Assembly: GCF_020880415.1 (NCBI RefSeq)
Contig: NZ_JAJIUJ010000103.1
Span: 1-64,000, forward strand
Source of the DNA: Xanthomonas euvesicatoria pv. euvesicatoria
GTDB taxonomy: Bacteria; Pseudomonadota; Gammaproteobacteria; Xanthomonadales; Xanthomonadaceae
Direction: 5' to 3'
DNA length: 64,000 nt
A model generated the notes under the pieces. It saw only the letters and a list, made by a program, of their open reading frames with translations. It was not told the DNA's origin and ran no database searches. Positions 1-64,000 of this stretch are shown in pieces. The translations under genes were made by a program, and so were the position numbers. Every line of letters begins with the position of its first letter. The first letter of the stretch is position 1.

Positions 1-634
1 TCGATCCAGCCGCACAGCCGTTGATGAATCAGGCGAGCCGGGTCGGTTTGGAGCGCCCGCACCTCGGCCATCTCGATGCGGGTATACGGGCGACGCCCAA
101 GAATCGCCTCTGCAATCTGAGGATTCAGCGCGACGAATAGCCGTCCGTCCTCCTCGTCGAAGGCGTAGCTCATCAGGTGAAAAGACCTTTGCCTGCTCTC
201 CTTGGTGACGACCACCGTCACGTTTGCCATGCGCAGCAAGCTCGCCTTGATCGCCCTGATATGTCGCCGCCATCGGTCAAGCCGATTTCGCATAGCAGGC
301 TGGTCATACTCTCTCTCACGACCAGCGCATCCTGCCCTACCGCGTCGAACTTCGGCTCAAGGAATAGACGGAGTTGCCTCGGCAAGTCCGCTGTTGGCTC
401 TGGCGTCAGGATGATGCCCTTCGGCCCTCCAAGAGCCACAAGACCTTGCAGCAGCCGCATGTCATCTGCACCAAGAGGCTCGAAGCCGACGAACCGCGCT
501 TGTTCATTCTCGGCGTAGTGATACGTCACGTCGAGCTTGAGCTTCTTCCGTTCGCCGCGCTTGAGACTGCGGAACAAACCGGGGACCAAGCAGTGCATTG
601 GATCGTGCCTGGCATGGGTAAGGTCAAAAGCCAT
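1..634 (-). pseudogene. repC: IncQ-type replication initiator RepC, frameshifted and cut by the window edge
   Basis: RepC of IncQ plasmids binds origin iterons and loads the RepA helicase. From the ATG at 634 (GGAGG 7 nt upstream) the protein reads MAFDLTHARHDPMHC, then GLFRSLKRGERKKLKLDVTY and EPLGADDMRLLQGLVAL, which I recognise as the N-terminal half of RSF1010 RepC. This frame stops at 218-220. The homology continues in another frame from about 270 down to 1, with no stop: ASLLRMANVTVVV, DEEDGRLFVALNP and RLIHQRLCGWI. A one-base loss (or two-base gain) near 250-270 explains this. It is either real decay or a sequence error. The C-terminus lies outside the window. The start overlaps the end of repA by 11 nt, so the two were probably translationally coupled. 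Confidence 0.8.
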
Positions 635-1499
635 CGCCTCGCCTCCGACCATCACGTCTTTCCTCATTCCTGCTGGCCTCATACAGCTCCACCGGCACCA
701 GCACGCCGCCGGCGTGCCGCATGTACCAGCGATCAAGCGGCGTGGCGTCGTAGTTCTGCTTGCTGACGCCGAAACGCACGAAGTAGCCGCGCCGCTCATC
801 GCCGATGGGCTGCCGGTCATGGGCGCGGTCGCTGAGGCGCTTCGCCTCGTCCTCAGTCATGCGGGCGACGTAACCGCACCACCTGGCGTTGTCGATCAGC
901 GCGGACGCGCCACGCGCGGCCTGCTGCTGGTCGGTCAGCCCTTCGCGGGCACTTCCCTTGCTGACGTGGTGCAGGTAGAGCACGGATGCGCCCGTGGTAG
1001 CCGCAACCTGCTCCAGCACGGCCACGAGGTGGGCCATGTTGCCGTTGCTGTTCTCATCGAGGGCGTGGATGCGGCTCAGGGTGTCCAGCACGATCAGCCT
1101 CGCCCCAGCGCTGTACTCGATGACGCGGCGCAAGTGAGCCTCGTCCATGACATTCAGTCGCTTGCCCATGATCGGTTCAAGCGCAAGGTTCTCTGCGATG
1201 GCTTGGCGTGCCGCGTGTCCGAGGTGCTGACCGATGGCGTGAATGCGCCGCACAAGCGCGGGCGGCGGGTCTTCCCCGGCCAGATAGACCACTCGCCCGG
1301 TGTGCGCGGGGGCCAGGCCCACGAGGTCGCCGCCGGCAACGCTGCATGCGATGCTCATGGCCGCTTCCAGCGCCCAGAAGCTCTTACCCGTGGCCCCTGG
1401 GGCGACGAGCGCGCCGACGGTTCCCGCGAGGAAGCCCGGCCATATGAAGTCCAGCGCCGGCGGTTCGCACTCGAACGCCGCCAGCACGTCAATCGCCAC
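624..1499 (-). CDS. repA: IncQ-type RepA hexameric replicative helicase
   Basis: This 291-residue RecA-fold ATPase would unwind DNA at an IncQ-type origin together with RepC. It follows RSF1010 RepA along its length: GTVGALVAPGATGKS holds the Walker A loop (about 34-40), LIVLDTLSR the Walker B (about 135-143), then YLHHVSKGSA (about 175-184), DQQQAARGASALIDNARW and RRGYFVRFGVSKQNY. Its length is close to RSF1010 RepA (about 279). The gene is intact. It lies 3 nt after a small DNA-binding gene and overlaps repC, the order expected of an IncQ replication operon. Its presence beside a phage-type integrase on the chromosome suggests a replicating integrative element or a captured replicon. Family is certain; present activity is unknown because repC is broken. 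Confidence 0.9.
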   Translation of the reverse strand: MAIDVLAAFECEPPALDFIWPGFLAGTVGALVAPGATGKSFWALEAAMSIACSVAGGDLVGLAPAHTGRVVYLAGEDPPPALVRRIHAIGQHLGHAARQAIAENLALEPIMGKRLNVMDEAHLRRVIEYSAGARLIVLDTLSRIHALDENSNGNMAHLVAVLEQVAATTGASVLYLHHVSKGSAREGLTDQQQAARGASALIDNARWCGYVARMTEDEAKRLSDRAHDRQPIGDERRGYFVRFGVSKQNYDATPLDRWYMRHAGGVLVPVELYEASRNEERRDGRRRGDGF

Positions 1500-1502
1500 G
1501 AC

Positions 1503-1736
1503 TCAGCTCCCCGTTCCGTACAGGGATTCGTCGCTCAGCACCTCGGCGATCTGCGAGGTTCGGAAGTAGACCCGCCGGCCGATCTTCAAGCGGGCCTTGT
1601 TGATCCGCTGCGTCCATTCGTTCGTCGCACGCAAGCTGATCCGCAACCCATCAGGCGAACGATCCAGGACAGTGGCGAGCTGCGCGATGCTCAGCAGCGG
1701 GCCGAAGCGTTGCAGCAGCGTGTCTTCCATCGTCAT
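1503..1736 (-). CDS. small DNA-binding protein heading the rep operon
   Basis: This 77-residue protein starts MTMEDTLLQRFGPLLSIAQL. The LLSIAQLATVLDRSPDGLR segment (about 14-32) reads as a helix-turn-helix, followed by KIGRRVYFRTSQIAEVL, a wing plus helix as in excisionase/MerR-like plasmid regulators. I start it at 1736 because a GGTGG lies 9 nt upstream; a longer start at 1844 would overlap the divergent gene. It ends 3 nt before repA, so a repressor of the replication operon is a reasonable inference, by analogy with the small repressor gene of IncQ plasmids, although the sequence is not that repressor. The exact family is not recognised. Confidence 0.6.
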   Translation of the reverse strand: MTMEDTLLQRFGPLLSIAQLATVLDRSPDGLRISLRATNEWTQRINKARLKIGRRVYFRTSQIAEVLSDESLYGTGS

Positions 1737-1817
1737 TGCGTAAACCACCGTTATCAACTGAATTGCAACGAAGGTTACGCAGCGCCAGGCTTGATGGCAG
1801 CTTATTAGTTGGCAATA

Positions 1818-2837
1818 ATGGTTGACATGGAAAACGAAGAGCACGCAAAGAAGCGCCTTGGTCGCTACTACATCCCCATCTGGGAAGGCTGCGACCCCAC
1901 CGTTTCTCAGTCCATCAAAGATTTCCGCGAACGTTGGAAGCCATACTCCACGTCTTCGCGACGCTACCCCATCGGGCGACTGATCCAGGAAGTGATCGAT
2001 CCTGCTGTAGCCGCCTACATGGCAACCCTTCCAGTACGTTACTCGGGCTACGTCCCCGGCGCCGGCACGGGTGTGGGCTTCAGCGCGATCATTGGACTGG
2101 TAGGACTTGACGCGATGGTTCGCGTGCAGCGCCAGTTGCTACGCCAGTTCATCAAAACGGAAGACCGACAGACACCAAGGGATCATCGCTTTACCGCGAC
2201 CCTCGAAGCCTTGATCGAACTGGTTTGCTGCTGTGCCAGCAAACGCCCGCAAACGTCTGCCCCCGCTCAGGGCGTCAGTCTCAATGCGCAACGGAAACAC
2301 GGCTTCTGCGACTTTTGCGGAGAGCTGACGGAGTTTTCCGCGTTCATGGCCAACGTTGCGGAGCAGCAGGTCAACGATGCGGAGCTTGAGAATCGCAAGA
2401 AGCTTGAACTTAGTCACCAGTATTGCGAGGGGCATCGACCCAAGCTAACGAATGGCGAATGGAACCCCGCATACAGACAGGCGAAGCGATCACTCGCGCA
2501 GTTTGAACTTGAGCTGGCCAGGCTCAGCCTGCAATGCGCAAAACCGGCAACGCCGCAAGTGAAATCGGGAGATCAACTCGTTGACGGCTACTTCTTCCAC
2601 TATGTCATGCGCCAGACGTTGCAACCGGCAGACAAAGCGGAACTGCGCAACCAGGCGCGGCTGATGGTGGACTCGAAGCTATCCGATCGCAAGAAGCAGA
2701 TCTTGATGCTCCAGTGTTCTGGACTCAATCAGTCGGAGATTGCGCGAAGGTTGGGCATCGAGCGCCAAGCGGTATCGAAGGCGCTGGCATCAATCCCCGC
2801 AATGTTTCACTTGAAGAAGAAGCGTCCCATCCGCTGA
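1818..2837 (+). CDS. uncharacterised Zn-ribbon and HTH protein of the integrated element
   Basis: This protein of about 339 residues belongs to no family I recognise. It has a basic, aromatic N-terminus (KKRLGRYYIPIWEG), a glycine-rich stretch (VPGAGTGVGFSAIIGLVGL) and a possible zinc ribbon made from FCDFCGELTEF and YCEGHRP, about 45 residues apart. The C-terminus DRKKQILMLQCSGLNQSEIA followed by RRLGIERQAVSKAL is a clear helix-turn-helix of the sigma-4/LuxR kind. It is divergent from the rep operon across a short shared upstream region, so control of element replication or transfer is possible. Starts at 1809 (TTG), 1818 and 1827 are all open and none has a good ribosome site. Base composition is visibly more AT-rich than the core genes. 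Confidence 0.6.
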   Translation: MVDMENEEHAKKRLGRYYIPIWEGCDPTVSQSIKDFRERWKPYSTSSRRYPIGRLIQEVIDPAVAAYMATLPVRYSGYVPGAGTGVGFSAIIGLVGLDAMVRVQRQLLRQFIKTEDRQTPRDHRFTATLEALIELVCCCASKRPQTSAPAQGVSLNAQRKHGFCDFCGELTEFSAFMANVAEQQVNDAELENRKKLELSHQYCEGHRPKLTNGEWNPAYRQAKRSLAQFELELARLSLQCAKPATPQVKSGDQLVDGYFFHYVMRQTLQPADKAELRNQARLMVDSKLSDRKKQILMLQCSGLNQSEIARRLGIERQAVSKALASIPAMFHLKKKRPIR

Positions 2838-2940
2838 TTTCTTTTGGCGTCAACCAAAAGGGTCAATCATTAGGCCGAATCGATCCGCATTGACAGGCAC
2901 CATCAGGCACATATTCGCAAGTGACTGAAGAGGCCAGGGG

Positions 2941-3186
2941 ATGCAAGCAGCCACAAGTAAGACACTCATCAACCGGAAAAAGCTACTGGCGATGATCCCG
3001 CTGTCTGAGCGAACGATCTTCAACATGGAACAGCGCGGGGAGTTCCCGCGCCGGATCGCACTCACCAGCCGAAACGTCGCCTGGGACTTGGCAGAAATCG
3101 AGGAATGGATCGAGGCACGCAAGTCATCGGGCACGCAGGCCATGCGGCCCGGCTTCACCCCGTCGGTCGCAGCCACCGCTTTTTAG
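2941..3186 (+). CDS. AlpA-family phage/island transcriptional regulator
   Basis: This 81-residue protein contains LINRKKLLAMIPLSERTIFN and the downstream residues MEQRGEFPRRIAL, followed by VAWDLAEIEEWIEARK. That is the winged-helix layout of AlpA regulators (PF05930), which activate integrase genes or act as excisionases in P4-like elements. It lies next to, and converges on, the integrase gene at 3276-4478, which fits such a role. The 103 bp before it shows no obvious operator. The tail after residue 62 (SSGTQAMRPGF) is unremarkable. Confidence 0.8.
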   Translation: MQAATSKTLINRKKLLAMIPLSERTIFNMEQRGEFPRRIALTSRNVAWDLAEIEEWIEARKSSGTQAMRPGFTPSVAATAF

Positions 3187-3275
3187 CCGCTAAAACGCCG
3201 CGCCCCTCAAGTGTCAATGACAGCCGAGGCCAAGGTCGCTGTTCTGGAGGCGCTGCCTACCTGCCCTCCTCTGAC

Positions 3276-4478
3276 TTAAGCCTTCGACCGCTTGAGCGTC
3301 CATTCGTCGATCATGTCCGCCCAGTCCTGCAACATCGCCGTCCGCTGCTCGCGGTACTCGGCCTTGTTGTAGACGGCCCTGACGCCTCTCTGTTCGTGCG
3401 CCAGACACTTCTCGATCCAGTCCGTGTTGTAGCCAGCCTCGTGCAACAACGTGCTGGCCGTGCGCCGCAAGTCATGCGGCCCGAACTTGGCGAGCGGCTT
3501 TCCTTCCTTCTGCGCCAGCCGATACGTCAGCGTCAGCACCTGGTTGAGCGTAGCGCTGCTCATGGGTAGGTCCGAGTCGTACCGCGACGGCAGCACGTAG
3601 TCCGATCCACCGGCGAAGGTTTTCAGGGCAATGAAGATGTCCAGCGCCTGGCGGGACAGAAACACCAGGTGCGGATTGCGCCGCTTCATCCGCTCCTTCG
3701 GGATCGTCAAGAGTGCGTCGCTGAAATTGATCTCGCTCCAGGTCGCGTTGGTCAGCTCGCTCTTGCGCACCATTGTCAACAGCAGCAGCTTGGCCGCCGC
3801 CCGAATGGATGGAGCTGTGCCAATGCGCTCCATGTACTGGTACATCAGGCCGATCTCGTCGGGCGTCAGCGCACGGTCGCGCGGCTCGAATTTGGCGATG
3901 GACGTTGGGCGCACCAGCTCCGCCGGGTTCTCGACCTTCTGGCCACGCTCGATGGCCCAGCGATAGACCTGCATCACCACCTCGCGGACATGCACTGCCG
4001 TTGCCGGCGCGCCGCGCTCCACGATGGCATCGGTCAGTGCCCGCAAGTCCTCGTGGGTAATCTCCACCAGCTTCTGATTGCCGAATTTCGGTTTCAAGTC
4101 GCGCTCGTAGACTGAGCGGCGCATGTCGCGGGTGGAGTCGGCCATTTGGTAGCCGCGCAGCCACTTTTCCGCCCAGGCCCCGAACGTCTCCGCGCCCTTG
4201 ACGCGGGCCTTATCCCGCGCCTTCTCCTTGGCCGGTGACTTCCCGGCCGCAACCATCTTCTTGGCCTCGCCCAACCGCTCGCGGGCTTCCGCCAGGGTGA
4301 TGCCGCCGACACCGTAGCGGCCGAAGGTGATGGTCTCCTGCCTACCGTGGATCGAGTAGTTGTAGCGGAATGAGATCGCTCCGGCAGCCGTGACGGCTAC
4401 ATAGAGGCCGTCACGGTCATTCACCTTGTAGAGCTTGTCCTTCGGCTTGAGGTTGCGCAGCTTGGTATCGGTCAGCAT
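3276..4478 (-). CDS. int: tyrosine recombinase/integrase, P4-like with DUF4102 arm-binding domain
   Basis: This 400-residue integrase catalyses site-specific recombination between attP and attB. The N-terminus (KLRNLKPKDKLYKVNDRDGL, then LYVAVTAAG) is the DUF4102 arm-binding domain, and residues about 100-190 are the core-binding SAM-like domain. The catalytic domain shows Arg238 (MVRKSEL), Lys261, H335-D-L-R338 and His361 (LAHEQRG), with Tyr370 (VRAVYNKAEY) as likely nucleophile and Tyr375 as the alternative. It is full length. The start faces guaA, whose 3' end is a documented island integration site, and short repeats lie just upstream of its start. It is therefore probably the enzyme that placed this element. 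Confidence 0.95.
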   Translation of the reverse strand: MLTDTKLRNLKPKDKLYKVNDRDGLYVAVTAAGAISFRYNYSIHGRQETITFGRYGVGGITLAEARERLGEAKKMVAAGKSPAKEKARDKARVKGAETFGAWAEKWLRGYQMADSTRDMRRSVYERDLKPKFGNQKLVEITHEDLRALTDAIVERGAPATAVHVREVVMQVYRWAIERGQKVENPAELVRPTSIAKFEPRDRALTPDEIGLMYQYMERIGTAPSIRAAAKLLLLTMVRKSELTNATWSEINFSDALLTIPKERMKRRNPHLVFLSRQALDIFIALKTFAGGSDYVLPSRYDSDLPMSSATLNQVLTLTYRLAQKEGKPLAKFGPHDLRRTASTLLHEAGYNTDWIEKCLAHEQRGVRAVYNKAEYREQRTAMLQDWADMIDEWTLKRSKA

Positions 4479-4711
4479 GGTTCTCGCCCTGATTCAGCTC
4501 AAATACCATGATCCGAAAATCGGTCTATCCTGGCGTAAAAAAAACAACAAAATCATTGTTTTACGCCAATTCAATACCATGAACATCCGCAAGGTGATTG
4601 CATGGTATCGGCGACTTCTCATGGCATAGAAGCATTCAATGCCATCCATCATGCCATGAAGAAACGGTGCTTGGCGATGCCAAATGTTGCCAGGCAGTGC
4701 CGAACTAAATC
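4479..4711. repeat. integrase upstream region with inverted and direct repeats (putative attachment and arm sites)
   Basis: This AT-rich stretch between the integrase start and the guaA terminator holds no gene. AATACCATGA occurs at 4502-4511 and 4573-4582, and its core recurs inverted as CATGGTAT at 4601-4608. An inverted repeat TGGCGTAAAA (4531-4540) / TTTTACGCCA (4559-4568) encloses an 18-nt loop. Several ATGCCAT words follow at about 4620-4660, and GTGCCA/AGTGCC words lie nearer guaA. Such clusters fit integrase arm sites or a self-regulated int promoter. The function is inferred. Confidence 0.5.
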
Positions 4712-4739
4712 AAAAAAAAGCCCGCATTGACACGGGCTT
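4712..4739 (-). terminator. intrinsic terminator downstream of guaA
   Basis: On the minus strand AAGCCCG and CGGGCTT form a 7-bp stem around an 8-nt loop, followed by eight T residues. It lies 47 bp past the guaA stop codon. If the element's junction is at the guaA 3' end, this terminator belongs to the element. Confidence 0.85.
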
Positions 4740-4786
4740 AGGTGTGTTTTGATGTCACTAGGTGCCAGCCAGTGCCAGACGCAGAA

Positions 4787-6352
4787 TCACTCCCACTCGA
4801 TCGTCGCCGGCGGCTTGCCGGAGATGTCGTAGACCACGCGCGACACACCACGCAGCTCGTTGATGATGCGGTTGCTCACGGTGCCGAGGAAGTCGTACGG
4901 CAGGTGCGCCCAATGCGCGGTCATGAAGTCGATGGTCTCCACCGCGCGCAGCGCGATCACCCATTCGTAGGCGCGGGCGTCGCCGACCACGCCGACCGAC
5001 TTCACCGGCAGGAACACGGCGAAGGCCTGGCTGGTCTTGTCGTACAGGTCGGCCTTGCGCAGTTCGTCGATGAAGATCGCGTCGGCCTTGGCCAGCAACT
5101 CGGCGTACTCGCGCTTCACTTCGCCCAGGATGCGTACGCCCAGGCCGGGGCCCGGGAACGGGTGGCGATACACCATGGTGCGCGGCAGGCCGAGTTCCAC
5201 GCCAAGGCGACGCACCTCGTCCTTGAACAATTCGCGCAGCGGCTCGACCAGGCCCAGCTTCATGTGCTCGGGCAAGCCACCGACGTTATGGTGGCTCTTG
5301 ATCACGTGCGCCTTGCCGGTCTTGCTGCCCGCCGACTCGATCACGTCCGGATAGATCGTACCCTGCGCCAGCCACTTGGCATTGGCCAGCTTGTTGGATT
5401 CTTCGTCGAAGATCTCCACGAACAGGTTGCCGATGATCTTGCGCTTGGCTTCCGGGTCGCTGACGCCTTCAAGCTTGGCGAAATAACGGTCGGCGGCGTT
5501 GACGCGAATCACCTTGACGCCCATGTGCTCGGCGAACATCGCCATCACCTGGTCGCCTTCCTGCCAACGCAGCAAGCCGGTATCGACGAACACGCAGGTC
5601 AGCTTGTCGCCGATCGCCTTGTGCAGCAGCGCGGCCACCACCGACGAATCGACGCCGCCGGACAACCCAAGAATCACTTCATCGTCGCCCACCTGTTCGC
5701 GCACGCGCGCGATCTGGTCCTCGATGATGTTGGCCGCGGTCCACAGCGTCTGGCAGCCGCAGACATCCACCACGAAGCGACGCAGCAAGGTCTGGCCCTG
5801 CAAGGTATGCGTCACCTCAGGATGGAACTGCACGCCGTACCAACGCTTGGCTTCGTTGGACATGGCCGCCACCGGGATGCGGTCGGTCGTGGCGGTAATG
5901 GTGAAGCCCGGTGGCACCTGCGACACGTGGTCGCCGTGGCTCATCCATACATTCAGGCGCGAGGCGCCGGCGTGGTCGGTGAGGCCGGAGAACAAGGCAT
6001 CTGCCGCCACCACGTCCACTTCGGCATGGCCGAATTCGCGTTGATCCGCTGCCTCGGTCGCACCACCCAATTGCGCGGCGAGGGTCTGCATGCCGTAGCA
6101 GATACCGAACACCGGCAGGCCGCTATCGAACACTTCCTGCGGCGCCACCGGTGCGCCCGGCGACGTGGTCGACTCCGGGCCGCCGGACAGGATGATGCCC
6201 TTGGCACCGAAACCGGCAATCTCCGACGGATCGTGATCCCACGCCCAAATCTCGCAGTAGACCCCGATCTCGCGAATACGCCGCGCAATCAGCTGGGTGT
6301 ACTGCGCACCGAAGTCGAGGATGAGGATCTTGTCGGTATGGATGTTGGTCAT
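4787..6352 (-). CDS. guaA: GMP synthase (glutamine-hydrolysing)
   Basis: Converts XMP, ATP and glutamine to GMP, the last step of guanine nucleotide synthesis, in the cytoplasm. The 521 residues split into a class I glutamine amidotransferase (nucleophile Cys85 in [10 protein letters not shown]; His177 and Glu179 in FHPEV), an ATP pyrophosphatase domain (LSGGVDSS, about 230-237) and the C-terminal dimerisation domain ending KPPATIEWE. Length and motifs are standard. It follows guaB on the same strand, separated by a repeat-filled 121-bp gap. The last codons are the probable attachment site for the adjacent element, but the protein end is intact. Confidence 0.98.
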
Positions 6353-6358
6353 TGAGAG

Positions 6359-6473
6359 CCGGGAATCGAGAATCGGGATGAGGGAATCGAAACAGCAAAC
6401 GCAGCGCCGACCGCTATCGGATGAGGAGGCGGCGGGCTCTTACGATTCCCGATTCGCGATTCCCCATTCCCGG
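6359..6473. repeat. paired GGGAATCG palindromic repeat between guaB and guaA
   Basis: Two 31-nt arms at 6359-6389 and 6443-6473 are inverted copies of a CCGGGAATCG-type sequence and enclose about 53 nt. They fill the guaB-guaA spacer, and the right arm ends one base before the guaB stop codon. Related arms occur at 7986-8146, 44947-45048, 45843-45977 and 63240-63260. A folded transcript could affect the guaB/guaA expression ratio. Confidence 0.8.
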
Positions 6474-7964
<1,491 letters not shown>

Positions 7965-7985
7965 TTAACGCATTGGGGCCAGGAT

Positions 7986-8146
7986 GGGGGAGTCGGGATT
8001 CGCAACAGCGCGCCCTGCACCGTCCGCCGTTCGCTTGTTTGTCAGGATGCCGATGGCCGGCCGATCCCGGATGCAATCCGGATCGGCCGACGCGTGCGCT
8101 TGGCCGCTGCGGTTAACCAATCCCCAATCCCGAATCCCCACTCTCG
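7986..8146. repeat. paired GGGAATCG-type repeat between folD and guaB
   Basis: The left arm (about 7986-8002, GGGGAGTCGGGATTCG) and the right arm (about 8118-8146, CCAATCCCCAATCCCGAATC and onward) are inverted relatives of the repeat found between guaB and guaA. The right arm overlaps the end of folD and supplies its stop codon and last residues. Confidence 0.7.
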
Positions 8147-9024
8147 GCGGCATCGGCGGCCTCGATGGTGTTCTGCATCAGCGTGGCCACCGTCATTGGC
8201 CCTACCCCGCCCGGCACCGGGGTGATCCAGGCCGCGCGCTGCGCGGCGGCGTCGAAGCCGACGTCGCCCACCAGGCGGCCATCATCGAGCCGGTTGATGC
8301 CGACATCGATCACCACCGCGCCCGGCTTGACCCATTCGCCCGGAATCAGGCCCGGGCGGCCCACCGCCACCACCAGGATGTCGGCATTGCGCACGCTCGC
8401 TTCCAGCACATCGGGCGGGGTGAATTTGTGGCAACTGGTGACCGTGCAGCCGGCGATCAATAGCTCCAACCCCATCGGCCGGCCCACGTGGTTGCTCACC
8501 CCCACGATGGTGGCGTTGCGGCCGCGCACCGGTTGGTCGGTATGCCCGAGCAAGGTCACGATGCCGCGCGGCGTGCACGGGCGCAGCCCGAATTCGCGCA
8601 AGGCCAAGTGCCCGACATTCTGCGGATGGAATCCGTCCACGTCCTTGCGCGGGTCGATGCGCTGAATCAGCCGGTTGGCATCGGGGATGCCCGGCAGCGG
8701 CAGCTGGATCAGAATGCCGTGGATCTTGGGGTCGGCATTGAGCTCATCGATCAGCGACGCCAGCTGGGCTTCGCTGGTGCCCTGCGGCAGGTCGTAATCG
8801 AAGGCTTCGATGCCGACCTTCTCGGCCGCGCGCCGCTTGTTGCGCACATACACCGACGATGCCGGATCGCCACCGACCAGCACCACCGCCAACCCGGGTC
8901 GCGCCTTGCCGGCGGCCAGCCGCGCATCCACCCGCAGCTTCAATCCGTCGAGCAATTCCTCGGCAATGCGGCGACCATCGAGAAGGCGGGCCGAAGCGGA
9001 GGCAGCTGGCGCAGAAGCGGTCAT
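8113..9024 (-). CDS. folD: methylenetetrahydrofolate dehydrogenase/cyclohydrolase
   Basis: Interconverts 5,10-methylene-, 5,10-methenyl- and 10-formyl-tetrahydrofolate, feeding purine synthesis and formyl-Met-tRNA. It has 303 residues. [20 protein letters not shown] holds the catalytic Lys region, [14 protein letters not shown] the substrate loop, [15 protein letters not shown] the NADP-binding glycine motif and [16 protein letters not shown] the C-terminal signature. The last ten residues ([10 protein letters not shown]) are encoded by the intergenic GGGAATCG-type repeat, so the natural C-terminus has been replaced or extended by repeat sequence. It is divergent from the DUF1244 gene. Confidence 0.97.
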
Positions 9025-9073
9025 GGGGCGTCAGGTGTAGAGTCGAAGGCCGTCTATTGTCCCCGATTCCGCC

Positions 9074-9394
9074 ATGACCGACACCACCTCACGCACCGAT
9101 TCAAGCACCACTTCGATCGAAGCGGCAGCATTTCGCCGTCTCTTGCAGCATCTCAACCAGGACCGTACCGATGTGCAGAACATCGACCTGATGATTCTCG
9201 CCGGCTTCTGCCGCAATTGCCTGGGCGACTGGTACCGCGAAGCGGCCGAAGCGCAAGGCCAGGCCATGACCAAGGAACAGGCGCGCGAAGCCGTTTACGG
9301 CATGCCATTTGCCCAGTGGAAACAGCAGCATCAGAAAGACGCCACGCCCGAGCAGTTGGAAGCCTTCGCCGCCGCCCAGCGCAAGCATGGCTAG
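9074..9394 (+). CDS. DUF1244 family protein
   Basis: A conserved proteobacterial cytoplasmic protein of unknown function, 106 residues. The diagnostic core DLMILAGFCRNCLGDWYREA followed by VYGMPFAQWKQQHQ is the DUF1244 domain. The CRNC cysteine pair could bind a metal, but that is inference. The N-terminal 15 residues are Ser/Thr-rich. It is transcribed away from folD across a 49-bp gap and nothing nearby suggests a pathway. Confidence 0.85.
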   Translation: MTDTTSRTDSSTTSIEAAAFRRLLQHLNQDRTDVQNIDLMILAGFCRNCLGDWYREAAEAQGQAMTKEQAREAVYGMPFAQWKQQHQKDATPEQLEAFAAAQRKHG

Positions 9395-9664
9395 TAGGCA
9401 TCGGTGAGCGCGCCTGCCAGAACGTCCCGTCAATCTTTGGCGGGATGTGGGCGCACTGAGGAGCCGGAGCGCCCGAGCGATCCGTACCGCATCGAGCAGG
9501 GGTGGCGCACCCGACGCCTGCGCAGGCGTGTGTGCCCGCTCCTGGCGGCCAACAAGACCTAGTGAGCAGTCGTCCAATCGCGGCTATCGCGCCGGACGAC
9601 TGGCGCACCGCATCGCGCACTGGCCATGCCGCGGAGCGCCTGCGCAGCGGTTTGTGGGCCGCCC
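9395..9664. other. convergent intergenic stretch with two palindromes
   Basis: No gene is supported between the DUF1244 gene and the antiporter gene. ACGCCTGCGCAGGCGT at 9514-9529 is a perfect 16-bp palindrome. AGTCGTCC (9568-9575) pairs with GGACGACT (9594-9601). Either may end transcription from one side, but neither has a T-run. Confidence 0.5.
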
Positions 9665-11515
9665 TTAGTCGCGCGTCTGTGTCTCTGCTGGCTCAGCCTG
9701 CGGCACCGCATCGGGATTCAACGTGCGGCTGCCGCGACGCGGCCGCGTGAACGGCGTGGGCCGGGGCGCGGTCGGCACGGTGTTGCCATACATCAGCTTG
9801 GCTCCGGCGCGTGCATCGCCGGCAGCAATCTCCAGTTCGAAACGCTCGGCATCGCGGCGGCGGATCTGACGCGAAATCATGCCGGCTTCGTCCTCGTCCA
9901 CCCCCAGCTCCACCAGCGCCACTTTGCCGAAGAGCACCGCCGACTCGAAGGTCTCGCGGATCTGGTAATCCACTCCCGCAGCGACCAACTGCAGCGAATG
10001 CTGGCGGTCGTACGAACGCACCAGCAGCTTGGCATGCGGGAACTCGCGCGTTGCCAGCTCGACGATGCGATTGGCCGCCTCCTGGTTGTCGACGCACACC
10101 GCAATCGCACGTGCGCTGTGCGCGCCGGAGGCGTGCAACACATCGAGCCGGGTGCCGTCGCCGTAGTAGATCTTGAAACCAAATTCTTCCGCGCTCTGGA
10201 TCATCTCGATGTCGTTATCGATGATGGTCACATCCACGTCGCGCGCCAGCAGCGACTGACTGGCCACCTGTCCAAAGCGCCCGAAGCCGATGATCAACAC
10301 GCTGCCGGTCTGGCCACTGGCTGCTTCCACGCCATCCAGCGAGACCGCCGCCGCCGGCGTCAGCCGCCGTTGCAGCAGCACGAACAATGGCGTCAGTGCC
10401 ATCGACAACACCACGATCGCGGTCAGGCTGGCATTGACCTGGGCATCGATGACGCCGGATGCCGACGCGGCGGCAAACAGCACGAATGCGAATTCGCCGC
10501 CTTGCGCCATCAACACACCACGGTCCAGCGCCTGGCGATGGTCGCTGCGCATCAGCCGCGCCACCGCATAGATGCACACGCCCTTGCCCACCATCAGGGC
10601 CAGCACGCCCACCACGATCAGGCGCCAGTCCGCCGCCACCACGCGCAAGTCCAGGCTCATGCCGACACCGAGAAAAAACAGCCCCAGCAGGATGCCGCGA
10701 AAAGGTTCGATATCCGCTTCGATCTGATGCCGGAACGTGGACTCGGACAACAGCACGCCGGCCAGGAACGCCCCCATCGCCATCGACAGCCCGCCCACCT
10801 GCATCAACAGCGCGGCGCCCAGCACCACCAGCAATGCCGCTGCCGTCATCACCTCGCGCGCCTTGGATGCGGCCAGGATGCGGAACAAGGGATTGAGCAG
10901 CCAACGCCCGGCCGCCAGCAAGCCGACGATGCAGGCCAGACCGATGCCGATTCCCTGCCAACGCTGCGATGCCGCCTGCGGGTCGCCGCTGGCTCCCATC
11001 CAGGCCACGATCGCCAGCAACGGCACGATCAACAGGTCTTCGAACAGCAGGATCGCCACGATCTTCTGCCCCGGCGGCAAGGCGACGTCGCCACGCTCTG
11101 CCAAGAGCTGCATCACCACGGCAGTGGATGTCAGCACGAAACCGGACGCCGCCACGAAGGCCACCGGTAGCGCAAAGCCGAGCAACATGCCGACGCCGGT
11201 CAACACCAGCGCGCAGACCGCGATCTGCAGCGTGCCGAGTCCGAAGATTTCCTTGCGCAAACTCCACAGGTGCGAGGGGCGCATTTCCAGCCCGATCACG
11301 AACAGAAACATCACCACGCCCAACTCGGCCACATGCAGGATGGCTTGCGGCTCGTTGAACAGGCCCAACCCGAACGGACCAATTGCCAGTCCCGCCGCCA
11401 GATAACCCAACACCGAGCCCAGGCCCAGACGACGGAACAACGGGATTGCCACCACGGCAGCGCCGAGCAGCACTACCACGTTGATCAGCTCACTGGATTC
11501 GGCAGGTTGGCTCAT
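9665..11515 (-). CDS. Kef-type monovalent cation:proton antiporter (CPA2) with TrkA-N domain
   Basis: An inner-membrane antiporter or K+ efflux protein of the KefB/KefC group, 616 residues. About twelve hydrophobic segments fill residues 10-390, including LGSVLGYLAAGLAIGPFGLG, VAELGVVMFLFVIGLEM and VAILLFEDLLIVPLLAI, typical of the Na+/H+ exchanger family. A cytoplasmic Rossmann RCK domain follows (VLIIGFGRFGQVASQ, about 405-420), then a charged tail. No accessory KefF/KefG quinone reductase gene is adjacent, so glutathione gating cannot be assumed. The exact ion is not determined by the sequence. Confidence 0.9.
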   Translation of the reverse strand: MSQPAESSELINVVVLLGAAVVAIPLFRRLGLGSVLGYLAAGLAIGPFGLGLFNEPQAILHVAELGVVMFLFVIGLEMRPSHLWSLRKEIFGLGTLQIAVCALVLTGVGMLLGFALPVAFVAASGFVLTSTAVVMQLLAERGDVALPPGQKIVAILLFEDLLIVPLLAIVAWMGASGDPQAASQRWQGIGIGLACIVGLLAAGRWLLNPLFRILAASKAREVMTAAALLVVLGAALLMQVGGLSMAMGAFLAGVLLSESTFRHQIEADIEPFRGILLGLFFLGVGMSLDLRVVAADWRLIVVGVLALMVGKGVCIYAVARLMRSDHRQALDRGVLMAQGGEFAFVLFAAASASGVIDAQVNASLTAIVVLSMALTPLFVLLQRRLTPAAAVSLDGVEAASGQTGSVLIIGFGRFGQVASQSLLARDVDVTIIDNDIEMIQSAEEFGFKIYYGDGTRLDVLHASGAHSARAIAVCVDNQEAANRIVELATREFPHAKLLVRSYDRQHSLQLVAAGVDYQIRETFESAVLFGKVALVELGVDEDEAGMISRQIRRRDAERFELEIAAGDARAGAKLMYGNTVPTAPRPTPFTRPRRGSRTLNPDAVPQAEPAETQTRD

Positions 11516-11638
11516 GCCCGGATTCTGGCGGCACTTGCGCGGCCCCAGCCTGCATCAGGGTGCGCATCTTCGTCCCCGCTTGGGCTTGCCAAGCCGAGCT
11601 CTGCCGGCGCGGCAAAGCATACGGCAAGCCCCTAAACG

Positions 11639-11666
11639 ACGAACGACGCCAGCTGGCGTCGTTCGT
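11639..11666. repeat. perfect 28-bp palindrome between galU and the antiporter gene
   Basis: Arms ACGAACGACGCC and GGCGTCGTTCGT flank a central AGCT, so the whole 28 bp is self-complementary. It lies 23 bp past the galU stop. No T-run follows on either strand. It is either a factor-dependent end of the galU operon or a protein-binding palindrome. Confidence 0.7.
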
Positions 11667-11688
11667 GGAAACAGCGATCAGGCAACAC

Positions 11689-12582
11689 TCAGCCGCGCGC
11701 GTCGGCCTGGGCCAGTGCATTGCGCAGGATTTCCTTCGCTGGGCCGCCATGCTTTTCGTGCTCAAGCGCGAAATGCACGGTGGCTTCGATCAGGCCGATG
11801 TGCGCGCCGCAATCGAAACGGCGACCTTCGAAACGGAAGGCATCGACCTGCTCTTCCTTCAGCAACTCGGCAATCGCATCGGTAAGCTGGATTTCGCCGC
11901 CCGCGCCTGCACCGGTGGCTTCGAGCAGGTCGAAGATCTTGGGGCTCAGCACGTAACGACCGACCACGGCCAGGTTGCTTGGCGCGACTTCCGGCTTGGG
12001 CTTTTCGACGATCGCGTTGATGCGGCCCTTGCGGCCGTCGAACGCGTCGGTGGAAACGATGCCGTAGCTGGCGGTCTTGTCGTGCGGCACGTCTTCCACG
12101 GCGATCACGCTGCCGCCCGAGGCCTCGGCCACATTGGCCATCTGGGTCAGCGCAGCATCGCCGCGGTTCCACATCAGATCGTCCGGCAGCAACACCGCGA
12201 ACGGCTCGTCACCGACAACGGCCTTGGCACACAACACCGCATGGCCCAGGCCAAGCGCCTCTGCCTGCGTGACAAAAATGGCGCGGACGCCCTCGGGCAA
12301 TGCATGGCGCACCAGCTCCAGCTGCTCCAGCTTGCCTGCGCGCTCCAGCTTCTGCTCGAGCTCATAGGCTTTGTCGAAGTAGTCGGCAATGGAGTGCTTG
12401 TAGCGGTTGGTAACGAAGATCAGCGTATCGCAACCAGCCTGGATGGCTTCGTCGACGGCGTACTGGATCAATGGCTTGTCGATGATTGGCAGCATTTCTT
12501 TCGGCACTGTCTTGGTTGCCGGAAGAAAGCGGGTCCCAAGACCTGCGACGGGGAATACGGCCTTGCGAATACGCTGGCTCAT
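11689..12582 (-). CDS. galU: UTP-glucose-1-phosphate uridylyltransferase
   Basis: Makes UDP-glucose from glucose-1-phosphate and UTP for LPS, exopolysaccharide and glucans. It has 297 residues. The N-terminal nucleotidyltransferase signature VFPVAGLGTRFLPATK is followed by KEMLPIIDKPLIQYAVDEAI, with FAVLLPDDL and IVEKPKPEVAPSNLAVVGRY further on, and the gene is full length. The start ATG overlaps the stop of the upstream dehydratase gene by one base (TAATG), so it is translationally coupled into the envelope-polysaccharide operon. Confidence 0.98.
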   Translation of the reverse strand: MSQRIRKAVFPVAGLGTRFLPATKTVPKEMLPIIDKPLIQYAVDEAIQAGCDTLIFVTNRYKHSIADYFDKAYELEQKLERAGKLEQLELVRHALPEGVRAIFVTQAEALGLGHAVLCAKAVVGDEPFAVLLPDDLMWNRGDAALTQMANVAEASGGSVIAVEDVPHDKTASYGIVSTDAFDGRKGRINAIVEKPKPEVAPSNLAVVGRYVLSPKIFDLLEATGAGAGGEIQLTDAIAELLKEEQVDAFRFEGRRFDCGAHIGLIEATVHFALEHEKHGGPAKEILRNALAQADARG

Positions 12583-14489
12583 TACAGTCTTCTGACCTCA
12601 CGTGCGGGGAATGGAACGACCGTATCAGATCGCGCGTCGACTTTCCGTCGAGCAGCCGCGAAATCCGGCATCAGGCTACCCAATACAGTCTCCATCGCGT
12701 TGATGTCATAGCGGTTAACGGCCTCACGCAAGCGCGTCACCAGCTGCAGCACCTGCTCATGCGAGAACTCGCGCACACCGGCTTCCAGAATCTTAGGGTG
12801 CGCGGTGGGACGATAGTCTTCGTCGGAATAGAACAGCGTCTCATGCAGCTTCTCGCCCGGCCGCAGGCCGGTATAGAGAATCGCCACGTCCTTGCCCGGC
12901 TGCTTGCCGGCCAGACGGATCATCTGCTCGGCAAGCAAGCGAATCGGCACCGGCTCGCCCATGTCCAGCGTATAGATCGCACCATGCGATGCAGATGCAG
13001 CCGCCTGGATGACCAACTGGCAGGCTTCGGGGATGGTCATGAAGTAACGCGTGACATCCGGATGCGTCACGGTCACCGGCCCGCCCTGGCGAATCTGTTC
13101 GCGGAACAACGGCACCACGCTGCCGGCCGAATCCAGCACGTTGCCGAAGCGCACGGTGATGAAGCGCGTCGGCGCATCGCGTGCGTCAAGGCTCTGGCAG
13201 ATCATTTCTGCATAGCGCTTGCTTGCGCCCAGCACATTGACCGGCTCGACCGCCTTGTCGGTGGAAATGAAGACGAACGTCTCGATACGTGCCCGCTGGC
13301 AGGCGCGCGCCACGTTCTCGGTCGCCAGCACGTTGTTGCGAACCGCCTCGCGCAACTGCTCTTCCAGCAACGGCACCTGCTTGTACGCAGCCGCATGGAA
13401 GACCGCGTCCGGCGTGGCAGTATTCAACGCATGCGCCACGACCGCCGGGTCGCCGCAATCGCCCAACACGCGCACCACTTCGATATCCGGAAACAGCCGG
13501 CGCAGATCCGAGTCGATGGTCAGTAGCGCCAGCTCGTCGATTTCCAGCAGCACGATCCGGCGCGCGCCATGGCGTGCGCACTGGCGGCAGACTTCCGAAC
13601 CGATCGAACCGCCGGCGCCGGTCACCATCACGGTCTTGTTGGTCAGCCAGTCGCGGATCAGGCGCCAGTCGGGCGTGACCGGCTTGCGGTTGAGCAGGTC
13701 CTCGATCGCGACCTCCTTCAACTCGCCCGGCAAGGAGCGCCCCTCCAGCACGTTGATCAGCTTGGGCACCATGCGAAACGGCAAGCCGGTGCTTTCGCAA
13801 ATCGCGACCACGCGCTGCATGCCGGAGGCATCCAGCGATGGAATCGCGATCACCAGTAATTTGGCAGCAGTCTCTTTGGCAATCGCGGCGGCCTGGTCCA
13901 GATTGCCCAGCACATTGAGGCCCTGGATCTTGGCGCCATGCAGGTTGCTGGCATCGTCCAGATAGCCAATCGGCACAAACGCGCCGGTACGGCGAAGATC
14001 GCGCACCAACCCTTCGGCGGCGCGCCCGGCGCCGAGGATCAGCACGCGCTGCCCCGCATCACCGGAATGCGCGATCTGGTAGTCCTTCCAAGCGCGATAC
14101 AGCAGACGCGGCGTACCCAGCATGGCCGACAACGCAAAGGGATAGACCACCAGCACCGACAGCGGCACGCCATCCAGACGGTCGTACGCCAACGCCAGCA
14201 CGATTGCGACCAATCCGAGAAAACTCGACTTGAAGATGTTCCACAGGTCCGGCACCGAGGCGAAGCGCCACAACCCGCGATACAACCCCATCTTCCAGAA
14301 CACCAGGCCCTGCGCCACCAGCACCACCGCGGTGCGCCAGTCCCACAGCGGCAGATCCGGCGCGTCGCGTAGCATCGAGTAGCGGCCGGCATGCAGGAGC
14401 TGCCAGCATACCCACACCATCAGCAGATCATGTACCACGACCGCTATCTGCGGCAGGGCCTTGGTCAAACGGTCACGCCAGGAAATCAT
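12582..14489 (-). CDS. membrane nucleotide-sugar 4,6-dehydratase (WbpM/FlaA1-like, CapD family)
   Basis: Probably converts UDP-GlcNAc to a 4-keto-6-deoxy sugar for O-antigen, at the inner membrane. It has 635 residues. Four hydrophobic segments fill about 10-125. A first Rossmann fold has VLILGAGRAAEGLVRDL (about 149-165) and the catalytic short-chain dehydrogenase domain begins VMVTGAGGSIGSEV (about 287-300). FISTDKAVEPVNVLGASKR holds the Thr-Asp-Lys and Lys residues; the usual Tyr of YxxxK is replaced, as in the membrane dehydratases. RPGEKLHETLF is near the C-terminus. It lies 13 bp after the glycosyltransferase gene, with which WbpM-type enzymes act in O-antigen synthesis. Confidence 0.9.
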   Translation of the reverse strand: MISWRDRLTKALPQIAVVVHDLLMVWVCWQLLHAGRYSMLRDAPDLPLWDWRTAVVLVAQGLVFWKMGLYRGLWRFASVPDLWNIFKSSFLGLVAIVLALAYDRLDGVPLSVLVVYPFALSAMLGTPRLLYRAWKDYQIAHSGDAGQRVLILGAGRAAEGLVRDLRRTGAFVPIGYLDDASNLHGAKIQGLNVLGNLDQAAAIAKETAAKLLVIAIPSLDASGMQRVVAICESTGLPFRMVPKLINVLEGRSLPGELKEVAIEDLLNRKPVTPDWRLIRDWLTNKTVMVTGAGGSIGSEVCRQCARHGARRIVLLEIDELALLTIDSDLRRLFPDIEVVRVLGDCGDPAVVAHALNTATPDAVFHAAAYKQVPLLEEQLREAVRNNVLATENVARACQRARIETFVFISTDKAVEPVNVLGASKRYAEMICQSLDARDAPTRFITVRFGNVLDSAGSVVPLFREQIRQGGPVTVTHPDVTRYFMTIPEACQLVIQAAASASHGAIYTLDMGEPVPIRLLAEQMIRLAGKQPGKDVAILYTGLRPGEKLHETLFYSDEDYRPTAHPKILEAGVREFSHEQVLQLVTRLREAVNRYDINAMETVLGSLMPDFAAARRKVDARSDTVVPFPAREVRRL

Positions 14490-14502
14490 AAAAGTCCATT
14501 AG

Positions 14503-15471
14503 TCAGGAATTGCGCAATCCATCGCGCAGAAAATGCCAGATTGCAGTGGTGCCCATGCCCCATGCCAGCGCGCCGGACACCTGCAGCCAGAACGGATCAT
14601 GACGGATTAACAGGTACAAGCAGACGGCAATGAGGCTGAAAGCGAAATAAACGCACGTTACCGGGACGTGCGTCTCAAGATGGCGCGCCAGACGTTGATA
14701 GACGTGCTGGGCATGCGGCTCCCACCAGCGTTGCCCGGAAAGCATGCGAGCAAGCAGTGTGAAGCCGGCGTCTACAAGAAAGACCGTCAACGGGAACCAG
14801 CTGATCCACCAGCTCACCTGACCACCCGCTACGTTCAGCGCCAATAGCGCCGCCAGTACATAGCCGAGCGCACCGCTGCCGCCATCGCCCATGAAGATGC
14901 GTGCACGTGGGAAATTGAACGGCACAAACCCAAGGCACGCCGCTGCAACCGCCAGACCTGCCCACGACCAACCGGCAGGCGCCACCAGCGAGAATCCGAG
15001 CGCGGCCAACGCCGCCTGGGTGCTGGCCAGCCCATTGATGCCATCCATGAAATTCCAGACATTGATCAATACCACGGACGCAGCGGCAGTCAGCAATCCA
15101 TCCCACACGCTGCCCGTGTCATGCCAAACCAAGGCGCCCAATGCCGCCGAAGCGGCCAGGTGAATCGAAAACCGCAGCCTTGCCGAAAGCGGACGATGAT
15201 CGTCCCACCACCCTACGCCGGCCACGGCGATCAGGCCCGCTGCGAACCAGCAGACCGTCAGCCGCGACGTCGGCCACAGCGCGCAAGCTGCAACGCAGCC
15301 CAGCAAGATCGCCGCCACAATTGCCATACCGCCGCCGCGCGGGGTAGCGACCACGTGGCTACGCCGTTCACCGGGATGATCGAGCAGGCGGCGGTGCAAG
15401 GCATAGCGCCGCAGCCCCCAGGTCCCCAGTGCCGCGACCAGCAGGTGCAGCGCGCACCACAGCCACGCCAT
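14503..15471 (-). CDS. polyprenyl-phosphate N-acetylhexosamine-1-phosphate transferase (WecA/WbpL family)
   Basis: A polytopic inner-membrane enzyme that starts O-antigen or a related glycan by moving a sugar-1-phosphate onto undecaprenyl phosphate. It has 322 residues with about ten hydrophobic segments. Signatures are HPGERRSHVVATPRGGG near the N-terminus, VGWWDDHRPLSARLRF, NVWNFMDGINGLAS, FMGDGGSGALGY and HAQHVYQRLARH (the H-x-Y-Q-R loop of the WbpL branch). I start it at 15471, where TGATG joins the lapB stop to this ATG, rather than at an upstream in-frame start inside lapB. Together with the adjacent dehydratase it suggests a QuiNAc- or FucNAc-type initiating sugar; that is inference. 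Confidence 0.9.
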   Translation of the reverse strand: MAWLWCALHLLVAALGTWGLRRYALHRRLLDHPGERRSHVVATPRGGGMAIVAAILLGCVAACALWPTSRLTVCWFAAGLIAVAGVGWWDDHRPLSARLRFSIHLAASAALGALVWHDTGSVWDGLLTAAASVVLINVWNFMDGINGLASTQAALAALGFSLVAPAGWSWAGLAVAAACLGFVPFNFPRARIFMGDGGSGALGYVLAALLALNVAGGQVSWWISWFPLTVFLVDAGFTLLARMLSGQRWWEPHAQHVYQRLARHLETHVPVTCVYFAFSLIAVCLYLLIRHDPFWLQVSGALAWGMGTTAIWHFLRDGLRNS

Positions 15472-16649
15472 CAGACCACCGCGTAGTTCAACAGCGGTTT
15501 GACCGTACCCCATTCCTTGCAGCTCGGGCATTGCCAATGATGCGTCTTGGCACCGAAGCCGCAGCGCGTGCATCGGTAGCTCGGATTGCGCACTAGCAAT
15601 TGGTCGGTGATGTGCTTGAGGTCCTGCAAGGTGCCGACCGGGTCGCTTCCCTCGGCCAGGGTGAGATCGATCAACGCCGACTCACCACGCACCGACGGCC
15701 GATCCTTGAGCTGGCGGCCAAGATAGGCCAGCGCAGGCGCGACGCCATCCTGGGCTTCCATCAACTGGGTCAGCGCCAGCACCGGAGCGATGCCGCGATA
15801 GTGCTCGGTCATCTCCGACAGGAAGTTGCGCGCCCCAGCGATATCGCCGACCCGTCGATACGCGGCCATCAATGCAGGAATGATCTCGGGCAGGTATTCC
15901 GGATCATGCCGGGCCGCCCGTTCGAAAGCGCGCACTGCCGCTTCGTCGTGACCGCGCTCGGCTTCGATGCGCCCTTCCAGAATGCCGGCGCGCACGGAGG
16001 TGCCATCGGCCTGGTAGGCACGTGCGATGGCTTGTAGCGCATCGTCGGTCTTGCCCAGGCCGCGATAGCGATCAGCCAGTTCGCATTCGAATTGCGAGAT
16101 CAGTTTGCCCATCGGCTCGCCGGTCACTTCTTCATAGCGGGTGGCGTTGTCGATCGCCTTTTCCCAATCGCGCTCGGCCTGATAGATGCCGATCAGATGG
16201 CGCAGCGCCTGCGGCGCACGCTGGTCCAGTTGCGCCAACTCGGTAAAGACCGTTTCGGCACGATCCAGCAGACCCGACTTCATGTAGTCCTCGCCGAGCG
16301 CCAGCAGAGCCTGGACGCGCTGCTGATCGGTCAGGTCGCCACGCTGCACCAGGCCCTGGTGCAGGCGGATCGCACGGTCCACTTCACCACGGCGACGGAA
16401 CAGATGCCCCAACGCGACCTGGGTCTCGAAGGTTTCCTTATCCAGTTCGGCGATATGCAAGAACAGCTCGATCGCCTTGTCCGGCTGCTCGTTGAGCAGA
16501 TAGTTCAACCCACGGAAATAAGTACTGGAAAGACGACTGACCTGCGTGTCGCCATGGCGTTGGCCGCCACGACGGCCCACGATCCAGCCACCTAGCGCAG
16601 CCAGCGGCACGAACAGGAAGAACCAGATCCACTCGGTCAGAAAGTCCAT
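15471..16649 (-). CDS. lapB: lipopolysaccharide assembly protein LapB (YciM)
   Basis: LapB controls LpxC proteolysis by FtsH and so balances LPS against phospholipid synthesis. The 392-residue protein has one N-terminal membrane anchor (WIWFFLFVPLAALGGWIVGR), a run of tetratricopeptide repeats (about 40-330) and a C-terminal rubredoxin-type metal site with Cys360, Cys363, Cys374 and Cys377 (YRCTRCGF and WQCPSCKEW). All features of the E. coli protein are present. It is 6 bp after lapA and coupled by TGATG to the glycosyltransferase gene. Confidence 0.96.
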   Translation of the reverse strand: MDFLTEWIWFFLFVPLAALGGWIVGRRGGQRHGDTQVSRLSSTYFRGLNYLLNEQPDKAIELFLHIAELDKETFETQVALGHLFRRRGEVDRAIRLHQGLVQRGDLTDQQRVQALLALGEDYMKSGLLDRAETVFTELAQLDQRAPQALRHLIGIYQAERDWEKAIDNATRYEEVTGEPMGKLISQFECELADRYRGLGKTDDALQAIARAYQADGTSVRAGILEGRIEAERGHDEAAVRAFERAARHDPEYLPEIIPALMAAYRRVGDIAGARNFLSEMTEHYRGIAPVLALTQLMEAQDGVAPALAYLGRQLKDRPSVRGESALIDLTLAEGSDPVGTLQDLKHITDQLLVRNPSYRCTRCGFGAKTHHWQCPSCKEWGTVKPLLNYAVV

Positions 16650-16655
16650 ACGTCG

Positions 16656-16961
16656 TTACAGTCCATCGATGGGGCGCGGCTCGACGGTCGCAGGCGTGAC
16701 AGGCCTGGCGTCGCCGCGACTGACCGCAACAGCCTTGTTGGCCTGGCGCAGTTTGGAATAGAGGGGAATGACCACACTGACCAGCACCATGCCGGCACCG
16801 ATCAACACACCGACCAGCAGCGCGACGATGATCGCGACGCCTGAACTGGTATGCACGCTGGAGAACAGGAAGTCGAGCGTGACGTCCTGGCAATTGACCG
16901 CACCGATGATCAGACCGACCAACAGGAAGGCCAACATCACCAGCAAGCGAAGCACCTTCAT
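16656..16961 (-). CDS. lapA: LapA-domain inner-membrane protein (DUF1049)
   Basis: A small bitopic protein of 101 residues with two membrane segments (LRLLVMLAFLLVGLIIGAVN and GVAIIVALLVGVLIGAGMVL) and a short cytoplasmic coil with KLRQANKAV. This is the LapA arrangement; LapA works with LapB in LPS homeostasis. It is directly upstream of lapB and 66 bp after ihfB, the same order as in many gammaproteobacteria. The Pro-rich C-terminal tail is not conserved. Confidence 0.9.
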   Translation of the reverse strand: MKVLRLLVMLAFLLVGLIIGAVNCQDVTLDFLFSSVHTSSGVAIIVALLVGVLIGAGMVLVSVVIPLYSKLRQANKAVAVSRGDARPVTPATVEPRPIDGL

Positions 16962-17027
16962 GGCGAGACTCCGTCGGGAAGCATGCTAGCTTAACCGAGA
17001 CGACATAAACGCAGCGCCAGACGGGCT

Positions 17028-17339
17028 TCAGTCTGCCGTATCGACCACATCCACGGGCACCACGGAGCTGACCCGCTCACGCAATTCCTTGCCCGGCTTG
17101 AAGTGGGGAACATGCTTGCCCGGCAGCGCGACCGACTCGCCGGTCTTGGGATTACGTCCCAGACGTGGCGGACGGTAATGCAGCGAAAAACTGCCGAACC
17201 CGCGAATTTCGATCCGATCGCCATCGGAGAGCGCCTGCCCCATCATTTCCAGCAGCGACTTCACTGCCAGATCCACGTCGTCCGACTTCAGATGCGCTTG
17301 GCGTCGCGCCAGGATTTCAATCAATTCGGACTTGGTCAT
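17028..17339 (-). CDS. ihfB: integration host factor subunit beta
   Basis: One half of the IHF heterodimer that bends DNA at promoters, origins and phage attachment sites. From the ATG at 17339 it has 103 residues, starting [40 protein letters not shown] followed by [20 protein letters not shown] is the beta-arm signature with its intercalating proline. A start 48 bp further upstream would add a Cys/Lys-rich extension without family support. It lies between rpsA and lapA, the usual order. Confidence 0.97.
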
Positions 17340-17427
17340 GGGAAGACTTGCTTTTTTCGACTGACACATCGGAATCGGCCCGGGCAAGCCCGGGCCGATC
17401 CATTACGCTCTTGCGAGCGCTACGCGC

Positions 17428-19113
17428 TTACTCGGACTTGTTGTTGTTCAACTGTGCACGCAGCAGCGCGCCCAGCTGAGTCATGCCGCCCGACGCGGAG
17501 GCGGACTGGTAGTCCTCCAACGTTTCGCGCATTTCGGCATCGTCCTTGGCCTTGATCGACAGCTGCAGGGTGCGGCCCTTACGGTCCATGCCCACGAACT
17601 TGGCTTCGATCTTGTCGCCGACCTTCAGGTGCTGAGTGGCGTCGTCGACGCGCTCGTTGGCGATGTCGCGTGCAGCGACGTAGCCTTCGATGCCATCGGC
17701 CAGGTCGATCGTGGCGCCCTTGGCATCCACTTCACGCACCACGCCTTCGACCTTCGAGCCCTTCGGGTTGGACGCCATGTACTGACCGAACGGGTCCTGC
17801 TCCAGCTGCTTGACGCCCAGGCTGATGCGCTCGCGCTCCGGGTCCACTGCCAGCACCACGGCTTCCAGCGTGTCGCCCTTCTTGTAATTGCGCACGACAT
17901 CTTCGCCGGTGGTGTTCCAGCTGATGTCGGACAGGTGGACCAGACCGTCGATGCCGCCGTCCAGACCGATGAAGATGCCGAAGTCGGTGATCGACTTGAT
18001 CTGACCGGACACCTTGTCGTTCTTCTTGTGGGTGGCAGCGAAGGTTTCCCACGGATTGGCGGCAACCTGCTTCATGCCCAGCGAGATGCGGCGACGCTCC
18101 TCGTCCACGTCCAGGACCATGACTTCGACTTCGTCACCGACCTGCACGACCTTGGACGGGTTGACGTTCTTGTTGGTCCAATCCATCTCGGAGACGTGCA
18201 CCAGGCCTTCCACGCCCGGCTCGATCTCGACGAACGCGCCGTAATCGGTGACGTTGGAGACCTTGCCGAACACGCGGCTGTTGGCCGGGTAACGACGCGC
18301 GATGTTGTCCCACGGATCTTCGCCCAGCTGCTTCAGGCCGAGGCTGACGCGGTTACGCTCGCGATCGAACTTCAGCACGCGCACGTCCAGCTCGTCGCCG
18401 ACGTTGACCACTTCGGACGGATGGCGCACGCGCTTCCAGGCCATGTCGGTGATGTGCAGCAGGCCGTCGATACCGCCCAGGTCCACGAACGCGCCGTAGT
18501 CGGTCAGGTTCTTGACGACACCCTTCAGGATCGCGCCTTCCTGCAGCTTGTCCATCAGCTGCTCGCGCTCTTCCGAGTGCTCGCTTTCGACCACTGCACG
18601 ACGCGAGACAACGACGTTGTTGCGCTTGCGGTCCAGCTTGATCAGCTTGAACTCAAGTTCCTTGCCTTCCAGGTAGGCCGGGTCGCGCACCGGGCGCACA
18701 TCCACCAGCGAACCGGGCAGGAACGCGCGGACATCCTTGATGTCCACGGTGAAACCACCCTTGACCTTGCCGCTGATGCGGCCGGTGATGGTTTCGTTCT
18801 TTTCCAACGCTTCTTCCAGCTCGTCCCACACCATCGCGCGCTTGGCCTTCTCGCGCGACAACACGGTTTCGCCGAAGCCGTTCTCGATGGAATCGAGGGC
18901 GACCTTGACCTGGTCGCCTACGCCGACATTGATCTCGCCAGCGTCGTTACGGAACTGCTCGATCGGCACGATGCCTTCGGACTTCAGGCCAGCGTTGATC
19001 ACCACCACGTCGCCGCGGACTTCCACGACGGTACCGGTGACGATGGAGCCCGGCTTCAGCTTCGCCAGATTGGCTTGGCTGGCTTCGAACAGTTCTGCAA
19101 AAGATTCTGTCAT
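17428..19113 (-). CDS. rpsA: 30S ribosomal protein S1
   Basis: S1 binds mRNA and helps the 30S subunit unfold and start structured messages. It has 561 residues with six S1/OB repeats; the repeated words [40 protein letters not shown] and [20 protein letters not shown] mark repeats three to five. Length and repeat number match the proteobacterial protein. It lies 182 bp after cmk and 88 bp before ihfB. The leader shows no strong hairpin that I can identify, although S1 genes are commonly autoregulated. Confidence 0.98.
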
Positions 19114-19295
19114 TTGAATTTACTCAGTTGAACACACGGGCGCCGATTGTCGGGGTGCGACAGATGCGAACCGCCCAGCCTGTTGGTCGACTCCGGACAG
19201 CAAGTCGGTTGGAAGTCATAGAACCGCCACGCAGGATGCGCGACGGAGCTTTGGAACGCCTTACGGTCGGCGGGACAAACCCGCTTGCCAAACGC

Positions 19296-19979
19296 TTACG
19301 ACGGCGCACGGTCTGCGAGCAACCCGACCACACGCTGGACGACATCTTCGATTCCCATTCCGCTGGTATCGATCAGCACGGCGTCTTCGGCCGGCCGCAA
19401 TGGCGCCACCACCCGCTGCGCATCACGGGCATCACGGGCCATGATCTCGCGCAGCAGGTCGTCAAAGATAACCGAAACACCCTTTTCCATCAACTGTTTA
19501 TGGCGACGGCCCGCACGTTCTTCGGCACTGGCGGTCAGAAACACTTTGTAGGCCGCATCGGGGAAGATCACCGTGCCCATGTCGCGCCCGTCGGCAACCA
19601 GGCCGGGGGCGCGCCTGAATGCGCGTTGGCGCTCTTTCAGGGCGCTGCGCACCTCGGGAATGGCGGCAATGGCCGAGGCCAGCGCGCCGGTCGTTTCCAG
19701 GCGCAGCTCACTGGTCGCATCTGCGCCATTGACCAGCACGCGCAGCCCTGCCTCGCCCGCATCGTCGAACTCCACCCTGGTGTCGAAGGTGCAACGCACC
19801 AGCGCTGCCGGGTCGGAGACATCCAGGTCGGCCCAGCTCGCCGCCACACCCACCGCGCGATACAGCGCACCCGAATCGAGGTAATGCCAGCCCAGCCGGG
19901 CGGCCACGATCCGGCTCACGGTGCCCTTGCCGGCACCGGAAGGGCCATCGATGGTGAGAACGGGCGACAGGTCGGTCAT
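19296..19979 (-). CDS. cmk: cytidylate kinase
   Basis: Phosphorylates CMP and dCMP to the diphosphates. It has 227 residues. The P-loop is [20 protein letters not shown] (about 9-28), followed by [24 protein letters not shown] and [17 protein letters not shown], the lid. All motifs are intact. It heads the cmk-rpsA-ihfB group and is divergent from the L36 gene, with about 170 bp between them. Confidence 0.97.
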
Positions 19980-20044
19980 TCAGGTTTCCGGAAGGTCATC
20001 AGCGCGTAGTGTAGCGCCGCTCGCAGCGATCGCGCTGCAACCAC

Positions 20045-20074
20045 TTGAAAGCACGACGAAAAGCCGGTTAGAAT
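20045..20074 (+). promoter_or_regulatory. sigma-70-type promoter for the L36 gene
   Basis: TTGAAA at 20045-20050 and TAGAAT at 20069-20074 are separated by 18 bp, about 78 bp before the L36 ATG. This is one of the better matches to the -35/-10 consensus in the window. It is a prediction from sequence only. Confidence 0.55.
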
Positions 20075-20151
20075 CGCCGGCTTAATTCCGGGTGCACCCT
20101 CGATCGTGGGCACTCTTCCATCGAATCCAACCGTTTACGCCGAGGTGTGCC

Positions 20152-20277
20152 ATGAAAGTCCTGTCCTCCCTGAAGTCTGCGAAGACCCGTCACCGCGACT
20201 GCAAGGTGGTCCGCCGCCGCGGTAAGGTCTTCGTGATCTGCAAGTCGAACCCGCGTTTCAAGGCGCGTCAGCGCTAA
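20152..20277 (+). CDS. rpmJ: 50S ribosomal protein L36, YkgO-like (zinc-independent) type
   Basis: A 41-residue protein of the large subunit: [20 protein letters not shown], then [20 protein letters not shown]. It keeps two cysteines (in RDCKVV and VICKSN) but lacks the full Cys-Cys-Cys-His zinc set of the classical L36, and the SNPRFKARQ end is that of the zinc-independent YkgO type. A good terminator follows. No Zur-type palindrome is visible upstream, so a zinc-starvation switch is not indicated. The start is fixed by the family's conserved MKV. Confidence 0.93.
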
Positions 20278-20305
20278 GCCTTCGCGGCGCGTGCAAGACC
20301 CGAGA

Positions 20306-20328
20306 AAGCCGCCTCCGGGCGGTTTTTT
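20306..20328 (+). terminator. intrinsic terminator of the L36 gene
   Basis: CCGCC (20309-20313) pairs with GGCGG (20318-20322) around TCCG, followed by six T residues. It lies 30 bp past the L36 stop codon. Confidence 0.85.
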
Positions 20329-20518
20329 CTTGGCCGCTGCTTCACCGTGGTTGCCATACGGATCTACCGCCGGCCTGCCCACGCAGGACATCGCCGTCCC
20401 TGGGCTAGGGCGCCCGGGCAATCGCGGCCCCGCCAGGTCAGCCGTGTCGCAACAGCGCCTGTCGTCGTTTTTTGCTGTAATCACCATCTGAAATCTTGTC
20501 CACTGGGGAGTAGATGAC

Positions 20519-20860
20519 ATGCGTAACCGTTTGTTTGTGATGCCGCCGGTCGTACTGACAATCGCGCTGATGGGGATCAGTGCCGTCGCTTCGGCCGATA
20601 CGTTGCTGGTCGACCGCGCACAGCAGAAGCCTGCCGCTGCCCTGCCCTTGCGCGGCGAGAGCATGAGCCAGGTCGAAGGCCGCTACGGCGCGCCGCAGGA
20701 AAAGCTCGACCCACGTGGCGGCCAGAAGCGCCAATGGCCCACCATCCATCGCTGGGTGTATCCGGCCTTCACCGTGTACTTCGAAAAGAGCAAGGTGATC
20801 GACGTAGTGGCCAACAAGGCCGATGTCAACGAGATTGGGCCCAAGCCGCCGATCCGCTGA
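20519..20860 (+). CDS. conserved secreted hypothetical protein
   Basis: This 113-residue protein has a signal peptide (FVMPPVVLTIALMGISAVAS followed by ADTLL). The mature part has LPLRGESMSQVEGRYGAPQE, then WPTIHRWVYPAFTVYFEKSK, and ends in NEIGPKPPIR. The pattern of a GxPxxxxxxVGxP-like phrase followed by YxxFxVYFE resembles small periplasmic proteins of the SmpA/OmlA sort, but I cannot assign a family. It is a single gene with its own upstream gap. Function is unknown. Confidence 0.75.
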   Translation: MRNRLFVMPPVVLTIALMGISAVASADTLLVDRAQQKPAAALPLRGESMSQVEGRYGAPQEKLDPRGGQKRQWPTIHRWVYPAFTVYFEKSKVIDVVANKADVNEIGPKPPIR

Positions 20861-21093
20861 GGCGTCGGTGACGGCTCGACCGGAGGTTTCGGCATCCGGT
20901 CTTCGCACGCCGGCCGTCACGATTCGCATCGCAAGGTGCACCAGGCGTCAGCAACCGGACATGCGTTGCTGCGATGCTGTTACAAGGCCGGCGCGGCGAT
21001 CAGCGCCTGGATCGCAAGCGCCCGCATCCACGTGCGGGATATCGATGAACGTGCGGGCGATGGCCTGCACACCAAGATGAGTATTTGCCTGGC

Positions 21094-22128
21094 ATGACCG
21101 ACCGTCTTCGCTTTCCCGCCGAATGGGAACCCCAATCCGCCGTGTTGCTCGCGTGGCCGCATGCCGGCACCGATTGGGCCGAGCGCCTGGCCGACGTGGA
21201 AGAGACCTATATTGCGCTGGTCACGGCGATCTCCCGCTTCGAGCCGGTGGTCATCTGCGTGGCCGACGACGACCTGCAGATCTATGCCGAGGCGCGGCTG
21301 CGTTCGGCGCGGGTGGACATGACGCGCGTGCGCTTCGTGATCGCCGCGTACAACGACACCTGGCTGCGCGATTCGGGCCCGATCACGCTGCGCCAGGAAG
21401 CCGGCTTCCGGTTGATGGATTTCCGATTCACCGGCTGGGGCGGCAAGTTCGAAGCCAGCCTGGACGATCAGTTGGTGAGTTCGCTGGATGCCGCGCAAGT
21501 GTTCGTGCCGGCGCAGGTGGAGACCATCGACTTCGCGCTGGAAGGTGGCGCCATCGAGACCGATGGTGCCGGCACCCTGCTGACCACCTGGAAGTGCCTG
21601 CATGAGCGGCATCCGCAGCGCACGCGCGAATCGCTCAGCAGCGATCTGGCCACGTGGCTGGCGCAGGAGCGCGTGCTGTGGCTGGATCACGGCTACCTGG
21701 AAGGCGACGATACCGACGCGCATATCGACACGCTGGCGCGCTTTGCCGGCCCGGATGCGATCGTTTATCAGGGCTGCGACGTGCCCGGCGATTCGCATTA
21801 CGTCGAACTGCAGGCGATGGGGGCCGAACTGGCCGCGCTGCGCAGGGCCGACGGGCAGCCGTATCGGCTGTTTGTGCTGCCGTGGGCACAGCCCATCCTC
21901 GACGAAGGCCGCCGGTTGGCTGCGTCGTATGCCAATTTCCTGATCGTCAACGGCGCAGTGCTGATGCCGGCCTATGGCGATGCGGCCGATGCAACCGCGC
22001 AGGCGGTGCTGGCGCAGGCATTCCCGCAGCACGAGATCGTGCCGGTGCCGTGCCGTGCGCTGATCTGGCAGAACGGCAGCCTGCATTGCCTGACCATGCA
22101 ATTGCCGGCCGGCCTGCTCGCGGCCTAA
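21094..22128 (+). CDS. aguA: agmatine deiminase
   Basis: Hydrolyses agmatine to N-carbamoylputrescine and ammonia in the arginine decarboxylase route to putrescine. It has 344 residues of the peptidyl-arginine-deiminase fold (PF04371). Motifs are YNDTWLRDSGPITL, FALEGGAIETDG, EGDDTDAHIDTLARF (the catalytic His loop) and GSLHCLTMQLP with the nucleophile Cys near residue 332. The usual GGGGIHCIT is slightly altered to NGSLHCLT, but the Cys is kept. The ATG at 21094 is preferred over a TTG nine bases upstream. It is followed by the next enzyme of the pathway. Confidence 0.95.
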   Translation: MTDRLRFPAEWEPQSAVLLAWPHAGTDWAERLADVEETYIALVTAISRFEPVVICVADDDLQIYAEARLRSARVDMTRVRFVIAAYNDTWLRDSGPITLRQEAGFRLMDFRFTGWGGKFEASLDDQLVSSLDAAQVFVPAQVETIDFALEGGAIETDGAGTLLTTWKCLHERHPQRTRESLSSDLATWLAQERVLWLDHGYLEGDDTDAHIDTLARFAGPDAIVYQGCDVPGDSHYVELQAMGAELAALRRADGQPYRLFVLPWAQPILDEGRRLAASYANFLIVNGAVLMPAYGDAADATAQAVLAQAFPQHEIVPVPCRALIWQNGSLHCLTMQLPAGLLAA

Positions 22129-22253
22129 GCGCAGTTGCGAACCTCGCCTGCGTCGCGGCCGCACAGACCGCACGCGGCTTCCTGTTCCGGCCGGCAGGCC
22201 GGTGTTACGCCATGGCGCGCTACCTTAGTGCGCCACTAACGTTGGATGCTGCC

Positions 22254-23138
22254 ATGACCCGTCATCTCCTTCCCGTCGCGCTGATCCAGGAGCGCAACCA
22301 CGGCGACGCCGAGGCCAACCTGGCCGTCATCGCATCGCGCGTGGCCGAAGCCGCCGCGCAGGGCGCCAAGCTGGTGCTGTTGCAGGAACTGCACAACGGT
22401 GCGTATTTTTGCCAGCACGAGTCGGTGGACGAGTTCAACCTGGCCGAGCCGATTCCCGGCCCCAGCACCGAGCGCTTGAGCGCGCTGGCCAAGCAGCACG
22501 GCGTGGTGCTGGTCGCCTCGCTGTTCGAGCGTCGCGCGGCCGGCCTGTATCACAACACCGCGGTGGTGTTCGAAAAGGACGGCCGGCTGCTCGGCAAGTA
22601 CCGCAAGATGCACATCCCCGACGATCCGGGCTTCTACGAGAAGTTCTATTTCACTCCGGGCGATCTGGGCTTCACGCCGATCGATACCTCGGTGGGCCGC
22701 CTGGGCGTGCTGGTGTGCTGGGACCAGTGGTATCCGGAAGCGGCGCGCCTGATGGCGCTGGCCGGTGCGGAACTGCTGCTCTACCCCACGGCGATTGGCT
22801 GGGATCCGGACGACCAGCAGGCCGAGCAGGAGCGCCAGCGCGATGCCTGGATCCTCAGCCATCGCGGCCATGCGGTCGCCAACGGCGTGCCGGTGCTGTC
22901 GTGCAACCGGGTCGGCCATGAGCCCTCGCCGCTGGGCGCCTCGGGCATCCAGTTCTGGGGCAACAGCCATGTGCTGGGGCCGCAGGGCGAGTTCATTGCC
23001 GAAGCCGGCCAGGATCCGACCGTGCTGATCTGCGATGTCGACCTGCAACGCAGCGAACATGTGCGCCGCATCTGGCCGTTTTTGCGCGACCGTCGCATCG
23101 ATGCGTACGGCGATCTGCTCAAGCGCTACATCGACTGA
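22254..23138 (+). CDS. aguB: N-carbamoylputrescine amidase
   Basis: Cleaves N-carbamoylputrescine to putrescine, CO2 and ammonia. It has 294 residues of the nitrilase superfamily with the Glu45 (LLQELHNGAYFC), Lys118 (KYRKMHIPDDPGFYEKFYF) and Cys155 (VLVCWDQWYPEAARL) triad. The HIPDDPGFYEKFYFTPGD segment is characteristic of the AguB group. It starts 125 bp after aguA on the same strand, completing the agmatine-to-putrescine pathway. The ATG at 22254 gives the usual N-terminus MTRHLLPVALIQ. Confidence 0.96.
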   Translation: MTRHLLPVALIQERNHGDAEANLAVIASRVAEAAAQGAKLVLLQELHNGAYFCQHESVDEFNLAEPIPGPSTERLSALAKQHGVVLVASLFERRAAGLYHNTAVVFEKDGRLLGKYRKMHIPDDPGFYEKFYFTPGDLGFTPIDTSVGRLGVLVCWDQWYPEAARLMALAGAELLLYPTAIGWDPDDQQAEQERQRDAWILSHRGHAVANGVPVLSCNRVGHEPSPLGASGIQFWGNSHVLGPQGEFIAEAGQDPTVLICDVDLQRSEHVRRIWPFLRDRRIDAYGDLLKRYID

Positions 23139-23141
23139 CGC

Positions 23142-23681
23142 ATGCCATTGGAGCTGCGTGCAGTCCGCGATGCGGACATCCCGGCGATCACTGCGATTTA
23201 TGCGGAGCAGATCGCCGGGGTCAATACCTACGAATACAACGCGCCATCGCTCGATGAAATGCGCGCGCGGGTAAGCGCGATCGTGGATGCAGGCTACCCC
23301 TATCTGGTGGCAGAGCTCGATGGCGTGGTCGCGGGCTATGCCTATGCCAGCGCATTTCGCGCGCGCGCCGGATATCGCTGGACGGTGGAGAACTCGATCT
23401 ACCTGGCCAGCGCGATGCAGGGCCGCGGCATCGGCAAAGCCCTGCTGGGCGAGCTGATCGCGGTGTGCGAGCAGCGCGGCTTCCGCCAGATGATCGCGGT
23501 GATTGGCGATGCCGGCAATCTGGCATCGCGACACTTGCATGAACGTTTTGGATTTCGCACGGTCGGAGTCTTCAACGGAATTGGCCGCAAACACGGTCGC
23601 TGGCTGGACGGCGTGCAGATGCAACGCGCGCTCAGCTCCGGCGACACCGCCCCTCCTTCTGATGAAAAGCCCCATGACTGA
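23142..23681 (+). CDS. GNAT acetyltransferase, phosphinothricin acetyltransferase-like
   Basis: A 179-residue N-acetyltransferase. LRAVRDADIPAITAIYAEQI and TYEYNAPSLDEMRARV form the PAT/YncA-like N-terminus, YAYASAFRARAGYRWTVENS the central strand with IYLASAMQGRGIGKALL as the acetyl-CoA pyrophosphate loop (Q-x-x-G-x-G), and RHLHERFGFRTVGVFNGIGR the C-terminal part. Proteins of this group usually acetylate methionine sulfone/sulfoximine or related amines. It starts 3 bp after aguB, so the natural substrate may relate to polyamine or amine metabolism; that is inference. Confidence 0.88.
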   Translation: MPLELRAVRDADIPAITAIYAEQIAGVNTYEYNAPSLDEMRARVSAIVDAGYPYLVAELDGVVAGYAYASAFRARAGYRWTVENSIYLASAMQGRGIGKALLGELIAVCEQRGFRQMIAVIGDAGNLASRHLHERFGFRTVGVFNGIGRKHGRWLDGVQMQRALSSGDTAPPSDEKPHD

Positions 23682-24894
23682 GCAGCCCCCCCACGTTCTG
23701 GACGATGCGCTGTCCGGCCAGCCGCATCGCATCGTCGAACGCGACGGCGTGCGCTATACCTTGCTCGGCACCGCGCACGTGTCGCTGGCGAGCGTTGCCG
23801 CCGTGCAACGGGCGATTGGCAGCGGGCGTTACGACGCGGTAGCGGTGGAACTGGACGCGCAGCGCCTGCAGGCGCTCAGCGATCCCGATGCCCTCGCCCG
23901 CCTGGATCTGGTGCAGGTGATCCGCAAGGGCCGTGTGGCCTTGTTCGCCGCGAATCTGGCGCTTGCCGCGTACCAACGCCGCCTGGCCAAACAACTGGGC
24001 ATCGAACCGGGCGCGGAATTGAAGGAGGCGGTGAACCTGGCACGCGCGCAGGGCTTACCGGTGCATCTGATCGATCGCGAGGTTGGCCTAACCTTCAAAC
24101 GTGCGTCCGGGCGGCTGGGGTTTTTCGGCAAGATGAAACTGGCCGGGGGATTGCTCGGCGGCCTGTTTGCTGCCGATGAGGTGGGCGAAGAAGAAATCGA
24201 AAAGCTCAAGCAAGGCGACATGCTCGAGGCAAGCTTCGGCGACTTCGCCAGCGAAAGTCCGGAGCTGTACGAGACGGTGATTGCCGAGCGCGACCAATAC
24301 ATGGCCACGCGTCTGCGCGAAGAAGTCGGCGCAGAGCAGCGCGAGATCTTGGCGGTGGTTGGCGCTGGACATCTGGCCGGACTTGCGCGCCATCTGGAAC
24401 AGGACACCGCCGCGCCCGGCCCGCTGCGCGAATCGCTGGAATACGTGCAGCAGCGCAAGCGTATTCCGTGGATCACGCTGGGCATCCTGGCGGTCATCAT
24501 CACCGGCATCGGCATCGGGTTCTGGCGTGGCGGCCTGAGCATGGGCGCGGACCTGTTGATGCAGTGGGCCATGTATACCGGCGGCATGGCCGCGCTCGGC
24601 TGCTTGCTGGCCGGTAGCCACCCGTTGAGCATTCTCACCGCCGCGGTCGTCGCGCCGTTCAAGCCATTTCGCCTGAGCGTGCCGACCGGTGCATTCGCCG
24701 CGTTGGTCGAAGTGCATATGCGAAAGCCGGCCTACGGCGACTTTCTGTCATTGCGCGACGACGCGCAGACGCTGCGCGGCTGGTACCGCAACCGCGTCTC
24801 GCGGGTGGTGCTGACATTTCTGCTGACCAATTTCGGCAGCATGGCCGGTGTGTGGCTGGCCGGGGTGCAAATCTTCAACCGTCTGCACGGGTGA
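23662..24894 (+). CDS. TraB/PrgY-family membrane protein
   Basis: A protein of about 410 residues (406 if the ATG at 23674 is used; both overlap the acetyltransferase gene). The N-terminal domain has VRYTLLGTAHVSLASVAAVQ, YDAVAVELDAQRL, LPVHLIDREVGLTFKRA, ERDQYMATRLRE and ILAVVGAGHLAGLARHLEQ, the GTAHVS/E/R/H pattern of the TraB family (PF01963), which has a putative metalloprotease-like EreA/Tiki fold. Three to four C-terminal membrane segments follow (WITLGILAVIITGIGIGFW, AMYTGGMAALGCLLAG and a last one). The bacterial function is not established. Confidence 0.85.
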   Translation: MKSPMTEQPPHVLDDALSGQPHRIVERDGVRYTLLGTAHVSLASVAAVQRAIGSGRYDAVAVELDAQRLQALSDPDALARLDLVQVIRKGRVALFAANLALAAYQRRLAKQLGIEPGAELKEAVNLARAQGLPVHLIDREVGLTFKRASGRLGFFGKMKLAGGLLGGLFAADEVGEEEIEKLKQGDMLEASFGDFASESPELYETVIAERDQYMATRLREEVGAEQREILAVVGAGHLAGLARHLEQDTAAPGPLRESLEYVQQRKRIPWITLGILAVIITGIGIGFWRGGLSMGADLLMQWAMYTGGMAALGCLLAGSHPLSILTAAVVAPFKPFRLSVPTGAFAALVEVHMRKPAYGDFLSLRDDAQTLRGWYRNRVSRVVLTFLLTNFGSMAGVWLAGVQIFNRLHG

Positions 24895-24934
24895 GTACAG
24901 CGGCACTGAAGCCGCCAGCTCCAGACCGTTCGTC

Positions 24935-24993
24935 GGAGCGCACCCGGGCCAATAGGCCTTACGGTAAATCCCCGTCGCGCCCGGGTGCGCTCC
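24935..24993. repeat. REP-like palindrome of the GGAGCGCACCCGGG family
   Basis: GGAGCGCACCCGGG (24935-24948) is perfectly complementary to CCCGGGTGCGCTCC (24980-24993), with a 31-nt loop. A further single arm lies at about 25107-25120. This word family is distinct from the GGGAATCG repeats elsewhere in the window. Confidence 0.8.
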
Positions 24994-25183
24994 TACGGCA
25001 TACGGGGGGGGGGTGGTGGATGCTCCGGCGCTGGCTGCAGGCGTACCCGGAGCCATGTAGAAACGCCCTGGGCGCGATGAGGCCTTCCCGGTAAATTACT
25101 GTCGCGCGCGGGTGCGCTCCTACGGCATCCGGTTGCTTGCCGGATGCTCCGGCGCAAGCTGCAGGCGTACCCACACACCATAG
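24955..25183. repeat. 126-bp tandem duplication covering the 3' end of the EEP gene
   Basis: The block starting at 24955 and the block starting at 25081 align over about 100 bp (shared words include GGTGCGCTCCTACGGCAT and GCTGCAGGCGTACC). The right copy encodes the last residues and stop of the EEP gene (VRLQLAPEHP, then NRMP). The left copy could encode the same end (VRLQPAPEHP, then RMP) but is detached from the gene. A run of ten G residues lies at about 25004-25013 in the left copy. Confidence 0.8.
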
Positions 25184-26079
25184 TGATCCGATGCCCAGCG
25201 GCCTTCGGCATAAGGCGCCTCGAACAGGATGCGGGCTTCGCGGGCCAGCAGGCGGTTCTGCTGGAAAAACACATGGTCGATGCGTGCAGGCCTGTCGAAG
25301 ATGTGCATGTTCAAGGTGCTGACCGTGGCGTCGCTATTGCGATGCACGCTGCCGTAGCTGTCGCCGTAGCCCTTGCGTAGCGCTTGCAGATCGAGCGTGT
25401 CGGCGGCGGTATTGAAATCGCCGGCGATCACCACCGGCGCCTGCGCGCTGTTGGAGGCGATGAAGTCCAGCAGATCGGCCACCTGGCGCGTGCGTATGCC
25501 GGCACCGCGTGCGTCGGCGCGTTCGTTGAGATGGGTGACATAGACGTTGACCGGCTGGCCATCGACATCCACCTGCAGATGCGCGGCGACACGGTAATCG
25601 TCCAGCGGCTGCAGCAGGCGCTGGTGGGTGGCCAGCACTTTGCGGCGACTCAGCAACGCATTGCCGTAGCGTTTGGGTGCACCGACCGGATCGACCGAGG
25701 CGAAGGTGTAGTCGTAACCGAGCTTGCGCGCGAGCCAGGCGGCCTGGTTTTCCACGCTGCCGCGGCGCTCGATCACTTCCTGCAACGCAATCACGTCCGG
25801 CGCCAGTCGCTTGAGTTCCCTGGCGATATAAGCGCGTCGTGCCGGCCAGTCTTCGCGATCGTGGTGCAGGTTGAGCGTGACCAGGGTCATTTCGCGCGAC
25901 GCTGTGGCGGATGACTGCACGGCGTTCGCTACTTGCTCACGATTGCCGCGCTGCACGGAGGGAACGCCCTGCCCGGCCTGCACGCCAGTGGAGAACAGCA
26001 GCAGTGCAACCAACATGAGCAGCCCTTCGGAACCTCGCCGTGCTGGCGCTGCCCGGGACGGCCGCCACGCCTGCCTCAT
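25120..26079 (-). CDS. secreted endonuclease/exonuclease/phosphatase-family protein
   Basis: A 319-residue protein of the EEP fold (PF03372). The N-terminus is a long signal sequence with the hydrophobic core GLLMLVALLLFSTGVQAG. Catalytic motifs are VTLNLHHDREDW, VIALQEVIERR, YVTHLNERADARGAG, PVVIAGDFNTAADTL, PARIDHVFFQ and WASDHYGVWV, all present. The substrate could be a phosphodiester or phospholipid and is not deducible. The ATG at 26079 overlaps the stop of the upstream glycosidase gene by 4 nt (ATGA), making this the last gene of the sugar-uptake operon. Its stop codon lies in a repeat that is duplicated downstream. Confidence 0.88.
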   Translation of the reverse strand: MRQAWRPSRAAPARRGSEGLLMLVALLLFSTGVQAGQGVPSVQRGNREQVANAVQSSATASREMTLVTLNLHHDREDWPARRAYIARELKRLAPDVIALQEVIERRGSVENQAAWLARKLGYDYTFASVDPVGAPKRYGNALLSRRKVLATHQRLLQPLDDYRVAAHLQVDVDGQPVNVYVTHLNERADARGAGIRTRQVADLLDFIASNSAQAPVVIAGDFNTAADTLDLQALRKGYGDSYGSVHRNSDATVSTLNMHIFDRPARIDHVFFQQNRLLAREARILFEAPYAEGRWASDHYGVWVRLQLAPEHPASNRMP

Positions 26080-29000
26080 TGCGTGGCGCGCTCGGCCCGC
26101 CGCACCGCGCTGGGCACATCGATTTGCACGTTGGCCGGCAGTTGCTGGATGCGCAGCTCGCCGTTTTGCCATTCAGCCGATTCGCCGTTGATCGTGGCCT
26201 TGCCCGGGGTGCCCTGATACGGCCACGGCAGCACCACACCGCCCGGCGGCAGGATCAGCCCGGGCTGCAGCTGCAGCACCAATTGCTTGTCGGTGCGTTG
26301 CAAAGTGTAGTTGAGGCGCCCGTACGGTGTACGCAGTTCGGCGATACCGATTCCCTTGCCTTCGAACCAGCGCGTCGGCGTGCCGGCCGCGATGACCAGG
26401 CTGGCATCGGATTCGCGGCCGTAGGCGAACATGTCCAGCACCGAGCGTACGAAGTCCGAGGCGACCCAGGCATGCGGCAGGTCGCCGACGAAGAACGGCG
26501 TGCGTGGCGTGCGCGAGACCACTTCGGCCCACTGGTTCCAGGGTTGTGGAGCGCGGTCCTTGAAGAAGAACGCGGTCGCGTCCCAGGCGCGGTCGCGCCA
26601 GCCCAGGCGCACGAATGCGGCCACGTTGCGCCACTCGTAGGGCGTGTAGTCCTTCCATTCGCGCTTGCCGTCGCGACGGTCGGAGAATTCCTTCCAGTAA
26701 CGCTCGAAGGTCTTGGTCAGCAGATCCTGCGGTAGGCGTTGCTGCTCGCCGCCTGGCGTCAACGCAATGGTGGTCGAGGTCGCATCGAAGTCGCCCAGCT
26801 CCGCCGAGCCCGGCAGGAAATCCAGGTTGTGCTGACGCACGGCCGCGCCCAGCGATGCCACCAGATCGCCACTGAATTCATCGCGTGCGGCGCTGAAGCG
26901 TGCCGCTTCCTCTGGCTTGTCCAGCGCCCCGGCCAGCATCGCCGCGTCCTTGTAACCGCGCAGTGCCCAGAAATTATCCCAGTACGAATGCACCGGCTTG
27001 GCCGAATAGCCTTCGTGGCTGATCGACACCGGCATCATTCCGTAGAAAGCCGGGTTGCGCATGAAGTTTTCTTCGGTACGCTCGCTGGCGCGCAGCCTTT
27101 CCATGTAGTCGTAGGCGCCGGTGACATGCGGCCACATCTTTTCCAGGAAGGCCTTGTCGCCGGTATAGCGGTAGTACTCGGCGATGTTGTAGATCAGCTC
27201 GCCGTGGCTGTCGTTCTCCGGCACCGGGTCGCTGCCGCGGTCGTCCACGCAGCACGGCACCATGCCATCGGCAAACTGGTATGGCGCGAACCAATCCACG
27301 TAGTCGCGCACCACGTCTTCGCGACCCAGCCGCAACAGTCCTTCGGAAATCATTGCGCCGTCACGGATCCAGCTGCGCGAATACGAGCGTGTGCCCGGCT
27401 GCAGGCGTGGACCGATGCGTGAGATCAGCATATGCGCCAGCGCGGTGCGCAAGGTATCGACCACCGGCTTGCCTTCGGCCGGCACGCTGATGCGCACCCG
27501 ATCGAGCTTGCTGCGCCATTGCTGCGCCACCTGCTGCTGCGCCTTGTCGGCATCGAAGCCAGCCGGCAGCTGCGCGGCACCGGTTTGCGGAATGACCAAG
27601 GCCACTTCGCGGCGTTGGCCGGGCTCCAGCTTCCAGCGATACAGCAGTACACCTGATGCCAGGCCAGTTTCGTCCTTGACCTGGGTCACTGTCGGCGGCG
27701 TGGCCGCGGTGAGATGGCTGACGTCCATGCCGCTGTCGAAGGCGCTTGCAAAGCCGGCATCCGGCCGCTGTGCAGCGAACACCCGCGGCTTGCCGTTGAC
27801 GCTGACCTGGCCACCATCCACTGCGAGTTGGTCGATGCGGCTGACGCCACCCAAGGTGTTGAGAAACTGCGCCGGCGGGTTGACCTGGAATGGCCGGACT
27901 GCCAGCGCAAGGGTGAACTCGCGCGCATCCTTGCCGGTGTTGTGCAGTTGGTAACGCGCGACCAGTTGCGCCTGATCGGGGGTGCCCTGCACGAAGGCGG
28001 TGACGCGCAGATTCATCAGGTCGTGGTGCCAATCCACGCTGGGAATCGGCAGGTAATCGTCCTGCAGGCTTTGCTCGCTGCTGACATCGGACCAGTGCAG
28101 CACCTTGCCGCCGGTAACCACGAACGGCTCGATGCTGAAACCGCCCTTGCCCACTTCCACCGCACCGTCCTCGCCGATCAGGCCCTGTTCGGTGCCGCCA
28201 TCCAGGCCCAGGATGGTCCAGTACGGCTGCTCGCCGGAGAAGCCGCGCGGATAACTGCCACGCGGCAGTTGCGCGGCCAGCGACTTGATGAAGTCGTTGG
28301 GCGTTGCGGCGAATGCCAGCGGCTGCAGCTGCACTTCCTTGATGCCGTAGCGCCAGTTGGGGCCGTCCTTGAGATCGAAACGCAGGTAGCGCGCTTCGGT
28401 ATCGGGAAGCGCCAACCAATCGGTGCCGCCCGCGCCGGCAGTGACCGTGCGCAGGTCGCGCCAGCTCCGTCCGTCGCTGGAGGAGCGCACCACGTATTGC
28501 GAGGCCTGCAGACCCGGCACCCACTGCACCACGGCGCCGCCGAATTCGCGCACCCTGCCCAGATCCAGCGTGACCGTCTGTTGCTTGACCGCGCCGCTGA
28601 GCCAGAACGTGTCCGGCTTGCCATCGGCCAGGCGCTGTTCCAACGCAGGCGCGGTGTCGGTGATGGCCTTGGCCTGCAACGGCGAGGTGTCTTCGGGCGG
28701 CAGCGGCGTGAGCGTGAGCCGGTCGAAGCACACCGTGCCCTTGCCGCCGACCTTGTTGTAGATGGTGAACTCCACATCGGCGCTGCTGCGCAGTTGCTTG
28801 TCCTGACCTGGGCCCCAGGCCTTCTCGATGTTGCGCTTGCGGTAGTTGAACGTTGTCCAGTTCTTCGGGAAGTTGAAGCCCGGCCGGTTGACCCACCAGA
28901 CATTGTCGCCGCTTGCGTCGATCAGCTTGAGCTGCAGGTCGTTGGATGGCGATTCGCCGCGCACCGCGAACGACATCCGGTAATTGTCCGGATAGGTGAT

Positions 29001-29243
29001 CGGCAAATTGCGACGGATGCCGACATAGCCGGACACGCCGTTGAAGTTGTAGTCCAGGCACAGCGCATGCCCGCCCGAGGGCGTGGCCACCGGGCGCAGC
29101 GAACCGCTGACCTGGTTGGACACCACCAGGCGCCAGGCACCGATGTCGTTGAAGCCGTCGAGCACGCGCTCCTGCGCCTGCGCCGCGCCCGCAGACGTGA
29201 CGAAAGCGGCCATGGCACACAGTCGCAGGAACACTGGTTTCAC
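26076..29243 (-). CDS. large secreted glycoside hydrolase with N-terminal beta-sandwich and F5/8-type domains
   Basis: A 1055-residue periplasmic or secreted protein. The signal peptide is LRLCAMAAFVTSAGAAQAQ. Residues about 20-165 look like a carbohydrate-binding jelly roll (VLDGFNDIGAWRLV, MSFAVRGESPSNDLQLKLID); about 170-300 is an F5/8 type C (discoidin) domain (LEQRLADGKPDTFWLSG, RYLRFDLKDGPNWRYGIKEV). The C-terminal half is an (alpha/alpha)6 barrel related to glucoamylase and rhamnosidase-type enzymes (SYSRSWIRDGAMISEGLLRL, PENDSHGELIYNIAEYYRYT, YDYMERLRA). I cannot assign a GH family. The GTG start at 29243 overlaps the permease stop (GTGA). It probably processes oligosaccharides in the periplasm before import. 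Confidence 0.8.
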   Translation of the reverse strand: MKPVFLRLCAMAAFVTSAGAAQAQERVLDGFNDIGAWRLVVSNQVSGSLRPVATPSGGHALCLDYNFNGVSGYVGIRRNLPITYPDNYRMSFAVRGESPSNDLQLKLIDASGDNVWWVNRPGFNFPKNWTTFNYRKRNIEKAWGPGQDKQLRSSADVEFTIYNKVGGKGTVCFDRLTLTPLPPEDTSPLQAKAITDTAPALEQRLADGKPDTFWLSGAVKQQTVTLDLGRVREFGGAVVQWVPGLQASQYVVRSSSDGRSWRDLRTVTAGAGGTDWLALPDTEARYLRFDLKDGPNWRYGIKEVQLQPLAFAATPNDFIKSLAAQLPRGSYPRGFSGEQPYWTILGLDGGTEQGLIGEDGAVEVGKGGFSIEPFVVTGGKVLHWSDVSSEQSLQDDYLPIPSVDWHHDLMNLRVTAFVQGTPDQAQLVARYQLHNTGKDAREFTLALAVRPFQVNPPAQFLNTLGGVSRIDQLAVDGGQVSVNGKPRVFAAQRPDAGFASAFDSGMDVSHLTAATPPTVTQVKDETGLASGVLLYRWKLEPGQRREVALVIPQTGAAQLPAGFDADKAQQQVAQQWRSKLDRVRISVPAEGKPVVDTLRTALAHMLISRIGPRLQPGTRSYSRSWIRDGAMISEGLLRLGREDVVRDYVDWFAPYQFADGMVPCCVDDRGSDPVPENDSHGELIYNIAEYYRYTGDKAFLEKMWPHVTGAYDYMERLRASERTEENFMRNPAFYGMMPVSISHEGYSAKPVHSYWDNFWALRGYKDAAMLAGALDKPEEAARFSAARDEFSGDLVASLGAAVRQHNLDFLPGSAELGDFDATSTTIALTPGGEQQRLPQDLLTKTFERYWKEFSDRRDGKREWKDYTPYEWRNVAAFVRLGWRDRAWDATAFFFKDRAPQPWNQWAEVVSRTPRTPFFVGDLPHAWVASDFVRSVLDMFAYGRESDASLVIAAGTPTRWFEGKGIGIAELRTPYGRLNYTLQRTDKQLVLQLQPGLILPPGGVVLPWPYQGTPGKATINGESAEWQNGELRIQQLPANVQIDVPSAVRRAERATQ

Positions 29244-30076
29244 CCCTTCACACTCCCCAGCAGAAGACCTTGGATGTAGTAACGCTGCAGCGCCAGGAAC
29301 AATAGCAGCACCGGAATCACCGTCACCACTGCGCCAGCCATCATCAATTCCACATCCATGATGTGCTCGCGCGACAGCGCCGCCAGCGCCACCGGCAAGG
29401 TGTACTGCTCCTGGTCGGTCAGCACGATCAACGGCCACATGAAGTCGTTCCACGAACCCATGAAGGTGAAGATGGTCAAGGTGACCAGCACCGGCTTGAG
29501 CATCGGCAACACGATCTGGAAGAAGATGCGCATCTCGCTGGCACCGTCGATGCGCGCGGCCTCGATCAATTCATCCGGAATGCTGCGCGCGTACTGACGC
29601 ACCAGGAAGATGCCGAACACCGTGGCCAGCGCCGGCACCACCACCCCGCCGATGTTGTTGACCAGGTGCAACTGCTTCATCAGCAGGAACAGCGGCAGCA
29701 TCGCCACCTGCGCCGGGATCACCAGCGCGGCCATCAGGATCTTGAAGATGCGCTCGCGGCCGACGAACTGCAGCTTGGCGAACGCATAACCGGCCATGGT
29801 GTTGACCAGTAGCGAGCCGAGCGTGATCAGCCCGGACACCAGCAAGCTGTTGGCGAAGTTGCGCGCCATGCCGGTGCGCGCGAACAGCTCGTGGTAGTTG
29901 GCGGTGGTGAACGCCGACGGCAGCATCGGTGGCGGAAACCGGCTGGCCTCGCCGGTGGGCATGAACGACACCGACAGCATCCATAGCAGCGGTGCCAGGC
30001 TGATCACCGCCAGCGCCAGCAGGCCGCCGTTGATCAGCACGGCATTCCAGCGCGACTCGCCGACATCACGACTCAT
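29240..30076 (-). CDS. sugar ABC transporter permease, MalG type
   Basis: Inner-membrane permease of a CUT1 (oligosaccharide) ABC importer, 278 residues, six membrane segments. It begins with GLLALAVISLAPLLWMLSVS, and the EAA loop IPDELIEAARIDGASEMRIF contacts the ATPase. The ATG at 30076 overlaps the upstream permease stop by 4 nt (ATGA), which rules out the longer open frame upstream. The short C-terminal LLGSVKG is typical. No ATPase gene occurs in this locus, so a shared MsiK/MalK-type subunit encoded elsewhere is expected. Confidence 0.93.
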   Translation of the reverse strand: MSRDVGESRWNAVLINGGLLALAVISLAPLLWMLSVSFMPTGEASRFPPPMLPSAFTTANYHELFARTGMARNFANSLLVSGLITLGSLLVNTMAGYAFAKLQFVGRERIFKILMAALVIPAQVAMLPLFLLMKQLHLVNNIGGVVVPALATVFGIFLVRQYARSIPDELIEAARIDGASEMRIFFQIVLPMLKPVLVTLTIFTFMGSWNDFMWPLIVLTDQEQYTLPVALAALSREHIMDVELMMAGAVVTVIPVLLLFLALQRYYIQGLLLGSVKG

Positions 30077-30957
30077 ATCAGGTCCTTCTTGCGGCCAAAG
30101 CGCAGCATCACGGTGGTCACCGCCAGAATGATGAGGAACAACAGGAACGCCACCGCCGACGCGCGGCCGAGGTTCCACCACTTGAAGCCTTCTTCGAACA
30201 TGAAATACAGCACACTGACGGTGCTTTGCAGCGGGTCGCCGCGGGTCATCACGTAGGGTTCGGCGAACAGCTGGAAGTAGCCGGAAATGGTGATCACGCC
30301 CACGACCATCAGCACCGGGCCGAGCATCGGCAAGGTGATGTGCAGGAACTGCTTCCAGCGCGACGCGCCATCGATGCGCGCGGCCTCGTACAAGTCCTGC
30401 GGGATCGCCTGCAGCCCGGCCAGGAAGATCACCATGTTGTAGCCGAAGTTCTTCCACACCGCGAACAGCATGATGGTGGGCATCGCCCAGCGCGGGTCGC
30501 CCAGCCAGTCGATCGGGGCGATGCCCAGATGGCTCAGGCCGAAGTTCACCAGGCCGTACTTGATATGGAACAGGTAGCGCCAGATTACCGCCACCGCTAC
30601 CAGCGTGGTCACCACTGGCGCGAACAAGGCGGTGCGGAACAGCGCCTTGAAGCGCGAGGCCTTGGCGTTGAGCAGCAGGGCCGCGCCCAGCGACACACCG
30701 ATCGACATCGGCACGCCCAGCAGCACGAAGTAGGTGGTGTTCCACAACGACTTCCAGAACAGCGGCGTCTGCAGCAGGTCGATGTAGTTGCCCAGGCCGA
30801 CGAAGCGCAGATGGCTGCTGTCGGCCAGTGCGTACAGGTCGAAGTCGGTCACACTGAGCACCAGCGCGGCGAACACCGGCACGCCGAAGAACATGCCCAG
30901 CACCATGATCGACGGCGCGGCAAAGACCCAGCCGGCGACGGAATTACGCTTCATCAT
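30073..30957 (-). CDS. sugar ABC transporter permease, MalF type
   Basis: The partner permease, 294 residues with six membrane segments. It begins AGWVFAAPSIMVLGMFFGVP, and the EAA loop is IPQDLYEAARIDGASRWKQF. FVGLGNYIDLLQTPLFWKSL is the usual early periplasmic phrase of CUT1 permeases. Its ATG overlaps the binding-protein stop by 4 nt. A second ATG directly follows the first (MMKRN), so the start could be 3 bp later. Confidence 0.93.
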   Translation of the reverse strand: MMKRNSVAGWVFAAPSIMVLGMFFGVPVFAALVLSVTDFDLYALADSSHLRFVGLGNYIDLLQTPLFWKSLWNTTYFVLLGVPMSIGVSLGAALLLNAKASRFKALFRTALFAPVVTTLVAVAVIWRYLFHIKYGLVNFGLSHLGIAPIDWLGDPRWAMPTIMLFAVWKNFGYNMVIFLAGLQAIPQDLYEAARIDGASRWKQFLHITLPMLGPVLMVVGVITISGYFQLFAEPYVMTRGDPLQSTVSVLYFMFEEGFKWWNLGRASAVAFLLFLIILAVTTVMLRFGRKKDLI

Positions 30958-32324
30958 CGTGCGGCTCCCTGATCCGCTGCGGCAGCTGGCGCGGTGGTGC
31001 CTGCTGCCGCTGGCTTCACTGCCGGCGGAGCGGTGTCACCGGCCGGGCCGACATGCCCGCCCTCCTGCTCGAAGATCCAGCGGCGCTTGGCCAAGATTTC
31101 GTCCACGCGTTGATCCAGTTCCTGCACGGCGGCTTCGTGCGATTGCCCGCCGCGCACCACGCGCTCGGTGACCAGACGCATTTCCTGCACGATGCGCTCC
31201 CACTCCAGCACCTTGGGCGTGGCCTTGACCCGCTCCAGCTGGTCGCCGAAGGCATGCGCCAGTTCGTCGTTGGCCAGCGAAGGCAGCTTCCAGGTACTTC
31301 GACGCGGCGGCAGGTCGCCGATGATGGCGTGGAAACGCGCCTGCACCTGCGGCTGCGACAGATATTCGATCAGCTTCCAACTGGCGTCCTTGTGTTGCGA
31401 GGACTTGAAGATCACCAGGCTGGAACCGCCGGCGATGCCGGCACCCAAGCCGTTGGGCCCCGGCAACGGCGCGGTGCCCCACTTGCCTTCCATGCCCGGC
31501 GGCTGGCGCAGCTTGAACTCGCGCACGTTCCACGGCCCGGACAGATAGAAGGCGTAATAGCCGTTGAAGAATTCGTACCAGACATTGGAGACCTGGGTCT
31601 CTGAGACCTTGGGCGCCCAGCCCTGCTGATACATGTTGTCGTAGAAACCCAGCGCCTTGCGGAAACCGGCGCCACGGAAGTTGCCGTAGTTGTCGTGGTC
31701 GCGCAGCAGGCGGTCGTCCTGCTGCAGCGCGAACGACAATTGCTGCTCGAATTCGTTGAGCGGCATCAGGATGGCATAGCGGTCGGGGCCGACCTTGCGC
31801 TTGATCGCGGCCATCACCTGTTCCATCTCGGCCCAGGTCTTGGGCATTTCGCTATAGCCGGCCTCGCGCAGCAGGTCCTTGCGGTAGAACAGCAGCCGCG
31901 TGTCCACATACCACGGCACGCCGTACAGCGTGCCATCGACCAGATTGGTGTCCCACACGCCAGGGAAATAGTCGGCCGGGTCGACAACGCTGGAGCGCGC
32001 CACGTACGGCTGCATCGGCTCCAACGTGTCCAGCAGCGCGAACTCCGGCAGCCAGGTGTTGCCGAGCTGGCACACATCCGGCAGGCCATCGGCGGCAAAG
32101 GCGGTCAGCAGTTTTTCGTGTGCCGCCGTCATCGGGATGTTCTGCACATCCACGTGGATGGTGGGGTTCTGCTTTTCGAAATCGGCCACCAGCTCGGCGA
32201 CCACTTCGGCCTCCTTGCCCATCGCCCAGAAGCGCACCGTGGTCTTGCCCGGATCGGAGCGTTCGCATCCCGTCGCACCTGCACACAGGGCGACGGCCAA
32301 CATCAACAGTTTCAAAAGGCGCAC
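30954..32324 (-). CDS. sugar-binding lipoprotein of the ABC importer (family 1)
   Basis: The 456-residue substrate-binding protein. The signal sequence LKLLMLAVALCAGATGC ends in a lipobox-like A-T-G-C, so it is probably a lipoprotein. TTVRFWAMGKEAEVVAELVA, GLPDVCQLGNTWLPEFALLD, YGVPWYVDTRLLFYRKDLL and GIAGGSSLVIFKSSQHKDAS are typical of MalE/UgpB-like proteins. The last 40 residues are Ala/Pro-rich and low-complexity, beyond the family fold. It begins 3 bp after the GH144-like gene. The ligand is presumably a product of the enzymes encoded beside it. Confidence 0.93.
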   Translation of the reverse strand: MRLLKLLMLAVALCAGATGCERSDPGKTTVRFWAMGKEAEVVAELVADFEKQNPTIHVDVQNIPMTAAHEKLLTAFAADGLPDVCQLGNTWLPEFALLDTLEPMQPYVARSSVVDPADYFPGVWDTNLVDGTLYGVPWYVDTRLLFYRKDLLREAGYSEMPKTWAEMEQVMAAIKRKVGPDRYAILMPLNEFEQQLSFALQQDDRLLRDHDNYGNFRGAGFRKALGFYDNMYQQGWAPKVSETQVSNVWYEFFNGYYAFYLSGPWNVREFKLRQPPGMEGKWGTAPLPGPNGLGAGIAGGSSLVIFKSSQHKDASWKLIEYLSQPQVQARFHAIIGDLPPRRSTWKLPSLANDELAHAFGDQLERVKATPKVLEWERIVQEMRLVTERVVRGGQSHEAAVQELDQRVDEILAKRRWIFEQEGGHVGPAGDTAPPAVKPAAAGTTAPAAAADQGAAR

Positions 32325-32327
32325 GGA

Positions 32328-33947
32328 TTACTCGGGTTTCTGGCGTTGCGAGGGGTCTTGCTGGGCCTGGGCGGCGGCGGCACGCGATTCGGCCATGCCC
32401 AGCGCGCGCGCGGCGGCCTTCTGCTCGTCCTTCTGCGGCGCCGGCTGCGGCTCGCCCTCCGGAGTGAGCCAGCCGCCGGTGAAGCCGGCGCGTTCCAGAC
32501 CGGCACGGATGTAGGGGTTCTTCTTCATCACGTTCCAGACGAATTCGTTCTGGTAGTTGGCGATCATCGTCAGGATCGGGCCCTGGTCGATGGCGATGTA
32601 GTCGCTGGCCACCCAGCCACGGTCCGGCACCATGCGCCCGGTCTTGATCGGGATGTCGTAGTTGAAACTGGGGTTGAACGAATCCAGGAACCCGTAGCTC
32701 GAATACAGGAAGTCGCCATAGCGCTTGTGCATCTCTTGGGTGGCAGGAATCACCACTTCCGGGGCGAACACGATCGAGGAGATCGCCGCAGTCGGGGCGA
32801 TGGTGCCGTCGTCGAAATTCTCGCGCAGACCGGCGCCGCGCGAAGAGTAATGGCGGAACTGGCGCTGCTCGCCGCGGTATTCCTGGCTGGTGTTCTGCGG
32901 GCCGTCGCTGGCGGTCAAGCCCCAGACGTTTTCGCCGTAGTCCTTCCACTTCATCGGGTTGTCGATGGCGTAGTCGCGCTGCGCCAACGTGGCGCGGCGG
33001 CTGTTGAGGAAGTAGTCGATGCCGCGTTCGCGCATGTACTGGTCCTGGATATCGCGGAAGTCGATCCAGACATGGCTGTATTGGTGGCCGAACAGCGGGC
33101 CGAACGACAGGTATTCCTGGCCCTGATACACGCCCCAGTCGTTGTTGTAGGTGCGGGTCCAGCTGGTCCAGGCGTCCGGGTCGACGCCATGCGTTGGCGA
33201 GCCCAGCGCGAGGATGTATAGCATCATCGCCTCGTTGTAGCCCATCCAGTCGTGGTTGATGAAGCCGCTCTCGGGGAACCAGCCCATCGAGATCAGCGGC
33301 GCGCGCTGTTGCAACCAGCGCCAGTCCACGCGCTTGTACAGCGTGTCGGCGATCTGGCGGATCTCCTTTTCGCGCGGGTCGTCGCCGTCGTAGTACGACT
33401 GGGTGAACAACACGCCCATCATCAGCAGTGCGGTGTCCACGCTCGACAGTTCAACCCAGCTGTCGTAGCGGTTGCCCTGCTGCATGTCCAGAAAATGGTA
33501 GTAGAAGCCCTTGTAGCCGGCCCGGCCGGTCTTCTGCGGACCCATCGGTGCGTCGCGGAAGAATTTCAGCGTGGTCAGGGTGCGGTCGATCGCCTGATTG
33601 CGACTGACCCACCCGTTCTCGATGCCGATCGGATAGGCGGTCAACGCGAATCCGACCGACGCAATGCTGGCAAACGGGCGCGACGGAAACCGATCCGGCG
33701 ACAGGCCGTTGACCTCGTTGGTGGTGTCCCAAAAGAACTGGAATGTGCGGCGTTCGATGTCCGAAAACAGCGGCGGCAGCGGCGGCTTGACCGGTTTGGG
33801 CGGCAGTTGCGCCTCAACCAGGATGACTTTGACCGGTGCCTTCTTTTCGGCCACCTTGGGTTCCTCGGCTTGCTTGCACGACGCCAAGACCAGCGCGCCC
33901 AGCAAGAGTGGAATCGTCAACCATCGCGACGTGTTGCCCCTGTCCAT
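32328..33947 (-). CDS. lipoprotein glycoside hydrolase of the glycoamylase family (PF10091, GH144-like)
   Basis: A protein of about 539 residues, starting MDRGNTSRWLTIPLLLGALV with lipobox LASC, so a lipoprotein. The catalytic barrel has FSDIERRTFQFFWDTTNEVN, SRPFASIASVGFALTAYPIG, GFYYHFLDMQQG, SWVELSSVDTALLMMGVLF, GHQYSHVWIDFRDIQD and GPILTMIANYQNEFVW, the pattern of PF10091 enzymes; characterised GH144 members are endo-beta-1,2-glucanases. The acidic SVDTALL region lies where GH144 catalysis occurs. I reject the longer start because it would run across a LacI-type palindrome. The C-terminal 50 residues are Ala/Gln-rich. It heads the uptake operon. The beta-1,2-glucan substrate is inferred. 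Confidence 0.8.
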   Translation of the reverse strand: MDRGNTSRWLTIPLLLGALVLASCKQAEEPKVAEKKAPVKVILVEAQLPPKPVKPPLPPLFSDIERRTFQFFWDTTNEVNGLSPDRFPSRPFASIASVGFALTAYPIGIENGWVSRNQAIDRTLTTLKFFRDAPMGPQKTGRAGYKGFYYHFLDMQQGNRYDSWVELSSVDTALLMMGVLFTQSYYDGDDPREKEIRQIADTLYKRVDWRWLQQRAPLISMGWFPESGFINHDWMGYNEAMMLYILALGSPTHGVDPDAWTSWTRTYNNDWGVYQGQEYLSFGPLFGHQYSHVWIDFRDIQDQYMRERGIDYFLNSRRATLAQRDYAIDNPMKWKDYGENVWGLTASDGPQNTSQEYRGEQRQFRHYSSRGAGLRENFDDGTIAPTAAISSIVFAPEVVIPATQEMHKRYGDFLYSSYGFLDSFNPSFNYDIPIKTGRMVPDRGWVASDYIAIDQGPILTMIANYQNEFVWNVMKKNPYIRAGLERAGFTGGWLTPEGEPQPAPQKDEQKAAARALGMAESRAAAAQAQQDPSQRQKPE

Positions 33948-33961
33948 CCGCCCCCCACGTG

Positions 33962-33975
33962 TGTAATCGATTACA
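33962..33975. promoter_or_regulatory. LacI-family operator upstream of the GH144-like gene
   Basis: TGTAATCGATTACA is a perfect 14-bp palindrome with the central CG of LacI/GalR operators. It sits 14 bp upstream of the preferred start of the operon's first gene. It shares TGTAA-CG with the two operators in front of the lacI-type gene. Confidence 0.7.
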
Positions 33976-34012
33976 TCTGACACGCCAACCTACCCTATCC
34001 AGGCGCCGAGTT

Positions 34013-34044
34013 CGACCGCCCTGGCGTTGCGGCCAGGGCGGTCG
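34013..34044. terminator. strong hairpin after the TonB receptor gene
   Basis: CGACCGCCCTGGC (34013-34025) pairs perfectly with GCCAGGGCGGTCG (34032-34044) over 13 bp around a 6-nt loop. It begins 6 bp past the receptor stop codon. No T-run follows, so it is a factor-assisted terminator or an mRNA-stabilising stem separating the receptor from the uptake operon. Confidence 0.6.
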
Positions 34045-34050
34045 AGCACC

Positions 34051-37029
34051 TCACCAGTTCAGGCCGAAGGCCAGACGGAAGGTACGCATCGGCGACGCCA
34101 GCACACCGGTCGGTGTGCCGTAAGCCGTGTTCAAGTCCTGCAATGTTCCGGTATCGCCGTTGAAGGTGGCGTAATTAACCCAGTTGAACACGTTGAGGAT
34201 ATCCGCACGCACATTGAATTTGACACCACCGCCGGTGTCCCACTCTTTATTGGCGGCAATGCTGAATTCCTTGTAGCCCAGCGTGCCATCCGGCTTGAAC
34301 TGGATGATCTCGCACTGGTCGTTGCCGGCCAGGCAATTCTGTCCATAGCGCGCGGTCTGGCTGGCCAGCGACAGCTTGCCGGACAGCTTGATCTCATACG
34401 GCAGCTCGTAGATGCCGGTGACCACCAGGCGGTTCTTCGGGATGCCGCCGGCCTCGCGCCAGCCATAGTCCTGGATGCGTTCGCGGTCCAGCGCATAGTG
34501 CTCGCCGAACTGCCGGTTCTCCTTCGCATCGGAATAGGTGTAGGCCACGGTCAAGCCCCAGCCGGACTCTTCGTCGAAGGGCTTTTCCACCTGCAAGGCC
34601 AGCTGGTTGTTGCGGGTTTCCACGCCATTGGTGCCCAGCACGATGGCGCTATAGCCATTCGGGCCGTCGGTCGGCACGCCGGAGGTGGTGCCCGGCTGGA
34701 AGAACGAACCGTCCGGCAGGCGGTTGCCGCGCACGAAGGCGAAACCGTCATGGCTTTCGATGCGGCTCAGGGTGACATCGGTGAACCAGTCCTGGCCCCA
34801 CAACGGCACCATGTTGCGCATGCCGATGCTGAATTGATCGGAGTACGGGGTCTTGAGGTTGTTGTCGATCAGGTAGACCTCACGTCCGCCACCGCCGGTG
34901 CTGTTGGCCGTGAGTGTGTTCAAGCCATCCTGACTGTTGTACGCCGGATTCCAGGCCGTGCACGGGTCGCCCAGGCAAGCGGGGTTGTTGGCGCTGGTGA
35001 AGTAGTAGCTATACGACTTGAAAGAGTTGTTGAGCTGCTCCAGTGCCAGGTAATCGAAGATGTTGCGGTCATAGGCACGACCGGCGCCGCCATAGATCAC
35101 GTGGGCCTGATCGCCGAACAGGTCGTAGGAGGCGCCCAGACGCGGCTGCCAGGCATTCTTGAACGCCTTGCGGTTGTTGCCGGTGCTGATGAAGTCGTTG
35201 ATGTTGTAGTTGGCGTTGCGCAGGTTAGGCCAGTTCTGCAGCGCGCTGGCGACATCCGAGGGGGTCACGAAATCCAGGAATGCCGGGGTTTGCTCGTAGT
35301 CGTAGCGCACGCCCAGGTTCAAGGTCCAGTGCTCGTTGACCTCCCAGTCGTCCTGCAGGTAGATGCCGTACTGCTTGTTCTTGGACACCACCGAACCGCC
35401 ACCTTCCACCAGCGGCGCACCGAAGCGCACGCGGTACGGCGTTTGCACGTCGGTGAGGATGTTGTAGTAGTACTGCGGGTTGGCCGGGTTGAACTGGGTC
35501 GAATCCAGGTCGATGCTCTTGAACTTCACGCCCATCTTGACGGTGTGCGCACCGTGCCATTCCAGGCTGTTCAAGGTCAGGTCGTCCTGGAAGGTCCAGC
35601 CCTTCTGCCCCTTGCGCTGGAAGCTGCTGCCGGCGCCTGCCGCCAGGATGTCGGTCTCGTTGCCGCGCACCGGTGCGTAGCTGAGGATGTAGCCGTTGCC
35701 GTTGTTGATCGGCGCCTGGTTCCAGAACGCGCTTTCGTAGCTCAGGTTGGCCTCGTTGAGGAAGTTGGCCCCGCTGTACTGCCAGCGCAGGTTGGCGCGC
35801 TTTTCTTCCTGGCCGTTGATGCTGCCGTGCTCGTAGGTCGAGGTGCGGCCGACGTCGTTGAGCTCGTCTTCCTTGCGGTACTTGCCGGTCAGCTCGAACA
35901 GGTTGTTCTCGCCGATGGTCCAGTCGATCTTGCCGAAGTACAGGTCTTCCTTGAACGGCGTACTCGAGGTCACCACCAGCGGCTGCAGCTGGGCCGGCAA
36001 CTGGTCGACGCGGTCCGAATAGATCGAGCCGGGAATCACCACGTTCGGGGTGGTGTATTCCTTGGCTTCATAGGCGATGAAGAAATGCGCCTTGTCCTTG
36101 AGGATCGGGCCGCTGAAGGTGGCGCCGTACTGGGTTTCTTCGAAGTCGTCGCGCACGCCGGCCTTCTTCTCCAGCGGGCTTTCCTCGCGCCAGCTGTCGT
36201 TGCTGGTGTCCCAGAAGAAGCTGCCGTGGAAGTCGTTGGTGCCGGACTTGGACGAGGCCACGATGGCCGCGCCGCTGACCTGGTCGAACTCGGCCTTGTA
36301 ATTGGAGGTGATGACCTTGTATTCGCCGATCGCCGACTGCGGGAACGGGTTGCCGCGGCTGGAATCCTGGCCGCTCACGCCGCCGGTGAGCACGTAGTTC
36401 TTCTGGCTCACACCGTCGATGTAGACATTGGTGCCTTCGGCCGAGGTGGCGCCGGTGCGCACCTTGGTGGTGCCGTTGGCATCGCGGGTGAACTGCACGT
36501 TGGGCACGGTGTCGGCTAGCTCCAGGAAGTTGCGCGTGGCGCGCGGCAGGTTCTGGATCTGCACGTTGGAAATGTAGGTGGCGTTCTCGGAGGTGCGCGT
36601 TTCCACCAGCACCGGCGGCGCCTTCACCTGCACCGCATCCAGCGTGGTGGCGTTACCACCGGCGGCCGTGGCCGGTTCGCCGCCGACGCCCAGGTTCAAG
36701 GTCGCGGTCTGGCCGACCTGCACGGTGACGTTCTGCGAACTGGTCTGGCCATTGGCGGTGACATCGATGCGGTACGAACCCGGCGGCAGGCCGCCCACCG
36801 AATAGCCGCCATTGCTGACCTGCACGGTGCGGGTCAGGCCGGTGGCCAGATTGGTGGCGGTGACCTGCGCCTGGGCGGCAGGTGCGGCATCGACGGTGAC
36901 CTGCCCGCGGATGGTCGCAGCGGTGCTCTGTGCGAAGGCCGGAGCGGCGCCGAGCAGCAGGCAGCTGGCAAGCGCGCAGCTGAGCAGCTTGCGCGCCGGA
37001 CGGGCGGAATGGGGGTGGTGGTGGCGCAT
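34051..37029 (-). CDS. TonB-dependent receptor with carboxypeptidase-regulatory-like domain (Oar-like)
   Basis: Outer-membrane energised transporter, 992 residues. The signal peptide ends GAAPAFAQS. Residues about 40-110 form a CarboxypepD_reg-like domain (IRGQVTVDAAPAAQAQVTAT and YSVGGLPPGSYRIDV). A plug region follows (IQNLPRATRNFLELADTVPN), then a 22-stranded barrel rich in aromatic/charged strands, ending FRLAFGLNW with a terminal aromatic residue. No TonB box is obvious. The start at 37029 is fixed by the signal peptide. Its place between a LacI regulator and a glycan operon suggests a CUT-type locus that imports oligosaccharides. The substrate is unproven. Confidence 0.9.
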   Translation of the reverse strand: MRHHHPHSARPARKLLSCALASCLLLGAAPAFAQSTAATIRGQVTVDAAPAAQAQVTATNLATGLTRTVQVSNGGYSVGGLPPGSYRIDVTANGQTSSQNVTVQVGQTATLNLGVGGEPATAAGGNATTLDAVQVKAPPVLVETRTSENATYISNVQIQNLPRATRNFLELADTVPNVQFTRDANGTTKVRTGATSAEGTNVYIDGVSQKNYVLTGGVSGQDSSRGNPFPQSAIGEYKVITSNYKAEFDQVSGAAIVASSKSGTNDFHGSFFWDTSNDSWREESPLEKKAGVRDDFEETQYGATFSGPILKDKAHFFIAYEAKEYTTPNVVIPGSIYSDRVDQLPAQLQPLVVTSSTPFKEDLYFGKIDWTIGENNLFELTGKYRKEDELNDVGRTSTYEHGSINGQEEKRANLRWQYSGANFLNEANLSYESAFWNQAPINNGNGYILSYAPVRGNETDILAAGAGSSFQRKGQKGWTFQDDLTLNSLEWHGAHTVKMGVKFKSIDLDSTQFNPANPQYYYNILTDVQTPYRVRFGAPLVEGGGSVVSKNKQYGIYLQDDWEVNEHWTLNLGVRYDYEQTPAFLDFVTPSDVASALQNWPNLRNANYNINDFISTGNNRKAFKNAWQPRLGASYDLFGDQAHVIYGGAGRAYDRNIFDYLALEQLNNSFKSYSYYFTSANNPACLGDPCTAWNPAYNSQDGLNTLTANSTGGGGREVYLIDNNLKTPYSDQFSIGMRNMVPLWGQDWFTDVTLSRIESHDGFAFVRGNRLPDGSFFQPGTTSGVPTDGPNGYSAIVLGTNGVETRNNQLALQVEKPFDEESGWGLTVAYTYSDAKENRQFGEHYALDRERIQDYGWREAGGIPKNRLVVTGIYELPYEIKLSGKLSLASQTARYGQNCLAGNDQCEIIQFKPDGTLGYKEFSIAANKEWDTGGGVKFNVRADILNVFNWVNYATFNGDTGTLQDLNTAYGTPTGVLASPMRTFRLAFGLNW

Positions 37030-37162
37030 GGTCGTCCCTCCAGGGATCGGTACAGATTGTTGTTGTGGCAGTGCAGTGGTGCAGGAACAGCCGCTGCGGG
37101 GACAGCGGGAGCGGACAGGACGTCCGCGAAAAGGTCGGCCCGGAAACGCGTGGCCGGAAAGG

Positions 37163-38185
37163 TCAGTGAGCCGATTGGCCGGCACCGCAGGAGGCACGGA
37201 TCACCAGCTCGGGCGTCAGCAACTGGCGGATGCCGTCATCGCGGTCAGGCGTTTCGACCAGGCGCATCAGCCGGGTCATCGCCTGCTCGCCCAGCCGGGC
37301 GATGCTCACCCGCATGGTGGTCAGCGCGGGATGGACAAAGCGGGCCAGCGGAATGTCGTCAAAACCCGCCAGCGCCACGTCGCCAGGCACCGACACATCG
37401 GCCTGGGCAAACGCGTACAGGCAGCCCAGCGCGGTCATGTCGTTGGCGGCGAACACCGCATCCGGCAACGCGCCGGCCGCCAGCATCGCCAGCCCGGCGC
37501 GGTGGCCGGAGGCTTCGTCGAAGTCGCCCGGGTATTCCACGCCCTGCGCCTGCGCACCGAACGCAGCAAGCGCATCGCGGAAGCCGCGCAGGCGTTCGCG
37601 CGCATCGAAGTTCAGCGCCGGGCCACCGATGAAGGCGATGCGGCGGTGCCCGGCCCGCAACAGGTGCTCGGTCATGGCCATGGCACCGGCATGGTCGTCG
37701 ATGCTCAGCACCGGATAGTCGGCACCGGGCAGGTGCGCATTGATCAACACCGTCGGCAGCGACTGCGGCAGGTTGTCGGTGAGGAACCCCGGCTGCTCGG
37801 CGTAGGGCGAAAGCACCAGCAGGCCATCGACGCGCCCGCGCATCGAGCGCAGCGCCCTGCCCTGGGCTTCCGGGTCGCCGTGGTAGCTGGACACCAGCAG
37901 GTGCTGGCCGGCCGCACGCGCCGCGCCGTCGATGCCGCGAATCAATTCGGAAAAGAACTCGCCATACAAGTCCGGCAGCACCACGCCCAGGGTCTGCGAG
38001 CGCCGGCTGCTCAGGCTGCGCGCGGCCGCATGCGGGCTGTAGCGCAGCCGCTCGGCCACCTCCAGCACCTGCTGGCGCACCGGTCCGGCAACGTTGTCGT
38101 GCCCGTTGAGCGCACGCGACACCGTTGCGACGGAGACCTGCGCTTCCCGAGCGACATCTTTGATGGTGACCGCACCCTTGGCCAT
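37163..38185 (-). CDS. LacI-family transcriptional regulator of the glycan locus
   Basis: A 340-residue repressor. The N-terminal helix-turn-helix and hinge are VTIKDVAREAQVSVATVSRA followed by LNGHDNVAGPVRQQVLEVAE. The ligand-binding domain is periplasmic-binding-protein-like (TLGVVLPDLYGEFFSELIRG, DGLLVLSPYAEQPG, VLSIDDHAGAMAMTEHLLRA, DVALAGFDDIPLARFVHPAL). The ATG at 38185 is preferred over one 30 bp upstream because it gives the family's short N-terminus. Two operator-like palindromes precede it and a third lies before the GH144-like gene, so self-control plus control of the uptake operon is likely. Confidence 0.93.
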   Translation of the reverse strand: MAKGAVTIKDVAREAQVSVATVSRALNGHDNVAGPVRQQVLEVAERLRYSPHAAARSLSSRRSQTLGVVLPDLYGEFFSELIRGIDGAARAAGQHLLVSSYHGDPEAQGRALRSMRGRVDGLLVLSPYAEQPGFLTDNLPQSLPTVLINAHLPGADYPVLSIDDHAGAMAMTEHLLRAGHRRIAFIGGPALNFDARERLRGFRDALAAFGAQAQGVEYPGDFDEASGHRAGLAMLAAGALPDAVFAANDMTALGCLYAFAQADVSVPGDVALAGFDDIPLARFVHPALTTMRVSIARLGEQAMTRLMRLVETPDRDDGIRQLLTPELVIRASCGAGQSAH

Positions 38186-38228
38186 TCGTGTCGCCCTCCG
38201 CGACCGCCTTCCCAAAACTGGCGCGGAC

Positions 38229-38242
38229 TGTAAGCGTTTTCA
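38229..38242. promoter_or_regulatory. LacI-type operator, proximal copy
   Basis: TGTAAGCGTTTTCA lies 44 bp upstream of the regulator's ATG. It has the TG-AA-CG-TT-CA layout of LacI/CcpA operators and is the inverted twin of the copy at 38275-38288. Confidence 0.7.
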
Positions 38243-38274
38243 TACAGAGGCGTAAACCCCTATCTTCACATGCG

Positions 38275-38288
38275 TGAAAACGCTTACA
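38275..38288. promoter_or_regulatory. LacI-type operator, distal copy
   Basis: TGAAAACGCTTACA is the exact reverse complement of the proximal site. Centre-to-centre spacing is 46 bp, a distance that could allow two dimers, or one tetramer with a small loop. Confidence 0.7.
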
Positions 38289-38289
38289 G

Positions 38290-38565
38290 ATCAATCAGCT
38301 GCAGGTGAGGAGCACGTGAAGCAATGTGCTGCGTCGCAACAAATATGCACCCATGCGTCCACACGCGAAGCAGGATGCAGGTCACGATTCGCTGGTCAGT
38401 CCAGTCTCGCCACGAGCCGAACTGACCAGCGCCTGCACCGGCACTCCCGCGGCCTTGCCGGCTGCGCCCTGACGCTCGCTGCCGTGAAGGCAATCGCCCG
38501 CTGAGCACCAGCGGTTCTGATCACAGCAGACGGCCCGGTACGACCGCCGGCGTTCCCCGCGACGT
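38290..38565. other. gene-free stretch upstream of the LacI gene
   Basis: No open frame here has family support. One inverted repeat, CTGGTCAGT (38392-38400) / ACTGACCAG (38421-38429), could end transcription of bolA, which runs toward it, but it has no T-run. Nothing else is recognised. Confidence 0.4.
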
Positions 38566-38835
38566 TCAGCCAACCTCGCCCGGCGCGAAGGCCTCGATCG
38601 ACAAGGCGTGGATATCGGTCTGCATCATCTCGCCCACCGCGGCGTACACCGCGCGATGCCGTGCCAGTGGCGGCTTGCCGACAAATGCGGCGCTGACCAC
38701 GCGCACATTGAAGTGCCCGCGCCCGTCGCGCGCACCGGCATGGCCGGCATGCCGCGCGCTGTCGTCGACGACGTCCAGTTCGGTGGGCGCCAGTGCCGCC
38801 TGCAACGCTGCGCGGATCTGCTCGACCCGGCTCAT
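38566..38835 (-). CDS. BolA-family protein
   Basis: An 89-residue BolA/IbaG-like protein with the class II KH-like fold; BolA proteins pair with monothiol glutaredoxins in Fe-S trafficking or bind [23 protein letters not shown] is helix 1, and [20 protein letters not shown] followed by [20 protein letters not shown] is the conserved core, with the VS-FxGKxxxxRHRxVY signature. The central loop ([13 protein letters not shown]) is His/Gly-rich. The ATG overlaps the stop of the upstream YciI-like gene by 4 nt. Confidence 0.92.
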
Positions 38836-39131
38836 GGCAATACCCGGCGGTATGGGCGGACCTCGGTGCGCGTGTACACGCCCGCTTCCACATAGGGGTC
38901 GGCATCGGCCCAGGCGCGCGCATCCTCCAAGGCGTCGAACTCGGCAATCACGACGCTGCCGCTGAAACCGGCCGGACCCGGATCTTCGGCGTCGATGGCC
39001 GGACACGGGCCTGCCACCAGCAACCGCCCAGCGGCCGCAAGCGTCTGCAGACGCGCCAGATGCGCCGGCCGCGCCTGCTGCCGTGCCGCCACTGCGTCGG
39101 CCCGGTCATATCCCTCGATTACGTACCACAC
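38832..39131 (-). CDS. YciI-family protein
   Basis: A 99-residue protein with a ferredoxin-like fold. It begins [20 protein letters not shown] with a GTG start; a GAGG lies just upstream. [40 protein letters not shown] and [20 protein letters not shown] are the YciI signatures, including the conserved His near residue 24 and the Asp-Pro-Tyr. Most YciI homologues lack a defined role. Coupling to bolA (ATGA) is common in this group. The longer frame through the scp genes on the opposite strand is not real. Confidence 0.88.
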
Positions 39132-39482
39132 ACGCCACCTCGCCCAAGACTGGAAGATCACCGCACCGATTCTAGCCGCGTCGGCGCTGGACACCGCCCC
39201 CGCGCACGCATTACCCTTGGCACCACTGCACACGCAACCGGACGCAGCGGCCCGTCGGCCCAGGCGCAGCGCTCTTCCCGACGACCGATTCGCTGCCCAC
39301 CGCCGGTCCGCGTAGACGACCTCCTCGCTGTTCCGTCGCCGCATGCCACGCGGCGGACGTTGTATGTGGATTTGTGGGATCGTGCCGGCACAGGCACGAC
39401 ATTGATCGCAATAACTCAAGGCAAAGCCCTGCAGGCGCGGCTTAAGACCGCCGCCGGCGACCGCAAGACCGATGTCGACCTG
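39132..39482. other. divergent intergenic region before scpA
   Basis: This 351-bp stretch separates the YciI-like gene from scpA. A reading frame in phase with scpA stays open through it, so a longer ScpA N-terminus starting at a GTG cannot be excluded, but the added residues look non-conserved. GTGCC/GGCAC near 39385-39400 could form a small stem. No clear promoter is recognised. Confidence 0.4.
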
Positions 39483-40388
39483 ATGAATTCCAAACTCGCG
39501 CACGTCGCGACTCCGCCAGCCACGAGCGCGCCGCCACAGCAGCAGGAAATGCCGCTGGCGGTGGTGCATGGGCAACCGGTGCTGCAGATCCCGCAGGATC
39601 TGTATATCCCGCCGGATGCGCTGGAAGTCATCCTGGATGCCTTCGAAGGCCCGCTGGACCTGCTGCTGTATCTGATCCGCCGCCAGAACCTGGACATCCT
39701 GGACATCCCCGTCGCCGAGATCACCCGGCAATATGTGGACTACATCAATGTGATGCAGGAGCTGCGCTTCGAACTGGCAGCCGAATATCTGGTGATGGCG
39801 GCAATCCTGGCCGAGATCAAATCGCGCATGCTGTTGCCGCGCCCTCCCAGCCAGGATGGCGAAGAAGAAGATCCGCGCGCCGAGCTGGTACGCCGCCTGC
39901 AGGAATACGAACGCTTCAAGCAGGCCGCCGAGGATCTGGACACCCTGCCCCGCATGGGCCGCGACAGCGCGCCGGTGCAGGCGCATCTGCCCGAGCGCGC
40001 AGCGGTCAAGCTGCCGCCGCCGGTGGAACTGAAAGAAATGCTGATGGCGCTGTACGACGTGCTCAAACGCGCCGAGCTGTTCACCGGCCATGCGATCAAG
40101 CGCGAGGCGCTGAGTGTGCGCCAGCGCATGGGCGATGTGCTCAGCCGCCTGGAGGATGGCAAGTTCTACCGTTTCGAATCGCTGTTCACTGCCGAAGAAG
40201 GCAAGCTCGGCGTGCTGGTCACCTTCCTGGCGCTGCTCGAACTGGCCAAGGAGCAGTTGCTGGACATCGTGCAGGAAGCGCCGCTGGCGCCGATCTACGT
40301 GAAGTCGCTGGCGTTGGGCAATACCAATGCGCCGTTGCAATTCTCCAGCGAATTCGACGATAGCGATGCCGCCAACGAACCTATCTGA
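39483..40388 (+). CDS. scpA: segregation and condensation protein A
   Basis: Kleisin subunit that joins the SMC heads with ScpB during chromosome condensation. From the ATG at 39483 it has 301 residues. [20 protein letters not shown] is the conserved N-terminal SMC-neck-binding helix, then [40 protein letters not shown] and the C-terminal winged helix ([20 protein letters not shown]). The first 40 residues are non-conserved, so the ATG at 39549 is also possible. scpB begins 14 bp after its stop. Confidence 0.95.
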
Positions 40389-40401
40389 AGCCGATCACCG
40401 A

Positions 40402-41598
40402 ATGGATCAAGCGCTGATCACCCGCATTATCGAAGCCGCCCTGTTGGCGAGCAGCCAGCCGCTGACGCTGGCGCAACTGCAGGGCCTGTTTCCGGAAGAA
40501 GAGCCGGCACCGCCCGGCAGCGTGGAGCGCGCGCTGGAACTGCTGCGCGAGGCCTGCGCCGAGCGCGGCGTGGAACTGGTCGAAGTGGCCTCCGGCTTCC
40601 GCTTCCAGGTCAAGGCCGATGTGCATGGCTGGGTCGCCCGGCTGTGGACCGAGCGCCGCACCAAGTACACCCGCGCCACGCTGGAGACCCTGGCGCTGAT
40701 CGCCTACCGCCAGCCGATCACCCGCGGCGAGATCGAGCAGGTGCGCGGCGTGGCCGTCAGCAGCAACATCATCCAGGCGCTGGAAGAGCGCGAATGGATC
40801 CGCGTGGTGGGCCACCGCGACGTGCCCGGCAAGCCGGCCCTGTTCGGCACCACCAAGGGCTTTCTGGATTATTTCGGGCTCAAGCGATTGGACGAGCTGC
40901 CGCCATTGTCTGAGTTGAAGGACATCGCCGAGCTGGAACCGCAGCTGCCGCTGGACCGCGACGGGCAACTGGATGGCGCCGTGCCCGCGGCGGCAGCGAT
41001 GGACGCGGCGCAGGATCAGGCCGATGCAGATCAGGCTGACGCCGAGGGCGGCGATACGGGTGCTGACGATGCGGATGCTGGCGGTACCGACGCGGATGTG
41101 GAAGCCAACGCTGGCGCTGCGGCTGACGACAGCGGCACCGGCGCTTCGCAAGATAGTTTGGAAACGGACGAGGCCGACGCCTCGGCGAACCCGGCCAGCA
41201 ACACCGAAGCACCGGGCGATCACCAGGCCGACGCCGAGCACGATACCGGAATTGAAAGTGACGCCGACGCCGACCTGCATGCACAGCAATCGCCTGACGA
41301 TGCCGCAGTCGACCAGCAACACCACGGTCTCGATGAGGCGATCGACACCGAAGCGGTCGACGCAGTAAACGACCAGACACCGCAACACCCCGAGCATGGC
41401 TCGGCGCACGAGAAGAACACGCAGGACCCAGACGACGCCCGTGAGGGCGACCCCGACACCGCGCCGGGAACGCGCGCGGATGCAGTGAACGAAGACGAAG
41501 ACAACGCCGTCGCGACGACGACCGTGGCTGTTGACGAAGCCGATTCCGACCCAGAGGCCGACCCGCAACGCGGCGGCCGGAGCCAGACACATGAGTGA
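40402..41598 (+). CDS. scpB: segregation and condensation protein B with long acidic C-terminal tail
   Basis: ScpB dimers bind the ScpA kleisin. The 398-residue protein has the two winged-helix domains in about residues 1-175 (ITRIIEAALLASSQPLTLAQ, ATLETLALIAYRQPITRGEI, GVAVSSNIIQALEEREWIRV, FGTTKGFLDYFGLKRLDELP). Bacterial ScpB is usually about 180-240 residues. Here about 200 more residues follow, made almost only of Asp, Ala, Glu, Thr, Gly and Gln (for example DQADADQADAEGGDTGADDA), strongly acidic and probably disordered. The gene overlaps rluB by 8 nt. The tail's codon use looks like the rest of the gene. Confidence 0.93.
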   Translation: MDQALITRIIEAALLASSQPLTLAQLQGLFPEEEPAPPGSVERALELLREACAERGVELVEVASGFRFQVKADVHGWVARLWTERRTKYTRATLETLALIAYRQPITRGEIEQVRGVAVSSNIIQALEEREWIRVVGHRDVPGKPALFGTTKGFLDYFGLKRLDELPPLSELKDIAELEPQLPLDRDGQLDGAVPAAAAMDAAQDQADADQADAEGGDTGADDADAGGTDADVEANAGAAADDSGTGASQDSLETDEADASANPASNTEAPGDHQADAEHDTGIESDADADLHAQQSPDDAAVDQQHHGLDEAIDTEAVDAVNDQTPQHPEHGSAHEKNTQDPDDAREGDPDTAPGTRADAVNEDEDNAVATTTVAVDEADSDPEADPQRGGRSQTHE

Positions 41599-43234
41599 CA
41601 CCCCCCGCAAGCTGTCGTTGAACAAGCTTTCCCTCAAGCGCGACAGCGCGCCCGAAGCGCCCAAGCTGGAAGAGCGCCTGCACAAGGTGCTGGCCCAGGC
41701 CGGCCTGGGTTCGCGCCGCGCGCTGGAACAGCGCATCGCCGACGGCCTGATCAAGGTCAATGGCGCCGTTGCGCAGACCGGCATGTCGGTGCGCAGCGGC
41801 GACAAGATCGAGTTGGACGGCCGCAGCTTCGTGGCCAGCGCGCTGACCGAGCCCTCGCGCGTGCTGATCTACAACAAGCCCGAAGGCGAAGTGACCACGC
41901 GCGAAGATCCCGAAGGCCGCCCGACCGTGTTCGAGTCGCTTCCGGTTTTGAAGGGCTCGCGCTGGATCGCCATTGGCCGCCTGGACATCAACACCACCGG
42001 CCTGCTGCTGCTCACCACCGACGGTGAGCTGGCCAACGCGATGATGCACCCCTCCTACGAGGTCGAGCGCGAATACGTGGTGCGCGTGCGTGCGCCGGAA
42101 GGCGAAGAAAAAGTCCCCGATGCCATCATCGAGCGCCTGTCGCGCGGCGTGCTACTGGAAGACGGTGGCGCCAAATTCGACGAGATCGAACGCATCGGCG
42201 GTACCGACTCGCACGACTGGTTCCGCGTGGTCGTCAAGGAAGGCCGCAACCGCGAAGTGCGCCGCCTGTGGGAATCGCAGGGTTGCCAGGTCAGCCGCCT
42301 CAAGCGCAGCCGTTACGGCAAGATTTCGCTGCCGCGCGAGCTGCTGCGCGGGCACTCGGTGGAAGTGGCGCAGGACAAGGTCGACGCCTTGCGAGCCGAA
42401 CTGAAACTGGAAGAAGGCGCGCCGTCGGCACTGACACTGCAGCCGGTGATCGGTCAGCGCCGCGCCGCCAAGTCGACCGTGCACGTCTCGCGCGATGGCC
42501 GCAGCAATGCCTACGTCAACGGCCAGACCTCTGGCGCGGATGAAGGCCGCGAACTGCGGCGTTTCGACAACTTGCGCGAAGATCGCGGTCGCGGCGGTCG
42601 CGGCAAGCCCGGCGGTTTCAGGGGCGGCCTGACAGTCAGCGGCGAAGCGGCCGCCAAGCAATCGCAGCAGCGCCCGTTCAAGCAGCGCGGCCCGGCCAAG
42701 GGCGACCGCGGCGCGTTGCCAGACGGCAACCCGGCCGCGTTCCGCAGCTGGTATGTGCCCGATGGCGTGAGCACCGGCCCGAGCGGCCACCGCAATGCCG
42801 GCCCGAGCGGCCCGGGCACCGGTCAGGCACGCCCGTATGCCAAGAAAGGACCGGGTGGTGCGCGACCGGGCGCTGGCGGTCCAGGCGGCGCCCGCCCGGG
42901 TGGTCCGGGACGCGGCGCTGGCGGCGGACAGGGTCAGTCGCAGGGCCAGGGGCAACGCAAGCACCCGTATGGCCACCCGGGCAACGCACCGAGCTTCCCC
43001 TCCGATCACGCCAACCCGGGCTTCAGCCCGTACGGTGCCGCACGCCCTGCTGGTCGCCCGAGCGGTGGGCGACCGGGTCCGGGTGGTAATCGCGGCCCCG
43101 CGTCTGCCAACCGTGGCCCCGGCGGTCCCGGTGGCGGCGCTCGCGGCCCGGGTGGCGCACCGCGCGGCCCCGGCGGCCGTCCGCCGGGCGGCGGCAATCG
43201 TCGTCCTCCCGGCGGCGGTAATCGCGGTCGTTGA
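41591..43234 (+). CDS. rluB: 23S rRNA pseudouridine synthase RluB-like with Gly/Pro/Arg-rich tail
   Basis: Makes pseudouridine near position 2605 of 23S rRNA. It has 547 residues. The S4 domain (about 27-85, RLHKVLAQAGLGSRRALEQR) is followed by the RsuA/RluB catalytic domain with the aspartate in IGRLDINTTGLLLLTTDGEL (Asp132) and VVVKEGRNREVRRLWESQGC. E. coli RluB is about 290 residues; here residues about 300-547 are a low-complexity tail of Gly, Pro, Arg and Gln with RGG-like phrases (RGRGGRGKPGG, GGGNRRPPGGGNRGR). Its start overlaps the end of scpB. A strong terminator ends the scpA-scpB-rluB unit. Confidence 0.93.
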   Translation: MSDTPRKLSLNKLSLKRDSAPEAPKLEERLHKVLAQAGLGSRRALEQRIADGLIKVNGAVAQTGMSVRSGDKIELDGRSFVASALTEPSRVLIYNKPEGEVTTREDPEGRPTVFESLPVLKGSRWIAIGRLDINTTGLLLLTTDGELANAMMHPSYEVEREYVVRVRAPEGEEKVPDAIIERLSRGVLLEDGGAKFDEIERIGGTDSHDWFRVVVKEGRNREVRRLWESQGCQVSRLKRSRYGKISLPRELLRGHSVEVAQDKVDALRAELKLEEGAPSALTLQPVIGQRRAAKSTVHVSRDGRSNAYVNGQTSGADEGRELRRFDNLREDRGRGGRGKPGGFRGGLTVSGEAAAKQSQQRPFKQRGPAKGDRGALPDGNPAAFRSWYVPDGVSTGPSGHRNAGPSGPGTGQARPYAKKGPGGARPGAGGPGGARPGGPGRGAGGGQGQSQGQGQRKHPYGHPGNAPSFPSDHANPGFSPYGAARPAGRPSGGRPGPGGNRGPASANRGPGGPGGGARGPGGAPRGPGGRPPGGGNRRPPGGGNRGR

Positions 43235-43574
43235 GCGTCAACCGATCCGCGCGATAAAAACGGCCCTGCAAAGGGCCGTTTTTATGTGGAGGACGGTATA
43301 GGACATCGACTGAGACACAGAAGCTGCCGCGTATCCGGTCGTACAGTCCTTTAACGAAAGCCATTCCCTTGCAGCGCCATCGCGATGCAGACACCGCACG
43401 CACCGGTTGAATGAGCGCGATCCCGATGCTGCGACCTGGATCGGCAACACGACTGCGCGGCCTTCGGGTGGGCGCGACCGTTGCTCGACATCGACACCTG
43501 CCACCCGTGCGCTCCGGTGTTGGGCGCGCAGCGCACGCCCATCCGGGGACAGCCCGCTCAGCTTGTTACCGCTC
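43235..43574. other. intergenic region after rluB
   Basis: Apart from the terminator at 43256-43283, I see no gene, repeat or recognisable RNA in this 340-bp stretch between convergent genes. Confidence 0.4.
43256..43283. terminator. bidirectional intrinsic terminator after rluB
   Basis: AAAAACGGCCC (43256-43266) and GGGCCGTTTTT (43273-43283) are perfectly complementary over 11 bp around a 6-nt loop. There is a T-run on each strand, so it can serve both the scp/rluB unit and the opposite strand. Confidence 0.92.
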
Positions 43575-44012
43575 TTACTTGCGACGCTCGATCACGAAGT
43601 TACCCACGTTGACACCCAGGTCCACGCCCTCGCCTGTGCCTGCCAGCGCAAGCGAGATATCGCCCTTGGTGACGACCTGTGCGGTGCTGGACTTCACGAC
43701 GCCCGCGTGCGCTTCGGCGGCGGCATACGTGCCGAACAGGTCGTTGAGGCTATAGGCACCGCTGAAGGTGCCGCGGCCGCCGACGATCTTGGATTTACCG
43801 ACCGTCAGGCCACCGCCTTTGCTGGAGATCTTGACCGGAATGACCGCACCGTTATCGCACTTGATGGTGCCGGTACCGCTGGCGGTCTTGTAGAACACCG
43901 ACCAGCCGGACAAGTTGAACGACAGCTGGCAATCGATGTTGCCGGCGGCCTGCGCCTGCGGAGCCAGCGTGGCGGCGCCAAGCAGCGCGATAAGCGAAAG
44001 TGACTTGATCAT
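43575..44012 (-). CDS. small secreted protein of unknown function
   Basis: A 145-residue protein with a clear signal peptide (LSLIALLGAATLAPQAQAAG). The mature protein has two cysteines (IDCQL and IKCDNG) that could form a disulfide, a strand-rich pattern (GTGTIKCDNGAVIPVKISSK) and a Gly/Ala-rich second half (GRGTFSGAYSLNDLFGTYAA) ending NVGNFVIERRK. It is loosely reminiscent of DUF992/YSC84-like periplasmic barrels, but this is not a firm assignment. The gene stands alone, convergent with rluB and divergent from the cyclase gene. Confidence 0.7.
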   Translation of the reverse strand: MIKSLSLIALLGAATLAPQAQAAGNIDCQLSFNLSGWSVFYKTASGTGTIKCDNGAVIPVKISSKGGGLTVGKSKIVGGRGTFSGAYSLNDLFGTYAAAEAHAGVVKSSTAQVVTKGDISLALAGTGEGVDLGVNVGNFVIERRK

Positions 44013-44175
44013 GTGAGCAGTGCCAGTGGTGGACGTGGCGCGAGACTAGCAGCGCCGATGTGGCAGCCGCGACAAGATTCCAGCGCGGCGCAGGCGTTTG
44101 TTCAGCGGGGTCTTAGCTAAGTCCGACAGGGCGACAGAGCTGCCGCCTGCGGCCGCGACATGGGATGATTGCCGC

Positions 44176-44946
44176 ATGCCACGCACCGTCTACAGCCTGC
44201 TCGCCAGCGCACTGCTGCTGCCCGCCCTCGCCCACTGCGGCGAGGCGATTCCCACCCAGGGTTACACCGTCGTCAAGACCTATCCGCACGACACCGCCGC
44301 CTTTACCGAAGGCCTGTTCTATCTGGACGGGCATCTCTACGAGAGCACCGGCGAGCTGGGCCAGTCCAGCGTGCGCAAGGTCGACCTGGACAGCGGCAAC
44401 GTCCTGCAGCAGGTCAATACGCCGCCGCCTTTCTATGGCGAAGGCATCGTGGCCTGGAAAGATCGCCTGATCCAGCTGACCTGGCGCAATCAGCGCGGCT
44501 TCGTCTACGACCTGGCCACGCTGGCACCGCGTACCCAATTCACCTATTCCGGCGAGGGCTGGGCGCTGACTAGCGATGATCGCCAGCTCTATATGAGCGA
44601 CGGAACCGCCAACATCCGCCGGCTGGATCCGCAGAGCCTGAAACAGATCGGCAGCATCAAGGTCACCGCCCGCGGCAAGCCGCTGGACAACCTCAACGAG
44701 CTGGAATGGGTCAAGGGCCAGTTGCTGGCCAACGTGTGGCTGACCACCCGCATCGCACGCATCGACCCCGCCAACGGCAAGGTCATCGCCTGGATCGACC
44801 TCAAGGCACTGGTGCCAGACCCGGACACCTTGACCGACCCCACCAACGATGTCCTCAACGGCATCGCCTACGACGCCGCGCACGATCGCTTGTTCGTCAC
44901 CGGAAAGCGCTGGCCGAAGATCTACGAGATCAAGCTGGCTCAGTAG
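44176..44946 (+). CDS. glutaminyl-peptide cyclotransferase, plant type
   Basis: Forms pyroglutamate at the N-terminus of exported proteins. It has 256 residues with a signal peptide (SLLASALLLPALAHCGEA) and a five-bladed propeller of PF05096. Family phrases are YPHDTAAFTEGLFYLDGHLY with ESTGELGQS, YGEGIVAWKDRLIQLTWRNQ, YSGEGWALTSDDRQLYMSDG, NELEWVKGQLLANVW and LNGIAYDAAHDRLFVTGKRW. Bacterial members of this plant-like family are known in Xanthomonas. I take the ATG at 44176 because the upstream extension would bury the signal peptide. Confidence 0.95.
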   Translation: MPRTVYSLLASALLLPALAHCGEAIPTQGYTVVKTYPHDTAAFTEGLFYLDGHLYESTGELGQSSVRKVDLDSGNVLQQVNTPPPFYGEGIVAWKDRLIQLTWRNQRGFVYDLATLAPRTQFTYSGEGWALTSDDRQLYMSDGTANIRRLDPQSLKQIGSIKVTARGKPLDNLNELEWVKGQLLANVWLTTRIARIDPANGKVIAWIDLKALVPDPDTLTDPTNDVLNGIAYDAAHDRLFVTGKRWPKIYEIKLAQ

Positions 44947-45048
44947 CCGGGATTAGAGATTCGGGATTCGGGATTGGCGACAGCGGCCGGGCTTGCAACT
45001 GCCCGGCAGCAGCCTGTGCCGATCCCGGATCGCTAATCCCCAATCTCG
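44947..45048. repeat. paired GGGAATCG-type repeat between the cyclase and amidase genes
   Basis: The left arm at 44947-44977 (CCGGGATTAGAGATTCGGGA and onward) and the inverted right arm at about 45021-45048 lie between two convergent genes. The right arm supplies the stop codon and the last residues (FEIGD) of the amidase gene. Confidence 0.75.
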
Positions 45049-45833
45049 AACCGATCTGCATCCAACATCGCGGGAAAACGGGCGCGGTGCTCGGCCAGCG
45101 CAGTTGCGCTGATGGTGGTGGTGACCACCTGCTCGCGTTCGCGGATTTCCACCTGCGGCTGACCGAGGAAATCGATCACCGCGCTGTCGCCGGCGTAATG
45201 CAGTTGGTTGCCATCGATGCCAATCCGGTTGACCGCCGCCACGAAGCACAGGTTTTCGATCGCGCGTGCGCGCAGCAACGTCTTCCACGCGTAGGCGCGG
45301 GCGGACGGCCAGTTGGCGACGAACACTTGCAGATCAAAATCCATCTGCCCCGGGCGTTCGACATCGAAGCGGTTGCGGCAGAACACCGGAAACCGCAGGT
45401 CGTAGCAGACCTGCGGATTGATCCGCCAACCCTTCCATTCCACCGTCAGCCGCTCGCGCCCGGCCGCATAACGCAGATGCTCGTTGCCGAAGCGAAACAG
45501 GTGGCGCTTGTCGTAGTACTGCAACGCCCCATCGGGCGTGGCCCAGAGCAGCCGGTTGAACACACCGGCATCAGTGCGCAACTGCACGCTGCCGGTCACC
45601 GCTGCACCCAGGCGTGCGGCTTGAGCACGCACCCACGCCACGGTCGGCCCGTCCATCCCTTCGGCCTTGTCGATGGCGTCGTTGGAGAACCCGCTGGTGA
45701 AGGTTTCCGGCAGGATCACCAGATCGGTCTGCCCGGCCAGCGGCTCCAGCAGCGCAGCGTAATAGTCGCGGTTACCGGCCGGGTCATGCCAGCGGGTGTC
45801 GCCTTGGATCAGGGAGATGCGCAGGTCGTGCAT
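45033..45833 (-). CDS. omega-amidase/C-N hydrolase, YafV type
   Basis: A 266-residue nitrilase-superfamily enzyme. The triad is Glu43 (VILPETFTSGFSNDA), Lys109 (YYDKRHLFRFGNEH) and Cys143 (INPQVCYDLRFPVFCRN). DLRFPVF and NWPSARAYAWKTLLRARAIE are typical of YafV/Nit2 omega-amidases, which hydrolyse 2-oxoglutaramate or 2-oxosuccinamate, products of glutamine- and asparagine-linked transamination. The next gene upstream is a methionine/glutamine-type aminotransferase on the same strand, a pairing that fits methionine salvage. The C-terminus runs into a palindromic repeat. Confidence 0.93.
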   Translation of the reverse strand: MHDLRISLIQGDTRWHDPAGNRDYYAALLEPLAGQTDLVILPETFTSGFSNDAIDKAEGMDGPTVAWVRAQAARLGAAVTGSVQLRTDAGVFNRLLWATPDGALQYYDKRHLFRFGNEHLRYAAGRERLTVEWKGWRINPQVCYDLRFPVFCRNRFDVERPGQMDFDLQVFVANWPSARAYAWKTLLRARAIENLCFVAAVNRIGIDGNQLHYAGDSAVIDFLGQPQVEIREREQVVTTTISATALAEHRARFPAMLDADRFEIGD

Positions 45834-45842
45834 GGTGAGACT

Positions 45843-45977
45843 CGGGAATGGAGAATCGGGAATAGGGAATCGGACAGCGGTTTAATGAGGGCGTTATGTC
45901 ATCGAGCCAGTGCGAATTCAGATCAAAAAGCGGCCGACCGCTCTTACGATTCCCGAATCCCGAATCCCGATTCCCGG
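45843..45977. repeat. paired GGGAATCG-type repeat between the amidase and aminotransferase genes
   Basis: Arms at 45843-45872 and 45947-45977 are inverted copies (CGGGAATGGAGAATCGGGAA type) around a 74-nt loop. The words before the right arm (CTCTTACGATTCCCGA) also occur at the guaB-guaA copy, showing that the element is longer than the arms. Confidence 0.8.
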
Positions 45978-45981
45978 CTCG

Positions 45982-47130
45982 TCAGAGCCTACGCAAGCGC
46001 TCGATCGCCGCATCCAGCGTCGCATCGTTCTTGGCAAAGCACAGCCGCGCCAGGCGCTGCCCTGCAGGCGCGTTCTGGTAGAACGGCGACAATGGAATCG
46101 CGGCCACGCCCTTCTCGATCGTCAGCCACTTCACGAATTCGGTATCGGGCAGATCGCTGATGGCTGAGTAGTCCACCAGCTGGAAGTAGCCGCCGGGCAC
46201 AGGCAACGGCTTCAAGCGCGTGGTCAGCAGCCGTTCGCGGAAGTGGTCGCGCTTGGCTTGGTAGAACGCGCCCAGTTGCTCGTCGTGTTCGGGCTCGTCG
46301 CGGATCATCGCAGCGAAGGCGTGCTGGGCCGGACCGAAACTGGTGAAGGTGTTGTACTGGTGCACCTTGCGGAATTCGGCCGTGAGCGCCGGCGGTGCGA
46401 TGGCGTAGCCGATCTTCCAGCCGGTGCAATGGTAGGTCTTGCCGAAGCTGGAAATCACCAATGCGCGCTCGCGCAGTTCCGGCCAGCGCAGCACCGATTC
46501 GTGCCGGCGGCCATCGAACACGATGTGTTCGTAGACCTCATCGGACAGCAAAAAGATGTCGGTGCCGCGCAACAGCTCGGTCAGCGTCTGCATGTCCTCG
46601 GCCGACAGCATCGCGCCGGACGGGTTGTGCGGCGAGTTGATCATCAACAGGCGCGTCTTGGGGGTGATCGCGGCGCGTAGCGCAGCCCAGTCGACCGCAA
46701 AGGTCTGCGGGTGCAGCGCCACATGCACGGCACGTGCGCCGGCCAGATCGATCGCCGGCTCGTAGCAGTCGTAGGCCGGGTCCAGCACGATGACCTCTTC
46801 GCCGGCGCGCACCACCGCGTGGATGGCGTTGAAGATCGCCTCGGTGGCACCGCTGGTGACGGTGATCTCGGTGTCGGCATCGACCTGCGCGCCATAGCAG
46901 CGCTGTGCCTTGCCGGCGATGGCCTGGCGCAACGCGGCCACGCCGGTCATCGGTGGATACTGGTTGTGGCCGGCCGCCATGGCCTTGCTCAGTTCGTCGA
47001 CCAGCCGCTGCGGCACCGCGAAATCGGGAAAGCCCTGGCCCAGATTGACCGCGCCGTGCTCGGCCGCCAGCTGCGACATGACGGTGAAGATGGTGGTGCC
47101 CACCTTGGGCAGCTTGGTCGTGAGGGGCAT
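45982..47130 (-). CDS. PLP-dependent methionine aminotransferase (YbdL-like)
   Basis: A 382-residue class I aminotransferase. [88 protein letters not shown] and [20 protein letters not shown] with Lys231 as the PLP lysine are present. The pattern matches YbdL/KAT enzymes that act on methionine, glutamine or kynurenine, yielding the 4-methylthio-2-oxobutyrate/oxoglutaramate pair handled by the neighbouring omega-amidase. The start at 47130 gives [20 protein letters not shown]; upstream in-frame sequence is not protein-like. Confidence 0.94.
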
Positions 47131-47356
47131 GGTGCCTGTCCGGATCAAGAAACGGGGGACCGCGAGTGTACGCAAAGCCGCCAGCCGGTTGCGCCCGGAC
47201 GCTGCAAAACAGCGTTCCCTGACACATCGCGGCGCCTGCGGCGCTGCCGCAGGCGTCCCCGGCATGCCACCATCGTCGCTACAATGCGCGCCCGGTCCGG
47301 CGCGTGCCTGCCCGGCCCTCCCCCATGCCGTCCTGCGACCCGAGCCTGCTGCACCG

Positions 47357-48001
47357 ATGATCGAACCGCTGCACACCGCACCGCCGCTGCTGGCGGCGCA
47401 CGCCCTGGCCTTCAGCCGCAACGAGGAGCCGGTGTTTGGCCCGCTGGATTTCCATGTCGATGCCGGCGAAGCGTTGCTGGTGCAAGGCGACAACGGCGCC
47501 GGCAAGACCACGTTGCTGCGCGTGCTGGCTGGCCTGCTGCATGTGGAGCGCGGGCAGATCCAGATCGATGGCAAGACCGCCAAGCGCGGCGACCGCAGCC
47601 GCTTCATGGCCTACCTCGGCCACCTGCCCGGCCTGAAGGCCGACCTCAGCACGCTGGAGAACCTGCACTTCCTGTGCGGCCTGCATGGCCGTCGCGCCAA
47701 GCAGATGCCCGGCAGCGCGCTGGCGATCGTCGGCCTGGCCGGTTACGAAGATGCGCTGGTGCGGCAATTGTCGGCTGGCCAGCGCAAGCGGCTGGCGCTG
47801 GCACGGCTATGGCTGTCGCCGGCGCCGCTCTGGTTGCTGGATGAGCCGTACGCCAATCTGGATCTGGATGGCATCACCCTGGTTAACCGAATGATCTCCG
47901 CGCATCTGCGCGGCGGTGGCGCGGCGCTGGTCACCACGCACGGTGCGTATGCAGCGCCACCGGTGCGCACCCGCATGCTCACGCTGGAGGCTGCGGCATG
48001 A
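47357..48001 (+). CDS. ccmA: cytochrome c maturation ABC transporter ATPase
   Basis: ATPase of the CcmABCD complex that releases holo-CcmE. It has 214 residues with Walker [20 protein letters not shown], signature [19 protein letters not shown] and Walker [16 protein letters not shown]. The start at 47357 is the first ATG with the family N-terminus. It opens a nine-gene operon in which most genes overlap, and its stop overlaps the ccmB start (ATGA). Confidence 0.96.
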
Positions 48002-48693
48002 GCACGCATTCGCCGCAACCCTCGCTCTGGCAGGCGGCCCGCGCCCTGCTTGCTCGCGACCTGCACCTGCTGTGGCGACGCCGCAGCGATGCATTGCAGC
48101 CGGCACTGTTCGCATTGCTGATCGTGGTGTTGTTCGCGTTGGGACTGGGCGGACGCCCGGACCTGCTTGCGCAGGCCGCGCCGGCGGTGCTGTGGCTGTC
48201 GGTGTTGCTGGCTGGCCTGCTGTCGCTGGACGCCTTGTTCCGCAGCGATGTGGAAGACGGCTCGATGGAGCAGTGGCTGCTGGCACCGGTGCCGTTGGCC
48301 TGGTTGATCGCAGTGCGCGTGCTGCTGCATTGGGCGACCAGTGCGCTGCCGCTGATTGCCGTGACGCCGCTGCTGGGCGAATTGCTGCACCTGCCGCATG
48401 ACCAATTACCGGTGCTGCTGGCATCGTTGGCGCTGGGAACGCCGCTCCTGAGCCTGCTCGGCGCTGTGGTTGCGGCACTGACGGTGACGATGAAGCGCTC
48501 TGGTATTCTCGTGGCGTTGCTGGCGTTGCCGCTGTACGTGCCGGTGCTGGTGTTTGGTGCCGGCAGCGTGGCGGCCAGCGGACAAGGGCAGGATGCGGTG
48601 GGTGCGTTGTTGTTGTTGGGCGCCGGACTGGTGATCGGCGTGGTCCTGGCGCCGCTGGCTGCGGCGGCCGCGATCCGCATTTCGTTGAGTTGA
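47998..48693 (+). CDS. ccmB: heme exporter membrane protein CcmB
   Basis: Membrane subunit of the CcmABCD complex, 231 residues with six hydrophobic segments. [59 protein letters not shown] and [18 protein letters not shown] match the family. Its ATG overlaps the ccmA stop by 4 nt. A 94-bp gap then precedes ccmC. Confidence 0.96.
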
Positions 48694-48787
48694 GCGCTGC
48701 ACTCGATGCATTGTCGATAGCACGCCCCGCACAACGCGTTGTTGCTGTTTCGAGAGCCAATGCCATTCCAAAGGCTACTGCCATCGC

Positions 48788-50174
<1,387 letters not shown>

Positions 50175-50345
50175 TGGCGTGTGTCAGGAGATCGGCATTT
50201 CTGCAGACAGGTGGCTTGCGCGGCGGGTGCGTGGCTAACGATGTCGCCGTGCGTTGGCAAGCAGGTGCAACCGCTGCAGTAATGCGAACTCTGCAATGCA
50301 CCTTCCGTCGTGGCACGGACCCACGCTCGACAACGCGCCGACCCG

Positions 50346-52283
50346 ATGCTTCCTGAACTCGGGACGTTCCTGCTGGTGCTGGCCCTGCTGGTGGCGCTGG
50401 TGCAGGCCGTGGTGCCGCTGGCAGGCGCACAACGCGGACGCAGCAGCTGGATGGCCGTGGCGCGGCCGGCAGCGCTGGTGCAGCTGGCACTGATCGCATC
50501 GGCCTTTGCCGTGTTGACGCATGCCTTCTTGGTGCAGGATTTTTCGGTGCGCTACGTCGCCGAGAATTCCAACAGCCTGCTGCCGGTGATGTACCGCTAT
50601 TCGGCGGTGTGGGGCGCGCACGAAGGCTCGCTACTGCTGTGGACGCTGGTGCTGGCGTTGTGGACCGGCGCGGTGGCGATCTGGTCGCGGCAGCTGCCGG
50701 CGCATGTGATCGCGCGCGTGCTCGGCGTCATGGCGCTGGTGAGTATTGGGTTTCTGGCGTTCCTGCTGTTCACCTCCAACCCGTTTGCGCGGTTGTTTCC
50801 GGTGCCGCCGGAAGGTGGCGACCTCAATCCGCTGCTGCAGGATCCGGGGCTGATCGTCCATCCGCCGATGCTGTATTGCGGCTACGTCGGCTTTGCGGTG
50901 CCGTTCGCGTTCGCCATCGCCGCGCTGCTGGAAGGCCGTATGGATGCGCGCTGGCTGCGCTGGACGCGGCCGTGGACCAATGTCGCCTGGTCGATGCTCA
51001 CCGTGGGCATCGCGCTCGGTAGCTGGTGGGCGTATTACGAGCTGGGCTGGGGGGGCTGGTGGTTCTGGGACCCGGTGGAGAACGCCAGTTTCATGCCGTG
51101 GCTGGTGGGCACCGCACTGCTGCATTCGCAGGCGGTGACCGAAAAGCGCGGCAGCTTCGCCAGCTGGACCTTGTTGCTGGCAATCGCCGCCTTCGCGCTG
51201 TCGCTGCTGGGCACCTTCCTGGTGCGCTCGGGCGTGTTGACCAGCGTGCATTCGTTCGCCGCCGACCCGTCGCGCGGGCTGTTCATTCTGGTATTCCTGC
51301 TGGCCGTGGTCGGTGGTTCGTTGCTGCTGTATGCCCTGCGCGCGCCGCTTCTGTCGGTGGCGGACGATCCGCGTCGCGCATTCGCCGGCAGCTCGCGCGA
51401 AACCTTGCTGCTGTTGAACAACCTGCTGCTCACCTGCGCCTGCGCCATGGTGTTGCTGGGCACCTTGTACCCGCTGCTCGCCGATGCGTTGGGACTGGGC
51501 AAGTTGTCGGTCGGCCCGCCCTACTTCGGCACCTTGTTCGTGGTGCTGATGGCGCCGCTGGTGGCGCTGCTGCCGTTCGGCCCGCTCACCCGCTGGCAGC
51601 GCGAACAGGCCTCGCGGCCGCTGGCGATGCTGGCGCCGTGGGCAGGCCTGGCGCTGGCGGCCGGCGTGCTGGCCTGGTTGGTCGCGCCGCAGGGACAGTT
51701 GAAAGCCGCCTTCGGTGTCGCCGGTGCAGCCTGGGTGCTGCTGGGCACCGCGCGGTTCCTGTGGACGCGGCGGGCAGCCAAGGGGCGCAGATTCACCGCC
51801 GAGATGCTGGGCATGGTGCTGGCGCACCTGGGCGTTGCGGTGTTCCTGTCCGGTGCCCTGCTGGTGGAGGGATTGAGCCTGCAGCGCGAAGTGGCGCTGG
51901 CGCCCGGGCAACAGGTGCAGATCGGCCGCTATGCCCTGCATTTCGACGGGCTGGAAGAACTGCGCGGGCCCAATTACGTGGCCGACCGTGCCAACCTGCA
52001 GGTGCTCAAGGACGATGCGCCGGTGGGCGCGCTGCAGGCCGAAAAGCGCCGCTACGCCAGCGGTGGCCAGACATTGACCGAGGCGGCGATTCGTCCTGGC
52101 CCGTTTGGCGACCTGTATGTCGCCCTTGGCGAACCGCTGGGCAACCAGGCCTGGGCGGTGCGTGTCCACCTCAAACCGTTCGTCCGCTGGATCTGGCTGG
52201 GAGCGCTGCTGATGGCGCTTGGCGGCCTGGTGACCGCGGCCGACCGGCGTTTTCGTCGTTCTCCGGAGATCCAAGATGGTTGA
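50346..52283 (+). CDS. ccmF: heme lyase subunit CcmF
   Basis: Large inner-membrane core of the cytochrome c heme ligation complex, 645 residues with about fifteen membrane segments. The WWD motif is WGGWWFWDPVENASFMPWL; VAENSNSLLPVMYRYSAVWG and GAHEGSLLLWTLVLALW precede it. The start at 50346 gives MLPELGTFLLVLALLVALVQ. It overlaps the thioredoxin gene that follows by 8 nt. Confidence 0.97.
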   Translation: MLPELGTFLLVLALLVALVQAVVPLAGAQRGRSSWMAVARPAALVQLALIASAFAVLTHAFLVQDFSVRYVAENSNSLLPVMYRYSAVWGAHEGSLLLWTLVLALWTGAVAIWSRQLPAHVIARVLGVMALVSIGFLAFLLFTSNPFARLFPVPPEGGDLNPLLQDPGLIVHPPMLYCGYVGFAVPFAFAIAALLEGRMDARWLRWTRPWTNVAWSMLTVGIALGSWWAYYELGWGGWWFWDPVENASFMPWLVGTALLHSQAVTEKRGSFASWTLLLAIAAFALSLLGTFLVRSGVLTSVHSFAADPSRGLFILVFLLAVVGGSLLLYALRAPLLSVADDPRRAFAGSSRETLLLLNNLLLTCACAMVLLGTLYPLLADALGLGKLSVGPPYFGTLFVVLMAPLVALLPFGPLTRWQREQASRPLAMLAPWAGLALAAGVLAWLVAPQGQLKAAFGVAGAAWVLLGTARFLWTRRAAKGRRFTAEMLGMVLAHLGVAVFLSGALLVEGLSLQREVALAPGQQVQIGRYALHFDGLEELRGPNYVADRANLQVLKDDAPVGALQAEKRRYASGGQTLTEAAIRPGPFGDLYVALGEPLGNQAWAVRVHLKPFVRWIWLGALLMALGGLVTAADRRFRRSPEIQDG

Positions 52284-52878
52284 GTCACGTTCGCCCCGCC
52301 TGCCCACTGCGGTTCTCGTGGGCGCCATCGTGCTGCTGCTCGCCCTGGCAGCGCTGCTGGTCTACGCGGTGGTGCGCTCCGGTCAGGACGATCGCGATGC
52401 CCTGCCCTCTGCGTTGATCGGCAAACCGGCGCCGGAATTCGCGCTGCCGCTGCTGCACGACCCGGCCATCGTGGTGCATGCGCGCGAATTGCGCGGCGCG
52501 CCGTACATCATCAACGTGTGGGGCAGCTGGTGCCCGGCCTGCCGCGAAGAACACCCGGTATTGAGCCGCTTCGCACTGACCAAGCGCGTACGCGTGATCG
52601 GCTACAACTGGAAGGACGAGCGCAACGATGCGCTGCGCTGGCTCGAACAACTCGGCAACCCGTATCTGCTGGTGGTCGCCGATCAGGATGGCCGCACCGC
52701 CATCGATTTCGGCATTGCTGCCGCGCCGGAAACCTTCTTGGTCGACGGGCGTGGCGTGGTGCGCTGGAAGTACAGCGGCATGCTGACCCAATCCATCATC
52801 GACACCCAGTTGATTCCGGCGCTGAGCAAGATCGAACGTTCGCCCACCGCCGCACCGGACCTGCACGCCAAACAATGA
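52276..52878 (+). CDS. ccmG: thiol:disulfide interchange protein CcmG/DsbE
   Basis: Membrane-anchored periplasmic thioredoxin that keeps apocytochrome CXXCH cysteines reduced. It has 200 residues with an anchor at about 11-33 and the active site NVWGSWCPACREEHPVLSRF (Cys86, Cys89). YNWKDERNDALRWLEQLGNP and APETFLVDGRGVVRWKYSG are family phrases. Its stop overlaps the ccmH start (ATGA). Confidence 0.96.
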   Translation: MVESRSPRLPTAVLVGAIVLLLALAALLVYAVVRSGQDDRDALPSALIGKPAPEFALPLLHDPAIVVHARELRGAPYIINVWGSWCPACREEHPVLSRFALTKRVRVIGYNWKDERNDALRWLEQLGNPYLLVVADQDGRTAIDFGIAAAPETFLVDGRGVVRWKYSGMLTQSIIDTQLIPALSKIERSPTAAPDLHAKQ

Positions 52879-53306
52879 TCCGCTGGCTACTGACGCTAGT
52901 GTTACTTCCCTGGCTGGCATTCGCCCAGCCGGTCGGCGACCCGGCGCCGCTGCGCTATGCCTCGGCCGAAGAGGAGGCGCGTTTTCACGCACTCACCGCC
53001 GAGTTGCGCTGCGTGCAGTGCCAGAACCAGTCGCTGGCCGATTCCAACGCGCAGATTGCGCAGGACCTGCGCCGCGAGGTGCTGGCGCTGATGCACGAGG
53101 GCCGCAGCGATGCGCAGATCCGCCAGTTCCTGGTCGCGCGCTATGGCGAGTTCGTGCTGTATCGCCCGCGGGTGGAGTCGCGCACCTGGCTGCTATGGTT
53201 CGGTCCGCTGCTGGTGTTGCTGCTGGGCGCGGGCGCCGTGGTGCGGGTGGTACGCAAACGCAGCGTGGCCGCGCCTGTCGTGCCTGCCGATGAGCAGGAG
53301 TGGTGA
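52875..53306 (+). CDS. ccmH: cytochrome c maturation protein CcmH
   Basis: Periplasmic thiol-redox partner for apocytochrome c, 143 residues. The signal/anchor is WLLTLVLLPWLAFAQ. The LRCVQCQNQSLADSNAQIAQ motif holds Cys46 and Cys49. YGEFVLYRPRVESRTWLLWF leads to the C-terminal membrane span. It is the short CcmH form, with the TPR part encoded by the separate next gene. Its TGA shares a base with that gene's ATG. Confidence 0.96.
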   Translation: MIRWLLTLVLLPWLAFAQPVGDPAPLRYASAEEEARFHALTAELRCVQCQNQSLADSNAQIAQDLRREVLALMHEGRSDAQIRQFLVARYGEFVLYRPRVESRTWLLWFGPLLVLLLGAGAVVRVVRKRSVAAPVVPADEQEW

Positions 53307-54319
53307 TGGCCGGCTTTATCGTCGCGGGGATCGTGATTGCGCTACTGGCCTTCGGCGTGGTGTTGCGCCCGCTGTGGCGCGAAGCGCGCGGCCTGGCCGC
53401 AAGCGTGGCAGTGTTGCTGCTGGCCGCGAGCACGGCGTTGTACTGGCTGGTCGGAACGCCTGGCGCCATTACGCAGCCGACCAATCGCCCGGCCACGCCA
53501 CGTTCGCTGGATGAAGCCATCGTGCAGCTGCGCGCGGCGCTGGCCAGTCACCCCGAACAGGCCGAGGGCTGGGTGTTGCTGGGGCGCTCACTGTCCAGCC
53601 AGCAGAAATTTGCCGAAGCGCGCGATGCCTTCGCACGCGCGGTCGCACTCCGTCCGGACGAAGCGGACGTGCTGGTCGCCGCGGCGCAGGCGCGCATGCT
53701 TGCCGACGACAGCGGCCGCCCGGACCCGGAAGCCATGCGCCTGCTCGAACACGCGCTGGCGGTGCAACCGGACCACCAACGCGCGCGCTGGTTCCTGGGG
53801 GTGGTGCAGCGCCAAGCCGGTGAGCCGGCCAAGGCCAGTGCGACATGGGAGCCACTTTTGCGCGTGGTCGATGCCTCCACCCGCCCGGGCCTGCTCGAGC
53901 AGATCAATGCCGCCCGACAGGACGCCAGGCTCGAGCCGATCCAGGCACCGGCTGCGCCTACCGCCGCTGCAGCGAGTGGCAAACGCCTTCAGGTGCGCGT
54001 GACGCTGGATGCCGAATTCGCCAAGCGCGCCGGACTGCCCGGCGATACCAGCGTGTTCGTGATCGCGCGCGCGGCCGACACGCCGATGCCGGTGGCGGTG
54101 GAAAAACACGCGCTGCGCGAGCTTCCATTGACCATCACGCTGGACGATGGCGACAGCCCGATGCCGACGCGCACGCTGTCGTCGCTGGGCAACGTACAGC
54201 TGCTGGCACGGCTGTCGCGCAGCGGCAACGCCATGCGCCAGGCCGATGACGTGGAGAGCGCTCCGGTGACGGTCGCACTGCCTGCGGCCGCGCCGGTGGA
54301 ACTGGTGATCGGCCGCTGA
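53306..54319 (+). CDS. ccmI: cytochrome c maturation TPR protein CcmI (CycH)
   Basis: Apocytochrome-binding subunit, 337 residues. Two N-terminal membrane segments (FIVAGIVIALLAFGVVLRPL and VAVLLLAASTALYWLVG) are followed by TPR repeats (AEGWVLLGRSLSSQQKFAEA, RDAFARAVALRPDEADVLVA) and a C-terminal beta-rich domain (RLQVRVTLDAEFAKRAGLPG). An overlapping GTG 6 bp upstream is in frame, but the TGATG junction favours the ATG at 53306. It is the last gene of the ccm operon. Confidence 0.93.
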   Translation: MAGFIVAGIVIALLAFGVVLRPLWREARGLAASVAVLLLAASTALYWLVGTPGAITQPTNRPATPRSLDEAIVQLRAALASHPEQAEGWVLLGRSLSSQQKFAEARDAFARAVALRPDEADVLVAAAQARMLADDSGRPDPEAMRLLEHALAVQPDHQRARWFLGVVQRQAGEPAKASATWEPLLRVVDASTRPGLLEQINAARQDARLEPIQAPAAPTAAAASGKRLQVRVTLDAEFAKRAGLPGDTSVFVIARAADTPMPVAVEKHALRELPLTITLDDGDSPMPTRTLSSLGNVQLLARLSRSGNAMRQADDVESAPVTVALPAAAPVELVIGR

Positions 54320-54619
54320 TGGCTGACGCATTGCGCGTGATGGGCGAGGTCATCGACCTAACTGATGCGAGCAAACACTCGATCTTCGTGCAGCCAAGCC
54401 GCTGTACTGAAGGTACATCACGCGTGCATCGACACAGATCGAGCGGCGTTTGCGATTGCCTGCTGAGCCGGATGTTCCGTTGTCTACATGCGCATGCAGA
54501 CGAATGTACGCACCGCCGGCCAGCAGCCTAATCGCGTATCAAATGAGCGCCCCTCGCTTCGTGTATTTCCCATCTCACATGCCCCAGCACCCTCGCGCAG
54601 TGCCAGCTAGAATTGGCCC
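54320..54619. other. intergenic region between ccmI and metX
   Basis: This 300-bp stretch holds no supported gene. TGTAC/GTACA near 54400 forms a small stem. A GCCTGCTG word (about 54459) and a CAGCAGCC word (about 54523) could pair over a distance. I looked for a SAM- or SAH-responsive riboswitch before metX and recognise none. TAGAAT at 54608-54613 lies only 6 bp before the metX ATG, which would imply a nearly leaderless message if used. Confidence 0.4.
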
Positions 54620-55822
54620 ATGACTGAATTCATCCCTGCCGGCACGCTGTACCACGCCCTGCCCTCGCCGTTTCCGATGAAGCGCGGTGGCGTGCTGCAT
54701 CAGGCACGCGTGGCGTACGAGACCTGGGGCACGCTGGCCGCAGATCGCAGCAACGCGATCCTGATCGTCACCGGCCTGTCGCCCAATGCGCACGCGGCGG
54801 CAAACCAGGCCAACCCAGAGCCGGGCTGGTGGGAAGCAATGCTGGGCCCGGGCAAGCCGATCGATACCGCACGCTGGTTCGTGGTCTGCGTCAATTCCTT
54901 GGGCAGTTGCAAGGGCTCGACCGGGCCGGCCTCGGTGAACCCTGCAACCGGCGCGCCGTATCGCCTCAGCTTTCCGGATTTGTCGATCGAAGACGTGGCC
55001 GATGCCGCAGCCGATGTGGTGCGCGCACTGGGTATCGCGCAACTGGCCTGCCTGATCGGCAACTCGATGGGCGGCATGACCGCGCTGGCGCTATTGCTGC
55101 GTCATCCCGGCATCGCGCGCAGCCACATCAATATTTCCGGCAGCGCGCAGGCATTGCCGTTTTCGATCGCGATCCGCTCGTTGCAACGCGAGGCGATCCG
55201 GCTGGACCCGCATTGGAATGGCGGCCACTACGACGATGCCCGCTACCCGGAGTCGGGCATGCGCATGGCGCGCAAGCTCGGCGTGATCACCTATCGCTCG
55301 GCGCTGGAATGGGACGGCCGTTTCGGCCGCGTGCGACTGGATTCCGAGCAGGCGGCCGATGATCCGTTCGGATTGGAATTTCAGGTGGAAAGCTATCTGG
55401 AAGGCCACGCGCGCCGCTTCGTGCGCTTCTTCGACCCCAACTGCTATCTGTACCTGAGCCGCTCGATGGACTGGTTCGACCTGGCCGAGCATGTCGACGA
55501 GCAACCGGCTACCGACTCTGCCATCGACCACGCCCATGCAGATGCCCTGCCCGCCTCCGCCAAGCCGCAGACCGGCGTCTCGACCGCCGACACGGTGCTT
55601 GCCGGCCTGGCGCGTATCCGCATCGCGCGTGCGCTGGCGATCGGTGCCAACACCGACATCCTGTTCCCGGTGCAGCAGCAGGAGCAGATTGCCGACGGCC
55701 TGCGTGCCGGCGGCGCCGATGCGCACTTCATCGGCCTGGATTCGCCGCAAGGCCATGACGCGTTCCTGGTCGATTTCGCCCGCTTCGGCCCAGCGGTCCG
55801 CGATTTTTTGCAGGACTGTTGA
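54620..55822 (+). CDS. metX: MetX-family O-acyltransferase, probable serine/homoserine O-succinyltransferase
   Basis: A 400-residue alpha/beta-hydrolase acyltransferase. The nucleophile elbow is GNSMGGMTALALLL (Ser149), and the acid and base are about Asp346 (IGANTDILFP) and His379 (SPQGHDAFLV). MetX enzymes acylate homoserine for methionine synthesis. Established work shows that many Xanthomonadales members with GNSMGG rather than GGSMGG/GGSLGG are serine O-succinyltransferases of cysteine synthesis. This protein carries GNSMGG. A non-conserved insert rich in Ala/His/Asp (about 295-325) precedes the last catalytic residues. No met or cys gene is adjacent. The family is certain; the acceptor is inferred. 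Confidence 0.9.
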   Translation: MTEFIPAGTLYHALPSPFPMKRGGVLHQARVAYETWGTLAADRSNAILIVTGLSPNAHAAANQANPEPGWWEAMLGPGKPIDTARWFVVCVNSLGSCKGSTGPASVNPATGAPYRLSFPDLSIEDVADAAADVVRALGIAQLACLIGNSMGGMTALALLLRHPGIARSHINISGSAQALPFSIAIRSLQREAIRLDPHWNGGHYDDARYPESGMRMARKLGVITYRSALEWDGRFGRVRLDSEQAADDPFGLEFQVESYLEGHARRFVRFFDPNCYLYLSRSMDWFDLAEHVDEQPATDSAIDHAHADALPASAKPQTGVSTADTVLAGLARIRIARALAIGANTDILFPVQQQEQIADGLRAGGADAHFIGLDSPQGHDAFLVDFARFGPAVRDFLQDC

Positions 55823-55973
55823 GTTCCTTGAACGTCGCTCTGCGCCGCCGGATCTCGGCCGATGCTGCTGGAAGATGACGACCGTCACCGCTGTTTTTTC
55901 CGGCTGGGCAGTTGATGCGTGATATGCGCGCAGATCGCACCGGCAAGCCACACCATCCAACAGAGCAACGCGA

Positions 55974-56588
55974 ATGCGCTATCAGGGACGTCTCAGCGAC
56001 TGGAATGATCACAAGGGCTTTGGCTTCGTCACGCCCCATGGTGGTGGCGACCGCGCATTCGTCCATATCAGCGCATTTGCACGGCAGACGCGTCGCCCGC
56101 GCGATGGGGAGATCATCACGTATGCAATCGAACGCGATGCGCACAAACGCCTGAATGCCACGCAAGTGCGGTGGGCAGACCGTACCACCGCCGCCAGGAC
56201 CGAACAGCGTCGCAGCGGCTTGCCACGCAAGACGCTGGCTGCGGTGTCGATGCTCGCGTTGGCGGCGGCCACGCTGATGCACGTGGTACCGGTGATCGTC
56301 CCGCTCTGGTACGCGGCGGCCAGCCTGGTCACCCTGCTGATCTATGCGATGGACAAGTCGGCCGCGCAACGCAATCAATGGCGCATACCCGAATCCAGCT
56401 TGCACCTGCTGGCGCTGATCGGTGGCTGGCCAGGTGCATTGCTGGCGCAGGAAATCTACCGGCACAAGTGCAGCAAGGCGGCGTTTCAGCTGACGTTCTG
56501 GCTCACGGTTGCGTTGAATGTCAGTGCACTGGTACTGGCAGTGACCGAGACCGATCTGATGGCCGCGCTTGCGGTGCTGTTTGATTGA
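55974..56588 (+). CDS. cold-shock domain plus DUF1294 membrane protein
   Basis: A 204-residue two-part protein. Residues 1-68 are a cold-shock OB fold with the RNP motifs KGFGFVTPHGGGDRAFVHIS; residues about 85-204 are a DUF1294 domain with four membrane segments (AAVSMLALAAATLMHVVPVI, VPLWYAAASLVTLLIYAMDK and two more) and the conserved YAMDKSAAQRNQWRIPESSL plus GGWPGALLAQEIYRHKCSKA. The combination is widespread in proteobacteria and its role is unknown; membrane-tethered nucleic-acid binding is an inference. It starts 151 bp after metX. Confidence 0.9.
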   Translation: MRYQGRLSDWNDHKGFGFVTPHGGGDRAFVHISAFARQTRRPRDGEIITYAIERDAHKRLNATQVRWADRTTAARTEQRRSGLPRKTLAAVSMLALAAATLMHVVPVIVPLWYAAASLVTLLIYAMDKSAAQRNQWRIPESSLHLLALIGGWPGALLAQEIYRHKCSKAAFQLTFWLTVALNVSALVLAVTETDLMAALAVLFD

Positions 56589-56660
56589 ACGCGATCAACA
56601 ACGCGCGGCCCGGCGATCAACTCCCACCCTGTGACCACGTTCGAGGACCTCGGTGATCGG

Positions 56661-58346
56661 CTATGCGTTCTGGTCGAGCAACTCCAGCGTTCCCTCACGC
56701 ATCCGGTAATGCCGTTGCACGACACCGGGCGGCAGCGCGTCGTGGGTGATCATCACCAGCGAGCGTTCGCCGAGTGCGGCGGCCAGGTCGACCAACAGCG
56801 CGTGGGCGGTATCCACGTCCAGACCATCGGTGGGTTCGTCGAGCAACAGGATCGGGGCATCGCGCAGCAGTGCCCGCGCGAGGGCGAGCCGGCGCGCCTG
56901 GCCGGCAGACAGCGTGGCGCCGTTTTCGCCAACCCAGGTGTCCAGACCGTCGTTCGCGCTGGCCCACGCGCCCAGGCGCACCTGTTGGAGCACCTGCCAC
57001 AGTGCGGCATCATCGGCAGCGGCGTCGCCGATGAGCAGGTTTTCGCGCACGCTGCCGGCAAACACCGGCGCGTTCTGTGGCAGCCAGGCGATACGCTGGT
57101 GCCATTGCGCCTGTGCGAGGTGGCGCAGGTCGATGCCCGCGTAGCGCAGCTGCCCGGCCTGCGGATCCCACAGGCGCAGCAACAACGCCAACACTGTGCT
57201 TTTACCGCTGCCGCTATCGCCACTGATGGCAATGCGCTCGCCCGGCGCCAGGGTCAGATCGAGCGCGTGCAGCACCGGGCGCACGCTACCGGGCCAGGCA
57301 AACGACACCTGCTGCAATTGCAACGTGCCGGTGCGCGGCACGTCGATCGCGTGCGCCGGATCGCTCACCGATGGCGCTTGATCGACGATGGCCTGCAGGC
57401 GCCTGGCTGCAACGCGTGCGCTTTGCAGCGCCTGCAATGCCAGCCCTGCACCGGCCCAGACTTCCAGCAACGCCATGGTCAAAAACACCAACCCCGCAGC
57501 GAGCTCGGCGGCGATCAGCCCGCGTTCGGCCGCGCCAAGTGCCAGCCACAGCATGCTGGCCAGCCCCAGCCCGCCGCAGAGCGCATGCAGCAGGTTGCCT
57601 GTGATCAGCCGTCTGCGCTGGATGCGATCGCCGCCGGTGACGGCGGCGGCGGCGGCGTCACTGCGCTGCAGCCAGGCGCCCTGCGCGTCGACCGCAGCAA
57701 GGTCGGCCGCGCCCTCCAGGCCTTCGAAGGCCTGCGTGCGCAAGGCCGTGCGCTGCTGTGCACGCAACTGCTCGCGCTGCGCGCCGCCGCGTGCCACCTG
57801 CCACGGCACCAGCCCGCCGATCAGCATGCCAAGCACCAGCAACAAGCACGCAGCGGGGAGATAGATCAGCGCAGCGGCGGCGACACCACCTAACCAGATG
57901 CCGAGCAATGCGGCCAGCGGTGCCAACGCGCGCACGCTCAGGCCGTCGACCTCGCCGATGTCGGACATCAACCGCGCCAGCAGATCGCCGGTCCGGGTGG
58001 CCGACAATCGCCCGGGCGCCAGCGGCAAGGCGCGGCGAAAGAACCACACCCGCAGATCGCGGGCGATGCGCAAGGTGGCATCGTGCCCGATCAACTTTTC
58101 GCCGTAACGCGACACGATACGCGCGAAGGTCAAGGCGCGAATGCCGGCCGACGGCGAGAAGAAGTTGAAACCGGTCCCCATGCCGGCAACGCCTGCCAGC
58201 GCAGCGGCGGTCAGGAAGCTGCCGGACAAGCCCAGCAGGGCGACACCGGCAAGCATGGTGACCAGCACCAGCACTGCCGACAACAGCAGGCGCCAGGCAT
58301 GCAGACGAAACACATCGCGCAAACGATCAGGCTGGGAACGGCTCAT
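56661..58346 (-). CDS. cydC: CydC, ABC exporter subunit for cytochrome bd assembly
   Basis: Half of the CydDC heterodimer that exports glutathione/cysteine and is needed for cytochrome bd assembly. It has 561 residues: six membrane segments (about 15-310) then a nucleotide-binding domain with IAISGDSGSGKSTVLALLLR, TLSAGQARRLALARALL and ILLLDEPTDGLDVDTAHALL. The ATG at 58346 overlaps the cydD stop by 4 nt. I reject a longer upstream frame. The gene ends near the convergent DUF1294 gene. Confidence 0.95.
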   Translation of the reverse strand: MSRSQPDRLRDVFRLHAWRLLLSAVLVLVTMLAGVALLGLSGSFLTAAALAGVAGMGTGFNFFSPSAGIRALTFARIVSRYGEKLIGHDATLRIARDLRVWFFRRALPLAPGRLSATRTGDLLARLMSDIGEVDGLSVRALAPLAALLGIWLGGVAAAALIYLPAACLLLVLGMLIGGLVPWQVARGGAQREQLRAQQRTALRTQAFEGLEGAADLAAVDAQGAWLQRSDAAAAAVTGGDRIQRRRLITGNLLHALCGGLGLASMLWLALGAAERGLIAAELAAGLVFLTMALLEVWAGAGLALQALQSARVAARRLQAIVDQAPSVSDPAHAIDVPRTGTLQLQQVSFAWPGSVRPVLHALDLTLAPGERIAISGDSGSGKSTVLALLLRLWDPQAGQLRYAGIDLRHLAQAQWHQRIAWLPQNAPVFAGSVRENLLIGDAAADDAALWQVLQQVRLGAWASANDGLDTWVGENGATLSAGQARRLALARALLRDAPILLLDEPTDGLDVDTAHALLVDLAAALGERSLVMITHDALPPGVVQRHYRMREGTLELLDQNA

Positions 58347-60079
58347 GGTGCCTCCAGCGTGACCGGCACGCCGCGCAGATCGATCACCGTGTCGGCCCAA
58401 CGCATCGCCGCAGCGCTGTGCGTCGCCAGAACGACCGCACGGCCGCGCGCAAAGATGCGCAGCGTCCGCAGCAATTCCGCTTCGGTGTCCGGGTCCAGAA
58501 AGGCGGTGGGTTCGTCCAGCAGCAACACCTCCGGCTCGCGCAACAACAATCGCGCCAACGCCACGCGGCGGGCTTCGCCACCGGACAAACCAAAGCCACG
58601 CTCGCCGATCACGGTGTCCAGACCGGCCGGCAAGTGCGCGGTAAAGCGCAGCACCTGCGCCGCCTCGGCCACCGCGTGCAGACGCGCATCGCTGGCCTGC
58701 GGGTCGGCCAGGCGCAGGTTGTCGGCAATGCTGGCATGAAACAGGTAGGGCCGCTGCGTGGCATATCCAATGCGCGCACCCGGGCGCACGGCCACGCTGC
58801 CCGCCTCGGGTGCAAGCCAACCGGCGAGCCCTTCCAGCAGCGTGCTCTTGCCGCTGCCGCTGGCACCGATCACCGCAACGCGCTGGCCGGGCTCCAGCGT
58901 CAGCGCGAACTCCTGGACCACCACCTGCGGCGCGCCGGCAGGGCGCAGCGCCAATCCACGTGCCTGCAACAAGGGCGCATGCGCTTGCGCCGGCTCCAGG
59001 GCACGTGCGGGTAGCACGGCGGTGTGCGCGGCGGCATCCGGCTGGAAACCCTGCAGCAACCGCTCGGCTTCGGCCACGGCAGCCAAGGCGTTCGCGCGGT
59101 CATGGTAATGCGCGGCCAAGCGCCGCAGCGGTGCGAAGAATTCCGGCGCCAGCAAGAGGCAGAACATGCCGGCACCCAGCGACGGCATACCGTGCAGATG
59201 GAGCATGCCCAGATAGCTCAAGCCGAAGTACAGCGCTACGATCGCAACGCTGACGGAGGCAAAAAACTCCAGCACGGTGGAGGACAGGAATGCGATGCGC
59301 AACACCTTCAGCGAGCGCTCGCGCACGCCCTCGGCAGCGGCGGCAATGCCCTGCAATTCAGCCTGGCCGCGGCCATACACGCGCAGCAATCCCAGGCCCT
59401 TGAGGCGATCGGCAAAATGCCCGCCCATGCGCGCCAGTTCGCCGAGTTGTTCGCGCCCTGCGGCCTCGGCGCCCCAGCCCACCAGCATCATGAAGAACGG
59501 AATCAGCGGCGCGGTGAGCAGCAACACCAGCCCGACCACCCAATCGACCGAAAACACCGCGATCAGAATCAGCGGCGGCACCAGCACCATTTCGATGCGA
59601 GCGAGCTGGTAGCCGACGAAATAGCCTTCCAGCGCATCGGTATGCGCCAGGCTCAACTCGCCCAGTTCGCCACCGCGTTGCCGGCGCAACCATAGCGGCC
59701 CGTGCTGCACCAGGCGTTGCGCAATGCGTGCGCGCAGTTCGCGCTTGGCCACGTCGGCCACATCGCCGGTCAACGATTGCGCCCAGGCATTGAGTAGCGC
59801 GCGCCCGATCAGCGCAACCAGCAACCCCGCGCCCACGTTGCGCAATTGCGCCATTGCCAGGTGCTGCACCAGTACCGCCTGTACCAGCCAGGCGATCGCA
59901 GCCGATTGCACAAGCAGCAACACACCCGACAACGCTACCGCCACGCCGGCGAGCCGCTGCGCGCGCGTGGCCGATGCGGCCAGCGCATCCAGCCAGTGGC
60001 CGCGTTGACGGCGCTGGGCGGGCGTTTCGCTGGCTTGCACGCTGGGCTGGCTCACGTCGCTCTTCTGAAGACTGCGCAT
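58343..60079 (-). CDS. cydD: CydD, ABC exporter subunit for cytochrome bd assembly
   Basis: The partner half-transporter, 578 residues. Membrane part about 40-320 (VALSGVLLLVQSAAIAWLVQ, PPLILIAVFSVDWVVGLVLL). The nucleotide-binding domain has VAVIGASGSGKSTLLEGLAG, GFGLSGGEARRVALARLLLR and VLLLDEPTAFLDPDTEAELL. The ATG at 60079 is chosen because further upstream codons lie in the shared control region with cydA. It is divergent from cydABX, which encodes its client oxidase. Confidence 0.95.
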   Translation of the reverse strand: MRSLQKSDVSQPSVQASETPAQRRQRGHWLDALAASATRAQRLAGVAVALSGVLLLVQSAAIAWLVQAVLVQHLAMAQLRNVGAGLLVALIGRALLNAWAQSLTGDVADVAKRELRARIAQRLVQHGPLWLRRQRGGELGELSLAHTDALEGYFVGYQLARIEMVLVPPLILIAVFSVDWVVGLVLLLTAPLIPFFMMLVGWGAEAAGREQLGELARMGGHFADRLKGLGLLRVYGRGQAELQGIAAAAEGVRERSLKVLRIAFLSSTVLEFFASVSVAIVALYFGLSYLGMLHLHGMPSLGAGMFCLLLAPEFFAPLRRLAAHYHDRANALAAVAEAERLLQGFQPDAAAHTAVLPARALEPAQAHAPLLQARGLALRPAGAPQVVVQEFALTLEPGQRVAVIGASGSGKSTLLEGLAGWLAPEAGSVAVRPGARIGYATQRPYLFHASIADNLRLADPQASDARLHAVAEAAQVLRFTAHLPAGLDTVIGERGFGLSGGEARRVALARLLLREPEVLLLDEPTAFLDPDTEAELLRTLRIFARGRAVVLATHSAAAMRWADTVIDLRGVPVTLEAP

Positions 60080-60148
60080 TGCACGCGATTGTAAGTCGCC
60101 GCCTCCCGGTCGGGGATGGACAGTGTGACGCACCTGTTCAGGACCGCA

Positions 60149-60162
60149 TTGATTTGGATCAA
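60149..60162. promoter_or_regulatory. FNR/Anr box between cydD and cydA
   Basis: TTGATTTGGATCAA matches the FNR consensus TTGAT-N4-ATCAA at all ten defined positions. Its centre is about 75 bp upstream of the cydA start and about 76 bp upstream of the cydD start, so one site could serve both low-oxygen operons. Confidence 0.8.
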
Positions 60163-60230
60163 CGCGGCCGGCGCGATGGCGGCAGATGATCGCCACATTC
60201 CTTACCGACCCTCAACCAGGCCCACCCGCC

Positions 60231-61853
60231 ATGATCGACTCGACAGTTGTCGAACTGTCGCGGCTGCAGTTCGCAGTCACCGCGATGTACCACTTCATTT
60301 TTCCACCGCTCACCATGGGTCTGTCGTTCCTGCTGGGCATCATGGAAAGCGTCTACGTCATGACCGGCAAGCAGATCTGGCGGCGCATGACCATGTTCTG
60401 GGGTGTGCTGTTCGGCATCAACTTCGCCATGGGTGTCGGCACCGGCATCGTGATGGAATTCGAGTTCGGCATGAACTGGTCGTACTACAGCCATTACGTG
60501 GGCGACATCTTCGGTGCGCCGCTGGCGATCGAGGGACTGATGGCGTTCTTTCTGGAAGCCACCTTCTTGGGCCTGTTCTTTCTTGGCTGGAATCGCCTGA
60601 GCAAGGTACAGCACCTGATCACCACCTGGCTGGTGGCGCTGGGCAGCAACTTCTCCGCGTTATGGATCCTGATCGCCAACGGCTGGATGCAGAATCCGGC
60701 CGGCGCGGTGTTCAACCCCGACACCATGCGCATGGAGGTGGTGGATTTCGTGGCAGTGCTGTTCAACCCGGTGGCGCAGGCCAAGTTCGTGCATACGGTG
60801 AGTGCCGGCTACGTGCTGGGCGCGGTGTTCGTGATGTCGATCAGTGCGTTTTATCTCTTGCGGGGCAAGCATATTGAAATGGCACGGCGTTCGTTTGCGG
60901 TGGCTGCAGCGTTCGGCCTGCTGTCGTCGCTGTCGGTGGTGGTGCTGGGCGACGAGAGCGGCTATGCCGCCAGCGAACACCAGAAGATGAAACTGGCCGC
61001 CATCGAAGCGATGTGGGAAACCGAAGCCGCACCGGCCGACTTCACTGCATTCGGCATTCCGAACCAGACCACCCATCGCAACGATTACGCCATCAAGATT
61101 CCGTACCTGATGGGCTTGATCGCCACGCGTTCGCTGGATGAGCCAATTCCAGGCATTCTCGAACTGGTCGGCCGTGCCGAACACCGCATCCGCGGCGGTC
61201 AGATCGCCTACGGCGCACTGCAACGCATCCGCGCCGACAAGAACGACGCCCAAGCACGCAAGGTTTTCGATGCGCACTGGCAGGACCTGGGCCACGGCCT
61301 GCTGCTCAAGCGCTATCGCGACGATATCGGCAACGCCACGCCGGAGCAGATTGCCCAGGCCGCGATGGACACCGTACCGCGCGTGCTGCCGCTGTTCTGG
61401 ACCTTCCGCATCATGGCCGCCATCGGCATGTATCTCATCGCGTTTTTCGCTGTCGCCTTCTGGTTTGCCTGCAAGCACAACTTCCAGGAAAAACGCTGGT
61501 TCCTGAGCTTGGCCCTGTGGACGTTGCCGCTGCCGTGGATCGCGATCGAATGCGGTTGGTTCGTTGCCGAATACGGCCGCCAGCCGTGGGCGGTGGAAGG
61601 GGTGCTGCCCACGTTCTACGCCGCCTCGGGGCTGGACCTTTACGAGATCGTGATGACGCTGGTGGGCTTCACCGCGCTGTACACGACGTTGCTGGTGATT
61701 GCGATCAAGTTGTCGCTGAAGACCATCAACAAGGGACCGGAGGTGTTGTTCCCACCGATGCCGCCCAACGCATTGCCCGCCGCCCTGCAGGACCATGCCC
61801 CGTCGCGTCACGCACCGCTGAGTTCCGGTGCCGTGGCCGGCAGCGCACCGTAA
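60231..61853 (+). CDS. cydA: cytochrome bd ubiquinol oxidase subunit I
   Basis: Heme-bearing subunit of the high-affinity quinol oxidase, 540 residues with nine membrane segments. [20 protein letters not shown] has the conserved His21. The Q-loop region has [20 protein letters not shown] then [18 protein letters not shown], of the long-loop E. coli type, with [13 protein letters not shown] near the C-terminus. I choose the ATG at 60231 over the one at 60186 because the family N-terminus starts there. cydB follows 16 bp downstream. Confidence 0.96.
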
Positions 61854-61869
61854 GCAAAGGAGAGACATC

Positions 61870-63021
61870 ATGGATTTCGTATTGCTCGATTACACGACCC
61901 TGCGCGTGATCTGGTGGCTGCTGCTCGGCGTGCTGCTGTCCGGCTACGCGGTGATGGGCGGCTTCGATCTGGGCGTGGGCGCGCTGCTGCCGTTCGTCGC
62001 CAGCAACGATGCCGAACGCCGGCTGGTGATCAACACCGTCGGCCCGGTCTGGGAAGGCAACCAGGTGTGGTTGATCCTGGGCGGCGGCGCGATCTTTGCC
62101 GCGTTTCCGCCGTTGTATGCAGTGAGCTTCTCCGGGTTCTATCTGGCGATGTTCCTGATCCTGTTCGCGCTGATCCTGCGCCCGGTCGGTTTCAAGTTCC
62201 GCGGCAAACTGGTGAGTCCGCGCTGGCGCAGCACTTGGGACTGGGCGTTGTTCGTCGGCGGCTTCATTCCGGCGCTGATCATGGGCGTGGCGGTCGGCAA
62301 CGTGCTGCTGGGTGTGCCGTTCCACTTCGACGACAGCATGCGCACGTTCTACACCGGCAACCTGCTCGGGTTGCTGACGCCGTTCGCATTGCTCGCCGGC
62401 TTGCTCAGCGTGGCGATGCTGCTCGCGCATGGCGCCGCGATGCTGGTGCTCAAGACCGATGGACCGGTGGCCGAGCGCGCGGCACGTTTCGGCGGCATCG
62501 CCGCGCTGTGTGCGCTGGCACTGTTTGCAGCAGGCGGCGCATGGGTGGCGCTGGGTCTGCCCGGCTATGCGGTGACCTCGGTGCTGGCCACCGATGCGGC
62601 CACCAACCCGCTCGGCAAGACCGCTGCGCTCACGGCCGCGGGCGGCTGGTTGCACAACTACAGCAGCATGCCGGCCACATTGATGGCGCCGCTGGTGGGC
62701 CTGGTCGGGCTTGCGATGAGCGCGGTGTGCTTACGCCTGCGGCGCGGCGGCCTGGCCTTCATCGCCTCCGGCAGCGCCATCGTCGGCATCGTGTTCACGG
62801 TGGGCTTTGCGTTGTTCCCGTTCCTGCTGCCCTCTTCCAGCGCGCCAAGCGCGAGCCTGACGGTGTGGGATGCATCCAGTAGCCGTCTGACGTTGTGGAT
62901 CATGTTGCTGGCCACTGCCGTGTTCATGCCGATCGTGCTGGCGTACACGAGCTGGGTGTATCGCGTGCTCAAGGGCAAGGTCACCGACGATGCGGTCACG
63001 GCCAACCCCAACGCGTACTGA
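61870..63021 (+). CDS. cydB: cytochrome bd ubiquinol oxidase subunit II
   Basis: Second membrane subunit, 383 residues, eight to nine segments. It begins [20 protein letters not shown], with [40 protein letters not shown] and [20 protein letters not shown] as CydB signatures. An AGGAGA lies 6 bp before the ATG at 61870, fixing the start. It sits between cydA and cydX. Confidence 0.96.
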
Positions 63022-63109
63022 GCGCCGCGGCAGCGATCGCAGCGCCTGCGCTGCCGTTGCCGCACCGCGCGCCACCATCATCCTGTTCAACGATTCGAGG
63101 AGCACACCA

Positions 63110-63220
63110 ATGTGGTATTTCGCATGGATACTTGGCACCGGCCTGGCGGCATTGGCCGCGGTGCTCAACGGCATGTGGTTCGAAGCACGCGAGCCCGAGC
63201 GTGGCGAGCCGCCTCAGTAA
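63110..63220 (+). CDS. cydX: cytochrome bd small subunit CydX
   Basis: A 36-residue membrane peptide: MWYFAWILGTGLAALAAVLN then GMWFEAREPERG. The MWYFAWILG start is the CydX/YbgT hallmark; the peptide packs against CydA and stabilises the hemes. GAGGAG lies about 7 bp before the ATG. It starts 88 bp after cydB, completing cydABX. Confidence 0.93.
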   Translation: MWYFAWILGTGLAALAAVLNGMWFEAREPERGEPPQ

Positions 63221-63239
63221 AATAATTTCATCAGATGCT

Positions 63240-63260
63240 TGCCGATTCCCCATTCCCTAT
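63240..63260. repeat. single arm of the GGGAATCG-type repeat
   Basis: A lone copy (GCCGATTCCCCATTCCCTAT) between cydX and the tRNA gene. No inverted partner is found nearby, so it is probably a degenerate half-element. Confidence 0.55.
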
Positions 63261-63279
63261 GTAACATACGCGGCTCCTT

Positions 63280-63356
<77 letters not shown>

Positions 63357-63361
63357 GTTTC

Positions 63362-63398
63362 AAAACACAAACCGGCCTTGTGCCGGTTTTGTGTTTTC
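63362..63398 (+). terminator. terminator of the tRNA-Pro gene
   Basis: AAAACACAAACCGGC pairs with GCCGGTTTTGTGTTTT with one bulged T, giving about a 15-bp stem that ends in a T-rich 3' arm. It begins 6 bp past the tRNA. Confidence 0.9.
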
Positions 63399-63439
63399 AG
63401 GCGTCGTTGCACGCACGTGCGCGACGCGGATGGTCTGTC

Positions 63440-64000
63440 ATGTCTGTTGTCACTGCCGCGTCTTCTTCGTCCGCCCAGTTGCGTGGTCGCGGCCTGGTGC
63501 TGGCCGCGATCCTGCTGTCCGCATTCAACTTGCGCACCGCGGTGACGTCGCTGACGCCGCTGCTGGAACGCATTGCCGACGAGTACGCCTTCGGCGCGCC
63601 CACCATGGGTGCGCTCGGCATGTTGCCGACCGCAGCGTTCGCACTCACCGGCGTGGCAACGCCCGCATTGCTGCGCCGTTTCGGCTTGCTGCGCGTGGCG
63701 CTGTTGTCGATGGCGCTGGCCACGCTGGGGTTGGTGCTGCGCCCGCTGCTGCCGGGCACCGCCGGGTTGCTGGTCGGCTCGCTGGTGGCGTTGGCTGGCA
63801 TGGGCATGGGTAACGTGGTGCTGCCGCCGCTGGTGAAGCGCTACTTCGGCGACCGCGTGGGTCGGGTGAGCACGCTGTATATCACCGTGCTGCAGGTCGG
63901 CACGCTGCTGCCGGCCCTGCTGGCAGTGCCGGTGGCCGATGCGCTGGGTTGGCGCAGTTCGATGGTGGCGTGGGTGCTGCCGGCCCTGCTGGCAACGGCG
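63440..64000 (+). CDS. MFS transporter, CynX/NimT-like (N-terminal part)
   Basis: The first 187 residues of a major facilitator; the gene runs off the window. LVLAAILLSAFNLRTAVTSL followed by TPLLERIADEYAFGAPTMGA is the CynX/NimT N-terminus (FNLR-A-x-x-S/L-x-P-L-L). GMGMGNVVLPPLVKRYFGDR is the conserved loop and helix before the middle of the protein, and about five membrane segments are visible. Cyanate, nitroimidazole and other anions have been proposed as substrates for members. The substrate here is not known. The ATG at 63440 gives MSVVTAASSSSAQ. Confidence 0.85.
   Translation, partial: MSVVTAASSSSAQLRGRGLVLAAILLSAFNLRTAVTSLTPLLERIADEYAFGAPTMGALGMLPTAAFALTGVATPALLRRFGLLRVALLSMALATLGLVLRPLLPGTAGLLVGSLVALAGMGMGNVVLPPLVKRYFGDRVGRVSTLYITVLQVGTLLPALLAVPVADALGWRSSMVAWVLPALLATA

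Follow-up and report, generated by a model that had tools for sequence, protein, structure and literature searches.

GIsul2 has been described as a genomic island at guaA (PMC9376610, PMC5704250), and its excision and integration are reported to depend on Int (PMC9376610). A GIsul2 construct integrated into a trap plasmid equally well after alpA, repA and repC had been deleted (PMC9376610), so that integration of this island does not require the rep genes. ICERspD18B from Rheinheimera is described as an element at the guaA 3' end with the same 8-bp core, GAGTGGGA, and the genes int, alpA, repA and repC; it also contains trbJ/K/L as well as antibiotic and arsenic resistance genes, and a circular form and transfer are reported (PMC7775301). 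The minimal replicon of the IncQ plasmids is described as repA, repB and repC.

The window analyzed here, a stretch of 64,000 nucleotides from the start of a contig of Xanthomonas euvesicatoria pv. euvesicatoria, contains the host gene guaA for GMP synthase (4787..6352, minus strand, an ORF of 521 amino acids), the 3' end of which is the integration site and includes the attL core GAGTGGGA (4791..4798, minus strand), identical to that of GIsul2 and ICERspD18B. Adjoining it is int (3276..4478, minus strand), an open frame for a P4-type tyrosine integrase of 400 amino acids with matches to Arm-DNA-bind_3, which we take to be the former DUF4102, and Phage_integrase in Pfam and to integrase in PHROG. 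Motif counts gave five sites of the arm type [AT][AG]CCATG in the 311-bp gap between guaA and int (4504..4658; plus strand at 4504, 4575 and 4652, minus strand at 4601 and 4620), whereas the window as a whole averages 0.11 such sites per 311 bp. These are probable arm sites of the integrase or excisionase, and 3-6 such sites are present in the gap of all 22 islands examined out of the 36 guaA islands presented below. The excisionase-type regulator gene alpA (2941..3186, plus strand; Phage_AlpA PF05930, E 6e-13; PHROG excisionase and transcriptional regulator) has a match in 36 of 36 guaA islands. Two extra genes are located between alpA and repA. One encodes a putative regulator of 342 amino acids (1809..2837, plus strand) with conserved C-x2-C and C-x2-H motifs, a C-terminal HTH resembling sigma-70 region 4 and Pfam matches below the cut-off, and is found in 22 of the 36 islands. 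The other, found in 17 of them, encodes a small HTH protein upstream of repA (1503..1844, minus strand; weak HTH_17 match below the cut-off), whose true start is probably internal because the match to several relatives does not begin until about residue 23.

The IncQ-type helicase gene repA (624..1499, minus strand) has an AAA_25 domain and matches the solved RepA chain 1g8y (E 2e-73), presumably RepA of RSF1010. The gene for the iteron-binding protein, repC, lies in two reading frames with the changeover near base 260: its first part (260..628, minus strand) covers positions 2-124 of the Pfam RepC profile, and its second part (3..260, minus strand), which is cut by the contig end and was kept as a separate piece, covers positions 124-210 (E 9e-66 and 7e-44 for the two pieces). 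The Pfam matches and ORFs thus place an integrase, AlpA and IncQ-type rep genes beside guaA where the first-pass annotation had put them, and the repeats that it noted on the int side are best read as the five arm-type sites. Its statement that RepA and RepC closely follow RSF1010 was borne out for the IncQ kinship but not for the likeness to RSF1010. RepA is 85.8% identical to that of the IncQ2 plasmid pFECR, as compared to 46.9% for the RSF1010 type (with pSRC15 as stand-in), and for the two pieces of RepC the identity is 61% and 48% to pSRC15, as compared to 94% and 87% to the circular IncQ plasmid contig L031. With only 47% for RepA, and 61% and 48% for RepC, a classification as RSF1010-like in the strict sense was rejected.

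Phylogenetic trees were built for RepA (65 sequences) and RepC (39 sequences, without the window RepC), with sequences of less than 70% coverage or with internal stops left out. In the RepA tree, the window protein belongs to a starred set of 18-19 sequences, nearly all from guaA islands, beside circular IncQ plasmid contigs; the trees were made by a quick method without bootstrap, have 27 (RepA) and 13 (RepC) open branches, and include long branches that meet (L069 with L070). By plain counts, the fewest changes between island and plasmid labels were 4 on the RepA tree (50 labelled sequences) and 5 on the RepC tree (35 labelled sequences). RepC had no match in PHROG, and RepA had weaker matches only, to primase/helicase. 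Between islands of many genera, the median dN/dS was 0.093 for repA and 0.085 for repC, with repA values of 0.05-0.14 in pairs that include the window copy, and by these ratios both genes are under purifying selection among the islands. The median for int was 0.050 (15 copies, window included); the guaA values are unreliable, with saturated pairs dropped. In other loci, repC is interrupted (L018) or repA is altered (L046).

Window base 1 is also the first base of the contig, so that the window lacks the left part of the island. The assembly consists of 121 contigs, and a second GAGTGGGA core was found at positions 11573-11580 of another contig, C19, of the same genome (G000). This core was assigned to the window island because the sequence before it is homologous to the distal end of the island in locus L019, and C19:1-11573, closed by the core, is accordingly the distal part of the island. 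Matches to the islands of relatives cover C19:3-979 and C19:11308-11565, of which C19:3-616 is sequence that in relatives comes after trbL, and from C19:17208 on the contig matches DNA downstream of guaA in genome G008. About 5 kb of the island is missing between the two contigs, and the link between them rests on homology to relatives. Among the genes of the relatives are trbJ/trbL and NikA-like or relaxase genes; TrbJ of L019, the nearest relative, was not found in the assembly that contains the window, in a search that had no positive control and for a stretch that would fall in the gap. The guaA stretch itself has matches in 39 of the 41 genomes searched, including its own.

The same arrangement, guaA with int less than 600 bp away, alpA and repA, was observed in 36 of the 60 loci fetched with the window RepA, a set picked by likeness to this protein and hence no census. 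The tyrosine integrase is 90% identical to that of GIsul2, for which the DNA of the copy in plasmid R485 was compared, and the two elements also have in common the guaA 3' end, the GAGTGGGA core, alpA and repA-repC; GIsul2 has 22-bp iterons at the 3' end of its repC, as do relatives of the window element. In GIsul2, alpA, repA and repC have one direction, RepA is of the RSF1010 type (47.6% identical to that of the window), and ars genes, resG and CR2-sul2 are present, whereas the window element has an inverted alpA, two inserted genes, an IncQ2-like RepA and visible cargo resembling phage defence. ArsB, ArsC, ArsH, ArsR and ResG had no match at E 1e-5 in window positions 1-9000 or in C19:1-20000. 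The comparison with ICERspD18B was made by its description in PMC7775301.

With a P4-type integrase adjoining the guaA 3' end, a GAGTGGGA core at both ends, and alpA, repA and a repC that spans two frames and is truncated at the contig end, the Xanthomonas block most likely belongs to the integrative and mobilizable elements of the guaA/GIsul2 kind; its excised circle would carry an IncQ-type replication module and be copied before transfer or re-integration. By sequence matches it has the RepA helicase and, in two frames, the RepC of an IncQ plasmid; its replication module is joined to guaA-guaB on one contig and is not a free circular replicon. The proposal of the first-pass annotation, that plasmid replication and site-specific integration are combined in one element, is supported: the far attachment site that it asked for is the core in C19, linked to the island through the homology to L019, RepA clusters with its counterparts from IncQ plasmids and further guaA islands, and both pieces of RepC show their greatest similarity to RepC of IncQ plasmids and islands. 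The architecture is not unusual, contrary to what it had suggested, the layout being published for GIsul2 and ICERspD18B and recurring in the 36 loci. The kind of element is already known, and the new detail is an IncQ-type origin in islands in which no RepB has been recognized.

The 3' end of repC in the relatives overlaps with iterons of 22 bp, beyond which lie an oriV motif of IncQ-like type and a hairpin; the guaA islands thus carry what these features identify as an IncQ-type origin. Allowing 3 changes, iterons with 22-bp spacing are located at the repC 3' end in 15 of the 17 window-type loci, and allowing 4 changes in 16; the 15-bp motif is present in 14, in 13 of these 91 bp beyond the repC match. 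The exceptions are L013 and L014, with iterons but no motif within 2 changes, L025, whose array appears only when up to 4 changes are allowed, and L065, with neither. Neither feature was found in 17 of the 36 islands, 16 of which are outside the window type; the origins of these islands may differ, since the search used the window-type iteron only (L052 has a hairpin variant). Alignment of the L019 origin to three plasmid origins and the plasmid-like contig L030 gave scores of 52-91, as compared to shuffled maxima of 26-29. Hairpin stems of 5-8 bp were seen in 12 of 12 variants, although the 5-bp stem of L069 was reached in 204 of 2000 shuffles and the 6-bp stem of pSRC15/pVPS72 in 43. A survey of 35 genomes of the genus detected the motif-hairpin pattern in 5, all of them among the 8 genomes with RepA, and the count was 0 for 369 genomes drawn evenly across the class, which indicates that guaA islands are seldom met in such a broad sample. 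The pattern had no match in the genome that contains the window, where its expected position would fall in the assembly gap.

RepA and RepC are common to the islands and the IncQ plasmids pTC-F14, the RSF1010 type (pSRC15, pVPS72), pFECR and the circular contigs L031 and L058. All of these except pFECR also have the 22-bp iterons, motif and hairpin, which our scans did not find in pFECR despite its RepA being close to that of the window. pTC-F14, pSRC15, pVPS72, L031 and L058 encode a RepB-type primase, whereas the islands have an integrase and no recognized primase: RepB was found in 0 of 69 scanned island ORFs (68 of 121 listed plus one more, selected on length and composition; some may be in the wrong frame, and the loci are cut by the flank limit). 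Int, aided by AlpA, would act on the core in guaA and on the distal core, and recombination between the two would release a circle. RepC would then bind the iterons and RepA unwind the DNA, with synthesis beginning at the ssi-like hairpin just downstream, and the circle would be copied ahead of re-integration or of transfer, presumably through the conjugation apparatus of a helper. Such a circle would most likely replicate transiently, in the manner of an IncQ plasmid and with a primase supplied by another source. The split of repC over two frames may have cost the window copy its replication step and left it impaired, and its origin would lie within the assembly gap.

The rep genes could instead be passengers, remnants of an old plasmid fusion in an island that moves by its integrase alone and whose circle does not replicate. 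We consider this unlikely: the failure to find RepB in the islands, the rep genes that are in two frames, interrupted or altered in the window copy, L018 and L046, respectively, and the GIsul2 integration that was unaffected by rep deletion (PMC9376610) speak for it, but the median dN/dS of about 0.09 for repA and repC between islands of many genera and the conserved iterons, motif and hairpin, with the motif mostly at one fixed distance, speak against it. A P4-like phage satellite would be consistent with the P4-type integrase, AlpA and the primase/helicase matches of RepA in PHROG, yet it is highly improbable and was rejected on the IncQ-like RepC and 22-bp iterons and on the trb and relaxase genes of the relatives; moreover, no capsid or packaging family was present among the best 25 of 56 families from the 69 island ORFs. 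There is likewise very little probability that plasmid sequence was misjoined to the chromosome during assembly. A contig that ends inside repC in an assembly of 121 contigs might raise this suspicion, but the same join in 36 of 60 loci, with guaA and int less than 600 bp apart in all 36 and including genomes of the same genus, refutes it for the guaA-int-alpA-repA join, and contig chimerism on the guaA side was rejected.

Beyond transient replication of the excised element, we tentatively raise the possibility that the guaA islands represent a lineage of latent IncQ replicons, which would have kept the helicase, initiator, iterons and ssi hairpin and given up the dedicated primase. Replication would be conditional on a primase borrowed from the host (DnaG) or from a conjugative helper, multiplication would occur only upon excision or after transfer, and the rep module would have been repeatedly exchanged with free IncQ plasmids. 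A conserved IncQ-type origin with no recognizable matching primase raises the question of who primes these islands. The maintenance of excised integrative and mobilizable elements is headed "An Unexplored World" in a section title of a review (PMC5704250). The finding of such an origin, conserved but lacking the primase known for it, across a broad family of relatives of the sul2-bearing GIsul2 opens this question to direct testing, and the answer has implications for the persistence of these islands while they are transferred.

Read from right to left, the block at the beginning of contig C8 (one of the 121 contigs in the draft assembly of G000, the genome of the window) consists of guaB, guaA, a 311-bp gap and int (3276-4478, minus strand), followed by alpA and a gene for a putative 342-aa regulator, both on the plus strand, and by a small HTH gene, repA (624-1499) and repC (3-628), all on the minus strand. 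The Pfam RepC profile was matched in two frames (profile positions 2-124 and 124-210, with the switch near base 260), and the end of contig C8 falls inside the gene; as judged from the sequence, the two-frame repC could be either a true frame change or a contig-end error. The window-type relatives, defined by guaA, int and the genes for the 342-aa and HTH proteins, number 17, and in 15 of them a single repC match extends over more than 270 aa of the query. L065 gave a single match at 8-275, and in the remaining one, L018 of X. hortorum pv. cynarae, repC is split by about 8 kb (11051-19083). In X. bromi, repA is altered (L046, 10001-10763); the replication genes seem to be decaying in some Xanthomonas copies.

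We searched G000 with the stretch past repC of an X. arboricola relative (L019), which gave six matches. Those on contig C19 are located at 4-616 (82%), at 683-979 (two short matches) and at 11308-11565 (87%), the last corresponding to the distal end of the stretch compared; the other two are short and located on C8. The attachment core, GAGTGGGA, recurs at C19:11573-11580 in the context ATCGAGTGGGAATGAT, as compared to ATCGAGTGGGAGTGAT at guaA (4791-4798). From position 17208 onwards, C19 matches the post-guaA DNA of G008 (L114, 4765-7614) at 88-89% identity, and this DNA is presumably a dabA/DUF2309-type gene. Because of these homologies, the second core and the post-guaA DNA on C19, the two contigs most likely flank one and the same island. 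By the spacing in L019, about 5.2 kb would be absent between them, and the L019 stretch matching this gap contains, besides the end of repC and the origin, genes for a DUF5338 protein and a NikA-like protein as well as trbJ and trbL. A search of the G000 assembly with the TrbJ of L019, run without a positive control, gave no match.

The distal cargo (C19:1367-11225) contains five genes, for an MmeI-type IIG restriction-methylation protein (PADLOC, E 3e-286), a helicase (DEAD/ResIII matches slightly below the Pfam cut-offs), a T5orf172 protein, which we take to be of the GIY-YIG type, an ATPase with Ppl as its best PADLOC match (E 1e-34) and a Schlafen/AlbA_2 protein. It looks like phage defence, and no complete named defence system was established from the PADLOC and Pfam matches. 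Beyond the cargo, the stretch C19:11570-11686 shares 88% identity with the int-side end of a different guaA island (L040), which makes C19:11570-17207 a likely remnant of a second guaA-type element in tandem. After this end come a zinc-binding dehydrogenase, identified by Pfam, and genes that, judged by eye, resemble those for a glycosylase, a short-chain dehydrogenase and a LysR regulator; the chromosome resumes at 17208.

The window RepA was used to fetch 60 loci, one genome per species, a sample biased to close relatives rather than a census, and guaA and int were less than 600 bp apart in 36 of them. All 36 guaA islands have an alpA match; 25 of them scored for RepC, 22 each for the 342-aa gene and TrbL, 18 for TrbJ and 17 for the HTH gene, where a locus truncated by a contig end or by the flank limit was counted as a miss. 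The guaA-int gap contains 3-6 arm-type sites in each of the 22 islands, out of the 36, that were examined for them. Within the genus, RepA is carried by 8 of 35 genomes, including G000.

Iterons of 22 bp, as reported in IncQ plasmids (PMC4948828), overlap the 3' end of repC in 15 of the 17 window-type loci at no more than three changes from the consensus (16 at no more than four), and likewise in the published island GIsul2 and in the IncQ plasmid pTC-F14. Past the iterons, a block of about 200 bp is conserved in 15 aligned islands or island contigs. It contains a 15-mer that is two changes from a motif described for IncQ-3 plasmids (PMC7557826) and identical to that of plasmid pVPS72. The 15-mer was found at no more than two changes in 14 of the 17 loci, in 13 of these 91 bp beyond the end of the repC match. 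Alignments of the L019 origin to pSRC15, pVPS72, pTC-F14, L030, L069 and GIsul2 scored 45-107, as compared to maxima of 23-29 for shuffled sequences. All 12 variants of the hairpin retain a stem of 5-8 bp; for two of these variants, such a stem also arises fairly frequently in shuffled sequences. The motif-hairpin pattern was found in 5 of the 35 same-genus genomes, all among the eight with RepA, and in none with the reversed control. Of the three RepA genomes lacking it, G000 would have it in the gap, and the other two, G004 and G023, have a RepA that is just 82% identical. In G022 the oriV pattern occurs twice, with 5.5 kb between the copies, and there are two iteron arrays (L108, 8718-8822 and 14334-14372); a transposase bearing an rve core lies nearby.

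In the tree, the window RepA belongs to a starred set of 18-19 rows composed of guaA islands from Xanthomonas, Pseudomonas, Thauera, Ottowia and other hosts, together with contig L022. Beside it (support 86, not starred) are L027 and two contigs, L031 and L058, inferred to be circular because their ends overlap by 49 and 127 bases, respectively; these two are IncQ plasmids carrying a MobA-RepB gene. The RepA of GIsul2 groups with the RSF1010 type (100, starred). L031 is a free-plasmid relative of the island replication module: its RepC is 94% and 87% identical to the window pieces, but its iteron sequence differs. At least four island/plasmid changes on the RepA tree and five on the RepC tree suggest repeated exchange between islands and plasmids. 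Median dN/dS values over up to 15 copies are 0.050 for int, 0.093 for repA and, with the window copy left out, 0.085 for repC, which indicates that selection maintains the island replication genes, although this need not hold for the window copy.

The first-pass annotation, which read the block as plasmid-type replication combined with site-specific integration, was right in substance, and the element is a further member of an already known kind of guaA island. GIsul2 resides at the 3' end of guaA with the same core, and its excision and integration depend on Int, with AlpA as the likely excisionase (PMC9376610); the main text of that paper contains no occurrence of iteron, oriV or IncQ. RepA and RepC have been listed for GIsul2, as theta type, and IncP helpers proposed (PMC5704250). 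ICERspD18B formed a circle and was transferred to E. coli (PMC7775301), GIflu islands at guaA have been described (PMC13418153), and an article on plant-pathogen ICEs contains a single mention of guaA, in connection with an Agrobacterium element (PMC9373382). No IncQ origin in guaA islands appeared among the titles and abstracts listed; the subscription literature was mostly outside this search, so an earlier publication is possible.

The IncQ minimal replicon consists of repA, repB and repC, of which repB encodes the protein that primes at ssiA and ssiB (PMC6925257). Two RepB queries in tblastn matched L026, L031, L058, L121, L122 and L124, which are plasmids or plasmid-like contigs, and none of the island sequences searched. 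Of the domains of the pTC-F14 MobA, the relaxase, TraI_middle and LPD7 domains also occur in the relaxases of L020, L022 and L065, but the RepB_primase domain does not. In a scan of 70 ORFs, RepB_primase matched the one RepB control and none of the 69 island ORFs, since a second match would have placed it among the families with at least two members, all of which were seen. Because these ORFs were a selection, the islands may possess a primase that is diverged, unscanned or confined to a single island. In pFECR, the gene upstream of repA (L073:1829-2779) has weak DUF3991/Toprim matches and no RepB_primase match, and the primase of this branch of IncQ may be a different one.
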